DNA of 64,000 nucleotides from Phytopythium helicoides (taxonomy: Eukaryota > Oomycota > Peronosporomycetes > Pythiales > Pythiaceae). Shown one piece after another: positions 1 to 64,000 of the stretch; the first letter of the stretch is position 1, and the number at the start of each line of letters is the position of its first letter. The translations under genes and the position numbers were made by a program. The stretch lies in NCBI GenBank assembly GCA_024867545.1, contig JANFNE010000040.1, positions 413,266 through 477,265 on the forward strand, in the 5' to 3' direction. A model generated the notes under the pieces. It ran no database searches, was not told the origin of the DNA, and saw only the letters and a program-made list of their open reading frames with translations.

Positions 1-696
1 CGTCGTCCACGATATTGCATTCCATGATGCAACGCCCCGCGGCGTTTTGACGTCGTCGGCGGCGGGTTTCCACGACTCGTTGCAGCTGCTCTCGCCCAGC
101 CGGCTCTCGTGTCTCTGTACTGGCTTCGTGTCGCGGTCGAGCGGTTTCCCGGTACGCAGCCTGCCTGGTGCGTACCGCGCGAAGTACTGACCGGCGGCTG
201 TCTTCAACTGGTCCACTACTGTCATGTACCACTGCTCATGCAGGCGGCACTGCACGCGTGGCAGCGCCTGTTTGTGCACAGAACTCCTCATCCTCGAGGT
301 GCTTGACAAAGTCGGCTGCTTCCTGCTCCCGCAAGCTTCTTGGATATGGTAACTCACTAAAACCCAGCTGTGCACGATGTGCTCTTCTGGCTCGCCGTCT
401 TGGTCCTCTCGGCGGATCAGATAGTTGTCATATCCCGCGGGCGCCAGGATCTGGGCGGGGCCTATCCATTGGTGCACGACTTTCGTCAATTCTTTTTCTC
501 TCGGATGATGATAGACCCAAGCTCGATCTCCTTTCTTGAACGTACGTCGAGCTCTAACGCGTCTGTTGTTGTACTTGGTCTGACGAGCTTGCTCTCGATC
601 AGTGGCAGCTGCAGCAATCTCGTGACTCGTCCTCAAGTGCCCAACCAGTTCCGTGTGGTGTTCAGGTAACGTTTTTGCTTCTTCTCGCAGTGCACC
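1..696 (-). pseudogene. Older Gypsy pol C-terminal fragment, copy 1
   Basis: Minus-strand reading frame, identical to the copy at 2253-2948 and running off the window start. It encodes the post-integrase tail of a Ty3/Gypsy polyprotein, with KKGDRAWVYHHPRE followed by WIGPAQILAP, the usual chromo/SH3-like end of integrase that follows a linker rich in basic residues. The frame is open right up to the LTR at 697, where it is cut by the element insertion. No active function is expected. Confidence 0.7.
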
Positions 697-1566
697 TGTG
701 GTGTAGCTAAATTACCACCGATAGCCAGGCCAGCGTGAAAGCTGCAGAAGATTTTACCAGGTGTGACCAGACAGCACTAGGGCTTCCTGGTAGTCGAGAT
801 GATACTTCCAGGTAGTCATAAAAGATATTACAGATATAGGCATACTGGCCTCATCCGGCGGCGCTTCAGCCGGAGTGCCGAGCGGACGCGAAGGAGCGTG
901 AAGCGTCGTCACGCGTGAAGGGTTGCAAGGTGGATTGCATAGAGGAAGGTCGCTTCACTTGCATATTGTATATGAGGACCGCCAAGAGTCGGCTAGGAAA
1001 AGGAAACGGCCATGCGCCGCTAGGAAACACTTAAATAGAGCAGAATCTTCCGGGTCTCCAACAAGCGCCGAGCGCCAACGAGGTGGGTAGGCGTAGACGT
1101 GGTTGATGGCTGCCGTGGGAACCTTTAGCAGGTGAAAGCTTGTGAGGGGACCACCGCGGCAGGCCAAGAGACGTGTGTGGTGCATAGGAAGAGAGGCCTG
1201 CGAAGTCCTAGCTGAGATCTAGGCGGTGATCGCTAGCTGGGGGTTCATTTCTGCCTCTAGCGGCTCGTAAACAGCGCGTGAGCGCTAGCTGCCACTCTTT
1301 AGTGGGGCTACGAGTTTTGGTGACGTATATATCTGTGTGTTGGTGCGGAGCCCTTTGCTCGTGGGCTCTGTATCGTTAGCTGGCACACCTGCTGGTGGTA
1401 TTCACCAGAACGCAACCCGGTCAGAATAGGGCAAGGACTCTAACGGGGAGACCAACGTCTGTCGGTCTAATCGGCGGGTCCACGCTTAAAAAGGCTGCTG
1501 TCGTTGACGGTGGCTGTTGTGTGGATTGGAGGTAGGTGTACGCCAAATACTAATCGCAATATCACA
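697..1566 (+). repeat. Extra LTR copy of Gypsy element 1
   Basis: An 870-bp LTR with TG...CA ends, starting TGTGGTGTAGCTAAATTACC and ending AATATCACA. It matches the element 1 LTRs at 2949-3818 and 15703-16572. It is preceded by CACC like the 5' LTR of element 1 but followed by CTGC, not CACC and not a primer binding site, so it lacks a matching target duplication. Confidence 0.9.
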
Positions 1567-2102
1567 CTGCTTTTTGCGATTTGGAGCTTGTTGACATGCT
1601 TTCCCAGGCACTAGATGGAGAGGGTTGTCAATAATGCATCGCTACAGTTATCAGGGGCAAGATATGTGCGAACGTGTACTCTGCCCCTCTTGCTCGAGAA
1701 GGAATGCATATGATGTCAGGCAATCCACCAAAAGCTCGGCGTTTTTACTTGGACCGCGCTACGCTGGTTCTACCGGAATTTGTTAATGAAAGTGTTTCCT
1801 GATGTTAAACCAAGCATTCAAAAGATTAGAAACGGTCAATGGGAGAGAAACCTTTTGCTCTTGGATTACTAGAGATGCTTCAATCAGAACGCCACGGTCG
1901 CTACTGCAAGCCCAAGCTCGACGCCGTTTTGCCAGATCTTGGGTCGACAACAGCTCTTTCGCTCGTCTCCTAGCCGCCATTCTGCGCCTCGGGTGCTCCC
2001 GCCCAACTCGTCGTTGAAGACGACTACAACGCAGCCGTCGTCAATGATCTTGTGCCACCCTCATTCGTACCGAAGATTCACGCTTCCTCGTGGCTCGCTG
2101 TG
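1567..2102. other. No gene recognised
   Basis: About 540 bp between the extra LTR and the Gypsy pol fragment. Only short frames without family features are seen. By position it could be the 3' untranslated end of the older minus-strand Gypsy element, but I see no LTR or polypurine tract that proves this. Confidence 0.5.
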
Positions 2103-2948
2103 CTACTTGTCGTGCTTGATCCTCGCTGCTGGTTGTAGCTCGTCCATGTTCGTCCTATTACACGTCTTCCCTACCGGCAGGCTCTTCCATGAGCCTGCCA
2201 GCTCGCCATAGCCGGTCATACTCGGCGGTGGCGATCCATCGTCGTGCTCCATCGTCGTCCACGATATTGCATTCCATGATGCAACGCCCCGCGGCGTTTT
2301 GACGTCGTCGGCGGCGGGTTTCCACGACTCGTTGCAGCTGCTCTCGCCCAGCCGGCTCTCGTGTCTCTGTACTGGCTTCGTGTCGCGGTCGAGCGGTTTC
2401 CCGGTACGCAGCCTGCCTGGTGCGTACCGCGCGAAGTACTGACCGGCGGCTGTCTTCAACTGGTCCACTACTGTCATGTACCACTGCTCATGCAGGCGGC
2501 ACTGCACGCGTGGCAGCGCCTGTTTGTGCACAGAACTCCTCATCCTCGAGGTGCTTGACAAAGTCGGCTGCTTCCTGCTCCCGCAAGCTTCTTGGATATG
2601 GTAACTCACTAAAACCCAGCTGTGCACGATGTGCTCTTCTGGCTCGCCGTCTTGGTCCTCTCGGCGGATCAGATAGTTGTCATATCCCGCGGGCGCCAGG
2701 ATCTGGGCGGGGCCTATCCATTGGTGCACGACTTTCGTCAATTCTTTTTCTCTCGGATGATGATAGACCCAAGCTCGATCTCCTTTCTTGAACGTACGTC
2801 GAGCTCTAACGCGTCTGTTGTTGTACTTGGTCTGACGAGCTTGCTCTCGATCAGTGGCAGCTGCAGCAATCTCGTGACTCGTCCTCAAGTGCCCAACCAG
2901 TTCCGTGTGGTGTTCAGGTAACGTTTTTGCTTCTTCTCGCAGTGCACC
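2103..2948 (-). pseudogene. Older Gypsy pol C-terminal fragment, copy 2 (target of element 1)
   Basis: Minus-strand frame that stops at 2103 and is open to the LTR junction at 2948. The part nearest the LTR reads as integrase tail (DREQARQTKYNNRRVRAR, then KKGDRAWVYHHPRE and QWIGPAQILAP); the distal part is arginine- and serine-rich. The first in-frame start in this piece is not ATG because the true N-terminus lies beyond the inserted element. The frame resumes at 16573 on the far side of element 1 once one CACC copy is removed, so this pol gene was the insertion target. Confidence 0.75.
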
Positions 2949-3818
2949 TGTGGTGTAGCTAAATTACCACCGATAGCCAGGCCAGCGTGAAAGCTGCAGA
3001 AGATTTTACCAGGTGTGACCAGACAGCACTAGGGCTTCCTGGTAGTCGAGATGATACTTCCAGGTAGTCATAAAAGATATTACAGATATAGGCATACTGG
3101 CCTCATCCGGCGGCGCTTCAGCCGGAGTGCCGAGCGGACGCGAAGGAGCGTGAAGCGTCGTCACGCGTGAAGGGTTGCAAGGTGGATTGCATAGAGGAAG
3201 GTCGCTTCACTTGCATATTGTATATGAGGACCGCCAAGAGTCGGCTAGGAAAAGGAAACGGCCATGCGCCGCTAGGAAACACTTAAATAGAGCAGAATCT
3301 TCCGGGTCTCCAACAAGCGCCGAGCGCCAACGAGGTGGGTAGGCGTAGACGTGGTTGATGGCTGCCGTGGGAACCTTTAGCAGGTGAAAGCTTGTGAGGG
3401 GACCACCGCGGCAGGCCAAGAGACGTGTGTGGTGCATAGGAAGAGAGGCCTGCGAAGTCCTAGCTGAGATCTAGGCGGTGATCGCTAGCTGGGGGTTCAT
3501 TTCTGCCTCTAGCGGCTCGTAAACAGCGCGTGAGCGCTAGCTGCCACTCTTTAGTGGGGCTACGAGTTTTGGTGACGTATATATCTGTGTGTTGGTGCGG
3601 AGCCCTTTGCTCGTGGGCCCTGTATCGTTAGCTGGCACACCTGCTGGTGGTATTCACCAGAACGCAACCCGGTCAGAATAGGGCAAGGACTCTAACGGGG
3701 AGACCAACGTCTGTCGGTCTAATCGGCGGGTCCACGCTTAAAAAGGCTGCTGTCGTTGACGGTGGCTGTTGTGTGGATTGGAGGTAGGTGTACGCCAAAT
3801 ACTAATCGCAATATCACA
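2949..3818 (+). repeat. 5' LTR of element 1
   Basis: 870 bp, TGTGG...ATCACA, followed by a two-base spacer and the primer binding site. Preceded by the CACC target duplication. Confidence 0.95.
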
Positions 3819-3820
3819 AC

Positions 3821-3838
3821 TGGTGCGCATGCCCGGAT
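3821..3838 (+). other. Primer binding site of element 1
   Basis: TGGTGCGCATGCCCGGAT starts two bases after the LTR. Its complement ends CCA and divides cleanly into a T-stem strand, a 7-nt acceptor strand CATGCGC and a discriminator A, as expected for a full-length tRNA 3' end. The same 18 bases recur at 50386-50403 in element 2. It is not the initiator-methionine type. The ATG inside it (3829) is in frame with gag. Confidence 0.8.
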
Positions 3839-3915
3839 TGTGCTCTGGTTGTTTGCTTCCTACAGGTCCGTCAGCTAACAAAAACAACCAACAAGTACGA
3901 GCGAGAGAGAGAGAG

Positions 3916-6150
3916 ATGGTCAAGGCAAAATTCAGTGCGAACACTCCAGCTACGCCAGTCAAGGGTTCGAGTTCGGCGACGGCCGGAGTTTCATCCAAGG
4001 CAGGCTCAGCTAGCGCGGCCAACCCGACGGGGAAGAGCGCGTCAACTGGGAGTGGCGACGAGAGTGACCACTGGGAGGGTCGCCTTGACGAAGATGAAGA
4101 AATGGAAGAAGAGAAGGCCAAGGTGACAAGTGGCAAAGCAACAGGGGTGAAGTCGACGGGACGTTCAACCAGCCAAGCGAAGGCAGGTGGAATGACTCGC
4201 GACGAATTTTACTACGCGGGCACCGATGTTCCAGCTAACACCCCAGCTGCGAACAAGGTGGTTGGCCGAACGGTCAACATGATGTGGAAATCCCCGTGGA
4301 TGAGGCTCTTTGAGCCTGAACTGGTACTTCATCCGGACTATCCCGCCCTCTGGAAGGAAATTTGGACTCACATTGACGAAGTTGGGATCCGGAAGGTGGC
4401 CGAAAACACCATCGAGGTGCTGAGGTGCCTTGGATGCAAGGTAGGAAGAGTGCCGCATCAAACTGAACTAGACGAGATCAAGATACAAGATGCGCGCTGG
4501 GAGCTGGGTTCGTGGAAGCTGCAAATTCTTCAAGCTTTAGGATGGACGACCGAGCGTGGTCCCCATGGAATGCCTCCACCGAGCACGGCAAAATCTCAGC
4601 TGGCGATGCCAACGAGCGCGAATCAGCCCACACCAGATACTGTTGGACCAACCGCGCAGAAAGCTACCCAAAGGCTTGCAATAGCTTCACCAAATGAGAC
4701 AGAGCTCAAGCCAACACGTCTGGACTTCAACACGCCAAGCATCAACAGCGGTAGTAACCATGGCGGTAACACCTCATCCGGCTTCTTAGGGAAAGGATCA
4801 CACCCATCGGTACTCAGTGTATCGATGATGGATGTGGATAGCGACGACGACTACAATCCGATGGATCAGTTCCAAGAGCTACGCGAGATGGCCTCCAACA
4901 ACTATCAGCCAGCTGGTTCAGCTGGAAACACGATGATGGTAAGCACTCCAGTGCCGCTCGACAAGATCGAGCTCTTCTACGGCGACCGAAACCGCAGTGA
5001 TGAAGCGATGACCTGGCTGAAGACTTTTGTAGTAACAATGAAGATGACTCAGCTACCTCCCGATCAATGGATTGCAGCGTTTGAACTGCGCTTACGCAGT
5101 GGAGCTCTGCACTGGTTCAAGCAGTTGAGCAGACGCACGTCCCGCAAGTGGGAACTGTTGTCGGAAGCCTTTATCCGTTACTATGGCGTCAGCCGGTCGA
5201 CAACCGCCGAAACTCAGTATTACAACGCTCATCGCCGGAGCAATGAACACATTCTGGACTACTTACTCCGCCTAAACCACTACGCGAGGCGTGCAAAGGT
5301 CAATTACAGCAAGAGCGAGCGCGGGAAAGAGCACATCCGCCAATTCCTGTCCACATGCGGTGATGATGAGCTAATGGATCGATTCTACTATATGCAACTG
5401 GCAGATATAGACCAACTCGGTGATATGATCCGCATGAAGCTGCACGGAGACGAATCTAAACGACGCCGAGGAGGCTCAAGCCGCTCCCGTGAGGCCAGTT
5501 CGCGGGATGAGAGCTCTCGCCGCGATCGCCACCGGGATGACTCCCGACATCAGCCGCGAGTCACTCTGGCTGATGCTTCACTGGACGATTTAAGAGGAGA
5601 ACTACGCGCTCGAGAGGAGGAATACACTTTCCGCAGTCGCGGACCAGCTACAAGTGCAAATCCCAGTCAGTGGCGCGCACACGATCGCTTCATTGATGAC
5701 TATTCGGACGATGAAGACGAGGACGATCACTATCTAGACTCGGCACAAGCGGAGGAAAACGACCGTCGTCCGGATGGAAATGATCCCGACTCTCGGCGGA
5801 CGAATGAATACCGCCGACAAACCGACAGAGCTTATCCGGGACAAAGAAGCCCCTACAATCCTCAGCTAGCGCAGTATGGGCGCGGTCAATACGGGCAATA
5901 CAACTCCCAATACCCTCGCAGCCCTCGACGGGACAATTATCAGCCAGATATAATCTGCGGTGCATGCGGTGGCAAGAACCACCACGCACACGAATGTCGC
6001 AAGCGCTGTCCAGCTTGCGGACTCGTCCACCGACCTGGTGAGTGCGAGAAAATGCAGCAAATGTCGGCTCTGATGAAGTTTGTAGCGCGAAAGTTCAAGG
6101 ATGACGACTTACCAGATGAGATCAAGGAGATCCGAGGCCATTTAAACTAG
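3916..6150 (+). CDS. gag: Gag polyprotein of Gypsy element 1
   Basis: Structural protein that packages the element RNA into virus-like particles in the cytoplasm. The ATG at 3916 (MVKAKFSANTPATP) gives 744 aa; the frame is also open upstream to an ATG inside the primer binding site (3829), so the start is uncertain. A low-complexity acidic N-terminal half is followed by a retrotransposon gag core around residues 350-510 (ELFYGDRNRSDEAMTWLKTF, then ALHWFKQL). An arginine/aspartate-rich linker follows. The C-terminus holds two zinc knuckles: CGACGGKNHHAHEC (CX2CX4HX4C) and CPACGLVHRPGEC (CX2CX3HX4C). It ends at TAG 6148-6150, directly after the slippery heptamer that gives access to pol. Confidence 0.92.
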   Translation: MVKAKFSANTPATPVKGSSSATAGVSSKAGSASAANPTGKSASTGSGDESDHWEGRLDEDEEMEEEKAKVTSGKATGVKSTGRSTSQAKAGGMTRDEFYYAGTDVPANTPAANKVVGRTVNMMWKSPWMRLFEPELVLHPDYPALWKEIWTHIDEVGIRKVAENTIEVLRCLGCKVGRVPHQTELDEIKIQDARWELGSWKLQILQALGWTTERGPHGMPPPSTAKSQLAMPTSANQPTPDTVGPTAQKATQRLAIASPNETELKPTRLDFNTPSINSGSNHGGNTSSGFLGKGSHPSVLSVSMMDVDSDDDYNPMDQFQELREMASNNYQPAGSAGNTMMVSTPVPLDKIELFYGDRNRSDEAMTWLKTFVVTMKMTQLPPDQWIAAFELRLRSGALHWFKQLSRRTSRKWELLSEAFIRYYGVSRSTTAETQYYNAHRRSNEHILDYLLRLNHYARRAKVNYSKSERGKEHIRQFLSTCGDDELMDRFYYMQLADIDQLGDMIRMKLHGDESKRRRGGSSRSREASSRDESSRRDRHRDDSRHQPRVTLADASLDDLRGELRAREEEYTFRSRGPATSANPSQWRAHDRFIDDYSDDEDEDDHYLDSAQAEENDRRPDGNDPDSRRTNEYRRQTDRAYPGQRSPYNPQLAQYGRGQYGQYNSQYPRSPRRDNYQPDIICGACGGKNHHAHECRKRCPACGLVHRPGECEKMQQMSALMKFVARKFKDDDLPDEIKEIRGHLN

Positions 6151-6190
6151 CAAGCCCGCCAACTGCAACTGGGTTGGTCACCAGCGGGCT
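6141..6190 (+). promoter_or_regulatory. Programmed -1 ribosomal frameshift signal, gag to pol
   Basis: TTTAAAC at 6141-6147 is a canonical X XXY YYZ heptamer and is in the right phase (gag codons TTA, AAC, then TAG stop). Slipping back one base enters the pol frame, which is open from 6120. After a 5-nt spacer, AGCCCGC (6153-6159) pairs perfectly with GCGGGCT (6184-6190); inside it CAAC (6160-6163) can pair with GTTG (6173-6176). Slippery site, spacing and downstream stem all fit a working -1 signal. Confidence 0.85.
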
Positions 6191-9100
6191 GCCACAGTTA
6201 TCTGAGCCTGTGATGGAAGCACACTATGTGTGTGCCTATCTGGGTGACGAAAAATGGCTGGATGAGTCGTCAGATGATAAGAGAAGTGAACAATGTGGGA
6301 AAAATGAAGAGAGAAGTGACCGCGACTGCGCAAATGAGAATGCGCAAGTGTGGAAGTTGTTTGAGAAGGGTGCCAGAGCACCGGATGAGACTAGAGTGTC
6401 GAAAAATGGCGCAGGAATGAGTTTGAGGTGTGCCACAGTCAGACAAGACGATGGAAGTCGGTCTGGTTGGGGCAATGGAGGTGAATTGAAGGAGATGGTG
6501 CTTCACGCGAACGAAGTGCGTGGTTGGTGGTCGCAGAAGAAGTTTGATCGAAGAATCAGGATGCGTGCATTAATCTCCGGTGCCATTAATGACCAGCGAA
6601 CACGGATATTGCTGGATACAGGAGCAAACATCAGCGTGGTTAGTGCCAAGTTTGCTCGCCAACACCAGCTAAGACGATATGCACGTACCGACAAGAGTGT
6701 GAGCGTAAAAGGATTCACCAATGGTCAGCTAGGTACTCAAGAGCGCGTTCTGGTGAAAATCACGCTTGGATGGAATGTTGTTTATGGCTTTGAAGTGTGG
6801 ATTATGGATCACGAAGCAGGTGTTGATGTTGTGCTTGGTACCGACTTTATGATCCCGGCCGGAGTTCGGTTGGACTTGTTCGATGGAACTGCTCAAGTTC
6901 CTGATGAGATTGTGATACCGCTACTAAAAACTGCAAGTATGAAAGAGAATGAACCAAGAATTGAGGTCACGAGTGGGCCTACACACACAATGCTAATATC
7001 AGCACATGAAGTCGAGAGTTTCACTGTTCGGCGAAGTATGCACCCGTCAATCGATACTCACGAGTTGTGGGTCCGAAGAACACATAAACTAGTGCCTACA
7101 GTCGTATGGGGCGGGCAACATCGTGTAAAGAAGGTGTTACTCACGAATGTGACGGCAGAGTCATGTTCATGCCCCGCCCACTACGTGTTCTTAGCGTGGG
7201 TCCCGATCGGGATGCTGCCTAGGAGCAGTGGGTTTGTGAGAGTGCGTTCGCGTCGATACACCGACTGGCAGGTGCTAGCATTCGAGTCGGCGCGGGACAA
7301 GACGCTGTTGAAGCGTCAACAAGCGATCTACGAAGACTGGCTGCGCTCACAGCCGCGCGCAGTTGAGCGCCACGCGTACAGTGTACCGAGGAGCATTCAG
7401 CAGCGAGATGGACTCTGGCAGCAAAGACACGCAGTGTTTACTCCCAATGATTGCGCGGAGGAGACGGGCGGACTAGCCCGTCTCCAGGAGGATGGTGAGC
7501 GACACGTGAGCGAGATTAACGAATTAATCGAGGAGCACAGACGTGCGCCCGGTACCACCGGGGGCAGTCGGGACACGCACCCGGCGATACAGGAAGACGG
7601 GGACGAACAGCCCGTCGAAATGGAGCTCGAGAGGCGGTACCTTGCTGCCGCGCAAGCAGAAATGTCTGCTGAGAGCCTCGACGAAGGCTGTACGTACGAA
7701 CACGAAGGGAATGAGATAGTATTCGAGGATTACGCCCACGAGCTCGCGTTTTTGCCCGAGGTTGGTGGTGTAGAAAGCACCGAGCTTGACTATGGGGGTG
7801 GAAACGTAGTCAACCCCGACCTGGACGACGATCAACAGTGCAGACTGGTGGAGACGCTTCGGAAGCACGAAACGATAATGATAGCGAGCGGCAACGCACT
7901 ACCGCCACCAGCATACGGTGTCGTGTGTGATATCAATGTCGAAGGCCACCCGCCAATCAAGCAGAGATCGCGGCGGGTGCCGCTGAAGTACTTGGGCAAA
8001 CTGTACGAGCTATTGAAGGGATTATTATCAGCAGGCTTAATTGCCTTCTCGGATAGTGAATGGGCATCGCCGATTGTGATAGTGCCGAAGAAGAACGGTA
8101 CTGATATACGCTTGTGCATCGACTATAAGCGAGTCAACGCAGTTACAGTGGCGATAGAGTACAGTATGCCGCTAGCTGACGATCTACTCACCGAACTTGA
8201 AGCGTACCGATGGTTTTGTTCATTGGACGCAGCTAGCGGATTCTGGGCGACAATAATGACACTACGAGCACGGAGAATCTCAGCTTTTATCTGCCCATTG
8301 GGTCATTTTGAATGGCTGAGAATGCCGTTCGGTCTAAAAAACGCACACATGATCTACCAACGGATGATAGATAATGCTCTATGGGGATACGTCCAACCGA
8401 TCGGCGGATGGGAGTTGTTTGCGGAGAAAGTAGCCACGGCTGAGGCTGAAGCCAAGAATCGACGAGACCAAATGACGCAAAACGCAGATGACAGTAATGT
8501 GACTCTGCCAAAGTACGAGAAGGACCTCTTGGAGTCTGGATTGCTGCTCCAAGCTGGCGTATTAGACGATTTGATGAGCCAACCGGAGACGGACATGTTC
8601 ACACACGGAGAATCAGACCAATCCAATCATGTACCGGTCTTTGGAAGGCGTTCGTTCGTGGATGACATTTGCTTCGGAGGGGCGACCTTCGATGAATGCT
8701 TACATACACTGGATAAGCTGCTCACACGCTTTGAGGAGTGTCGGATTAGCATCAGCTTCACCAAAAGCCTATTTTGCAAACGAAAGGTGACCTTCCTGTC
8801 GCACGTCGTGTCTGATGAGGGGATTGCGGCTGATCCAAAAAAGCTCGATGGCATCTGCAAGTTGCCATTCCCTACCAGCAAAAAGGGAATGCAGTCATTC
8901 CTAGGGGCGTTGAACTACTATAGTCGCTTCATACAGGACCTACCTGTCTACGGAGGGGTTTTGTACCGGCTGAGAGAGGAAGATTTCGGTCCGAATGGTG
9001 ATTTGACCACGGCTAAAGCTGCGTTTGAGGTGCTCAAGAAAAATATTGCTGACGCTCCGCTGCTGGTACATTTCAAAGAGGAACAAGACGTGCATGTGAT

Positions 9101-11999
9101 GCTGTACGTCAATAGTTGGGCAATCAGCGGTGCAGTTATGCAGATGAGAGATGACAAACTGCATCCGGTCCGATTCGTCGGGCGCGTACTTCACGACGCA
9201 GAAACGAGATATTATCCGGCTGAGCTGGAAGTGTTAGCCCTGCTGAGGGTGCTGCGAGTGTACTACACGCAGCTGTGCGGCAAGAGGATCATTGTTTACA
9301 CCCGATTCTCCACGCTAAAGTGGATATTCGAGAAGAACACCATGTTTGGACGCTCAGAACGTTTTGCAGCGCTGCTATCTCCTTGGCATCTACGAATTCA
9401 AAAAGTCAATACGAAGGATTACAAGTTCATGCAGCTGCTGCACGCGTCAATCACACCGTCAGTGTCCTTGGATGACAGTCTGGCCGGATTGGAACCACCA
9501 GCCAAGCACAACGAGAATGTGGCAAGAATAGACCCTGAGCTAATGTATGCTAAGCTCGACCCCAGTTATGACGGACATGTGGTTACGTTCGATGGGTCAG
9601 CGAAACCAGAGAAGAGTGGACGCACCGGCAGCAGTGCGTGGGTCCTGTGGAAGCTACCCAGTTGGACAGTGGTAGAAGCAGCGACTGTGCATCTCCCATC
9701 AGCAACAGTCAACGAGGCAGAATACATAGGGATGAACAAAGGTGTTGAGGCGGCTCTCAGCCGGGGAGTTACCGAGCTAGTGATAGTCGGAGATTCTCGG
9801 CTGGCTATCCAGCAGGCGATGGGTGCTATCCACTGCCACAAAGATTCACTCAAGTGTCATCTCATGCAGCATCAAGTATTGACAGCCAAACTAAGGAAAG
9901 TGCAGTACCGACACGTGAGCCGGGAATACAATGCTGCTGCAGACTCGCTAGCCGGGGAGACACTGTCGACACAAGTTAGCAAGGTTGTGCTGGATGAAAC
10001 CAGAAAGCAGCAGCTTGTGACGCTAAACCGAGTCCCGGAGGTGATCTATACCCAAAACGCGTCAGCTAGTGCTACACCCCAGCTACATGATGAAGTTCAA
10101 GATGAGGAGGAACCCCAAGTCACCGTTCTCACTCGAAGCAAGGCGAGACGCCAAGTGCGATTTGTAGAGCCAATAGACAATGGGCGTGCACCACCAGCAG
10201 ATGTGAACCCCGTGATATCAACTACGGATGATGAAGCGACAGATAAGCCCACGGCAGAACGCATGAGTGCCTATAATCCTGACGAAGACCCATTAGAAGC
10301 TCACCGAGAGCGGATGAGACGGATAGCAGTTGCTCAGGATGAAGAATTGGAGTGGAACCGGATGAAGGCATATCTCCGAGGTGAACTTGACCAGATGACG
10401 TACAAGCAAGCTAAACGCTGCGGTAAGGTGGCAGAGCACTTTGTGCTGAACGAAGACGATCTATTGTACTACTTGGATGATAGCAGATCGGCTGCAGGCG
10501 AAGATGGAGGAACACCAACTCTCAAATTGGTAGTTCCGACGACGCTCATCTACGAAATACTCCACTCGTGTCACACTTCGATGGAAGGAGGGCACCAAGG
10601 AATCGTTCGCACGTTCATGAAGGCGAAGAGACACTACTACTGGCGAGGACTGTACGTGGACTGCAAAATGTATGTCCAGAGCTGTCCAGATTGCTGTTCC
10701 GGCAAGGGTAAACCTCAGCTGAGGGGATTCTCGCCGGGGAATATCCAACCAGAGCGACCTTTTCAGCTAGTATCGATGGATTTTGTCATCCCGCTGCCAA
10801 AGACGACGCGAGGCAACGTTGCGCTTCTTCTATTCCAGTGTACTTTTACCGGATTCGTCGTGGCTAAGGCCATGGGCGACACGAGTGCCCTCGAGGTGGC
10901 GAAAGCCTTCGAGGAATGTATTCACAGACGCTGGGGAGCACCAACTATCATCCGACACGACAGAGATCCGCGGTTTATGAGCGAAGTGTTCCGCGCGTTT
11001 AGAGATATGATGAGAGTCCGATCCAGAGCGACTCTCAGCTACCGTCCTCAAGCAAATGGGCAACAAGAACGATCTGTCCAGTCGGTGGTCAATGCAGTGA
11101 GAGCCTATGTAGAAGATCCACTACAGCAAGACTGGGATGACATCGCAGAGCGTCTTGTAATGGCGATCAATACGTCACTAGACACTACCCGAAAAGAGAC
11201 GCCATTTTATTTGGTCCATGGATGGGACCCGCACACCATGATGGATGCCATGACTTCTTCGTTCAAGGGGCGTGGCGATTGCTCAGATGCTGCAACATGG
11301 CGCAGGGAGATCAGCCGACAGCTCGAAGTGGCTCAACGGCTAGCTAAGAACTACCAGAGGGAAGAGCAGAAGCGCAGAGCTGATGAGAATAACTCCCAGC
11401 TTAGCCAGCTGGAGTTACCACAGATTGCAAATGATGCTGATGATGAAGTAGCTCAGCCAGTCAATGCGTTCGTTCCCAAGCGACTCGTGTGGCTATACAT
11501 GGCTCGAGTCAAGCCGGGTTTAACGAAGAAGCTTGCCCATTTGTGGCACGGACCTTTCCGCATCCGCAAACAGGTAGATCAGTTTGCTGTGGAGCTGGAG
11601 TTACCAGATCGAAGCGGGTATCGATTCCATTCAGTAGTTCACATCGCTCGACTCAAGCTGGTAAAAGATCATCCAGAAAGACCACAGGTGCGGCTAGCAG
11701 AAGGAATCGACCGGGATGAGAGGTTTGATTTCGATGAAGAGTTGTTACCAGAGGATAGCTGGGAGAAAGAGGCACAAGTCGACGAATATGAAGTCGAAGC
11801 CATCCTGGATGACCGTCAGCCGGTGTCGACACGAAGTGGTCGAGTGCGCAGAGAGTTTCTGGTGAAGTGGAAAGGATACGATGAAGCCACATGGGAACCA
11901 GAGTCTCATCTAGCTTGTGGAGGATTGCTTTTCGACTACTTACAGGAAAAAAGGCGAAGGAGCAGGCTGCAAATGGTTCAGAGTGCGGATGAGAGCTAA
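6147..11999 (+). CDS. pol: Pol polyprotein: protease, RT, RNase H x2, integrase, chromodomain
   Basis: Made as a Gag-Pol fusion by -1 frameshifting; the first in-frame ATG is only at 6213. Domains in order: retropepsin (LLDTGANISVV, Asp at 6615; later VLGTDFM); reverse transcriptase with LCIDYKRVN, RMPFGLKNA and catalytic FVDD at 8655-8666; the Gypsy RT-linked RNase H; a second RNase H (TFDGSAK, NEAEY, VGDSRLAIQQ, NAAADSLAG, about 9580-9960) of the extra type known from oomycete and plant Gypsy elements; integrase zinc finger (HSCHTSMEGGHQG ... CPDCC) and DDE core (SMDFVIPLP, IRHDRDPRF, QANGQQER); and a C-terminal chromodomain (LVKWKGYDEATWEPE, about 11780-11960), expected to steer integration to marked chromatin. 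No stops or frame breaks in 5.9 kb. Confidence 0.95.
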   Translation, partial: LASPPTATGLVTSGLPQLSEPVMEAHYVCAYLGDEKWLDESSDDKRSEQCGKNEERSDRDCANENAQVWKLFEKGARAPDETRVSKNGAGMSLRCATVRQDDGSRSGWGNGGELKEMVLHANEVRGWWSQKKFDRRIRMRALISGAINDQRTRILLDTGANISVVSAKFARQHQLRRYARTDKSVSVKGFTNGQLGTQERVLVKITLGWNVVYGFEVWIMDHEAGVDVVLGTDFMIPAGVRLDLFDGTAQVPDEIVIPLLKTASMKENEPRIEVTSGPTHTMLISAHEVESFTVRRSMHPSIDTHELWVRRTHKLVPTVVWGGQHRVKKVLLTNVTAESCSCPAHYVFLAWVPIGMLPRSSGFVRVRSRRYTDWQVLAFESARDKTLLKRQQAIYEDWLRSQPRAVERHAYSVPRSIQQRDGLWQQRHAVFTPNDCAEETGGLARLQEDGERHVSEINELIEEHRRAPGTTGGSRDTHPAIQEDGDEQPVEMELERRYLAAAQAEMSAESLDEGCTYEHEGNEIVFEDYAHELAFLPEVGGVESTELDYGGGNVVNPDLDDDQQCRLVETLRKHETIMIASGNALPPPAYGVVCDINVEGHPPIKQRSRRVPLKYLGKLYELLKGLLSAGLIAFSDSEWASPIVIVPKKNGTDIRLCIDYKRVNAVTVAIEYSMPLADDLLTELEAYRWFCSLDAASGFWATIMTLRARRISAFICPLGHFEWLRMPFGLKNAHMIYQRMIDNALWGYVQPIGGWELFAEKVATAEAEAKNRRDQMTQNADDSNVTLPKYEKDLLESGLLLQAGVLDDLMSQPETDMFTHGESDQSNHVPVFGRRSFVDDICFGGATFDECLHTLDKLLTRFEECRISISFTKSLFCKRKVTFLSHVVSDEGIAADPKKLDGICKLPFPTSKKGMQSFLGALNYYSRFIQDLPVYGGVLYRLREEDFGPNGDLTTAKAAFEVLKKNIADAPLLVHFKEEQDVHVMLYVNSWAISGAVMQMRDDKLHPVRFVGRVLHDAETRYYPAELEVLALLRVLRVYYTQLCGKRIIVYTRFSTLKWIFEKNTMFGRSERFAALLSPWHLRIQKVNTKDYKFMQLLHASITPSVSLDDSLAGLEPPAKHNENVARIDPELMYAKLDPSYDGHVVTFDGSAKPEKSGRTGSSAWVLWKLPSWTVVEAATVHLPSATVNEAEYIGMNKGVEAALSRGVTELVIVGDSRLAIQQAMGAIHCHKDSLKCHLMQHQVLTAKLRKVQYRHVSREYNAAADSLAGETLSTQVSKVVLDETRKQQLVTLNRVPEVIYTQNASASATPQLHDEVQDEEEPQVTVLTRSKARRQVRFVEPIDNGRAPPADVNPVISTTDDEATDKPTAERMSAYNPDEDPLEAHRERMRRIAVAQDEELEWNRMKAYLRGELDQMTYKQAKRCGKVAEHFVLNEDDLLYYLDDSRSAAGEDGGTPTLKLVVPTTLIYEILHSCHTSMEGGHQGIVRTFMKAKRHYYWRGLYVDCKMYVQSCPDCCSGKGKPQLRGFSPGNIQPERPFQLVSMDFVIPLPKTTRGNVALLLFQCTFTGFVVAKAMGDTSALEVAKAFEECIHRRWGAPTIIRHDRDPRFMSEVFRAFRDMMRVRSRATLSYRPQANGQQERSVQSVVNAVRAYVEDPLQQDWDDIAERLVMAINTSLDTTRKETPFYLVHGWDPHTMMDAMTSSFKGRGDCSDAATWRREISRQLEVAQRLAKNYQREEQKRRADENNSQLSQLELPQIANDADDEVAQPVNAFVPKRLVWLYMARVKPGLTKKLAHLWHGPFRIRKQVDQFAVELELPDRSGYRFHSVVHIARLKLVKDHPERPQVRLAEGIDRDERFDFDEELLPEDSWEKEAQVDEYEVEAILDDRQPVSTRSGRVRREFLVKWKGYDEATWEPESHLACGGLLFDYLQEKRRRSRLQMVQSADES

Positions 12000-12184
12000 T
12001 GAATGAGCTCTTGTCAATCGGTACAGCACCAAAGAGAAGAACGAGACAATGAAATACCAGAAAAAGAAGAAAACTGCAAACAAAACGAAAAAAAACGACA
12101 TGTATTGAATGCATTAGATGAGAAGAATCGACCGAAATCAAGAAGCACAGCCACTTAGCAATGTGATATACATTCCCCAACTGC

Positions 12185-15100
12185 CTAGATCGTAGTAGTC
12201 GAGCCCTCATCTTCCATAACCGGCGCGGCAGCGAGATCCTGTGGGCCGTCGCGAGGCAGTAGCTTGTGAATGGCGAAAGGATGTTCGTGCTTGGCCATGA
12301 TCCAGCATCCTCTGTGTGGTTCAATGATAGTGATGTCGGCCAACTCAGCTACCCAATCTGCAGTAGCTGGATACCAGTCAAGATTGTGCTTGGCCATCAA
12401 AATCATCGACGGATCCATCAGCAGCGATGGATGAACAAGCTTCAGCTCGAGCAGTATCAAGAATGCACGCGCAAAGCGCAGCCAGTGGTAACGCAAGGTA
12501 TCTTGGCGGCTCTTGCGTAGCTTGGTATACTTCGCCCATGCAGCAACTCGTGGATCTGAAGATCTCATCCCAAGCGTAACTGCGTCTTTTGGAATCCAAA
12601 ATTCGCGTTCCCACAAAGCGCGAAATTGATCTTTACGGAATCGGTCCCACATGGGAAATAGTACTCGCAGGGGAGAACTTGGATCTCTCTCGTTGAAGGT
12701 AACGGGACGACGCAACTGAAGACTCCTATAGCCCTTCCAAGTAGTGTCAGCATCAAATTCCATGATCCCTACTACAGTAGACGGGATTGCAGTGGTGGGC
12801 TTGCTGGTCGACGGGTGCGAGAGGCCCCGAGCAGCTAAGAATTTATCCCACGCCGCCTGATAGCTAGGTGACTCCATTATCACAGCAAAGATAGAGTTGT
12901 GCACCTCGCCATCAGGCAGCTTGGAGTAAGCTGATACCAAGTCGGCAGGAGCATCAGGAACAGCCTTCATATAAGAACGAGGAGCAGAAAATCTCTTCAG
13001 CTTTTGCTTCTTAATGGCGCTGCGGGACAGAGCGTCTGTTTCTGTCTGTCGCTTACGAGATGGCGTTGTTGGGGTGAGATTCAGAGGCTGACCGGTTCCA
13101 TCCGACGTTGTGTGAGAGCCAACTACTGATTGTGCATTGAGAGCTTCATCTGCAGATGATGGAAGATCGGCTAGAGGTTTAGTGGCATGTGTCAAAGAAG
13201 TAGCTGTAGCCAGACGCGCTGATGAAGCTGAAGATCGCAGAGAACGAGATTTTCGGCTGGGAGGAACAAGCGCACTGACAGCAAACATACTTTGATTGCA
13301 ATCACCAGCTGAGAGAGCAACAAGGCGAGCACTCGCATCTGCCGCAGCAGAACGTACCGAGCGGCGTGTAAGAGTTGCTCGAAAAGGAGATTCACTTACC
13401 AGCACTTGCTTGATCGACTTTCCTTTGACTCTAGAGGCTGGTGGATAGAGTGCAGTGGCTTTTGTTGTGTCAGAATCATCGCCCGAATCTTCCAAGATAT
13501 CAGTACTACTTGAACCTTCATCCGACCGGTTACGTGGCTTGTCTGCTACTGCTGATTGCTGCCGAGTCGCATCGAAACCTCGGGTAATGCTGACAGCTTT
13601 GGTGGCCGCGTTAGATGAAGGAAGTGCCGATGAAGCAACACCAGAGAGGATAGCTGGTCCACGAGACGCACTTGTGATGAGTGTTGTGCCTGCCGGCAAA
13701 GGAGATTTGTCTTCTTCAGCAAGCTCTGGATGAGCGAGATCAGGCACGAAAGAAGTGACATCAGCAATATCCGTGACGTCATAAGTGATTCCAGGAAACG
13801 CACGCTCTTCGGACTCACTTGAACTAGACGACTCATGGCGGTGAGCACGCGACTCTCGCAGAGAATCAGCTACTGCATTCTTCCTCGTCATGACTAGCTT
13901 TTGAAGAACATCTTGCGTGGCTGCACACTTGCCCGGCTTAGCTGAGATTGCCTTATTCATTGAAACCCGAGAGGTTTGGCTAGCAGGTCTCGATGCCGAT
14001 ACAGAATCCACTGTAGCCGTGGAGTTTTGCAGAGATGATGAATCCTGAGTGTCAATACCCTCGAGCGAGTCATGACCCTGATTTTGGAGCAGCGCCGCCA
14101 GTGCAAATGTCGCACTTGGGGTATCCAAGCGGGTGGTCTGGCCGGTGGCATCGATCAGGGACTGTATTCGGCTGAGACGAGCTTCGCTGAGATGTTTTAT
14201 GAGAGATCCCCAGCTATTGCTGCCCTTCAGTAGGGCGCTTAGCTTGGGATAGCGACGAAGAAGTGTGGCACGAGCAACTTGATTGGGTAGCAATGCGTCT
14301 GGTGTGAGATCATGCATTGACAAACCTGCCCAGCATGCATTAGTCGCGATAAACATGACACTAGCGTGTTCAGCAGCAGCGTACCGGCTAAGAAGGCGGC
14401 CTCGTCGGATGGAGAAAGATTGTGAAGGCTCACGTATCGGGTGAAAAAATCTAGTGCGTTATCTCGCGCTGCGATCTGTTTGTTTAGACGTGCCACCTCG
14501 AGCTTCAAAAGTCTAGCGGTGTTCTGTTGCCCATGCACAAGGACATCCTGGAGGGCGTGATAGTCTTGGCTGACTTGTCGGTATCGTTCTCGAAGTGCAG
14601 CCAGCTGATTTTCCAGAAACTCGCACTGCTTCGAGGTGATAGAACACTCCTTCTTATACTCATCAACTGTCAATCGAAGGGATTGCACTTCGGCTTGAGC
14701 TGCCTCGCGGTGTTGCTCCGAGTTGAACAAGCCAGTCTTGTACTCGCTAACAAGATTCTGATACTTAGCTAGCTCAGTGTTCTGAGCCGAGAGTTCTTCC
14801 TGGAGCTTATGGAGCTCGAGAACAAGCTCGCGGACCCTTTTGCTCTTAGATTCGAGGTCCCGCTGAGATAACTGCAGTTCTACCGCAAGACCTTTAGCTG
14901 AGACTTCAGCAACAGATAGCGGATGAGCGGATGGCCGCTTCCAAGAATCTCGAACAAGGCAAGACAGCTCATGCAGCGACTTGACGTCCAGAAGTTTGTC
15001 GGTCACATCCTCGCTCGCGAGTTCAGGATAACCTGAGTGCGCAAGCTGAAATGCCATGATGGGAGCTACGAGCTCACTGATGCGACGGAACTCGAGGGTC

Positions 15101-15553
15101 AAAGCATCTATCGACACGCTCGAATCATGCCGGGCTTTGATCTCCATGTCGCTCTTGCCTTCATCCGTGTCCTGGTGCAGCGGAGCATCAGGAGAACCGT
15201 CACGAGACAGTGACGTAGGGCGTGGGAATCGGTATCTGCTGCTGGAAGGGAAAGCTGGCGACTGGAACGGACTTGGAGCAAGACCGAGAGGGCCGGTAGC
15301 CGTGATATTGTGGCGAGAAGGAGTAGCTGATGGTTCCGCTGCATCAGATTGAGCAGACAAAGCAAGCAGTCGAGCATCAACTGAAGATCTCGGCGCAGGT
15401 GTGGCTGTCGGGGATGACGGCCGGCCGGACGAGACGTTCTCTCCTGAGTCAGCCTGGATAGTCAAACCAACAGACCATGGAACGTAGTGTCAGCCAAGGC
15501 ACGAGCAGAGAGCTGGCCAAGAATGATGAGCTGAACGTGTGTCGATGTACCAT
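12185..15553 (-). CDS. Antisense gene of element 1, predicted spliced
   Basis: Two long minus-strand frames lie between pol and the 3' LTR (15465-14239 and 14356-12185). They join into one protein if two short GT-AG introns are removed: 15550-15454 (97 nt, straight after ATG 15553-15551, ending TTTGACTATCCAG) and 14384-14326 (59 nt, containing branch-like ACTAATG, ending GGGCAG). The exons (15553-15551, 15453-14385, 14325-12185) total 3,213 nt: exactly 1,070 codons plus stop. The protein has a Ser/Pro-rich N-terminus (MADSGENVSS), a long coiled coil at about residues 185-335, a Ser/Thr-rich middle, a basic patch (SRKRQTETDALSRSAIKKQK) and a Trp-rich C-terminal region (LFPMWDRFRKDQFRALWERE). 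I do not recognise a family. Element 2 carries a comparable antisense frame in the same place. Confidence 0.75.
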
Positions 15554-15689
15554 GGCAACGCGCGAGCGCCGGCGAGCTGAGAGCACCAGCAGATGACAAA
15601 CCGAGATGACTTGGATGGGGGAGTTTCGGCAAGGAGATGCTATCGTTGTCTCAGAAGTTCTCAACCCTCGCCACAGAAGGTTCGGATTG

Positions 15690-15702
15690 CGAAAGGGGCG
15701 GT
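15690..15702 (+). other. Polypurine tract of element 1
   Basis: CGAAAGGGGCGGT lies immediately before the 3' LTR and would prime plus-strand synthesis. Element 2 has the closely similar ACGGGGCGGT at the same place (61404-61413). Confidence 0.75.
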
Positions 15703-16572
15703 TGTGGTGTAGCTAAATTACCACCGATAGCCAGGCCAGCGTGAAAGCTGCAGAAGATTTTACCAGGTGTGACCAGACAGCACTAGGGCTTCCTGGTAGT
15801 CAAGATGATACTTCCAGGTAGTCATAAAAGATATTACAGATATAGGCATACTGGCCTCATCCGGCGGCGCTTCAGCCGGAGTGCCGAGCGGACGCGAAGG
15901 AGCGTGAAGCGTCGTCACGCGTGAAGGGTTGCAAGGTGGATTGCATAGAGGAAGGTCGCTTCACTTGCATATTGTATATGAGGACCGCCAAGAGTCGGCT
16001 AGGAAAAGGAAACGGCCATGCGCCGCTAGGAAACACTTAAATAGAGCAGAATCTTCCGGGTCTCCAACAAGCGCCGAGCGCCAACGAGGTGGGTAGGCGT
16101 AGACGTGGTTGATGGCTGCCGTGGGAACCTTTAGCAGGTGAAAGCTTGTGAGGGGACCACCGCGGCAGGCCAAGAGACGTGTGTGGTGCATAGGAAGAGA
16201 GGCCTGCGAAGTCCTAGCTGAGATCTAGGCGGTGATCGCTAGCTGGGGGTTCATTTCTGCCTCTAGCGGCTCGTAAACAGCGCGTGAGCGCTAGCTGCCA
16301 CTCTTTAGTGGGGCTACGAGTTTTTGTGACGTATATATCTGTGTGTTGGTGCGGAGCCCTTTGCTCGTGGGCTCTGTATCGTTAGCTGGCACACCTGCTG
16401 GTGGTATTCACCAGAACGCAACCCGGTCAGAATAGGGCAAGGACTCTAACGGGGAGACCAACGTCTGTCGGTCTAATCGGCGGGTCCACGCTTAAAAAGG
16501 CTGCTGTCGTTGACGGTGGCTGTTGTGTGGATTGGAGGTAGGTGTACGCCAAATACTAATCGCAATATCACA
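15703..16572 (+). repeat. 3' LTR of element 1
   Basis: 870 bp, TGTGG...ATCACA, followed by the CACC target duplication. Differences from the 5' LTR seen by eye include tagtcaag/tagtcgag, gtttttgtg/gttttggtg and gggctct/gggccct. Confidence 0.95.
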
Positions 16573-16810
16573 CACCTCGCAGTAACTTATCGGGCGATCT
16601 CAGGCGTCTTATCACCATTGACTCCATCTTGGCGCCGAAGACGGGCAACGAAACGGGCGAGTTACCGAAACCGACGCCTTGGTTGACGCGCGCCAGCAGC
16701 AGCGAGCCGTGCGCCTGCGACGCATTGAGGCAGACCCACGAGGTCTCCCTTAATGCGGTGTGGCCGTACCACTGGATTAAGTAGTTGAGGGAGGACTTCA
16801 TGACGAGCAT
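16573..16810 (-). pseudogene. Older Gypsy pol fragment, upstream half of the interrupted frame
   Basis: Minus-strand frame (NSPVSLPVFGAKMES ... RSPDKLLRG) that continues in phase into the frame at 2948 when element 1 and one CACC are removed. It corresponds to the region after the integrase core. The frame does not extend into a recognisable DDE core to the right, so the host element is itself degraded. Confidence 0.55.
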
Positions 16811-17061
16811 GCCTACTGACCCGAAGAAGAGATTATCGAGCTACGCGCGGACGCAATGGTCGTTACCCTTGGTGGTGTGGTTGGCAAAGCTCCAAACAAT
16901 TTTTTTTGGAAAAATGGATTTTTGGGACAGACCACCTACCCCAGCCAGCCAAAACGAGGATTACTCAGAATCTTCGTAATTAGACTATAATCAGTTACGG
17001 AGGGAGCTTTTCGCACTAGCCTAGCTGGCGGCACAGCCTGTTTTGCTCTACGAAGAGAATG

Positions 17062-17530
17062 TTAGAGCGTGCTTGTAAATGTGAAAGCCAGCGACAAACC
17101 TCGAACGCGAGAGCTTGAGCGCTTAGGACGTTGTCCTTCACGACGTCTACCTCTCGTCGACTGATAATCCCACTTGGAATAGCGAAATGAGATCTTAACG
17201 GCACCCGTAAGGCGCCAGTTGATATTCGCTTCTGGCTTCGAAGACAGCGAATGGTCGAAACGCCAATGCACTGGGTACAGTATGAGGCTGTTGACCTTGC
17301 ACATTGCCCATAGATTGTCGACCTCGAACACGTCGTTGAACCCGCCACGTCGAACAGCGTTCCCACCGAAAAAAATGCCCCACACAGTTTCCTCCTCTTC
17401 AATGTCCATCACATCATCTGATTCGGACTCAGATTGTGCAGCGCTTGATGAAGGGCTTGGTGGCGCTGGTGGTGGTCCTATGCGCTGCCGAATAAAGCGA
17501 CCGTCCGCCAGACGATCGAATGAGGTTGCA
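17062..17530 (-). pseudogene. Unrecognised coding remnant
   Basis: A minus-strand frame reads through an acidic serine-rich stretch (AQSESESDDVMDIEEEE) into WGIFFGGNAVRRGGFNDVFE and WRFDHSLSSKPEANINWRL. The composition looks like real protein rather than a shadow frame, but there is no ATG at a sensible place. I know no matching family. It may belong with the remnant at 17750-18460 on the same strand. Confidence 0.35.
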
Positions 17531-17749
17531 TGACGTTGTCTGGCGTGAGCGGGAGCATGAACGCTGTAGAATTGAAAAAAAGCAAGGAAGCAATCGACTC
17601 AAGACACTACTATATTGCAACATCAAATATAGTTAACAGCAGCTCTTTTATTTTGAGATGGTGGTCGCTGCTGTTTTAGGAGAGAGTGCATGGGGGATCC
17701 CATCTACACAGTACATATTCACTTCCGGGTCTGTGGTCTAGATGCTACT

Positions 17750-18460
17750 GCCACACTACCTTTGTAGATCATTCGGCTGGTTGATGACAGACTTTGTTTG
17801 CTCGGCAGTGAAGCTTTCCACAGGGAACGCGTTGTCATCATCTTCGAGTCGGTCGTTAAAGATATCAGCCATTTTTTGGCCACCCAACAGAGCTGCACGC
17901 AACTGTCGAAACTTGACGTTATCGTTTTCCGATGGCCTTCTTTTGCAGCATTTCTGAGCGCACGATTTTTTGCTGACGCCTCACCTCAGCGAACGGAGAG
18001 TCTGGGAAGGGTTCGTCAGGAAGATCGGTGGGCAAAGTGCTTCGAGGTGCCTCAAGCGCGTCATCGTCTTCGCAATCGTCGATAACTCCGTTGCCACGGC
18101 TCACAAGTACGCCATTTTTCTCATCTTCTCTGGCCAACTGATTAGAGTCCTCGAGATCGTTAAGCATGTTGAAAAAAAAAGATCCTTCTCAGCAATCGCT
18201 GACAGCAACTCGTCGTGGCAGTCAAGGCCGTCGATCACTTGACGCTGCAGCCTTCGGACATACTTACTCACACCCTCTAGAACGCAGCGAAACCCTGGCA
18301 GCTCGCTAAGGTACTGTGCTCCCGCCTCCTCGAACGATACCTCAATCGTCTCTCCGCCGTGGCTGTAGTTACGCGAGCCTGGAGATTTGGAGTATGGACG
18401 ACAAGTCTTCCTGCTGGAGTCCTCGGAGTCGATGATGATGCTCTCGATGAGGGGATGCAC
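17750..18460 (-). pseudogene. Unrecognised coding remnant with frame breaks
   Basis: Three minus-strand frames look like successive parts of one gene: MHPLIESIIIDSEDSSRKTC to AIAEKDLFF, then NMLNDLEDSNQLAREDEKNG to VIDDCEDDDALEAPRS, then FRQLRAALLGGQKMADIFND to SVINQPNDLQ. The first frame change is at a run of nine A on the plus strand (about 18171-18179), so it may be a homopolymer error. Acidic, no recognised domain. It ends at the edge of the subtelomere-like repeats at 18466. Confidence 0.4.
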
Positions 18461-18465
18461 TATGC

Positions 18466-20174
18466 TTTAGGGTTTAGGGTCCCTAATCAGTATATGACAT
18501 TGGGCAATTATACTTGAAATTTGTATCCAAACCCTAATGACATTGGGCAACCCTCCTCGGACCCAATGTCATATAGATTTTAATACAAATTTCAAGTATA
18601 ATTGCCCAATGTCATGCTGGCGCGCAGTGTCGTATATATTTCAATACAAATTTCAAGTATAGTTGCCCACGGGTATAACATCCGATACAAAAATGGAAAC
18701 CCACCCACGGTACTACCGCAAAGCCATACAGTACAGAACAACGATGTCACAGGAATGTTGCCAGATTATTGGCAGTTGTGATGTACATTGTGCGGGTAGT
18801 AAAACGACATGTACTGCTACCGTAGCAAGTTGATAGAAGTGAATGCTACACAGGCAAGTTGTTCTCAATCTACAAGCCAATGTCGTTCGTGTCATGATAT
18901 ATTGCGTGACCATCAATGTTATTTGTGCAAGCGGATGGAAATAAAACATGAACCAAATCAAACTTACACGCAGAACATGAAGCAAATTCAAAAGATGGAC
19001 AATCAACTACCAAGGAAACAAAACATACTAGGTATAGCAGTGGGCGACTGTGAATGGATACGAGAAACAATACGTGTTCGTGAACTTGATGTCACCAAGG
19101 TACACATGTGGAACATACCATGAGCGAGTGTAATCCTACTTCTTGGATAGGCAATGAAATCATATGCCATGAGATTCTACAAACGGATATTTGACTGACA
19201 TGTGATGGATGACAAGCTGTGACGGCTACTTCACGATCAATACTTGATGTAATATGGACTGAGACGTGACATCTAGTGTCTGAGTTGAGACACCATTGAT
19301 TACTACAGCTGACCTAGTTGATCGGCAAGGGAGCTGATGTGAAGCATGTAATGAAGACTAAGTCAACCAAACTGAAGCACATGATTCACTATACAGTGAA
19401 GTGTGCAAAGAACATGATGAAGTAGCACACCGATTGATAGCGACTTACCTGCCTTCACAGACGCAGCTATGCTCTTTCCACAACCAATATCTAGTAACTT
19501 TGAAGCAAACATGTGCTGTGCTTGATGCTTTGTATAGTGCAATGAACTGTGTGTAGCCAGAGCGATTGGAATTCGACTTGATCATGCAGAGCGAATCTTG
19601 TTTTCAACCAAGTAGAATTGAATGAACACCATGTCGGCGCTGGTGTGTGAGCTGAACTGTGATGTGTGCACTACTAGCATGAGTAAATGCTGTCGCGAGT
19701 CTCTATCAGAGATGATGATGGATAGCAATGATGTTCAGCACATTGTGGTTCGGCAGTAAGTGGTGATGTTTGAAGTGAAGTAGAGTATAATTGAAGAAGA
19801 TCGTAGAGCAATGAGTGTTTGATGACGCATGTGATGGTGTTGTGTGTGCAGAGGATAAGAGGAACAATAAAACGTAGTTATGGAGAATGGTACGCGGATG
19901 TGTGAAGAGCGTCGGAGGCGCGGCGAGTATGGGACAACCTAATGATAGGCATCAACATCATATTGGTGCGAAGCTGATTGCTACATATTGAATGAAGATG
20001 GCAGTTTGAAGTAGTTCACGACATCTACTTATTCGAAGTGATGAGAACACATATTCGATGCGAATGCTCGCGCAAAGCTGTGTAGGTGTATTTGAAAACC
20101 CGGTGTGGAGTATGATTAGGGTTTTGAAATATATCGGTAATAAATCGGAAAGAAAATGTAAGCTACGGACAGGG
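18466..20174 (+). repeat. Subtelomere-like tandem unit 1
   Basis: A 1,709-bp unit beginning with two TTTAGGG repeats, then a foldback block (32-bp perfect arms 18495-18526 and 18583-18614), then a body starting near CCCACGGTACTACC and ending near GAAAGAAAATGTAAGCTACG. The body is clearly related to units 2 and 3. The small frames inside are not conserved convincingly enough to call genes. Confidence 0.85.
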
Positions 20175-21845
20175 TTTAGGGTTTAGGGTCCCTAATCAGG
20201 GCAGGACATTGGGCAATTATACTTGAAATTTGTATTGAAAATGGCAGGACATTGGGCAACCCTCCTCGGACCCAATGTCCTGCCATTTTCAATACAAATT
20301 TCAAGTATAATTGCCCAATGTCCTGCCGTCGCGCAATGTCCTGCCACTTCCAATACAAATTTCAAGTATAATTGCCCACGGGTATAACATCCTATACAAA
20401 AGCGAAACCTCACCCACGGTACCACCACAATGCCATACAGTATGGAACAGCTATGTCACAGGAATGTTGCCAGATTATTGGCAGTTGTGTTGTACATTGT
20501 GCGGGTAGTAAAACGACATGTACTGATACCGTAGCAAGTTGATGGAAGTGAATGCTACACAGGCAAGTTGTTCTCAATCTACAAGCCAATGTCGTTCGTG
20601 TCATGAGATTTTGCGTGACCATCAATGTACTTTGTGCAAGCGGATGGAATGACAACATGAACCAAATCAAACTCACACACAGAACATAAAGCAAATTCAA
20701 AAGATGGACAATTAACTACCAAGGAAACAAAACAGACTTGGTATAGCAGTGGGCAAGTATGAATAGATAAGAGAACAACACGCGTTCATCGACTTGATGT
20801 AGCCAAGGTACACATGTGGAACATACCATGAGCGAGTGTAATCCTACTTGTTCGATTGGTCCGCAATGAAATCAAACGCCATGAGATAGTACCAAAGGAT
20901 AATTGACTGACTTGTGACCGATGATAAGCTGTGACGACTAATCCACGACCAATACTTGATGGTTAAATGACTGAGACGTGACATCTAGTGTGTGAGTTGA
21001 GACACCTTTGATTACTACAGCTCACCTAGTTGATCGGCAAGGGAGCTGATGTGAAGCATGTAATGATGATGAAGTAAACCAAACTGAAGCACATGATTCA
21101 CTATCCAGTGAAGTGTGCAAAGAACATGATGAACTATCACACCGATTGCTAGCGACGTACTTGCCTTGACAGACCCAGCTATGCTCTTTCCACATCAATA
21201 TATAATAATTTTGAAGCAAATCTGTGCTGTGGTTGATGCTTTGGATAGTGCAATGAACTGTGTGTAGCCAGAGCGATTGGAATTCGACTTGATCATGCAG
21301 AGCGAATCTAGTTTTCAACCAAGTAGAATTGAATGAACACCATGTCGGCGCTGGTGTGTCAGCTGAACTGTGATGTGCGCACTAGCATGAGTAAGTGCTG
21401 TCGCGAGTCTCTATCACAGATGATGATGGAAAGCAATGATGTTGAGCACATTGTGGTTCGACAGTAAGTGTTGATGTCTGAAGTGAAGTAGAGTATAATT
21501 GAAGAAGATTGTCGAGCAATGAGTGTTTGATGACGCATGTGATGGTGTTGTGCAGACGATAAGAGGAACAATGAAACATAGTGATTGAGAATGGTACGCG
21601 GATGTGTGAAGAGCATCGGAGGCGCGGCGATTATGAAACAACATAATGATAGGCATGAACAACATATTGGTGTGAGGCTTATTGCTATATATATACTATG
21701 CGGAATGAACGTTCATTCGGGGTTCCGTGGTGCCGTAATATTACGTAAATTACTGGGTTTTGTTTGCATTCGATACCGTAATTTACTTGATTCGGACTGT
21801 AATAAACCCGTATTTTACGAACAGGGTTTAGTAGAGTTAGTAGGG
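20175..21845 (+). repeat. Subtelomere-like tandem unit 2
   Basis: A 1,671-bp head-to-tail relative of unit 1, again starting with two TTTAGGG repeats and a hairpin. Its last 160 bp (about 21690-21845) are a different module, TATATATACTATGCGGAATG to CCCGTATTTTACGAACAGGG, which recurs at 24405-24548, also just before TTTAGGG repeats. Confidence 0.85.
20201..20326. repeat. Perfect 56-bp-arm hairpin in unit 2
   Basis: Arms 20201-20256 and 20271-20326 are exact reverse complements over 56 bp around a 14-nt loop (CAACCCTCCTCGGA). Each arm itself contains GGCAGGACATTGGG twice. Units 1, 3 and 5 have foldbacks in the same position, next to TTTAGGG, with partly different sequence but the same layout. 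Confidence 0.9.
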
Positions 21846-23555
21846 TTTAGGGTTTAGGGAAGTTAAACAGGGGAGGACAATGGCCCATTTCATACAAACT
21901 TCAAGATAAAATGGGGAGGACAATGGCCATCCCTCCCCGGAGCCATTGTCCTCCCCTTTTTATCTTGACTTTTGTATGAAATGAGCCATTGTCCTCCCCG
22001 AGCGCAGATGTCCTCCCCCTTAACTATGGAAACTCCCTATATGTGGGCCCTTGATGGACACTCCGATACAAAAACTAACCTCACCCACGGTACTACCGCA
22101 AAGCCATACAGTATGACACAACGATGTCACAGGAATGTTGCCAGATTATTGGCAGTTGTGATGTACATTGTGTGGGTAGTAAAACCACATGTACTGTCAC
22201 CGTAGCAAGTTGATGGATGTGAATGCTACACAGGCAAGTTATTCTGAATCAAGCAACCGTTGCCATTGCAGTTCTTGTAATGGAAAGGTGCGTGACCATC
22301 AATGTACATTGTGTAAGCTGAAAGACTGACACATGTACCAATTCAAACATGCACAGGCAGAACATGAAACAAAAGCTAATGATGGACAATCAATTATCAG
22401 CAAACAAAACCTACTTGACATAGCACTGGGCAAGTATGAATAGATAAGAGAACAACACGCGTTCGTGAACCTGATGTCACCAAGGTACACATGTGGAACA
22501 TACCATTAGCGAGTGTAATCCTACATTTTTGATTGGTCTGCAATGAAATCAAACGCCGTGAGATGTTACCAAAGGATAATTGACTGACATGTGATGGATA
22601 ACAAGCTGTGACGGCTACTTCATGATCAATACTTGATGGTTAAATGGACTGAGATGTGACATCTAGTGACTGAGTTGAGACACCATTGATTACTACAGCT
22701 GACCTAGTCGATCGGCAAGGGAGCTGATGTGGAGCATGTAATGAAGATGAAGTAAACCAAACTGAAGCACATGATTCACTATCCAGTGAAGTGTGCAAAG
22801 AACATGATGAACTATCACACCGATTGCTAGCGACGTATTTGCCTTGACAGACCCAGCTATGCTCTTTCCACAATCAATATATAATAATTTTGAAGCAAAT
22901 CTGTGCTGTGGTTGATGATTTGTATAGTGCAATAAACTATGTGTAGCCAGAGCGATTGGAATTCGACTTGATCATGTAGAGCGAATCTTGTTTTCAACCA
23001 AGTAAAATTGAATGAACACCATGTCAGCGCTGGTGTGTGAGCTGAACTGTGATGTGTGCACTAGCATGAGTAAGTGCTGTCGCGGGTCTCTATCACATAT
23101 GATGATGGAAAGCAATGATGTTGAGCACATTGTGGTTAGACTGTAAGTGGTGATGGCTGAAGTGAAGTAGAGTATAATTGAAGAATATTGTAGAGCAATT
23201 AGTGTTTGATGACGCATGTGATGGTGTTGTGCAGACGAGAAGAGGAAGAATGAAACATAATGATCGAGAATGGTACGTGGATGTGTGAAGAGCGTTGCAG
23301 GCGGTGCGAGTATGAGACAACATAATGATAGGCATGAACAACATATTCGTGGGAGGCTGATTGCTACATATTGAATGACGATAGGAGGTTCAAGTAGTTC
23401 ACGACATCTGTTTATTCGAAGTGATGAGAAGACACATTTGATGCGAATGCGCGTGTAAAGCTGTGTAGGTGTATTTGAAAACCCGGTGTGGAGTATGATT
23501 AGGGTTTGGAAATTTATCGGTAATAAATCGGAAAGAAAATGTAAGTTACAGATAG
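21846..23555 (+). repeat. Subtelomere-like tandem unit 3
   Basis: A 1,710-bp unit, starting TTTAGGG x2. Its foldback (about 21870-21999) uses a different word, GGGGAGGACAATGGC with GCCATTGTCCTCCCC, instead of the GACATTGGGC word of units 1 and 2. The body after about 22080 again matches units 1 and 2. Confidence 0.85.
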
Positions 23556-24356
23556 GGTTTAGTAGGGTTTAGTAGGGTTTAGGGTTTAGAGACTGATCCC
23601 CTGGAGATCTAGCCAGCCAATCTTTCTGAAAATTTGGGAGGATATGTAAATGACCCATACGGACTCGGAGGACAAGTCGAATTTTCTGAAATAACTCTGG
23701 AACTTTATCAAAAACTGTGAAAAATAGTAAATCAGAATCCAACCAGCCGATTTCAATTTTTCTTTTTTCAACGTACTCAGCGTGGCCGATTTAGTGGGGG
23801 TAGCATGTTTCAGAAGTTCAATATGAAAAGTATTAGTGGAGATATGGAGGATATGTATACCCAAAGTATACCGTTCGGATGGAGTATACTATCAACCGGA
23901 ATATACGGTCTAAATGTATAGCGATATACATAGCAGACATATACACATAGAAGCCGTATGATATACACACCACATGTATACATATACGGCCCCGTATCGT
24001 ACCTATATATAGTGACCAAGCAACATACTGCCACGGAAATATAGTGACAACAGGGCCTGCCATGTGTAATAGTACAACCCTTTAATAGAACAACCCTTTA
24101 CAGTCAGCACCCTAGACATGGTGGATACGAGACAATGTTGTGAGAGCTGTCAACTATGTAATAGTGCGACATGGTTGGTATACCGATGACGAAGTTATAC
24201 GTCTGCGGTACGACAGAAGTATGATTCATGCAATGCTACGAAGACGTATAGTCCGAGTGAATACGTGCACGAAGATATGTAGTAGTAGTTGAGAACCTGG
24301 TGTGGAGTATGATTAGGGTTTGGAAATGTATCGGGAAGAAATTGGTAAACTACGAC
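23556..24356. repeat. Degenerate telomere repeats and AT-rich filler
   Basis: Starts with TTTAGTAGGG variants and one TTTAGGG (23556-23589), then about 770 bp of AT-rich sequence with ATATACGG-like repeats and no gene I can support. Its last part (GAACCTGGTGTGGAGTATGA) resembles the end of the 1.7-kb units. Confidence 0.6.
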
Positions 24357-24699
24357 AGGGTTTAGTAGGGTTCTAGGGTTCTAGGGTTCTAGGGTTCTAG
24401 GGTTCTATATATATACTATGCGGAATGAACGTTCATTCGGGGTTCCGTGGTGCCGTAATATTGCGTAAATTACCGGGTTTTGTTTGCATTAGTTGCCGTA
24501 ATTTTCTTGATTCGGACCGTAATAAACCCGTATTTTACGAACAGGGTTTAGTAGGGTTTAGGGTTTAGGGTTTAGGGTTTAGGGAAGTTAAACAGGGGAG
24601 GACAATGGCCCATTTCATACAAACTTCAAGATAAAAAGGGGAGGACAATGGGTTTAGGGTTTAGGGTTTAGGGTTTAGGGTTTAGGGTTTAGGGTTTAG
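24357..24699 (+). repeat. Telomere-variant cluster with a truncated hairpin unit
   Basis: Holds TTCTAGGG variants (24362-24405), the TATATATACTATGCGG module, then TTTAGGG repeats (24546-24585), the first half of a unit 3-type hairpin, and from 24652 another TTTAGGG run. The hairpin stops after its inner GAGGACAATGG and passes directly into telomere repeats with no second arm. Confidence 0.8.
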
Positions 24700-25883
24700 A
24701 AGCTGTCCTGAAAAAAAGTGCCCAGCAAGGTATACTTTTGATTATGTGGGATCTTAGATGACATATTGGGATGGATGAAACCAACTTTTTTTTTGTCTGT
24801 CGTCGACCTACTTTTTGAGCTACGGTCGAAAAACTGTCACAATTTATACGATTTTGAAAGTCACCAGGAAGACCTATATTGGTGATATGATATGATTAGG
24901 ATATTGTATTGGAAGCATTTATATTGTCGGTCGAAGAATTTCTGTGGAGGACTTCAAAAGTTATAAGCGTCTGAAGTTGTCGCTTGGAGATGATCAAGAT
25001 GGGCTATTTCTCAGTATTAAAAACGTTTGGGGGTGCACTTTTTTTACTCACACACTTCTGTTGGATCGATATAAGATTAATGACGTACTTTAGTCGCTTC
25101 TATGTCCCATAATAGAAGCGTTATTAAACGACAACTAGATGCTCACACCCCCTTCATGCCTTATATACAGTTTTCAAGATGTTTGAGATCGACAAAACAT
25201 TTTTTTTCATAATCTCCATAGTCGATATAGTAGGGGTAGGAAAGGTAGTCATCACCTTTGGGACCATAGAAAGTCCAGGAAATAAAGTCATACGGCTGTG
25301 GATCGTTCTTACAGGCAATCAGTATTCTATTCTTACCCAACTATTTACACTTGAGTTCAGCGATGCCAATAGAACATTGGAATGGTCCATAGACATATGC
25401 AGCATTACCACACTATAGACCACATACAGTTGACGACAAAGACAACCACAATCACACATACTATGACATTCAATTTATCACCACAACTTGACAACGGTAG
25501 ACAAGAGCGGAGTATTTTTGACGTTTCTACAATGGAAAAAATAGGTGAACAGAGATGTGCGCGATAGAGTTGTTTAAAGTGCGTTTGTTTGTCGAGTGTG
25601 CGTGCGTTTGAGTTTGTGTGTGTGTATTTGTGTGTGATGTGTTTGTGTGTGTGTGTAAGTGTGAATATCAAGTGTTGCTAGTTCAGCTGGTTTGATGTCC
25701 ATGGTGTTGTGATCATGGCGTGGGTTCGATTCCCTCCGTCGTCGAATTTTTCCTTTAGCAACACAAAACACCCTTTCATGATCTTTTGATCGTTTGCTCA
25801 CCTGAACCACTCGGTGAATTGCTTGATTTCAAAGATATGTATTGTGTTTGTACTATTTGTTGTATTGGTTTGAGTGTATTGTA
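24700..25883. other. No protein gene; TG-rich repeat and SINE-like sequence
   Basis: AT-rich sequence following the telomere repeats. No supported gene. 25575-25665 is a TG-rich microsatellite; 25672-25748 is tRNA-like (see separate entry). The right end runs into TTTAGGG repeats at about 25884. Confidence 0.6.
25672..25748 (+). repeat. tRNA-derived SINE-like head
   Basis: Contains an A-box-like TAGTTCAGCTGG (25679-25690) and a perfect B box GGTTCGATTCC (25723-25733) at tRNA-like spacing, then a T run. The presumed acceptor strands do not pair, so it is not a working tRNA gene. A degenerate pol III promoter of a SINE is the likeliest reading. Confidence 0.45.
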
Positions 25884-26148
25884 GGGTTTAGGGTTTAGGG
25901 TTTAGGGTTTAGGGAACTTAAACGGGGGAGGACAATGGCCCATTTCATACAAATTTCAAGATAAAAAGGGGAGGACAATGGCCATCCCTCCCCGGAGCCA
26001 TTGTCCTCCCCTTTTTATCTTGACTTTTGTATGAAATGAGCCATTGTCCTCCCCGAGCGCAGATGTCCTCCCCCTTAACTATGGAAATTCCCTATATGTG
26101 GGCCCTTGATGGAAACTCCGATACAAAAACTAAACCTCACCCACGGTA
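25884..26148 (+). repeat. Truncated subtelomere-like unit (unit 5)
   Basis: Begins with TTTAGGG x4-5, followed by the unit 3-type hairpin with GGGGAGGACAATGGC words and the CTCACCCACGGTACT segment. Identity to unit 3 stops at about 26148, where unrelated sequence of the recombinase cassette begins. Confidence 0.8.
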
Positions 26149-26385
26149 CTTCGCCAAACTTACCAATGTAATGCGATGTTATCGTATTGTTTTTTTTTCA
26201 TGCTATTAATGATAACAAAAGACGAGTGAAATTAGTAGTGTTACGTCACACATTGTGGATATATATTAGTGCTAGGGAGTGGCGTTTAGTTCGCCCACAA
26301 ACTACATCTAAAGCCCATTACCCCTAGCACATATGCAATAAAACGTCACTTGAACGTGTGGCAACTAGTCCAGACCACTTCTTGA

Positions 26386-27759
26386 TTAGATGTGGTGGTC
26401 GTGTGTGGCGTTGTAATCATCGATGAACTGAGTGAACTGCTCATCAGTGAGGTCCCCGAACAGATCATCATCTTCGTTCTCGATTTCTTCTGAAGATGAT
26501 TCAACCACAGGTGGTCCAAACCCAAAGTCGATTGACTCGACGTCGTCAGCATCTTCGTCGTTCGTCTCTCGCTTGGATTCAGCACGTGCTGGAGCAGCTT
26601 GTTTTGCTTCGTTGCTTGGTGCTTCGTTCGCACTAGGCATTGCAGTGTCATCGTCACCACCGTTCTCATTTTCGTCTCTGAAAAGATCGCTATCGAGATT
26701 GCACATTGGCATGAGACCAGTCACCTCATTCACCATGTGCAAGGTGCCCAATGCCCGCTCGACGGAGTCATCAACACGGTACTCTGATTGCTGCATTTGA
26801 AAACTGTGGCACATTTGGCGCGACAGCTCGTACATCTGCGTCATGTCGAGAAATTGCTTCGCGTAGTTGATGAAGATGCTTCTGCAATCTCGGATGGTGA
26901 CGTTCACACCAAATTCACCGTGCACAAGACCTTGAAAATGACGAGTGAGATACTTGTCCGGGCTCAATTTCTTGTTGAGAAACATGTGATCCGCACACCA
27001 GAGTGGTCTTTCGTCTTCAAAGGCCTCCATGAATACTTTCAGGTACTTGTAGTAGCATGGAGGCATAACGAAGACAATTGGTCCGTACTTGTTCGAGGTT
27101 TTGTGCTGAAGCACTTGAAAGACATAATACTTTCCATGCGTTGTTGCGTTGGAGATTCGGAGTAACTCCAGGAATTGCTTTCGCTGAGGAGGTCCACCAA
27201 ACAGCAACGCGAAGAGAATGTAGTTGCGAAGTGCTTTGTATCCCTCCCACGTGTTTTCCATTCCTTCGTTTTGAAGAACCTCGTCTGCCTTTGGCTTCAA
27301 CTTTTCGTTCATGAACTTCACGAACTGAGGAACAGTAGGAAGTTTAGCCAAACGAGCAGCTTTCTTTGGCATGCTTTGGCTCATCTTGTCCTTTTGCAGG
27401 CTGAGATGCTTGCAAACTTGGTTCAGTGAGGTCAGAGTTTGACTGAAACGATCTTGACCGCACGCGTTGACCTTCCACTCAAAGAAAACCACGAGAGTGT
27501 GCAGATAGTTGTAGATCGTTCGCAAGTTAAGCTCACGGCCATCATCCGCTCGCTGAAGCCACAGCGTGAACTTGGTAAGTGTCGCCGGCTCAAACATCTT
27601 GGCGCATGTGTCAGCTCTGTTCAAGTGATAGAACAGCTTGTCCATCTCCTTGTTGTGGAACTTGGCGAGCTTTCCAAGTGTGGTTCGGAATTTGCTGAAA
27701 TATGCACTATGGGAGCGAATCACGTCGTTCGACCAAGCGCCGTTGGACTCTTCAGCCAT
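26386..27759 (-). CDS. Crypton-type tyrosine recombinase
   Basis: 457 aa from ATG 27759. The C-terminal catalytic domain has the order expected of tyrosine recombinases: box I with GGPPQRKQFLELL, a lysine-bearing strand region (QVLQHKTSNKYGPIVFV), the second box TIRDCRSIFINYA, and HSFQMQQSEYRV with His and the likely nucleophile Tyr nine residues apart. The N-terminal part (SHSAYFSKFRTTLGKLAKFH; LTKFTLWLQRADDG) fits a core-binding domain. A long acidic tail follows (about residues 340-457). Cryptons with such recombinases are known in oomycetes. It should cut and rejoin DNA through a 3'-phosphotyrosine, moving the element via a circle. Start overlaps the end of the zinc-finger gene by 40 bp in another frame. 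The frame is intact. Confidence 0.75.
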   Translation of the reverse strand: MAEESNGAWSNDVIRSHSAYFSKFRTTLGKLAKFHNKEMDKLFYHLNRADTCAKMFEPATLTKFTLWLQRADDGRELNLRTIYNYLHTLVVFFEWKVNACGQDRFSQTLTSLNQVCKHLSLQKDKMSQSMPKKAARLAKLPTVPQFVKFMNEKLKPKADEVLQNEGMENTWEGYKALRNYILFALLFGGPPQRKQFLELLRISNATTHGKYYVFQVLQHKTSNKYGPIVFVMPPCYYKYLKVFMEAFEDERPLWCADHMFLNKKLSPDKYLTRHFQGLVHGEFGVNVTIRDCRSIFINYAKQFLDMTQMYELSRQMCHSFQMQQSEYRVDDSVERALGTLHMVNEVTGLMPMCNLDSDLFRDENENGGDDDTAMPSANEAPSNEAKQAAPARAESKRETNDEDADDVESIDFGFGPPVVESSSEEIENEDDDLFGDLTDEQFTQFIDDYNATHDHHI

Positions 27760-28316
27760 TCAACAAAATCCTTCATCTGATACTGAAGTTGTTTCTTCTT
27801 TGGAGCAGCACGACTTGATCGTGTCAAGCCGGACGGCTCTGGGCGGAAAAGCGGCGAATCAGGTGCCACAGCTTCAGCAACGTCACTGGAGAAAAACCCA
27901 ATCCCTTCGAGCTCTTCTTCTGTGTGCTCAACGCGGCGAGCATCAGTGTTTTGCTTGCACTTGCGCTCGTGTTTCATCAAGTACGAGCCAGAATAGATCT
28001 TGCCGCAGTACCCACAGATTCCATCAATCACATGCTCTTTCATGTGCTTTCTCAGTGACTGGGGTGATGCAAAGAAGTGCAGATTCGGACATGCATTACA
28101 AAAATGCTTGTTGGCGCCGCCGTGTACACCTCTACAGTGCCTTTCCATCTTCGACTTTGAGATGAAAACCGACGTGCAAAATCGTGCATACGCACATTTC
28201 ACGGTTTTTTCTTTTGGCGGCATAGCCACCCGACCAGTGAGATCACAGGGCGCGAGCGTCGGAGTGATGCCGCAATGAACACCGGTCGTATACACAGACG
28301 ACGAAAAAAGTGACAT
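27720..28316 (-). CDS. C2H2 zinc-finger protein of the recombinase cassette
   Basis: 198 aa from ATG 28316; an internal ATG at 28223 (MPPKEKTVKCAYARF) is also a good start. Three finger-like motifs: CAYARFCTSVFISKSKMERH with a following H; CNACPNLHFFASPQSLRKHM with a following H; CGYCGKIYSGSYLMKHERKC. It is probably a DNA-binding partner of the recombinase, since it lies upstream on the same strand and overlaps its start. A one-base shift at the overlap would fuse the two into a zinc-finger recombinase, so the pair could be a single protein made by splicing or frameshifting. Role inferred from context only. Confidence 0.6.
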   Translation of the reverse strand: MSLFSSSVYTTGVHCGITPTLAPCDLTGRVAMPPKEKTVKCAYARFCTSVFISKSKMERHCRGVHGGANKHFCNACPNLHFFASPQSLRKHMKEHVIDGICGYCGKIYSGSYLMKHERKCKQNTDARRVEHTEEELEGIGFFSSDVAEAVAPDSPLFRPEPSGLTRSSRAAPKKKQLQYQMKDFVEWLKSPTALGRTT

Positions 28317-28479
28317 CTAGACGCGCAGAGAAAGATCAATGCCGGCTTGGAGTGCTTGCTTTTGCTGCTGTTGGTAAATTTTGAAGTGAAGCGCAACTCC
28401 AGCGCAACTTTTCAGCTCAAGTGTTGCTGATGCCCACTGCTGTTGCGCAACAAACGGCAGCTCACCTTGAAATACTCAT

Positions 28480-28727
28480 GACACCAACTCATCTAATCAT
28501 GCGATGAGATGCAAGTAGTACCTTCACTCAAGGTGCACAATGATGACGGCAGACCGGCACTCACGGTGCAAACTCATCTAATCATGTGATGAGATGCAAG
28601 TAGTACCTTCACTCAAGGTGCACAATGATGACGGCAGACCGGCATTCACGGTACCAAACCATCTAATGATGACGGCAGACCGACACTCATGGAAACAACT
28701 CATCTAATCATGTGATTAGATGAGTTG
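28480..28727. repeat. Tandem repeats and palindrome in divergent promoter region
   Basis: Two to three copies of a roughly 80-bp repeat with ACTCATCTAATCATG, CAAGTAGTACCTTCACTC and GATGACGGCAGACCGGCA. It ends in a perfect palindrome with 15-bp arms, CAACTCATCTAATCA (28696-28710) and TGATTAGATGAGTTG (28713-28727), two bases apart. It lies between the divergent genes and could bind the zinc-finger protein or be the recombination site. Confidence 0.8.
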
Positions 28728-28784
28728 CTGAAGACAAAGGTGATCCTAGAAACTTGATGTTTCTCAGCAATCTCATTATTAAAT

Positions 28785-29226
28785 ATGCTTGGCAAGAGAA
28801 CAAGAGTCGACAGTGAAGAATCGCCGCGTCCACGCAAGCGACAAGCAACGGCATGTGGCTTCCTCGTCAGGGAACATTCTACTGCCAAGAACAAGCGGCG
28901 ACGACACCAAGGTCAACATCATCCTCGGTTGTGTCCAGCTCTTTGCTCGCGAGCATGCGAGGGAGCAAGTTCTACATGACGTGAATAGTCTTCGGGCGCA
29001 ACTCAACACACTGGTTGAGAAGTGCACGTACTTCAAGACTCAGTACGAAGCCGTCTGTGCTCAAGAACACCGACTTCGATCTTCGTTCGACCTTGTGTTC
29101 GCACGCTTTCCGCATGCGACAGATCTCTTCGCACTCGACTTGGATCTGAACCGGCCGGATCCACTGTTCCCACTTGAAGATATTGACGACGAGTTTGATC
29201 CGTTCTTCTTTGCGTACGACAATTAG
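28785..29226 (+). CDS. Small acidic coiled-coil protein of the cassette
   Basis: ATG 28785 opens a frame with a nuclear-signal-like start (MLGKRTRVDSEESPRPRKRQ). The next base frame, open to 29226, gives TKVNIILGCVQLFAREHA, a likely coiled coil (VNSLRAQLNTLVEKC) and an acidic C-terminus (FPLEDIDDEFDPFFFAYDN). The two halves would form one protein of about 145 aa if a one-base shift or small splice lies near 28860-28920. It resembles a small bZIP-like or dimerising factor, but I do not recognise the family. It transcribes away from the recombinase and stops 60 bp before telomere repeats. Confidence 0.45.
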
Positions 29227-29286
29227 TAATGCACTGAATTAAGTAGTTCAAAAATACCTAAATAAAATTGCCTAATTTAGGCTTTT

Positions 29287-29473
29287 AGGGTTTAGTAGGG
29301 TTTAGTAGGGTTTAGGGTTTAGGGTTTAGGGTTTAGGGTTTAGGGTTTAGGGTTTAGGGTTTAGGGTTTAGGGTTTAGGGTTTAGGGTTTAGGGTTTAGG
29401 GTTTAGGGTTTAGGGTTTAGGGTTTAGGGTTTAGGGTTTAGGGTTTAGGGTTTAGGGTTTAGGGTTTAGGGTT
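29287..29473 (+). repeat. Interstitial telomere array (TTTAGGG)n
   Basis: About 26 copies of TTTAGGG, the first few with TTTAGTAGGG variants, all reading toward the right as at a right-hand chromosome end. The array ends abruptly at 29473 in the coding sequence of a Polinton gene. Confidence 0.97.
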
Positions 29474-30549
29474 ACCTCTTCATCAGGGTGACTCGCCATG
29501 TACTCATTCATAGCTGCTCTCGAATCATCTTGATCACGTATTTGTTCAAGTAGTTCCTGAGCCTGGTCATAAGAGAGCGATGGGGCAGGTCGTGGAGGTG
29601 GAGGTGGTGGTGGTGCACTTGCATCCTCCCTGCGCATTTCACCAAGCTCGTCGATCGAATTACTCTCTCCGTCGCTGTACATTCGACTGATATGGTTTTC
29701 GGTGGCTAACCAGTCGATTGCTTCGGGGGAGTCATAATCAAGGTTGATCGTTCTCTGACCTGTTCTGAAGTCATGAAGCTCACCACGCGCTCCAATGTAG
29801 TATCTACTGCTCTGGACCCCGGTTCGATTGATAGGCCGCACCTTCAAACTCGCCCACTCGGGATGTGACAGATACCATCTCTGGATTCGCTCAATTGCAT
29901 CGTTGACAGACGAGTGAATGTGCTCGTTTGCTATATCCATGACCCGCTCGAGAGTAGCATTCCAATCAATCGATCTTGGCCTGCAATCCGTCCAGATCGC
30001 GCCGAATAGAGAGACCCTTTGACGCCTATGACATACCGTGATTCAACGGATCCGTCAAGCTTTACAGGGTTAATTCGCAGATTGATAAGACCAGGATAGG
30101 TGATGAACCACTCCTTCACTTGATCGTGAGCCGCAATTGGCGTTGAGATTAGCGTATGATCCAGCGTCAATTCGTTGTGAGAAGGAAGCGGGGGAGCTGA
30201 TGGTGAAAATTCAGGTGGAAGGTCTGGTAGTTCAGGGGCGGATGGGATAGCCTGAATATCAACTTCATATGGCAATTGATCGACGCTTGTTGGATCGGAT
30301 TGAGTTACGAGGCTTTTTTTTTAAGGGGTCAAGCTGAGTCATCACCGAAGAGTCGGTCTGTGTCTCGCTTGACAGTGTTGGTGTTGCTGTTGGCTTGGTT
30401 GAGACGACCTTATCCGCCTCACTCGCCCAAATCGCTTCCTCATACATCCCACGCTTCACCACGGTCTGTCTAGTTCTTCGCTCGGCCTTTGCGAGTAGGT
30501 CTTGTTGCTTTTGCTCGCGATCCGCTTTGTTCTTGAACGACGGAAACAT
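29474..30549 (-). pseudogene. Polinton-associated repeat-domain protein, truncated
   Basis: Three overlapping frames form one gene of about 360 codons: start MFPSFKNKADREQKQQDLLA (30549), a frame change at a run of nine T (about 30313-30321), another near 29940. It contains two copies of one domain: WFITYPGLINLRINPV ... SRYVIGVKGSLYSARSG, and WYLSHPEWASLKVRPIN ... SRYYIGARGELHDFRTG. A proline run (PPPPPPPRP) precedes the C-terminus. The last residues run into the telomere repeats, so the true end is lost. I do not recognise the domain; its place suggests a Polinton accessory or virion protein. Confidence 0.6.
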
Positions 30550-31641
30550 CTTGTTGCTTCTCAGCAGCTATATTATCCCAATATACTTTCTCCGCTGCGC
30601 TCATGCGATTTTTATTAATCAATCTAAGATTCGACTGAGGCTCCCACGTTGGTTGTTTCGCCGTCGTCCATTTCACCAAGTAACGATACTTTCCTTTGCT
30701 CGTGCGATGGTCCAAGATCTTCTCGACCTCCCAGACCTCTCTCGGCGCTACCTCAGCATCTGTTGGCTCGCCACGGACGACCTTGAGATCATTCAAAGGG
30801 ACGTACTTGATGTGACCGTTCTTCGAGCGAATGTCCGCCTTGTAGCCATCGAGTCCCCTCATATCTGTAGACATCCTTGCTCCATCGCGCTCCCTCCTTT
30901 GCGAAGGTTCCTTTGAGAGACGATACCGCACAGAGTCGCCGATGGCTAGCTTGTCATCGAGTGACCTCATTACTACTTCGTTGTGATCGAGTGCGTCCCT
31001 GTCTACGCTAACCCCTAGCTTCTTCGGGTGATTGCCCAATCGCTGAGTTCTCAGTTGTATTGTAGTTGTAAATGACATCCGCTAGCAGCTTAGGAGTCAG
31101 CTTGCGCTCCATTTGCATAAGTCGCTGCTTGATTGTACGGTTGAATCGCTCGATCTTTCCCATCTTAGCGTGGTCCCCAGCCTCGTTGTTGAAGTGCTCG
31201 ATCTTCTGCTGCTTGAAGTAGGCTTGGACGGCGCTGTTTAGAAAACTCCACACCATTGTCCGTCGTCAGTTCTGTTGGCTTGCATTCTTTGACAACGCCT
31301 TCATTGCTGTGAGCATAGTTGACGCTTGCTTGTTAGCGAGGATCTTCGCATACCCCAGGCGGCTGTTGATGTTGATCGCTGTGAGATCGGTGTTTCCCGA
31401 GCTCAGGCCAAAAGGTAAGATCTGCCTGCCACGAATTGGGGTTCGAGCTTGCTATCTTGAACAGCTGAAACGCTGGTTTCTGATCTTGGAATCGTTGAAC
31501 GGTCGATTGAGTGCTGAGCCAGTCTCGCACCTTCTTGAGCGTCACAGATGAGTCGAGCACACGTGCCTTCAAGTACAGCTTTTGCGCGCTAACAAAGCCT
31601 GTCTTTGGATCATTGTAGAGCTTGCTCAAGAGCTGGTCCAT
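30470..31641 (-). pseudogene. Polinton integrase with chromodomain
   Basis: Starts at MDQLLSKLYNDPKTGFVSAQ (31641). All three catalytic regions of the DDE integrase can be seen across broken frames: first Asp in SWQADLTFWPE, second in LTTDNGVEF (about 31240-31265), Glu in MGKIERFNRTIK. The C-terminal part (31078-30470) has a chromodomain (WEVEKILDHRTSKGKYRYLV; TWEPQSNLRL). It would insert the linear element DNA. At least two frame changes (near 31345 and 31250) make it non-functional as read. Confidence 0.8.
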
Positions 31642-31647
31642 GGTTGC

Positions 31648-34600
31648 TTATATGTTGAGCGGGATAGTGCTGATGCCGTCTTCCAGCACTATGCGCTTGT
31701 CATAGAAGAAACCACAACCGTTCTTCTGCTGCTCGTACGTCTGCATCTGCGGCGTGTTAGTCATCCGCTGGTTATCAAAGAAGTCAGTTTGCTTAACCAC
31801 GCGGAAGCCTCGGTTCGTCGCTTGCAGAGTAATCTTCTCGTTGATCACCGATTCAAACCTCTCTGGCGTGAGGATACCCGCGTTGTTGCTCTTCTGGACT
31901 CCCTTGGCTGAGCATTTGGTCTTGTGATAGAGCGGCTCCACCTGCCCCGTCTTCTTGTTGACCCAGTTTGCACTGATGAGGTCGCCATCATAGCAGATAT
32001 AGTTCTTGCTGCTTAGGGAGACCATTGCACCGCCACGCCATTCCTCCTTGAACAAGCCTGGTGTTCGCTTGTCGTACTTAGCATGCTCAGGTGTGTCATC
32101 GCGCGGGAACCACTCGTGCTTGTGTGCCTCGAAGTGCTCGCGTAGTTCCGGCTTGATGAGGTCAGGAAAGGTTGCTCTCCGCTGAACGCGATGTAACCAC
32201 TGTCTGTGTCCATCTCTTGATACTGGAAGTCGCTCCGGTCGATGTACTTGTCAATGCAGTCGTAGTAGAACTCGAGCATACGGAGCTTCGCTAGCTGGTA
32301 GACAGCGACGGCAACATGGATAGGATTTTTCAAGAAGATGGTACGCTTGCGTTGCGTCACTTCATACACCTCGTTAAGCTCCTCGAGCCCCTGGAAGAGA
32401 TTGCCCTCGATAAGCTTGCTGACCTCATCATCACAGCTCTCATAGACAACGTTCTTATGCTTTGATTGATTCATTGCACTGCGTCCATACGGTGAGTTTA
32501 CAACTAGCTTCATGGAATCGGCAATGACTGCCTTGGCTTTGTCAGCATCTCCTTCTCGACGAGCGTCAGAGACCATCTCGGTGAACCTGTGGAAGGGACG
32601 AGCAGCATGACACTTCACGAAGCTATGCACCTTGGTGACGATCAGTCCATGCGCAATGTACCACTTAAGCAATGGTGTGTAGATGAGGATCTGCTTCCCA
32701 AAGTAACTACCGATCAGCTTGCGGCTCTTCTTCGATGGATTGGGTCGCGATTGGTTGAATTCAGCCATGAAATCTCCAATCACCTCAGCTGTGGGGTCAA
32801 CTTCCACGTTCTTGAATATCGGAGTCATCTCGCTGAAGTGGTCTTTGAGATGCTCAGGTGTCTCAATGTCGCACTCTACGAAACCAAACTGCTTGTCCGC
32901 CAGGATGTCGTCGATCAACTCATCATAGGCTTCGATCTTAACCAAGCGACCACATGGCATGTCTTGCCCGAGGCACCACAGGTAGAGAGCGTTAGCATCA
33001 TACCCAATGACCTTCTGACACAACTTCCGCCACGGATACGCGTCATACCTGCCTTTGCAAAGCGATTGAAGATGATAGATGGGCCGCCGGTAATATTTCC
33101 CTCCATGAGTCTGTAGATATCTGACTGCTCCTCATCAATACTGTGAATCAAACGGGTAGCATTGTGCTCGAGGAGCTTTTGCTTCCTGAAGGCTTTTATG
33201 TCCATGTCCCTTGCGGGCGATGTTGCAGCTCGAGCATGTGATGAGGATGTTGCCATCTTCGTGACCGCGGAGGTTGTTGATCCTATCAGCAGATACTGTC
33301 TTCTTCGTGAGTGGCTCATAGCACAGACCGCACAAGTAGCTTTGGGACTTCATCAGCTGGTTGAGATGCTCTAGAGTCATATCGACTTGCGATCTGCTTC
33401 TTGTCCTGGGCTTTGTAGCTGTTGAAATGGGTCTTGTTAAACTCAAATGGCTTGCTGGTGTGCATGGTCGAGGCTTGATGTAGTCTCCATTGTAAACGGT
33501 TCCGTACATAATCTTCTCGGCTAAGCCTGGTAGCGACACCCCGTCAGTGAACATGTCGAGTCCAAAGTCGCGGAAGAACATCATCTGCTTTTGGATGGCT
33601 TGTGAGAAGGGGATTACGTCGAGATCGTTGTACCAGATAAGGAGCTCGCGCAACGTTTTCATCTTATAGTGCTCCCACACCCACTGAACTCGCTTCCACT
33701 CTTTGTCACTAAGTGTTGTGCTGCGGTGCTTTGAGTTGAAGGCACTGCGAGGAGGCAGGCCAGGCTTGTCGAGCATATCAAAGCTCTTGAGATACTCATA
33801 CGGGAAATGTCCCTTGCTCATCTGGCACTCACACTTGACTTTGTCAGGACATTGACACTTGCCAAGGTACGCCTTGAGGTACTGGCGAAGGCTCGTGCCA
33901 GCCGCAACCATACTTTGAGATGTCAAGCATCTTGAAACCACCTGCGTCAAGGCACATGTAGCCGCTACCAGCTAAGATAGCATTTACTCCCATCTCTTTC
34001 TTTGTCTGATCAAGGGTCTTTCGCCCGCGGCGCTTGATGACATTGCAGCCAGAGACGTGGAGGATAGCCGCTAGCAGTTCGTTCTTAACCAATTGCATGT
34101 CATAGCGTCCACTGTTGAAGCCAATTAACGGAATGGTTTCGCAGAAGCTGACCACTTTGTTGACTTCATCCTCGGCTTTAGTCAGTAATCGCTCTGGTGA
34201 TTTTGTTTGGTTCTTGATTATGCCTCGCCTCGGCTTCTTGCTTGCGTCGCTCAACATTTTCAATCAGCTTGGCGTACTTCTTTCTGTTGTAGTCTTCGAT
34301 CAGCTGACGCTTTGCAGCAGCATGCGTGAACATCTCAATGAGCAACTCCTGGGCGAGTCGTTTACGAACACTTCGTCTCGTTTGTGAGAGAATCGTGGAC
34401 GCTAACAGAGACAGGGTGTGTGCGTTCGTAAACGACAGACGCTTAGCTGCTTTGTCGGCATCGAGAGGCTTTAGAATTGCCTCAAAATCGTACACCAAGT
34501 AATGGTCTGTGTATGGATCGACGTCCTTCACTCCGTACTTCTCAAGCATGCGTTGCATCTGTTTGTTGCTGGGCGAAACCAGAGCTGGCTCCTTGACAAA

Positions 34601-35500
34601 GCGCTTAATATATGCCTCCTGGCATTTGTTTTTCTTGTGATCACGGAGCTGCTCGTGGGTGACGAAAATCATCGAGCATTTGGGGCAACCATGCTTTCCC
34701 ACAAAGCGCTCAGGATTGGTGATGTACATCGCATGAGAGTTGTGGGACAGAATACTCATCGTGCTCTCGTATGACTTGGTTGATTCGATGACCCGACTGT
34801 ACTCCTGAGTCGCTTCGTCGAACGTGTACACCTCGATGTTTAGGTTGAAGCAGTCTTCCACGTCGCTGAGTTGATACAGCTCAACAGGTGGCAGACTCTT
34901 GTACAGCTTGGAAATGTCAAGCTGTCGAAGGTCACTCCTTTGTACGTTAGCCACCGCTTGACTGCCGCCTTGGTAGGAGCGACAAGTCGCTGACGCGAAG
35001 GCTTCTCTCCCTCGATGAGGTGGTACGCAATGCAGTAGAAGAGACACTTTGTCGATTGAGGTGGCTGGGAAAATTGATGACGTGGTCGGTTGGAGCGAAT
35101 GACCTCAGGGATCACAGCCTCCTCCGACCCAAGCTTGTGAGTGCGGTAGTAGAGAGTGAGCTTGAATGCGTCAACGGACTTGAGCATGTAAGACGATGTG
35201 GGGATATCGATGGTTTGGTCAAGCACAATGTTTCTGAGGTCGTCCATACTATGAATGGCATCTTTACGAGTGTTGATTGTTTGCGGGCCAGGGACTGAGC
35301 TGTCTTAAAAATCGAGGTGTTGTGGTTGGCGGGATGGATGTGTTCGTGTCTAGAGGATCATTGCGGTTGACAAGCGTGAATCCAATAGCCACATCAAACT
35401 TAAACGCATGCTTCTGGTGAAGGAGCACATTCTCAATGTGGTCGTAGAACTCATGTTCCTTGAGCCCTTTGTAAAAGTGAATCTCTGAGTGCTTGTTTTT
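31648..35500 (-). pseudogene. Protein-primed family B DNA polymerase with internal HNH motif
   Basis: Replicative polymerase of Polintons, about 1,250 codons across several frames. From the N-terminal side: a region shared by oomycete Polinton polymerases (35500-34900; CLFYCIAYHLIEGEKPSRQR), a C2H2 finger (CPKCSMIFVTHEQLRDHKKN), Exo I (LVYDFEAI), Exo II (GFNSGRYDMQLV), Exo III (WYNDLDVIPF), an HNH/endonuclease VII-like zinc motif (CGLCYEPL, SADRINNLRGHEDGN, CSSCN; about 33380-33200), then NITGGPSIIFNRF, motif A (GYDANALYLWC), motif B (KLVVNSPYGR) and motif C (YQEMDTDSGYI). The C-terminal part ends at 31648. Frame changes near 33920, 33200, 33010 and 32150 break it; the catalytic motifs themselves look intact. 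Confidence 0.85.
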
Positions 35501-35531
35501 GATTACTCCATGCGATACAGGACGCTCGAAG

Positions 35532-35753
35532 TCAGATCGCTAGATGCTTTTGGAGCTTGCTGAGCGGGATGCTGTAGTGCTTGGCGAGTAGTTTTTGCTT
35601 TTTCTGGGAACGAAGATCGGAGATGTAGACAATGCGACCGGTCTCGTTGCGAACCTTGACACGGTATTGGATGCCTGTCTTGGCTCGCCACGGGTTTGAT
35701 ATCCTTCTTGGTGAGACCAAGGCTCATCAGTCCGTCGAGTTCGTAGTCGCGCA
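35532..35753 (-). pseudogene. Small Polinton-side gene, unrecognised
   Basis: Starts MRDYELDGLMSLGLTKKDIK; after a one-base shift at about 35695 it continues AKTGIQYRVKVRNETGRIVY and ISDLRSQKKQKLLAKHYSIP to a stop at 35532. About 73 aa, basic C-terminus. Upstream of the polymerase on the same strand. No known family. Confidence 0.4.
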
Positions 35754-35760
35754 TGGGTGC

Positions 35761-36366
35761 TATATGGGAGGGGGAGATTGTCAAGATGAAAAATAAATAA
35801 TAAAACAGCAAACAGATATAAATAAAATACGATTCCTTGAAGAGATTTACAATTAATGCTAGATGGATGTTGTGCCCGTTGGGGGTCCTCATAGGATTGA
35901 CTTTGGAACCGGATGACATTTCTATCTGGATTGGCTTGGAAGCTGAGCGCGGACACGTGTCCGAGATGGTCATATCTGAGGTCGACGATATGGTCGCAGG
36001 GTGGGGACAGCTGTCGAGCTGGTGGTCATTTCTATCTGCACCCCGGAGTGTGGTTAGAGATTGGAGCAGCACCCCCAGTTGGGGGGGGAGGGAGGTACAT
36101 CGTCCAACGAGTCGGGCACCAAGAGTCGGCGGGTCTTGTCAGAGTAGGCGTTTGACGCGAGGACCCCGTTCTAACATATGACACCGAGCGTGTATCCGCG
36201 CATGCTATGGTGTTAAAGAGGGTCGCATTGCATGAGAGGCTGCGAGCGGTCTGTTCGTTGAAAACAGCTGCTTTTGATTAGAGGTTACGAGAGGTTGTAT
36301 CTTACGGTAAGATACGATGCGGTTACACGAAACATAAAAAACGTTCGCGTACCGTGCCATTACATA
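35761..36366. other. Junction between Polinton and Copia, no gene recognised
   Basis: Neither a Polinton terminal repeat nor a Copia LTR could be recognised. Frames on both strands lack family features. A GAGGTTACGAGAGGTTGTATC segment followed by a TCTTAC/GTAAGA hairpin lies near 36280-36315. Confidence 0.4.
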
Positions 36367-37819
36367 CTACTGATGTTGAAAGCTTGAGACCAGTTCGCAA
36401 GGATTGTACACGTCCTTGGCGTCGGTTTGATTAAAGCGAGCTGCAACATCTCTGATGTACTGGGTCTGTCGGAGGCAGAGTACTCGGCGCTTTCGATCGT
36501 AGTCGATTTCCATGCCGAGCATGAACTTGGCGACCCCAAGCTCCTTCATCTTGAATTCACGCTTCAATTCTGCCTTCACTGCTTGGATGTCGGCTCGAAG
36601 CTTGGCTGCGCCAATCATGGCGTCCACATACAAGCACACGTAGACGTATTCGGCACCCACCCGCTTGACGTAAATGCATTTATCTGCGCCACAGCTGACG
36701 AAACCATTCTTCATGAACACGCGATGGATCGTCTTGTTCCATGCGGAGGACGCCTGCTTCAATCCATAGAGCGCCTTGTTCAGCTTTAGAACCATGTTCC
36801 CATTGACTTCCAACCCTTCAGGCACTTCCATGAAGACTTCTTCCTCGAGGTCGCTATTAAGGAAAGCTGTGTCAACATCGAGTTGTTCCATCTCATAGCC
36901 TTGAGACGCGCACGTTGCCAAGAACACTCGAATCGAGTTCATGTTCGCTACGGGTGAGTACGTTTCAAAGAAGTTCACACCGAACTCTTGCTTGAATCCC
37001 TTGGCAACGAGTCGAGCCTTGTAGCGAACGATGTTACCATGTTCATCGCGCTTCTTGGCGAACACCCACCGACTCCCAATAGTGCGCATGTCGGCTTTGC
37101 GCGGAACCAGGGGTCCATGTCCCGTTAGCATCGTGCGCGGCGAGCTCATTGTGCGTCGCCACCTTCCATTGGTCCTTCTCGCCACTTGTCATAGCTTGTT
37201 CGTACGAGGACGGCACGTCTGCCGACACACTCGTTGCTGCCGCATCCACTATTGCTGCCAGTGCGTACTCATCATCGTCCATGCGAGGACGCTTAGGACG
37301 TGGAACAATGCTGCCGTCCATGTCCCCGTCGTCAATGCTATCCAAAAGCAGCTGCTGATGCGACGTATTCTCCAGTGGCGGCAAGATACGCTGTTCCTCC
37401 CGGGCTCGTCCGGAGCGCTGCACAGGTGGGTGGAACACCACCACGTCACTTGACATTGGGGTAGGTGGGAGGTGAGGCGTCGCTGCGGTGTCTCCTCCAT
37501 TGGAACGTCCTCTTCCACCGGCGTTTTCGCCCACCATTTGCTCGTCTTCCACGACAGGTTGCGGGGCGGAGCGCTCCACATCGTCCTTTTCTACCAGAAT
37601 TTGGGTGATTGGCCCACTGACTGGAGTCACCGCAGCATCGTAGATCCCATTGACTTCGCGCTCATCGAGCGCTACTGATCTTGACACCTTGACAACACCA
37701 GCGTCAATGTCCCAGCACCTTGTATCCCTTGGTCCCATCGGCATAACCAAGCAGCATGCACATGTAGCTCTTGGCATCCAGCTTGGTACGCTTTGCGTCG
37801 TCAACATGGGCGTACCCAT
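36367..37819 (-). pseudogene. pol: Copia reverse transcriptase and linker
   Basis: The linker (HPPVQRSGRAREEQRILPP) leads to EQAMTSGEKDQWKVA and, after a frame change near 37120, to the RT core: GSRWVFAKKRDEHGNIVRYK, ARLVAKGFKQEFGVNF, MEQLDVDTAFLNSDL and ALYGLKQASSAWN. The catalytic box reads LYVDAM where Copia has YVDDM, so one metal-binding Asp is lost. The frame stops at 36367 soon after NPCELVSSF, before any RNase H. Confidence 0.88.
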
Positions 37820-38530
37820 ACGACCCGAACACGCGCAAGTGGTCCAGCCGCGGCTTCACCTTGAAGCACAACTCATATGGCGTGACGTCTGGGTGTGCGC
37901 TGTTCGTAGTCCGATTCACCAAATCCCCTGCGGTACTCACCGCCTCAGCCCACCATCGGAGCGCCACACTCTTGTAGTGGATCATGCTGCGCGCCTTCTC
38001 CATGAGCGTCCGGTTCATCCGTTCAGCCACGCCATTTTGCTGTGGACTGTACGGAACCGTGCGCTGGTGGACAATTCCACTTGCTTGACATATACCGTCG
38101 AAGGTCTTGTTGACAAACTCAGTGCCATTGTCCGAACGGATGACCTTGATGCGTTCTTCCACTGGTTCTCGTAAAGAGCCTTAAACTCACGAAACTTGGT
38201 CGCCACCTCGCTCTTCTTCTTCAAGAAGTATACCACAACATAACGCGAGTAGTCATCGACGAAGGTGAGCACGTACTTGGCTCCACCCGCTGACTTGGTC
38301 TTCATGGGACCCATCAAGTCCGTGTGAACCAGCTCCAGCACACGCGACGTCTTTGTCTGCGATTGAGCTGGGAATCTTGCGACCGTTTGCTTGCCTTTCA
38401 TACACCCGCCGCATAGGGTATCGCTGTCCTGAGCGATTGAAGGCATACCATCCGTCGTCTTCTGTGTCCGCGCGTAGTTGTCATGACTCGGATGCCCCAT
38501 CCGAGCATGCCCACAACTCCCACTCGCCAT
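37704..38530 (-). pseudogene. pol: Copia integrase
   Basis: Two frames with a break near 38160. The N-terminal zinc-binding part has ARMGHPSHDNY and CGGCMKGKQTVARF; the catalytic core has HTDLMGPM, VDDYSRYVVVYFLKKKSE, SDNGTEFVN and YSPQQNGVAERMNRTL, giving the D, D, E triad. It would integrate the cDNA if whole. Confidence 0.9.
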
Positions 38531-38765
38531 TGTAGGCAGAGTAGTCTACGAAGCGCGCTTGCTCCGGCTCCGTATCCATAGTATACGTGTTGCCGTGCCG
38601 CTTTTGCCATTGCAACCAGGTCCATCCCATGCCAGATCTTGCAGTAGTCCGTGCCGAACTCAGCACTAAGACCGCGCTCAGTCAATTTGCCAATTGACAA
38701 TAGTCGACGGTCCAGATCAGGGATGTGGAGCACGTCCACCATCCTGATAGTCAGGCCGGTCGCGC

Positions 38766-39727
38766 TCACCATGCGCGCGGATCGCGACCCACCACCTGGA
38801 GCTTCTTGCCGTCCGCAATGGTCACGTCGACTGGTTTCGAGAGCGCCTGGTACTCGAACAGGTCCGTCCTGTTCGGCGTCATGTGCGATGACGCACCACT
38901 GTCGATCAGCCAACCACTGCCAAAGGTCGACGCACCAGCCGAAAACACGACTTCATCTCGGCCGCTAGTCGTTACGTTCGGGCAGTCCCGCTTCATGTGA
39001 CCCGACTGGCCACACCCAAAGCACTTGCCCTTGAAGCCGCCATTGTTGCTGCGCGTGCCCCTGCCGCGACGACCAATGCCGTTGATACGCTTGCTGCCAT
39101 GAGTCTGGACCCGTGCCTTAAAGGCACGCTCCGTCACCTCATGCTTCTGGAGCTTCTCGTGCTCCTTCAGCAGCTTCTCCTTGACCTCGATCAGTGAGAC
39201 ACCCTTGGTGTTCTCATGATCGATACGAGGAGGTCATACTCGCTTGGCAGACTACCAAGTAGCACCACGAGCTGGCGTCCATCGTCGACAGCCTCGCCGA
39301 CAGCCTGGAGGCTCACGACCAGCTCATCAAAGCGGTCCAGATGAGCCGCCATGCTGGCGCCATCCTCCATCTTGAACTCGTGAAGGCGGCGTGTAAGCGC
39401 CACGCGGTTGTGCAGTGTCGAGCGATTATAAAATTCGCGCAGCGTGTCCCAAGCTTGCTTGGCAGTCACCGTCCCACGAATCTTGGTCTGGTGCTCCAGC
39501 GTGATGCCCTGGGCGATGATGGCGAAGGCCTTCAAATCCGCCGTGCGCCACTCGTCGGTCATCTCTTGTTCCGGCTTCACCACCTCAACATGCGCGATGA
39601 GGCCCTTGCGGGCGAGCGTCATCCGCATGTTGAACTCCCAGTGGAAGTAGTTGTCACTTCCAAGGAGGTCTCCGGGTTGCTTCATGGTCGTCGGTCTTGG
39701 TGTCGCTGGGTAGGGGTTTGGGCTCAT
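38766..39727 (-). pseudogene. gag: Copia Gag, zinc knuckle and protease
   Basis: Gag starts at ATG 39727 (MSPNPYPATPRPTTMKQPGD) and contains the UBN2-type core (DNYFHWEFNMRMTLARKGLI; AWDTLREFYNR; LHEFKMEDGASMAAHLD). After a frame change near 39200 come the zinc knuckle CFGCGQSGHMKRDC and the protease motif WLIDSGASSHMT. Another break follows near 38770 before the integrase. Confidence 0.88.
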
Positions 39728-39731
39728 AACC
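39716..39731 (-). other. Copia half-tRNA primer binding site overlapping gag start
   Basis: On the element strand the LTR end CCAACA is followed by GGTTATGAGCCC, the complement of an initiator-Met tRNA anticodon loop (GGGCUCAUAACC). Copia elements are known to prime from such a cleaved half tRNA. The ATG of this site is the first codon of gag. Confidence 0.55.
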
Positions 39732-40340
39732 TGTTGGCTAGGTGGTGAAACCCGAAGTGAAATGTAGATTGAATTTGGTTTTATACGACTGATAGCCCTT
39801 GATCTCCTGATGCTAGAACACTAAGACAAACCTATCCGAGTCGCAATATTTGCATTGCGCATAGATCCGTTGTGAGCCCATTCGGCCCAAACTTCACCAA
39901 CTTGACCTAGTTGCACTTCACCGAATTAGCCAATCAGGATCAGCATCACAAGTACCGTGGGCGGATCCGCCAATCAGATTTCAGGAGCGTGCCATCCGCC
40001 CAATCAGGTTGTAGGCACCACGCCAGGCACGCGTGCCGCAGCAACCGACTCGCTGTGAGCACGCGCCAACGCCTAACCAGTTGATGCATGAGCGGCGCAC
40101 TTCAACACCATCAATCTTTTGATGGATGAGATCCTCTCGAAGGTAGAGAGGTTTAGATGAATAGATGATCGCTTGACGTAATGTCGTTATGCTTACTGCA
40201 AAGCACGCACTCCTTCATCATCTCTTTCTGATCATCAGTCATGCTACCTCATTCCGCCGTGAATGGTAGTCGTGAAGGCGTCAACCACCGTCGCTTCGTC
40301 CGCCGCAACTGACTGCCGCAGTCTCGTTCCGTGACCAACA
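39732..40340 (-). repeat. Probable 5' LTR of the Copia element
   Basis: On the plus strand it starts TGTTGG next to the primer binding site and could end at CCAACA (40335-40340), giving 609 bp with 6-bp terminal inverted repeats. There is no second LTR in the window to confirm the outer end. Confidence 0.4.
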
Positions 40341-40534
40341 GCTACAAGCGTAGCCATGTGACGTGCGCAGCTCGTGACTGCTGACCAGCATTCCGATGTT
40401 TGCGCCGCCACGCTTCCCTTTCCGCCAATCCGAGCGCTGGATTCGCGCGGTACGCCACTGATTATCCCATACAAACTTCAAGTCAACATCCACCCAGTCG
40501 TCGCGTCGTCCTATCCATTGCGCCCATAGCTCTC

Positions 40535-40550
40535 CGCCATTCCGCAACTT
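40535..40550 (+). promoter_or_regulatory. Oomycete Inr/FPR-like core promoter of the ABC transporter
   Basis: CGCCATTCCGCAACTT at 40535-40550 fits the oomycete initiator plus flanking promoter region; its core CATTCCGCAACTT differs at one position. It lies 38 bp before the ATG at 40588, as expected for a short leader. Confidence 0.5.
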
Positions 40551-40587
40551 ACCAGCTCCAGCTCACGCGCCCGGCTCACGCTGCTCC

Positions 40588-43500
40588 ATGGCGAGCGCCT
40601 ACGTCAAGGCGGAGACGCCTCGCGGGTCCCGAGAGGGCGACAACCGCCTAGAAGTTGCGTTCGAGCGGGCGGCGCCTCCCCCGGGCGAGCCCGAGTCCAA
40701 GCAGACCAACGCCACCGACGGGCGCCTCGTGCCCTTCAAGGAGCTCTTCGGCTACGCGGACGCGACCGACAAGCTGCTCATGGCCATCGGAACGGCTGGC
40801 GCTGTCGGGACGGGCATTGCCCGACCAGGGCTTGTCCTGCTTTTCGGCAACGTCGTCAACTCGTTCAACTCGGTGGAGGACGCAGACGTGCTCGACGAAG
40901 TCAAGCCCGTGGCGCGCAACTTTGTGATCGTCGGAGTCTGCACCATGATCGCCGGGTTTCTTCAAGTCGGCTGCTGGTCCATCGCGGCCTCCAGACAAGC
41001 CAAGCGTATCCGTGCTGCGTACGTCACGCCATCATCCCAAGGAGATCGGGTGGTTCGACGTCAACGACCCCATGGAACTGTCTTCTCGCGTAGCAGCATC
41101 ATCTGTGGCTATTCAAGAGGGGATTGGAGCCAAAGTCAGCGATGCTATCCACTTCATCGCAACTGTGCTCGCTGGCATTGTGATCGGCTTCATCAAGGGA
41201 TGGAAGCTTGCTCTCGTCTTGCTTGCTGCGATCCCATTCCTTGCCGTGAGCGGCTTCATGGCCCGACGATCTATCGGGCAGGCAACTCAGAATGGTATCG
41301 CTGCTTACGGGAAGGCGGGCGCTGTTGCTCAGGAGTCACTCAGCAACATTCGCACCGTGCACATGTTCAACGCTGTGGACCAGTTCGTCGACCGATATTC
41401 CGCATCACTTGAGGAATCGACTCGTGCTGGGATCAAAAAGTCGCTTGCAGTGGGCGTTGGGATGGGAACCATGCAGTTCTTCCTCTTTTGCACGTATGCA
41501 CTCGGCTTCTTTGTCGGTGCGGTGTTCATTGCAAACGACCAACTCGACGGGAATGCCTGCACAGGCTCCGGCTGTTATGACGGTGGGCGAGTGCTTACCA
41601 TTTTTTTCGCAGTATTGATGGGATCTATGGCTCTCGGACAAGCAGGACCGTGTATCCAAGCCATCTTCTCAGCTCGAGCTGCCGCATACGACGTGTTCGA
41701 GGTCATCCGACGCCCCTCACTCATCGACCCCATCAACAAAGAAGGAAAAACACTACCCAAAATCGCAGGACGCATCGACATCCAAGCGGGTCTCCTTCGC
41801 ATACCCTTCGCGACCAGAAGTACAAGTCTGCAGCAACTACTCGCTCTCCATCGCAGCCGGTGAGACCGTCGCTCTCGTTGGACCCAGTGGCAGCGGAAAA
41901 AGTACCGTCATCTCCTTGCTCGAACGATTCTACGACCCCACTCGCCGGAGCCGTCAAGATCGACGGAGAAGACATTCGCAACCTCAACGTCCGCTGGCTG
42001 CGACAACAAGTCGGGTTGGTCGGACAGGAACCCGTGCTGTTCGCCACGACCATCATGGAGAACATCCGGTCGGGTCGACCCCGGAGCCACCGACAGCGAG
42101 GTCGTGGAGGCTGCCAAGATGGCGAACGCTTTCTCCTTCATTTCCGAGTTCCCCGAAGGTTTCTCGACCGAGGTTGGTGAACGAGGCACGCAACTGTCCG
42201 GTGGTCAAAAGCAGCGCATCGCCATCGCGCGCGCCATCATCAAGAACCCGCCGATCTTTGTTGCTTGACGAAGCCACCAGTGCGCTTGACACGGAGAGTG
42301 AGCGCATCGTGCAAGAGTCTCTGGACAAGTTACTCGCGGGTTCAAAGCGGACGACGATCATCGTGGCTCATCGCCTGTCGACGATTCGTGGAGCGGATCG
42401 CATCGCTGTTCACAGCAATGGTCGCATTGTGGAGCTTGGTTCTCACGACGAGCTGATCAGGATTCCGAACGGACATTATGCTCTATTGTTGGCTGCGCAG
42501 GATCAGGCTGCGAAGAAGGCGAAGGAAGATGCTATCGAGTCGCTGGATACTTTCCAAGTTGATGTAGGGAACGATACACGATCACGTGGAGCTTCGCGCA
42601 AATCCAGTCACTCTAGTATGCGTGAGGCCATACTCAATAAGATCGAAACCGACGATAGCGACTCTGACACTGCAGTTGATGGTGAAGAGATCGAGAATGT
42701 CCCAAGCTCTCGCATTTGGAAACTCAGTGCTCCAGAGTGGAAGTTCATGGTGATTGGAGGGGTTGCTACGATTGTGAATTCGGCAGTGTTTCCATCTTGG
42801 GGGTTTTGTCTAGCAAAAATCACGACTCTTTTCTTCGACTACAGCAAGACCAAGCCACGAAATGCTCCACGACATGCGTATATGGGTCGCCGTTCTACTG
42901 TCGATTGCAGTTGCAGTCGGGACTTCAAATGTACTCCAGCGCTACGGCTTCGGTGTCACTTCTGAGAGACTCATTGCTCGAGTTCGGCGTATGACTTTTA
43001 GTGCGATGCTCCGGCAAGACGTCGGATGGTTCGATTCCAAGCGGAACTCATCTGGAGCACTCATTTCTCGCCTAGCTACGGACTCAGCTATCCTCCAGGC
43101 TACGACTTCAGACTTTCTGTATCAGAAACTTGTCCAAATCACGACACTGAGTATTGCGCTCGCGATCGCGTTTGCGTACAGTTGGCAAATCACACTCATC
43201 ATGTTTGCAACCATCCCCTTAATGGTTGTCGGAACATACTTTCGATTTAAACAAGTCGGCGGGAAGTTGACGGACAAGAAGCACAACGATGCTGATGCTG
43301 CGCTGGATCACTGCTCTCCGAGGCGATTGATGCGATCCGTACAGTCGCTTCTTTCAGCATGGAGCAGGATCTCACGACGCGTTATGTGCAATACCTTGAA
43401 GTTTCTGATCACGAGGACCGCGGTGAAGCACTCACAGCCGGTGCGGCCTTCGGTTATTCTCAAGGCATCAACTTTCTCTCAGTTGCTTTTGTCTTTTACA

Positions 43501-44522
43501 TCGGCGCTATATGGGTATCCAACGGACATATCAACTTCAGTGACATGTTTGTCGCTTTGATGACACTAATGATGTCAACTTTTCTCGCTCGGAATGGCAT
43601 CCCAAGACGTCATCGACTCCAGCAAAGCCAAACGAGCTGCCATCAACGTCTTCTCCATCATCGACAGAGTGCCACCCATCGACGCCACAAACAACTCCGG
43701 AAAACAACTACACAACATCCAAGGTCACATCGAGTTCCGAAACCTACAGTTCACGTACCCGTCGAGACCCGACTCACAAGTCTACTCCAATTACTCGCTC
43801 AGCATCCAACCGGGACAACCGTCGCGCTCGTCGGAGCCAGCGGCAGCGGCAAGTCCACCGCCATCTCGCTGCTCGAGCGCTTCTACGACCCGACCGCCGG
43901 CTCCATCACGCTCGACGGCACCGACATCCGCGAGCTGAGTCTGCCGTGGCTGCGCGACCGTATCTCACTGGTGAGCCAGGAACCCGTGCTGTTCTCTGGT
44001 ACCATCGCAGACAACATTGCGATGGGTCGAGCCGCTGGTGTCAGTGGAGGAATCGGAGGAGGAGGATCCAGTATGGGTCGTAGTGAAGTGACTCGCGAAG
44101 AGATCGAGGAAGCCGCGAAGCGCGCCAACGCCTACGACTTCATCGTCAACTTCCCCGACGGTTTCGACACGGACGTGGGCGACCGTGGCGCACAGGTGTC
44201 CGGAGGACAGAAGCAGCGCATCGCCATCGCGCGCGCCATCCTGCGCGACCCAGACGTGCTGCTGCTGGACGAGGCCACGAGCGCGCTGGACAACGAGAGC
44301 GAGCGTGTGGTGCAGGCGTCGTTGGACGCGCTGCTGGCCGCCAAGAAGCGCACGACCATCGTGGTGGCGCACCGGTTGTCGACGGTGCGGAACGCGGACG
44401 TGATCGCGGTGACGAGCGGTGGCGAGATCGTGGAGCGCGGGAGCCACGAGCAGCTGATGCGCAAGCAGGACGGCATCTACCGTCGTATGGTGGAGCAGCA
44501 GGCGAGTGCTCCTAGCGAGTGA
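40588..44522 (+). pseudogene. ABCB/MDR-type ABC transporter (full, two halves), frame-broken
   Basis: Full P-glycoprotein-like exporter of the plasma or organelle membrane, about 1,300 codons, start ATG 40588 in good context (CTCCATGGCG). Layout is TMD1-NBD1-TMD2-NBD2. TMD1 pieces: TDKLLMAIGTAGAVGTGIAR, KEIGWFDVNDP. NBD1: Walker [10 protein letters not shown] (about 41880), signature [15 protein letters not shown] (about 42195), Walker [14 protein letters not shown]2: MLRQDVGWFDSKRNSSGALI. NBD2: Walker [10 protein letters not shown] (about 43835), signature [15 protein letters not shown], Walker [14 protein letters not shown]-loop [10 protein letters not shown]. It would export lipophilic compounds using ATP. 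At least seven one- or two-base frame changes (near 41023, 41800, 41910, 42065, 42250, 42850, 43310, 43590) break it although motifs are conserved, which suggests assembly indels or recent decay. Confidence 0.85.
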
Positions 44523-45533
44523 GCGACGACTGAGGTTTGTGAGGCGGTGTGTAGGATGCGTGATGGATAGGTTTTGCATGATGATTGCATTTGGCTTACA
44601 CGATTGAAGTTGATCCCTCAGCTACGAGTTACTATGGTCAATGTCTTTGCTCTGGTACAAGGGTCTTGTTTTCTTTTTCTTTCGACTCACTCTTTTTATT
44701 CGAGTAGACTCCTGTCTGCAGAGCGTTTGCATCATAACGACGTGGATGGAAGCCGACCTCGCGTATCCGTGGATCGCTGGCACAGCTTGCTTGCATGAAT
44801 CAATCAATCACGAACACCACGGAATTGGCCACTCTGGAGAGAAACGATACTGTACGAGATTGTCAGATGTACGTGTACAGCGGTCGTGTACCGTGTGCGC
44901 GGGCGTCATCCAGCCAGGACTGCGATGAGACTTTGGTGCTGCATGGGGTGCGTCGTGCGCATCTTTGCGGTGTTGAAGCTGGCGGGAGAGCGCCTGGTTT
45001 TTGACAGGCATGTCACGTTTCAAGTTGATTGATTGATTCCTTTCAGACGGTAAGTTACTTACGGGATGTCGTTTCTTTCAAATACACAGAATTGTACACA
45101 CATGCACAAATGTCGAAAACGTTGGTAAGTTACACAGTCGCAAACCGGAAGCTGAAGTTTCACACGTGTCACTGTGACAAGTATACTACAATCAAGTCGA
45201 GACCACACTGCCCTCCACTCTCCTGTCTACACCTCCACCTCCACCTCCACCTCGAGCGAGACAGCTCCGGTCATGTGCACACGAAATAAAACCTCCCCAA
45301 GCACCACGACTGCCTGCAGTCCGTATAGTCCGTATGCATCTATCCAGCACAGGCGGCACTGCCCGCCCAATCAGGCGGCAAGACACCGCCGCGCTTCGTT
45401 GTGCTTGGATCAAGCAGCGACTAGAGACGCGAGCCGCGAGCAAGCAAATCGGCTAGCGACAGGAACGAGCGCCAACTGCAACTCGGTCCATGGTGGCGGC
45501 GGCACTCACGCCAAGCGACCTATCATGCCGGTC
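44523..45533. other. Intergenic region between the two transporters
   Basis: No supported gene. Contains a CCACCT microsatellite at about 45230-45252. Short frames show no family features. Confidence 0.6.
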
Positions 45534-45549
45534 TCTCACTTTCCAATTT
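45534..45549 (+). promoter_or_regulatory. Oomycete Inr/FPR core promoter of the sugar transporter
   Basis: TCTCACTTTCCAATTT matches the oomycete core promoter consensus at 14 of 16 positions, including the CAATTT half. It lies about 140 bp before the ATG. Confidence 0.65.
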
Positions 45550-45690
45550 CACAAGCATCCATCAGTCGTTGGCCAACCAAGCGACCTTCAGTACCAACCG
45601 ACTGATCGAGTGAACAAGTGTATAAGTGAACAAGTGAAACAAGTGAGTGAGTGACTAGCAACCACCTACCCAAACAAACAACCAGCCACC

Positions 45691-47205
45691 ATGGCGATCG
45701 CCTCCCAAGCCAACACGGACGAGATCTACTCGGAGGCCATGTCGCCTGCCAACAACAACAAACAACCCCGCGAGCACCTTCGACGAGGCCAACAAGGCCG
45801 CCGCCAGACGACTCAAGCCAACGCCATCCTCTACTCGAGCATCCTCATCGCGCTGCTACAGCCCTTCCAGAGCGGATGGTCCACCTCGCAGCTCAACCTC
45901 TCGCAGTTCAGCGACACGGACGAGTGCAACGCCGACCCCATCGTGCCAGGCACGTGCCTCATGTTCCCCGGACACTCCAAGCTCGAGTGGACGTTCGCCG
46001 TCAACGCGTGGATCTTCGGCGGCATGGTCGGCAGCATGACGTGCGGACACTTCAGCGACCTGTGGGGCCGCAAGAAGCTGCTCTTCGTCAACTGCTTCTT
46101 CATCATCGTCGGCGCCGTCATCCAGATGTCCGTGTCCAACGTCTGGCCGTTCGCCGTGGGTCGCCTCGTCTCGGGAATCGCCTCTGGAGCCGCCACCGGC
46201 ACGCTCGGCGCGTACGTCAACGAGCTGTCGCCGCCGCACATGCGCAACATCCTGGGTCTCGGTCTGCAGATCTCGGTCACCATCGGCATCTTGTTCCCGG
46301 CCATCACCTTCTTCTTCGCTAACACGAGCAGCGGCTGGCGGTACCTGGCGGGATTCCCCATCATCCTGGCCGTGCTCTTCTGGTGTTTGCTCCGAAGTTC
46401 GCTGTCGAGAGTCCCGCGTGGCTGCTCATGAAGAACGCCGCGAGGAGGCCAAGCAGGTCATCGCGCGTCTGTACGGCGAGGAGAACGTCTACACGGTGCT
46501 GTCGTGGCTCGAGGCGAGTAACAAAGCCGAGCGATGCCGAGCTGGGCCAGCCGCTCATGGAGACGACGACCCAGAAGGAGTCGCTGTTCTCGCCCAAGTA
46601 CCGCCTGCAGCTCGCCAGCCGCCGTGCTGCTCTCGTGCTCGCAGCAGCTGTCCGGTATCAACGCCGTCTTCTACTACTCGGGAGACATCTTCAAGGACGC
46701 CGGCATCTCTGACCCGCGCGTCGGCACGCTCATCATCGACTTCATCAACATCTGGCCCGCCTTCTTCACGGGGATGCTCGCCGTGCGCTTCGGCAACCGC
46801 AACATGATCCTATGGGGTCTCGCAGGCATGTTCGTCATGTCCGTGCTCATGACTGTCGCCAACCTCGTCGACGTGTCGGCGCTCTCCATCGTCTTCACGG
46901 CGCTCTACGTCATCGCGTTCGGCGTCACGCTCGGTCCGCTCGTCTTCGTCATCACGGCCGATTTGTTCCCGGACGAGGTGCGCGCCTCGGCCACGTCCAT
47001 CGGCATCGGCTGCAACTGGCTGTGCAACCTCATCGTCGGTGTCGGGTACCCGTACGTGGCGGACGCGTTGGATGACTGGAGTTACGCGCCGTTCGTGGTG
47101 CTGCTGGCACTCTTCTACTTGTTGTCGCTCAAGCTGGTGCCGGAGACGTCGGGCAAGACGTCCGAGGAGGTGTTGGCGGAGTACGAGGAGCGTCGTCGTC
47201 GCTAA
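45691..47205 (+). pseudogene. MFS sugar (hexose-type) transporter, frame-broken
   Basis: About 500 codons, start ATG 45691 in a perfect CCACCATGG context. Twelve-helix sugar porter family: SGWSTSQLNLS near helix 1, LWGRKKLLFVNCFF (loop 2-3 motif), VGRLVSGIASGAATGTLGAY, YVNELSPPHMRN, then VESPAWLLMKN (the PESPRWL-like loop 6 motif), CSQQLSGINAVFYYSGDIFK (helix 7 QQLSG), ADLFPDEVRASATS and LVPETSGKTSEEVL (C-terminal PETKG-like). It would move hexose across the plasma membrane. Four small frame changes cluster at 46385-46620 in the central loop; both halves are otherwise intact. As in the ABC gene, this could be a sequencing error in a live gene. Confidence 0.88.
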
Positions 47206-47785
47206 TTAGGTGTTGTGTAATACAATGTCGAGATATTCTTTTGCAGACTTTGTCAAAAGACCGTACGCTGCTGAGCTTTGTGATTGTGAAAGCAACAGTG
47301 ATGGAGCGAATTTAGTGGATTGTATGGGTGATTTCCTGGCAGCGGTTTCGCAGATACCGCGAAGGAAATTGTCGATTCTAGATCACGAGAGTAGATATAG
47401 CTCAGTTTAGAATCGGCAACGCGGAGCGCAAGCCCGCCACGCCACGCCCCTGATCAACAATTTGCCCCAAGAGATTGCTAGAAACCAATATATACAGATT
47501 GTAGAACTCTCTGAGCAGTGGCTTTTTGAGTAGTCATCAAGTTCTTTCAGTCAGCATTTTCCCTCAGTTCTGGAGCGGCTCGTTTTTCCCCCGTACGCGT
47601 ACATTGGAAATGCTTGAGTTCAGGGTAAGGACGACTGAGGACGACTGACGATCAACTATGGATATGGATGAGTGATTGTGAGACGGTTAACCTTTCGGCT
47701 ATACGGGAATGAGTACCTACTTGTCCGTGTGTGTGCCTTTCTCGACACCACTAATACAGATGGCGCTGTGCGCTCCTAGAGCCGA
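47206..47785. other. Region between convergent sugar transporter and Fanzor
   Basis: No protein gene supported. It lies 3' of the Fanzor reading frame, the side where TnpB/Fanzor guide RNAs and the element end are expected, so on the minus strand it is the place to look for a guide RNA. No clear element end was found by eye. Confidence 0.5.
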
Positions 47786-49406
47786 TTACCGGAATGCTGG
47801 TCGTGTTCGCGTCGTCGAAATGCTGAGAATGCGCCCATGCCCTCGCAGCTTGCTCTTGAGCAGCTCGAGAATGTTGATGGCCGCGTTGGCGTCGCGGTTC
47901 AATACTGGGCTGTGCACTCGGCATTCTCGCAGCGAAGAACAGCGTGGCAAACCTCCACACGGAGGGCGCCACGAGACGTATCGGGTGGAACTGCTTTGCC
48001 ATTGATTCGCCGTCGCTTGGGTCGTTCGACTCCTCTTGGGTATACTAGTTTCGGGTAGCGAACTTGAGCGAGGCGTTGGTGACACCGCGAGCAGAGCTTA
48101 CTCGTCATGAACACGTTCATGCTAATCACCAGGGCCCGCTTCTTCAGGGCCGCTTTCAGCTTTTTGACAGGGGATGCTGGATGGCCGCGGATGCCACTCC
48201 CTCCACTCCAGTCACCGTATGCTACGCAGTTGCGCACACTCACAGCCGGAACAACACGTTCAGCAATAGCATCGATCGCAACGCGCGCCATTCTTTGCCG
48301 ATAAAAGCGCCACTTCTTATACTTGTGTTCCTCGCTGAATCGCAAAAGGAACGGCAAGTGTTTCCAAAAGTAGGCAAGCCGCTTCAGGTATGAAGTGTAG
48401 CTTGACGTCTTGAAAGATGGCATCTCCTTGATAACCAGCGCATACTCCGCGTGTTGCTGCTTCTGAGATGTGTGGAAGGCGTTGAAGCGATTGAACCCTG
48501 CCAAATGGTGATACTCGCGCGAGGTTACACTGATCACTTCGACGGCTTCTCAGCATTTCGAGAGGTAATCTTTGGCCGACGTATCCAGTGCGGGAACCCA
48601 CCAGTCCTGCTAGCTCGTCCGCGCCGTCGACGACGCCGGGCAGACCGTCGACGAGTACGTGGGATAGTAGCATCCTTGAGCAGAACTTCTCGAGCGGCAG
48701 TACACACGGCCCGCATCCCTGGGTCAATACCCACGAGCATCTGTGGTTGTAATTCGGAGGAATCTGCTCAGAATCATCTCCAGAAGCACTGGCTCGAGTG
48801 TAGTAGTGAACCGAAGCGCTGTATCCGTCGGTGGAGATGCTATTAGCAAAGAGATGACTGGCATAAGCGTACTTTTCTTCCACCGAGAGGGAACGGAACT
48901 CTGCAGTTGATCGTAAAGGCGAGTCTGCGCGCATAGTCTCCAAATGCTCAATCGAAAAAGCCGTCCGCATCACAGTCCATTTGTTCTTCGAGAATGACCG
49001 ATAAGAGAGCTCAAGGCCGGGGATGCGCCACTCATCGAGGACATTGTGTCCATCTCGGACGCGAATGCGCTGGTTAAAACCCGGCTAGGGTCGAGCCGTT
49101 GATTTGAATATGAGCGCCGATATAGGATCGAGAGACTGGGAAAATGGAGAAAGCTTTCACTCCCTTTTCGCATTCCACTAGCTCATCCGAGCTTCCACAG
49201 CGACTTGAATTCCCACGTCAGCAGCACGTAGAAATTCAGGTTGTTCTCAATGTTGTCTGGCCACGGTATCGTCTGCTCACTCCACGGCTGCCCTCCTTCT
49301 GAAAGAATGTCACGCATCTGTAGAGACTCCACCAGCGACGTCTCTCGGATGTTGAAACAGGACGCAACGACTTCGTTGACCAACCGCTTTTTCGCCTTCT
49401 TCTCAC
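47786..49406 (-). pseudogene. Fanzor (eukaryotic TnpB relative), C-terminal three-quarters
   Basis: Relative of transposon TnpB nucleases, which cut DNA guided by RNA. Visible parts in order: FSIFPVSRSYIGAHIQING, IPGLELSYRSFSKNKW, RuvC-I GIDPGMR (about 48715-48735), a helical insert (HEYALVIKEMPSFKTSSY-like region), YGDWSGGSGIRGHPASPVKK (RuvC-II region; the usual Glu is not obvious), FMTSKLCSRCHQ, the second zinc pair CENAEC and RuvC-III NRDANAAINIL (about 47875-47905). Stop at 47786. Frame changes occur near 49190, 49075, 48735, 48530 and 47905; the last turns the expected Trp codon before NRD into a stop by one missing G. The segment ends at 49406, where Gypsy element 2 is inserted; the N-terminus is at 62397-63041. 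Confidence 0.85.
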
Positions 49407-50383
49407 TGTGATGAAGCGCTGCAGAATCAGCCCGAGCATTCACTCCTGCAGAGGCACCTCAGCGTCCTTGAGACGCGCGCATACTTGGCCTCAGTATTGA
49501 AGTCATTCTCTAGGATAAAATATAGCTCCTTAGACCTCTCTGGGGGAAGTACCCCTAGAGAGGTACCCCTGTTCCCTTTTTGGGGATCAGGGAAGAGTTG
49601 GTGTGGGCCACACCGCTCAACAAAGACGGGCTGGCCTCTGACTGGCTTCCCGTGGGTTCGTTATCAGACCTCTATCACCAGAACTGCAAGGATAAAAAAG
49701 TAGAGGTAGCAGAGACAGTAAGACTTTCAATACAGACTTCCGCTATCTCCCTCTATCGCGCGCAAGGAAGAACAAGCTCTCCAGAGAGGGAAACCTCTTT
49801 GGGGCTTGAGGAGGTCAACCGCGCGTTGCTCCAAGGCCAACACCCGATCGGTAAGTCACGCAGTGGCGTGTACATTACTGGTTGGTTCCATATTTCTCGG
49901 CCCAGTGCTGGACGATCGCTTTGAGTGTGGCGACACGTCTGGCATTGGTGTCCGACTTCATATTCTGTCTGAGGAAGGTCCCGCGGAGCCTCCTCGGCTA
50001 ATTTCATCCGCGTTTTCGGCTGTGGCGGTTTAGCAGAGCCCACAGCGTCATTACTCATCTGCCGACGGGTTCCCTAGCCTGAAAAGGTTAGCGGAGCCAT
50101 TGTGTGTACTAATATCGTTTGTTTGTTCAGGAGAAGAGAGGGGAAGCGCCGTCGCCTGCCTGGTCGTCGGCTCCTACGCGCGCGTTTAGAACTCCTGGTC
50201 CCCCGGACGGAACCAACGGGGATCACAACGCTCCGGTACTGACCAAGCGGGCCAAGTCAGCGTCTCCCCCAGGGAGATCAAGACCGAAGCTCGCTGCGGA
50301 GGGCTGAGATTACTCGCCCAAGGGTGAGACTACTCCCCTAAATCCGCCTATCGACCCGTCATGGAGGGCGCCGCATCATCACA
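49407..50383 (+). repeat. 5' LTR of element 2
   Basis: Starts TGTGATGAAGCGCTGCAGAA and ends CGCATCATCACA, followed by GC and the primer binding site. The last part contains an ATG (50361) whose frame runs through the primer binding site into the gag leader. Confidence 0.93.
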
Positions 50384-50385
50384 GC

Positions 50386-50403
50386 TGGTGCGCATGCCCG
50401 GAT
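50386..50403 (+). other. Primer binding site of element 2
   Basis: TGGTGCGCATGCCCGGAT, identical to that of element 1 (3821-3838), two bases after the LTR. Confidence 0.8.
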
Positions 50404-53400
50404 CGGGAGTTAATGCGCGTGAGGAACCACCAAGCGACCAGCAGAGTGCATCTGGTGCACCTGCTGCTCAAGAAGAGAAGATCGAAGTCGCAAGAGGAAG
50501 CGCGACAAGAAGAAGAGCATCAAGAGAAGGTGAAAGTCCAAGCAATCGTGTCCTCGAGAGTTACCTGCACCTGCGCCGTCTGGAGAAGCTCCGGGCTCCG
50601 TTCTGGGGCCTGTCGATGGTCTCCCGGCACAGCAAGGTGCTGTTCAAGTTGAAGTTACCTCTGCAGATGTCTACCGTGATGCCCAACGGGCGTCGGATCT
50701 CGCGCTAGTCGGCGCTGAGTCATCCTCGACTGAGTATCTCGTCGGCGGTCGCGCTGCGGAGTTCGCGTCAGCTACCTACGCTCGAGCAGTCGCACACGCG
50801 ATGGACTCACAACCTCAAGTTGCTCAATGGCCTTGGATGGCTCGTCAGGAGCCGCCCGCCGTACATCAGCTACTGCTGCAAGACGTCCCAGTCAGGAGTC
50901 TGCTGGATACCGACGTCGTCGAGTACGTGGAATACCTCAAGATGCGATGGCAAGGCCGCAACCGTGGGCTGAACTACCCACGAGACCCCGTGTACTCGCA
51001 TGTCAGCCGAGAACGCATCACGGAATGGGTCGCCGCAACTGTTCGACTCAACCACTACTTGCGCGAGCGCGTCGAGCGATCGCCTGGGGCGTTGTGGCTC
51101 TCCATGCTTCGCATCCGCCATGTGTGCCTCCCCGTGCCGTCCGACTTGCGCGCGTTCAACGTGCCTCTGGGTGCGCTCTCTGCACCCGAGGTACTCGTCG
51201 TGCTGCAGACGGCACTAGAAGAAGCTGGTTACGAGTTCTTCAACGTGGCACCGGAATGGTTTTCGCACCCAGAGACTCGAGATACTCCTGTGGAAGTGGT
51301 TCGCGGCGAGGTTCAAGACTTGCTTGCGGCCATGGAACCGATGATGAAGATCTGGAGGTGGGTCATCGAAGATGCAACCTGCACCATGTCGTCGGTGGAA
51401 CGACCGTTCATCCACGTGGAGGACATCCCGATGTGGAGATGCTCGAAGTCGACAGCGAAGGAGACGTGCTCATGATTGAAGGTGCCAAGGAGTTCCTGAC
51501 CAACGACCTGATTCTGCGCGTCCGCACTGTGAGTGAGCGGCGAGCCGGAAGCGACTCGACGGACTCGGGGAACATCATCCCCAGGAAGAGACGCCCCTCA
51601 AGGCCTTTTGGACCCGGCTCCGATATGTCGTTGCCAGCAGGATTCGGCTCGAACGCGTCGTCAGAAAGTCCGTTCCAGTCCCCAGTGTTATGGGATCACG
51701 AGATGCCTGAGGAAGCAAGCGGAAATGGTTTCGCATCTACAGGAGCTGTTTTAGGCCCTGCGGTAATGATGGCGCAAGCCGTCATGACACCAGCGACAAC
51801 TCAGTACGCGCCGGATGCACTAATCCTCACTGAGAAGCACTATGACGCGCCTATCGAAGCAGCCACACTGCCAGCCGTGCCAGAAACCCCACCGAGAGCA
51901 GTTACTCCCCCTCACGGAGTCGAGTTTCAGTCCTGCACCATCTGTTGCTGACACTGTCAGTGAAGAGGCCCGGCAAATCCAAGCTCTCCAGCGACAAATC
52001 GCTGAAATGCAGCTGCAGAGCCAATTGGCTCTAGAGCAACAACGTCTGCAAGCGGAGCAAGAGAGGCAGCGGTTCGCCCAACAGCAACAAGTGCTGCAGG
52101 AGGAGGTGTCGAAGCTTCAACTGGCCAGCACTCAAGATCACCAAGCGTGGAGTGCACAAGTCCGTCAGCACCAGAGTGAGCTGCAACAGCAAGCGCAACA
52201 GGCTGAACAGCGGCACGAGGCCGAGAAGACTCACATGCGGGAAGAGTTCAAGCGGATGACGACTACAGGCTACAAAGAGTTCACGAACGCGCAGAGGAAA
52301 AGCACCAAGCACCCTGCGAGCGGCCGAGAAAATCCGCGTAGAACGTGAAGAGCTCCTCAAGCAACAGCTACAGCAGCAGATGCAACAACAACTGCGTCAA
52401 CAACAGCTGCAGTTTCAGCAACAGCAAGAGCAACTACGTCTGCAGCAAGAGAGCGAACGTCGTCAACGCGAAGCGGATCAACAGCGTCGCGACGCGCAAG
52501 CCAAGCGCGTGAAACAAGAGTTGGAGAGGCTGCGCCAGCAGCAAGCGAGCGTACAGCTGGCTCTGTCGACAGCGCCGCCCTCGTCGACTCCTCCGCCTAC
52601 AAGTGCTGCTGCCGCCGCGCCACCGCACGCCACGTACTCGACAAGCGCGTTCACGTCGGCGCCCTTTGGGACTCGCGCGGCTACCCCGATGCCCGCTGTG
52701 TCAAGCTCCGTCGCGTCTATATCCGGCCCGCCTGTGACTTCGGCGTTCGTATCGAGACCGTTCGGCAGTGCGTCAGCTACGTCGGCCGCCCCGGCTCAGA
52801 ATTTCCAGTCGACTACCGTCCCGTTCGGATACCGCGGGAGTGTCCCACCGTGGCACCCAACTTCAAGTGGGGGCTTTGGAGGTGGCAGCGGATCGTCGAG
52901 CGGGTTTGGAGGCGGAAGAGAGCCTTCTCGAGGAGCAATGGAGCAGAACTGCCTGCAGAAGGAAGTCCTTCGGGCGCCTCGAGTCAACCAGCGGCTGCAC
53001 AAAGCACCACGGCTCAAACCGTCGGGTTCCGGATGATGATGCCATTCAGCTCAATCACGTACTTCAAGGGAGATGGGCCGCTAGACGCTCGCAAGCGGTG
53101 GTGGAACGAGTTCACCTACACAGCGGACGCATGCATGTGGAAGCCTGAGGAGAGGTGCAAATACTTGCCGATGTGGCTGGAAGGAAGCGCTCACGCGTGG
53201 TACCGACAGCTCGCTCCGACTGACAAGCAGACATGGAAGATGTTATCAAGGAAGTTTTACGACCAGTTCTGCACAGCGTCGGACACGGCTATGGAGGAAT
53301 ATCTTGCAATGACACCTGAACGAGGCATCAAACCGCTGCACTTCCTGTGGAAATTGAACGCCGCTGCAACGAGAGCACAAAGTGGACACGTCTACAGCCA

Positions 53401-54150
53401 AGGGCCGTCAGAAGCATATCAAGAAGTTCCTGCAGAAGATCACTGACAAGGGCTCTGAAGTTTAATCTTGCTGGAAGATCGTTCTATTCAATGGACGAGT
53501 TTGAGGAGACGCTCAAGATGTACCACGAAGTCACCAACGGCACAGACGAACGGACGAAAGGCTCTACAGAAGCGAGACACCCAAGTCGGTGCAGTTCAAG
53601 AAACAAGAGCTCGTCCCAGGACGGTTTCGCCCCAAGGAAAGCAACCCAAATCGAGCCTACTGGGCTGAAGAGTCGCGCGACGACTATGGAGAGTACGATT
53701 CAGCTCTCGAGGAAGAGGAGTCCGAGGAGCAGGTATATGCCGCTCCCGTGTCCACTCAAGGACCAAGGAACTCATTCCACCAGCCAACCGGGTTCAATAA
53801 CCAAGGGAACCGCTACCAAGGAGTCAACCACCGCCAGGGGCGCAGTCGCCGTCAAGAACCGCCTGTGCAAAGTGCAAACGTCTCGGTCATTCTGCAGAAG
53901 CATGCTGGAACGACCTGCTGTGCGAGTACTGTGGTGAGCGCGGCCACCCAAGCGACCGCTGCTTTAAGAAGCCTCTCCCATGCATTGTCTGCGGGAATAC
54001 CCACACTGGAGGCTGCCCGATGTTCAAGGACATTGTCACTGCGATTCAAGCTGTGGCTGCGTCTGCAGCAGCACCGAAGCCTGCTCCATCGAATCCAAGC
54101 TCAACTACGCCAGCGACGCCTCCGCGCGTCAACCCGTCATCGTTAAACTA
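50391..54150 (+). pseudogene. gag: Gag region of element 2
   Basis: Long gag of about 1,200 codons across several frames. In order: leader (SQLVRMPGSGVNAREEPPSD), a globular N-terminal part (MDSQPQVAQWPWMARQEPPA; RNRGLNYPRDPVYSHVSRER), a Gln-rich coiled coil (51950-52560), a Ser/Gly/Phe-rich linker, the gag core (FKGDGPLDARKRWWNEFTYT; GSAHAWYRQL) and zinc knuckles including CEYCGERGHPSDRC (about 53919-53960). Frame changes near 51440, 51930, 52340, 53000, 53400 and 53880. The large N-terminal part is not present in the same form in element 1. Confidence 0.8.
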
Positions 54151-54419
54151 GGGCGCTCGCCAGATCGCGGGGGTCTGGTGCGTGTCGAGCGGAATCCCCT
54201 AGTAATGCGCGCGTTTGCATATGTCGGTCCCAAGATCACGGCCTCAACCGGCTACAGTAAGATCAACATGGACCATGCATCTGAAATCAGCACGCGGAAC
54301 CCCTCTACAGCAGCCTGTCACATGGCTACTCCTGAAGAGCAATCTGAACTTCCGGAGTTCGAACTACTACCTGGTCAACGCATGGGATGGTGGAACACCA
54401 TGAATCTGACGACAATCAC

Positions 54420-57400
54420 CACATGACGGCGATGGTCCGAGGTTCAGTGGGTTGACGAACCTACCCTGATCATGTTGGACACCGGGGCGACAACAAGCAT
54501 TGTAAGCCTGGACTTTGCACGCAGGTCCCGGCTCAAGCTCAAGTTCGACAGCAACTGACGGTGAACGGCATCGGAGGGAACGAAGACGAAGATAACGGCG
54601 AGAGCAAGGGTGAAGATAACGCTAGGGCTGAAGGTGGTGTATGTGATGAACGTCTGGGTGGGCAACATCGGTGAAGGAGTGAACTGCTTGCTGGGAATGA
54701 ACTTCATGTACGCGGCGGGAATACGGCTGAGTGTGCGAGAAGGTGCTGTGGAATTGCCAGATGAAGAGCGAATCCTACTCGTTGGTGGACCAAGGCAAGA
54801 GACATCAGGCTACGAACAGACTGTGGAGGCAGGCGAGTCAACCTGCTTGCGCGGGCGAGATCAAGATCGTTTCGGTGATCCCCCAGCTGCAGAAGCGAGT
54901 CGCAGAAGGTGCTCAACTGTGGGTGGCAAGAGGCGACGATTGGGTGACGCAAGTGGCTGGAAGTCGAGACAACGACCTGCTGTGATCCGGATTGCTAATA
55001 TCTCCCTGGAGAAGACAGTGTATCTGCCAAGGTATGTGTCAATTGCAGCAGTCGTGGAGAAGGGTCATCTACCCCGCACAGCCGGACGCTTTGTGCGTCC
55101 TGAGTCGATGAGGTATCGAGAGTGGAGCCAACTTGTGTATGAAAACACGCCGTCACCCGAGTTCCTAGAGCGTCGGTGGAACGCAGTACCTGCGGAGCCA
55201 GAGTGGCCAGAGCCTGTCAGATTCACACCGGAACGCATCCTGCTGAGATCAAATGAATTGCGAAGACTTAACAAGACGGCAGATGCGCCGGGTCAAACCG
55301 CGGGCATGGAAGGGTCAGCGTTTGTGGGGTACCACCAAAGCGGTCGAATCTCCTGAGTCGCCATGTGGCAAAACATCGGACTCCACAGTAGAGTCTGAGC
55401 GGGAAGACCCTGCAGAAGGTGATGAAAGCAGTCCAAGTGGTGTTCTAGAAGCGAATCTTGCGCGTGTGATGAGAGCTGAAGCAGACCAACCTGCAGAAGC
55501 GCCGACGGTATTTCTACGTGAAGGAGAGGACGCAATACTGCTACACGAGCTACGTGATCAGTTGGCAACGCTGCCGGATCTACCCGAACTGGCACCGTCT
55601 GCAGACATCGAAACGGCGGATGTTGGTACGCCGGGGAGACGTCCCCTGAGCAAGAAGACAAAGTCCGAGAGATCCTGCGACGACACAAGTGTGCCTTCCT
55701 TGGAGAAGGTAATGCGTTGCCGCCACCGGCTCGGGGCGTGACATGCGACCTCGATGTGCGCGGGGCGAAACCAATTGCCCAGCGTGCACGACGAGTACCG
55801 CCACAGTTTCTACGCAAGGTGTACGAGCTGCTGAAGAAGCTACTGGAGAGCGGATTGATTGAGTTCTCCGACTCCCAGTGGGCATCCCCCATCGTCATCG
55901 TGCTCAAGAAGAACGGCAAGGACATCCGACTCTGCATAGACTACCGGCTGGTGAATCAACTCCTAGAGCTGGACCTCTACCCGATGCCACTGATTGACGA
56001 CTTGCTGGACACTTTGAGGCCGTTATGTGGCTGGTCAGCCTTGATATGGCTAGCGGCTTCTGGGCCGTCCCACTGACCGACCGTGCGAGGAAGATATCGG
56101 CATTCATTTGCCCCCTCGGCCACTTCCAGTGGACACGGATGCCATTCGGCCTGAAGAACGCTCCGCTCGTGTACCAGCGCATGTTGGACAACTGCTTGTG
56201 GGGTTTTGTGAGGTTACCACCCGAACAGGAGGCTCAAGTCGATCCAGAAGTACTCGAATACTACCGGCTGAACCAGGACGCACTGCAGAGTGACTCGGAG
56301 GATGCAATCACTGCTGTGGATGGCAGTCAATCGACTGTCTTCCAAATCAATCGACCAGCGCCGCCCAAAATGGGACCGGTGCTCGGTCGCAGCAGCTATG
56401 TTGACGACGTCGCTTACGGTGCAAAGACGTGGGACGAGCTCTGTCAGAAGTTGGATGAGCTGTTGTACCGTCTACGATACTGGGGCATTTCGGTGAGCCT
56501 ACCCAAAAGCGTGTTCGGCAAAAGAGAGGTGGACTTCCTGTCGCACAGGGTGAGCCGAGAAGGCATTCAAGCGACGCCCAAGATTGCGAAGACCGTACGC
56601 GACCTACCATTTCCCTCCACACTCAAAGGAGTCCAGTCATTCCTTGGGAGCATAAACTACTACGCGAAATTCATTGAAGGCTTGCCTCAAATCGCGTCAG
56701 TGCTCTACGAGTTGACGGAGGAACAAGTGAAGGCGCAAGAAGGTCTCGAGAAGGCTAAGAAGGCGTTCGAGATGCTGAAGGAGAAGATAACCTCCACGCC
56801 GTTGCTTAAACACCCCGACAGAGCCAAGCCGTTTGCCATTATCATCTCATTCCAACGAGTGGGCAGTCAGCGCGGTCATCGCGCAAGACCATGACGGCAC
56901 GCTGTTCCCAGTACGGTTCACAGGAAGGGTGCTACACGGTGCAGAGCTCAACTACCCAGCTGCAGAGAAGGAAATCCTCGCGCTATTCCGCGCTGTCGAA
57001 GTTTACCACACGCTACTGCTCGGCCAGAAGCTGCAAGTCTACACCAGACACTCGACGTTGAGTTGGCTCTTCAAGTCTAAGTCGTTAAAAGGACGCTGCC
57101 ACCAATGGGCGACATGCTGTCGCCGTGGACAATGGAAGTGATTCAGCTGCAGAAGGATACCGACGGCCTGGCTGCTATACTAAGCGCCAGTATCACCCCG
57201 CGTGAACACCTTGACGAAGTCGTCCCACGACTTAGTCCCGCAGAAGGTGCTGCAGAAACCTGCACCCGCGGTCAGCATAGAAATGCTGGAGGAAGGCTAC
57301 AAAGGGTGGCTGTTGACGTTCGATGGCGCTGCTAAGCTCAAGTCCAAGGTAGGAAGTGCTGGCTACGTGTTGTGGAAGGTGCCGGAGTGGAAGATTGTGG

Positions 57401-59560
57401 AGGCTCGGGGCGACTATCTCACGGAGGACTCTGTAACGGTGAATGTAGCGGAATACCATGGGTTGATCAGCGGACTCAAGCTGGCCCTGGAGAAGGGAGT
57501 GAAAGAGCTCGTCGTAGTAGGTGACTCTCGACTGGCCATACAGCAGTCACAGGGCGTGATCAACTGTCACGACCCCAAGCTGACTCTCATGCTCACGCAA
57601 GTCCGCGCGCTACTGGAGAGATTTGATTCAGCACAGCTCATACACGTGAAGCGAGAATTTAATGCTGCGGCTGACCACGTGACTACACGTGTGTTGCAAA
57701 GTGCCGCCTCGCTCGAGATACGTGATTCTATGGAGCTGGAGCTGCTTGAAAGGACTAAATCGCCTGCTAGAGCGCTTGACCAAGCCGCCACGCCTGAGGA
57801 GGTGCTCAAAAGCTGCCACGGGTCGAAGAAACAACAGACAGCCACGCAGCCGACGTATTCGCGATGCAGACACGCTCTCGAGAGCGTATGGCCCAAGAAT
57901 TACCTGAGGGTGTGACCGAGGACATTGATGTCGCTGTAGAGACGCGTTGGGAACGCATTCGTGTGAACCAAGACGCGGAAGAGTCACTTCGGAGACTCAA
58001 ATCATATCTGCACGGCAATCGGGAGGAATTCACCCACAGGGAGATTCAGGAATTGGCCAAAGCTGCTGAACGTTTCGTCGTCGACGAGCGAGATGTGCTG
58101 TTCTACCTTCCTGCGACGAGCCCAAACGGCCACGACCAGAGCAAGACCACCCACGACTAGTTGTGCCACAAGAGCTTCGAAATGACCTGCCTCCAACAGT
58201 ACCATGAGGACAAGCAAGGAGGCCATCAAGGAATCCTGCGAACGTACGAACGCCTCAAGAAAGACTTTTACTGGGTCGGCATGTACGCCGACGTCGAACG
58301 CTATGTGAAGGAGTGCGTCGACTGCACAACTGCCAAGGGAGTACCTCGCAACCCTGGACCGTCACCAGGCAATTTGCTCGCTGAGGAGCCTTTCCAAGTA
58401 GTCTCAATGGACTTCGTGCTGCCACTGCCACGCACAGCCAAAGGCAACACAGCCTTGCTGCTGTTTCAAGATGCTTTTCTGGCTACGTAATGTGCAAAGC
58501 AATGAGCAGTACAACATCACAAGATGTTGCAGAGGCCTACGAGGAATGTGTTTTCCAACATTTTGGAGCGAGCTCGAAGTTGCGGCATGACCGCGATCCG
58601 CGGTTTATGTCCTGATGTGTTCGACAATTTAGAGAGCTACTTGGCAGTCAGCAGAGATCGACACTCGCCTACAGACCACAGGCGAACGGCCAACAAGGCG
58701 TTCAGGACAAACAGTGGTGCGAAGCATCCGGGCAAATATTGCGGAGGCAGACCAGAGCGATTGGGACGACATCGTCCGCCGCCTGATGTTCTGCATCAAT
58801 ACGTCTTTCGACTCTACCCGCAAAGACACTCCGTTTTATCTCGTCCATGGATGGGATGCGCGGACTACAGTCAAGGCTATGCTCGGCAAAGCGCCACGGG
58901 GCGTCGATGCAAGGACAGCCTATCTGTGGAGGATGAAAGTGCAGCGAGAATACGAGTATGCGAAGGCGTGGGCACGTGACCTACAAAAAGAAGCTAAGCG
59001 CAGCGGGCCGATCAGCAAACTGAGCTGTGGAAGGCTCTTTCGGACAAATTCAAGGAGGGGTTCGGCGTTGGAGACGCCGTGTGGCTTTATATGCCACGGG
59101 TGCAACCGGGCTTGAGCAAGAAGCTCGCCCATAAGTGGCATGGACCGTTCCGCATTGTCGAGAAGGACGCTGAATTTCGCTACAAGCTGCGGATCGAAGG
59201 ATCCGATTATCGCTTCTGCCCGTGGGTGCATGTGAGCCGCCTGAAGCCACGTTTATTGCACGAGAGTCGTCCGAAGGAGGTCCTGCAAGATGTCCCACAA
59301 CTGTTTGACTTTGATGCTGCTCTGTTGCCAGAAGATAGTTGGGTCGATGAAGAAGGTGGTGAGTACGAAGTCGAGAAGCTGTTGGATGTCCGCATGGTCA
59401 AGAAGACGCGCAACGCACGGCAAACCCGCGAGTATTGGTGAAATGGCAAGGTTACGACGACACAGAGTGGATGCCGGTGGAAAAGCTGAATTGTGGAAGG
59501 CTCCTGTACGAGTTCGACAAGGGCAAACCGCTCCAGAGCAAGATTTCGGTCAATGCAGTC
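54420..59560 (+). pseudogene. pol: Pol region of element 2
   Basis: Same domain order as element 1 but broken. Protease MLDTGATTSIVSLDFARRS (54472 on); RT with LCIDYRLVNQ, RMPFGLKNAPLVYQR and catalytic YVDD (56397-56408); the RT-linked RNase H (56830-57130); a second RNase H (LTFDGAAKLKSK, VAEYHGL, VVGDSRLAIQQ, FNAAAD; 57300-57690); integrase zinc finger (DKQGGHQGILR ... CVDCTTAKG), DDE core (SMDFVLPLPRTAKGNTALL; RHDRDPRFM-like sequence) and a chromodomain tail (YEVEKLLDVRM; VKWQGYDDTEWMPVEKL). Frame changes near 54560, 55350, 55720, 56030, 56860, 57110, 57690, 58160, 58480 and later. No single frame spans more than about 900 bp. Confidence 0.88.
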
Positions 59561-59928
59561 AGCAGATGAATTCGCTGGAACGCAAGGTGATGAAGACGAA
59601 CGGCAAGGTGATCGGCAGCGTCAATAGACGCAGTACTCACTCGAGAACCGGACAAACAGACGAAGAAAACACACAAAAATGCATGTAACGGGAGCCGAAA
59701 GGACCTGTCGCCCGAGTGGCATCCGATCCCCTGGCGGGATCTCGTCCTACGTGGACAGTGCCATGTTCGCTTTTTCAAGATTTCAAGTGACGTATGCAGG
59801 GATGAAGATGAAAGAGAAGACTGAAGACGAGCTTACGATGTGCTGGTCTGTATGAGAAGATGAGGTAAGAAAAGACAAGAGTGCAAGAGGCTGACTTTAT
59901 AGGAAGAATGTTCGGGCTACAAATGCAG

Positions 59929-61330
59929 CTAAGAAAACGCAACTACAACCAGGCGGTGCAAGCACGAACGACCTCTTGTGACGCGAAATGCTGGAAGACG
60001 CCTCGAGAAGTTAGCCGAACGACGTTGAACACGAAGATGGGGTAGTTGGAGGCGAATCATCCCGCGCTGGGATGCCGTCATCGCCATTGACAACGGAAAG
60101 ATCTTGAACTCCAGTTTCACCACTCTCTGCAGTTGATTTCTCGCCTTTCCTCCCTGGAGAGACTGCTCTATCGCCTTTTTGATGCAGCTTGAATCTCCAT
60201 CCAGCATCACCCACACAATGGTGAACAATCCTCGCTCTTGAAGGTGACTTCACAGATGGGAATGATGGCCACAGGAGAATCCTCTGTAGTGGTGGGCCGA
60301 CCAGAAGAGTCTGCAGAGCCACCTCGAATCGAGCGCGGAGACGGAGTGCGAAGAGAGTTACCACCAGTGCCGCCTTGAGCAGGGGATCCACCATCCGGGG
60401 ATGCAAACCAACTTGAAGGTGAGCCTGGAGGCGACGCCAACGGGACATACTCCAACGACGCAGCTTCAGCACCAAGAGCAGTGACGGAAATAATCGTCGA
60501 GTCTTGTGAGAGCTGGGTCCGGTCACACCGCGCATAACGCTGCAGCAATTCTTCAAGACGCGATCGGTGGCCGGTGACACGAGCATTCGACGTCAGATAC
60601 CGCATGAGACCGCTGGGGATGCTGGAGCGGAGCCTGCCGCAGCTCGTCGAAACAGCTGAAGGGTGTTCAGGAGACGCGAAGCAAAACCTTCCGAGCGCCA
60701 GTAGTTGAAGAGCAAGTCAGCAACGAGATGGTCATAACCAGCCGAAGGCTCAACGGCCCCCGGCGGCAAGCGATGACCCAACAGAGTGTCTTCCAGGTCC
60801 ACCGCGTCCAGCTCTTCCAAGAAGACGCACTCGTCCAGCGAGAAGCGCGAGATCGGGTGAAACACGCACGGACCGAACGGCGTGGAGTAGATGGCGTCGT
60901 CGCAGTTCGACTCGTCCAGCGGCACCAACAGCTCGCAGAACTTGCCGTGCGGGCCGACCGGTGAATCCTTGAACGTCTCGGGGCTCAGCTGGTTGACGCG
61001 AAGCAACGGGCGCATGCGCTGAGGCAATGGCGTCGCTGCCGCAGAGCTGCCGTCGCCACCACTCGCTGGAGAACCATGCGGGTCGCCGCCGCCAGCAGAG
61101 GCGCTGGGCTTCACGTCGTGGACGGCGGAGCTCGACCGACCGACTTGGACGTCGCCGCCGCTCGCTGCTGGACTGGATCGGCCAGCGCTGCTTGGAGATG
61201 ACGCTGCAGACGCGGAGCTGGCTCGACTTGACGGTGCACGTGGTGGCGCGCGCGTGGAGCGCTGCGCACGCGGCGGGCGCTGCGTGCTGCTTGGAGAACC
61301 GGCTTGCGACCGCGTCCCGCGCTTGCCCAT
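59929..61330 (-). pseudogene. Antisense gene of element 2
   Basis: Minus-strand frames next to the 3' LTR, in the same position and direction as the antisense gene of element 1. ATG 61330 opens 245 aa (MGKRGTRSQAGSPSSTQRPP, Ser/Ala-rich, then LDECVFLEELDAVDLEDTLL and DLLFNYWRSEGFASRLLNTL); the frame at 60605 continues (RLEELLQRYARCDRTQLS) and further pieces run to about 60011. Changes of frame near 60600 and 60230 may be indels or introns. I see no clear sequence identity to the 1,070-aa protein of element 1, although both begin Ser-rich and precede the same polypurine tract. Confidence 0.5.
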
Positions 61331-61403
61331 GATCGCGCTTCAACTTGGTTGGTCGCGTAACTCGCGAATCGCCAGATGGCTCGACACTCGCTGCACCCGA
61401 CCA

Positions 61404-61413
61404 ACGGGGCGGT
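61404..61413 (+). other. Polypurine tract of element 2
   Basis: ACGGGGCGGT immediately before the 3' LTR; shares GGGGCGGT with element 1. Confidence 0.65.
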
Positions 61414-62396
61414 TGTGATGAAGCGCTGCAGAATCAGCCTGAGCATTCACTCCTGCAGAGGCACCTCAGCGTCCTTGAGACGCGCGCATACTTGGCCTCA
61501 GTATTGAAGTCATTCTCTAGGATAAAATATAGCTCCTTTGACCTCTCCCGGGGAAGTACCCCTAGAGAGGTACCCCTGTTCCCTCTTTGGGGATCAGGGA
61601 AGAGTTGGTGTGGGCCACACCGCTCAACAAAGACGGGCTGGCCTCCTTGACTGGCTTCCCGTGGGTTTCGCTTATCAGACCTCTATCACCAGAACTGCAA
61701 GGATAAAAAAGTAGAGGTAGCAGAGACAGTAAGACTTTCAATACAGACTTCCGCTTTCTCCCTCTATCGCGCGCAAGGAAGAACAAGCTCTCCAGGGAGG
61801 GAAACCTCTTTGGGGCTTGAGGAGGTCAACCGCGCGTTGCTCCAAGGCCAACACCCGATCGGTAAGTCACGCAGTGGCGTGTACATTACTGGTTAGTTCC
61901 ATAATTCTCGCCTCAGTGCTGTACGATCGCTTTGGGTGTGGTGACACGCATGGCATTGGTGTCCGATTTCATATTCTGTCTGAAGAACGTCCCCGCGGAG
62001 CCTCCTCGGCTAAGTTCATCCGCGTTGTTGGCTGTGTTGGTTTAGCAGAGCCCCACAGCGTCATTACTCATCTGCCGACGGGTTCCCTAGCCTGAAAAGG
62101 TTAGCGGAGCCCATTGTGTGTACTAATATCGTTTGTTTGTTCAGGAGAAGAGAGAGGGAAGCGCCGTCGTCTGCCTGGTCGTCGGCTCCTACGCGCGCGT
62201 TTAGAGCTCTTGGTCCCCCGGACGGACCAACGGGGATCACAACGCTCCGGTACTGACCAAGCGGGCCAAGTCAAGCGTCTCCCCAGGGAGATCAAGACCG
62301 AAGCTCGCTGCGGAGGGCTGAGATTACTCGCCCAAGGGTGAGACTACTCCCTAAATCCGCCTATCGACCCGTCATGGAGGGCGCCGCATCATCACA
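61414..62396 (+). repeat. 3' LTR of element 2
   Basis: Matches the 5' LTR with scattered substitutions and short indels (for example ctctgact / ctccttgact). Ends CATCATCACA, followed by the TCAC target duplication. Confidence 0.93.
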
Positions 62397-63041
62397 TCAC
62401 TAATTGGCGCGTCATCGTCCAAAGTGCCGAAACGGACGAACACGTACTCTCTGAGCCGCCGCTTAAAATTGTCCCGAATCATAAGTGTAGCGTTTACCTC
62501 CATTTGCTGTCGCATCGCACTTTTCAGGTACGTGTATCCAATGTGATTGGAGACTTCTTCGAGACCAGCACGGCGCCTTTCATTGCGATACGTCTCGATG
62601 CTCTCCCACAAAAAGTCTGTCCTTGGCAGCAATGCTGTGAGTATAGGCAGTCGATGCGACACCGGATAAGCAGTGATCGAAGAATGTTTTGTCATAGACT
62701 GGTAGCTGGAGTCTGTTCTCGAGGCAGCGGAGGGTGTGCTGATTCACAAGATGCCATGTCTCCATTTGCACCTGCTTCATATCGCGCACAGGACAGCTGA
62801 ATTTCCTCCACCAGGCGGGCATCCGAGCACACGGACGAGAGACGACAACATGCAGTTCGCAGCTCCTTGCCGATCGCAAACGCTGCTTCGAGAAGAGTTC
62901 CAGCAGATACCTTACGCTTTGGCTTCTCAGGTCGTACTTGTGTCTTGGTATTCTCCGAGCAGACTTTCTTGGCCTGTTGAGACGCCTTGGCTCGCTCCCC
63001 TTGACAGCGGAGCTGCTCCGCAGGCTGACTCCCGACGCCAT
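62397..63041 (-). pseudogene. Fanzor N-terminal quarter
   Basis: Start ATG 63041 (MASGVSLRSSSAVKGSEPRR), with a core promoter match just upstream. A basic N-terminus is followed by the conserved-looking part: RDMKQVQMETWHLVNQHTLR, CLENRLQLPVYDKTFFDHCL, then after a frame change at a five-A run (about 62608-62612) LWESIETYRNERRRAGLEEV, GYTYLKSAMRQQMEVN and FKRRLREYVFVRFGTL. The frame reaches TCAC at 62397-62400. Joined to 49406 with one TCAC it reads DDDAPISEKKAKKRLVNE without a break, which proves one gene was split. Together with 47786-49406 the gene is about 2.26 kb, near 750 codons, in the range of Fanzor1 proteins. Confidence 0.82.
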
Positions 63042-63064
63042 GACTGGAGCTAGCGGCCGGTGGC

Positions 63065-63080
63065 GGATTGGAGAATGACC
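63065..63080 (-). promoter_or_regulatory. Oomycete-type core promoter of the Fanzor gene
   Basis: On the minus strand GGTCATTCTCCAATCC matches the oomycete Inr/FPR consensus at about 13 of 16 positions and lies 23 bp before ATG 63041. It supports that start and suggests host-style transcription. Confidence 0.55.
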
Positions 63081-63114
63081 AGCAGCAAACCACTATATTT
63101 AGCCGCTAGGAACA

Positions 63115-63720
63115 GTGGAGCGACGCTGCGGGAAGAACTTGGGACTTTGCGCTGTCACCCACGATGCAAACAATGAGCGCGCGGCGAAGCCCGAGATATC
63201 TTGCAGGTCGACTCGACCGCGTCGACGCCTAGAGAGTCCTCATGACGCTCGATTTCTGGCTGGCTCTCCATGTAAAGGAACTCATGCAGATCCATACTCG
63301 AGCGATCTCTCGATGGAGTTGCGACTGCTCAGACATCTCGTCGAGGTCATCGATGAACATTCACACCAATTTGATCGATCATGGCGCGAATGTGAATTCC
63401 CATGGCGCTATGTGACGGACACCACTGATGCTTGTTGGATCCGGTGTGATTTGGATAGAGAACGCTATTTAGTTCAGCACAGAGCTTACATCGACGCTGT
63501 CGGCTATAGTCAACGAAGATCTCTCGCTTGAACAGTCCTCCACATGCAGTAGCCCAGTGCAATTTCGTTTTGCGTGTGAACGTCTACACGTTCATGCATC
63601 AATCCGGTATTCAAGTATAACCGTTTCCTTGAACATGGAGGTTTGGTTTGATTTGAAGCTCTGTGGAGAACAGGGGGTTTGGTTATCAATCCCATAAGCG
63701 AGCGACTGCACTCTCAGTTT
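63115..63720. other. Unrecognised, possible broken coding sequence
   Basis: A plus-strand frame (63115-63531) and minus-strand frames overlap; none has known motifs. I cannot tell which, if any, is real. This region may hold the far end of the mobile element that carried Fanzor. Confidence 0.25.
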
Positions 63721-64000
63721 CTACCCAAAGCGGTTAGCGAGCGACCCAATGTCGAACCACTCATTAACCCAGTTGTCCACCCATTCGCTCGCGACGGGTT
63801 TTATCATTCGTGCAACAAGGTCATCAGTGAGGTTGTTTGGAGGAAAGCAAGGTGTAATGACCGATCCGTAGTCAGAACACGTCATGTACGGTTTTTCGAC
63901 GGCTAAAGAAGCGGTGTGGACCGACAGCACCTTGTACGAAGAATTGCCGTCCACCCACGCGTGCTCAATAAGGTTAATCTCGGGGATCGCAGAGCTACTT
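63721..64000 (-). pseudogene. Unrecognised minus-strand frame running off the window
   Basis: Open frame from the window end to a stop at 63721: IPEINLIEHAWMDGNSSYKV, then EKPYMTCSDYGSVITPCFPP and a Trp-rich end (SEWVDNWVNEWFDIGSLANR). The first motif faintly recalls the DLNPIEHLW box of Tc1-type transposases, but the rest does not support that. Function unknown. Confidence 0.35.

Follow-up and report, generated by a model that had tools for sequence, protein, structure and literature searches.

A Fanzor1 gene split by a Ty3/Gypsy retrotransposon near a contig end of an oomycete-like genome

The hallmarks of Fanzor proteins, as given in the accessible part of PMC10711439, are a DPG motif and a Glu six residues ahead of a zinc finger. 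The analogue for a system in which RNA from the element 3' end guides the cutting of DNA is SpuFz1, described in the available portions of PMC10432273 and PMC11423790, the former of which also describes ghost elements without a Fanzor reading frame. Fanzor1 families of Pythium ultimum, Phytophthora and Albugo, some of them borne by Mariner elements, are described in PMC3627910; thus, oomycete Fanzor1 proteins are already known, and the statement of the original prediction that Fanzors are established in oomycete transposons agrees with that publication. Among the titles seen in the literature on Fanzors of oomycetes and Phytophthora, none concerned a retrotransposon nested in a Fanzor; that on Fanzors together with nested retrotransposons was represented by a review on cargo integration. 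As far as these partial sources extend, the nested copy described here is a new example within a family whose presence in oomycete transposons has been published (PMC3627910).

The stretch of DNA analysed, here called the window, is the final 64 kb of contig C36 (positions 413266-477265 of 477265) and ends where the contig ends; the genome assembly comprises 49.06 Mb in 100 contigs. The window contains a minus-strand Fanzor1 gene that is split by a Ty3/Gypsy element. The C-terminal part (approximately residues 217-759) is located at 47776-49406 on the minus strand and encodes RuvC-I, the zinc finger and RuvC-III in a frame broken by single-base indels. The motifs that had been predicted for the minus strand (GIDPGMR, CSRC, CENAEC and NRDANAAINIL) are all present, spread over three reading frames. 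The N-terminal part (approximately residues 1-217), placed at 62397-63041 by the original prediction, was verified there on the minus strand by alignment to the 759-residue sister protein encoded on contig C57. The intervening element of 12,990 bp (49407-62396) is antisense to the Fanzor gene, has the ends TGTGATGA...TCATCACA and is bordered on either side by TCAC (left copy 49403-49406, right copy 62397-62400). A Gypsy element with these borders and duplications had been proposed, and both its LTRs (5' LTR, 49407-50383; 3' LTR, 61414-62396; plus strand) and the duplication were found.

The uninterrupted sister on C57 of the same genome contains an open frame of 774 codons and is 98.6% identical to the window copy. 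The DNA identity was 98.6% over 1,724 columns to the left of the insertion and 98.6% over 631 columns to the right, the latter match becoming 97.0% over 840 when extended into the adjoining repeat. The left and right matches overlap by exactly 4 bases and the element is the sole interruption, with the insertion point at approximately residue 217 of the sister protein. When joined over one TCAC, the window flanks reproduced the empty site in C57 exactly across the 56 bases compared, and that in C70 with 3 mismatches. Since the same joined sequence exists as a real paralogue on C57, the in-frame junction is confirmed. The continuous frame expected upon removal of the element was therefore obtained over the single TCAC junction, but elsewhere the coding part of the window copy differs from the sister by 10 single-base indels, of which 7 are left of the insertion and 3 right.

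The plus-strand coding pieces of the retroelement, assigned by Pfam families, span 52850-59441 and comprise gag (52850-53446), RT (56025-56894), RNase H (56833-57141), RVT_3 (57202-57915), integrase H2C2 (58161-58490) and SH3 (59079-59441), the last under its Pfam cut-off. Between the integrase and the 3' LTR, two antisense open frames of 245 and 191 aa were observed on the minus strand (60011-61330), for which no Pfam match was obtained at E 0.01. The window also contains another Gypsy-like element (3769-11999; type assigned by eye) with open frames of 793 and 1,941 aa, and minus-strand open frames at 32013-35047 that by eye resemble pieces of a Polinton-type DNA polymerase. At other sites of the LTR family, 4-bp duplications were identified by eye in 10 of 11 cases (4 paired sites plus 6 of the 7 with a single LTR), the exception being a site in C65 without duplication. 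These results bear on the possibility that mis-assembly joined two Fanzor halves to a retroelement. The contig end is indeed repeat-rich, with dispersed relatives of both sides, and could have favoured such a chimera; however, both flanks reach the identical base of a single gene, the 4-bp duplication there is exact and of the length usual for the LTR family, and complete ends are seen in the LTRs. A chimera is thus considered extremely improbable, and the split is taken as real.

The assignment to TnpB/Fanzor made in the original prediction was borne out and narrowed to Fanzor1. In a search of PDB sequences the C57 sister protein matched SpuFz1 with an E-value of 8e-9, followed by PpFz1 (E 0.003) and GtFz1 (E 0.38), and its score against Pfam TNB was 25.2 bits, slightly under the cut-off of 26.3. 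Structure prediction, which had been suggested for the RuvC core, was run on the sister. The AlphaFold2 model, built from 17 sequences and of middling confidence (pLDDT 64, pTM 0.56), was nearest in fold to Fanzor1: all 7 Foldseek matches at E < 0.001 were Fanzor1 chains, and the best E-values of other families were 0.025 for Cas12 and 0.045 for Fanzor2. Fanzor2, TnpB or Cas12 as nearest kin was rejected on the PDB sequence search together with this ranking. The named protein relatives of the sister are mostly from oomycetes, 11 of 16 being named Phytophthora and 1 of 16 Nothophytophthora.

The DPG motif of RuvC-I (GIDPGMR) is present in both the window copy and the sister, and the zinc finger (CSRC, CENAEC) and RuvC-III Asp (NRDANAAINIL) are present in the window copy. 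The RuvC-II Glu column, six residues before the CxxC of the zinc finger, is occupied by V in the window copy and E in the sister. The catalytic E was found in 23 of 23 relatives fitting the motif pattern (14 of the 16 database proteins and, within the same genome, 9 frames at 9 of 13 scanned loci), and the 4 loci of the same genome outside the pattern, judged by eye, have E too. The V is possibly a consensus error. The family is thus Fanzor1, but the window copy need not be a nuclease.

Alignment of the sister protein with the window was broken into six frame segments, with a seventh that overlaps. With C70 as the outgroup and only columns common to all three copies counted, the window branch acquired 7 substitutions and 8 single-base indels whereas the C57 branch acquired 11 and 0 (Fisher p 0.007; left piece alone, p 0.006). 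As a rule, pseudogenes collect fewer indels than substitutions. Breaks of a similar kind were found in neighbouring sequences. A host MFS sugar-transporter gene (45691-47205, plus strand) contains out-of-frame stretches, and its alignment with a paralogue having an open frame of 509 codons revealed 7 coding gaps, 6 of which have lengths not divisible by 3, together with one further gap of 32 past the coding part. The Pfam domain of this gene is divided over two open frames that share one phase and are separated by an out-of-frame stretch. A host ABC-B transporter gene (40588-44522, plus strand) is also distributed over several phases, in a comparison restricted to proteins of other species and with introns possible; many phyla were among the relatives listed in the transporter search. 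In the retroelement, the RT piece is 99% identical to that of a copy on C50 over 274 aa, and the open frame is 1,888 aa at C50 versus 298 aa in the window. In contrast, C36 contains a single open frame of 1,941 aa at window positions 6174-11999.

Since the window reaches the contig end and similar breaks occur in the transporters and the retroelement, it seems likelier from the sequence that the frame breaks are consensus errors near the contig end rather than decay. The alternative is that the Fanzor gene, the retroelement and the transporters truly carry the indels, as a decaying and transposon-rich contig end would. A true pseudogene would account for the several frame breaks together with V in place of the catalytic Glu; repeats flank both sides, and the MFS gene could be dispensable given its paralogues, which have diverged by 10-18%. 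Also arguing against errors, the MFS frame returns to its original phase after the out-of-frame stretches, and most of the coding indels of the Fanzor gene are in very short runs or no run at all, with few in long homopolymers. However, the number of indels on the window branch equals or exceeds that of substitutions, against none on the C57 branch, and the same type of break recurs in unrelated sequences of differing age, both of which speak against decay. A true pseudogene is on balance rather unlikely, and consensus error is the explanation retained here. The original prediction that the gene was inactivated by the nested insertion is consistent with an interruption of 13 kb, from which the split copy has presumably lost its function; the remaining lesions are indistinguishable from consensus error.

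The LTR pair differs by 36 substitutions in 975 sites, a raw K of 0.038, and the Fanzor copies differ by 17 in 1,717 and 6 in 722 (K 0.010 and 0.008). Because the insertion must postdate the divergence of the Fanzor copies, the LTRs overstate its age. LTR dating was dropped on finding this K larger than that of the copies although the insertion is younger, and the description of the locus as dated could not be upheld given the conflict between the LTR and paralogue clocks. In the alignment of the LTR family, the pair shows 37 differences, of which 21 are private to the 3' LTR, 9 are private to the 5' LTR and 7 have both states in other copies of the family. The private differences of the 3' LTR are concentrated within columns 478-619 (15 of 21), and 7 of the 9 private to the 5' LTR are in consecutive columns, probably the result of a misaligned indel. 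The 8 private differences remaining outside this patch and block would match the Fanzor divergence. The excess of LTR differences may be due to gene conversion or local error. The only safe bound is that the insertion is younger than approximately 1% K, and no per-year rate was used. The term fossil was likewise overstated, since a 98.6% identical and uninterrupted sister with an open frame resides in the genome.

The non-coding 3' end of the Fanzor element (47688-47775, minus strand) is common to the copies on C36, C57 and C70 and to a fragment on C34, with AGCCGAAAGG at the border of the kept end, and is a candidate for the 3' part of a guide RNA. The 3' motif was found in 4 of 14 Fanzor sequences, all from the subfamily of the window copy; the end motif at 0-1 mismatch was restricted to three copies, with two more matches at 3 mismatches. 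No excess RNA structure was detected at this 3' end (fold z-score 0.35), and no Rfam match at gathering score within window 38000-64000. With its nuclease presumably lost, by the insertion and the V at the catalytic Glu, and its 3' end kept, the split copy could be read as a ghost locus that supplies only guides, its flank immediately beyond the element (approximately 47668-47687) directing intact Fanzors at other loci of the genome, although we regard this as very unlikely.

A search of 9.9 kb around the C57 copy found no exact inverted repeats of >=12 bp spaced 1.2-6 kb apart. A Mariner-borne Fanzor of the PUl-1/PUl-4 type, with terminal inverted repeats and TA duplications as portrayed in the available part of PMC3627910, was accordingly rejected for the C57 copy. 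Elsewhere in the genome, a Fanzor frame was observed at L015 2229-8266 (contig C84) within an element whose inverted repeats start with TA and span 35 bp or more and which has a frame that by eye is transposase-like, resembling the published Mariner-borne Fanzors. On the 5' side of the window gene lies a piece of another dispersed repeat family (63149-63749, plus strand). Two Fanzor copies, at window 63149-63271 and at approximately 6547-6662 of L009, adjoin the same position of this family, and the repeat pieces beside the C36 and C57 Fanzors are 82% alike compared with 98.6% for the Fanzor parts.

At least 150 places in the genome, that of the window included, match the 212-residue C-terminal Fanzor piece (scoring covered 150 of 181 candidates from the first look); the genes are fewer than the places because some show up in pieces. 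According to the accessible part of PMC10711439, the copy number of Fanzor transposons can run into the hundreds, and the copy count here therefore fits what is known. Three loci (L052-L054, on contigs C1, C32 and C10), sampled from a single group, contain Fanzor-like open frames of 662 codons, with DNA identities of 96.5-96.8% over approximately 2.6 kb, and the group looks to have been amplified recently. In this group His replaces the first Cys of the zinc finger, as it does in a relative from Globisporangium ultimum (P0138).

In the history proposed, a Fanzor1 element present in few copies in an oomycete-like genome carried the gene of a RuvC nuclease of the RNA-guided type, which, judging from the literature, would bind a guide RNA from the element 3' end and cut matching DNA. 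The window and C57 copies diverged first, to a K of approximately 0.01, after which the Ty3/Gypsy element integrated antisense at about codon 217, duplicated TCAC and left the N-terminal and RuvC lobes on opposite sides of the insert; the insertion, the duplication, the empty site in the paralogues and this sequence of events are shown by the data. The single-base breaks in the last ~24 kb, within the Fanzor gene, the retroelement and the two host genes, are most readily attributed to consensus errors near the contig end. The reading as a whole, insertion of a Gypsy element into a Fanzor1 gene with frame breaks arising from consensus error, is considered likely. The nesting is real and the gene family correct, the clock is unusable and the pseudogene details are doubtful. 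The locus allows an interrupted copy of a Fanzor1 element to be compared with an uninterrupted one from the same genome. It also cautions that LTR dating and pseudogene calls can mislead near contig ends. With so many Fanzor-matching places, the genome itself may be more rewarding to study.

The retroelement is like Ty3/Gypsy elements in its TG...CA LTR ends, short target duplication and order of gag, RT, RNase H and integrase. It differs in having an additional RVT_3 RNase H-like domain and, before the 3' LTR, the antisense open frames lacking a Pfam match. Extra RNase H domains occur in other Gypsy lineages. Compared with Fanzor1, the window copy differs in being split and in the V at the Glu column, and the element differs from SpuFz1 (PDB 8gkh) and from the oomycete families, so far as PMC3627910 presents them in part, in that the surroundings of the sister showed no terminal inverted repeats. 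It resembles SpuFz1 in the DPG motif of RuvC-I, the zinc finger and RuvC-III and, for the sister, in the fold and the Glu six residues before the CxxC, and it resembles the families in the same portion of PMC3627910 in its location in a mobile element within an oomycete-like genome.
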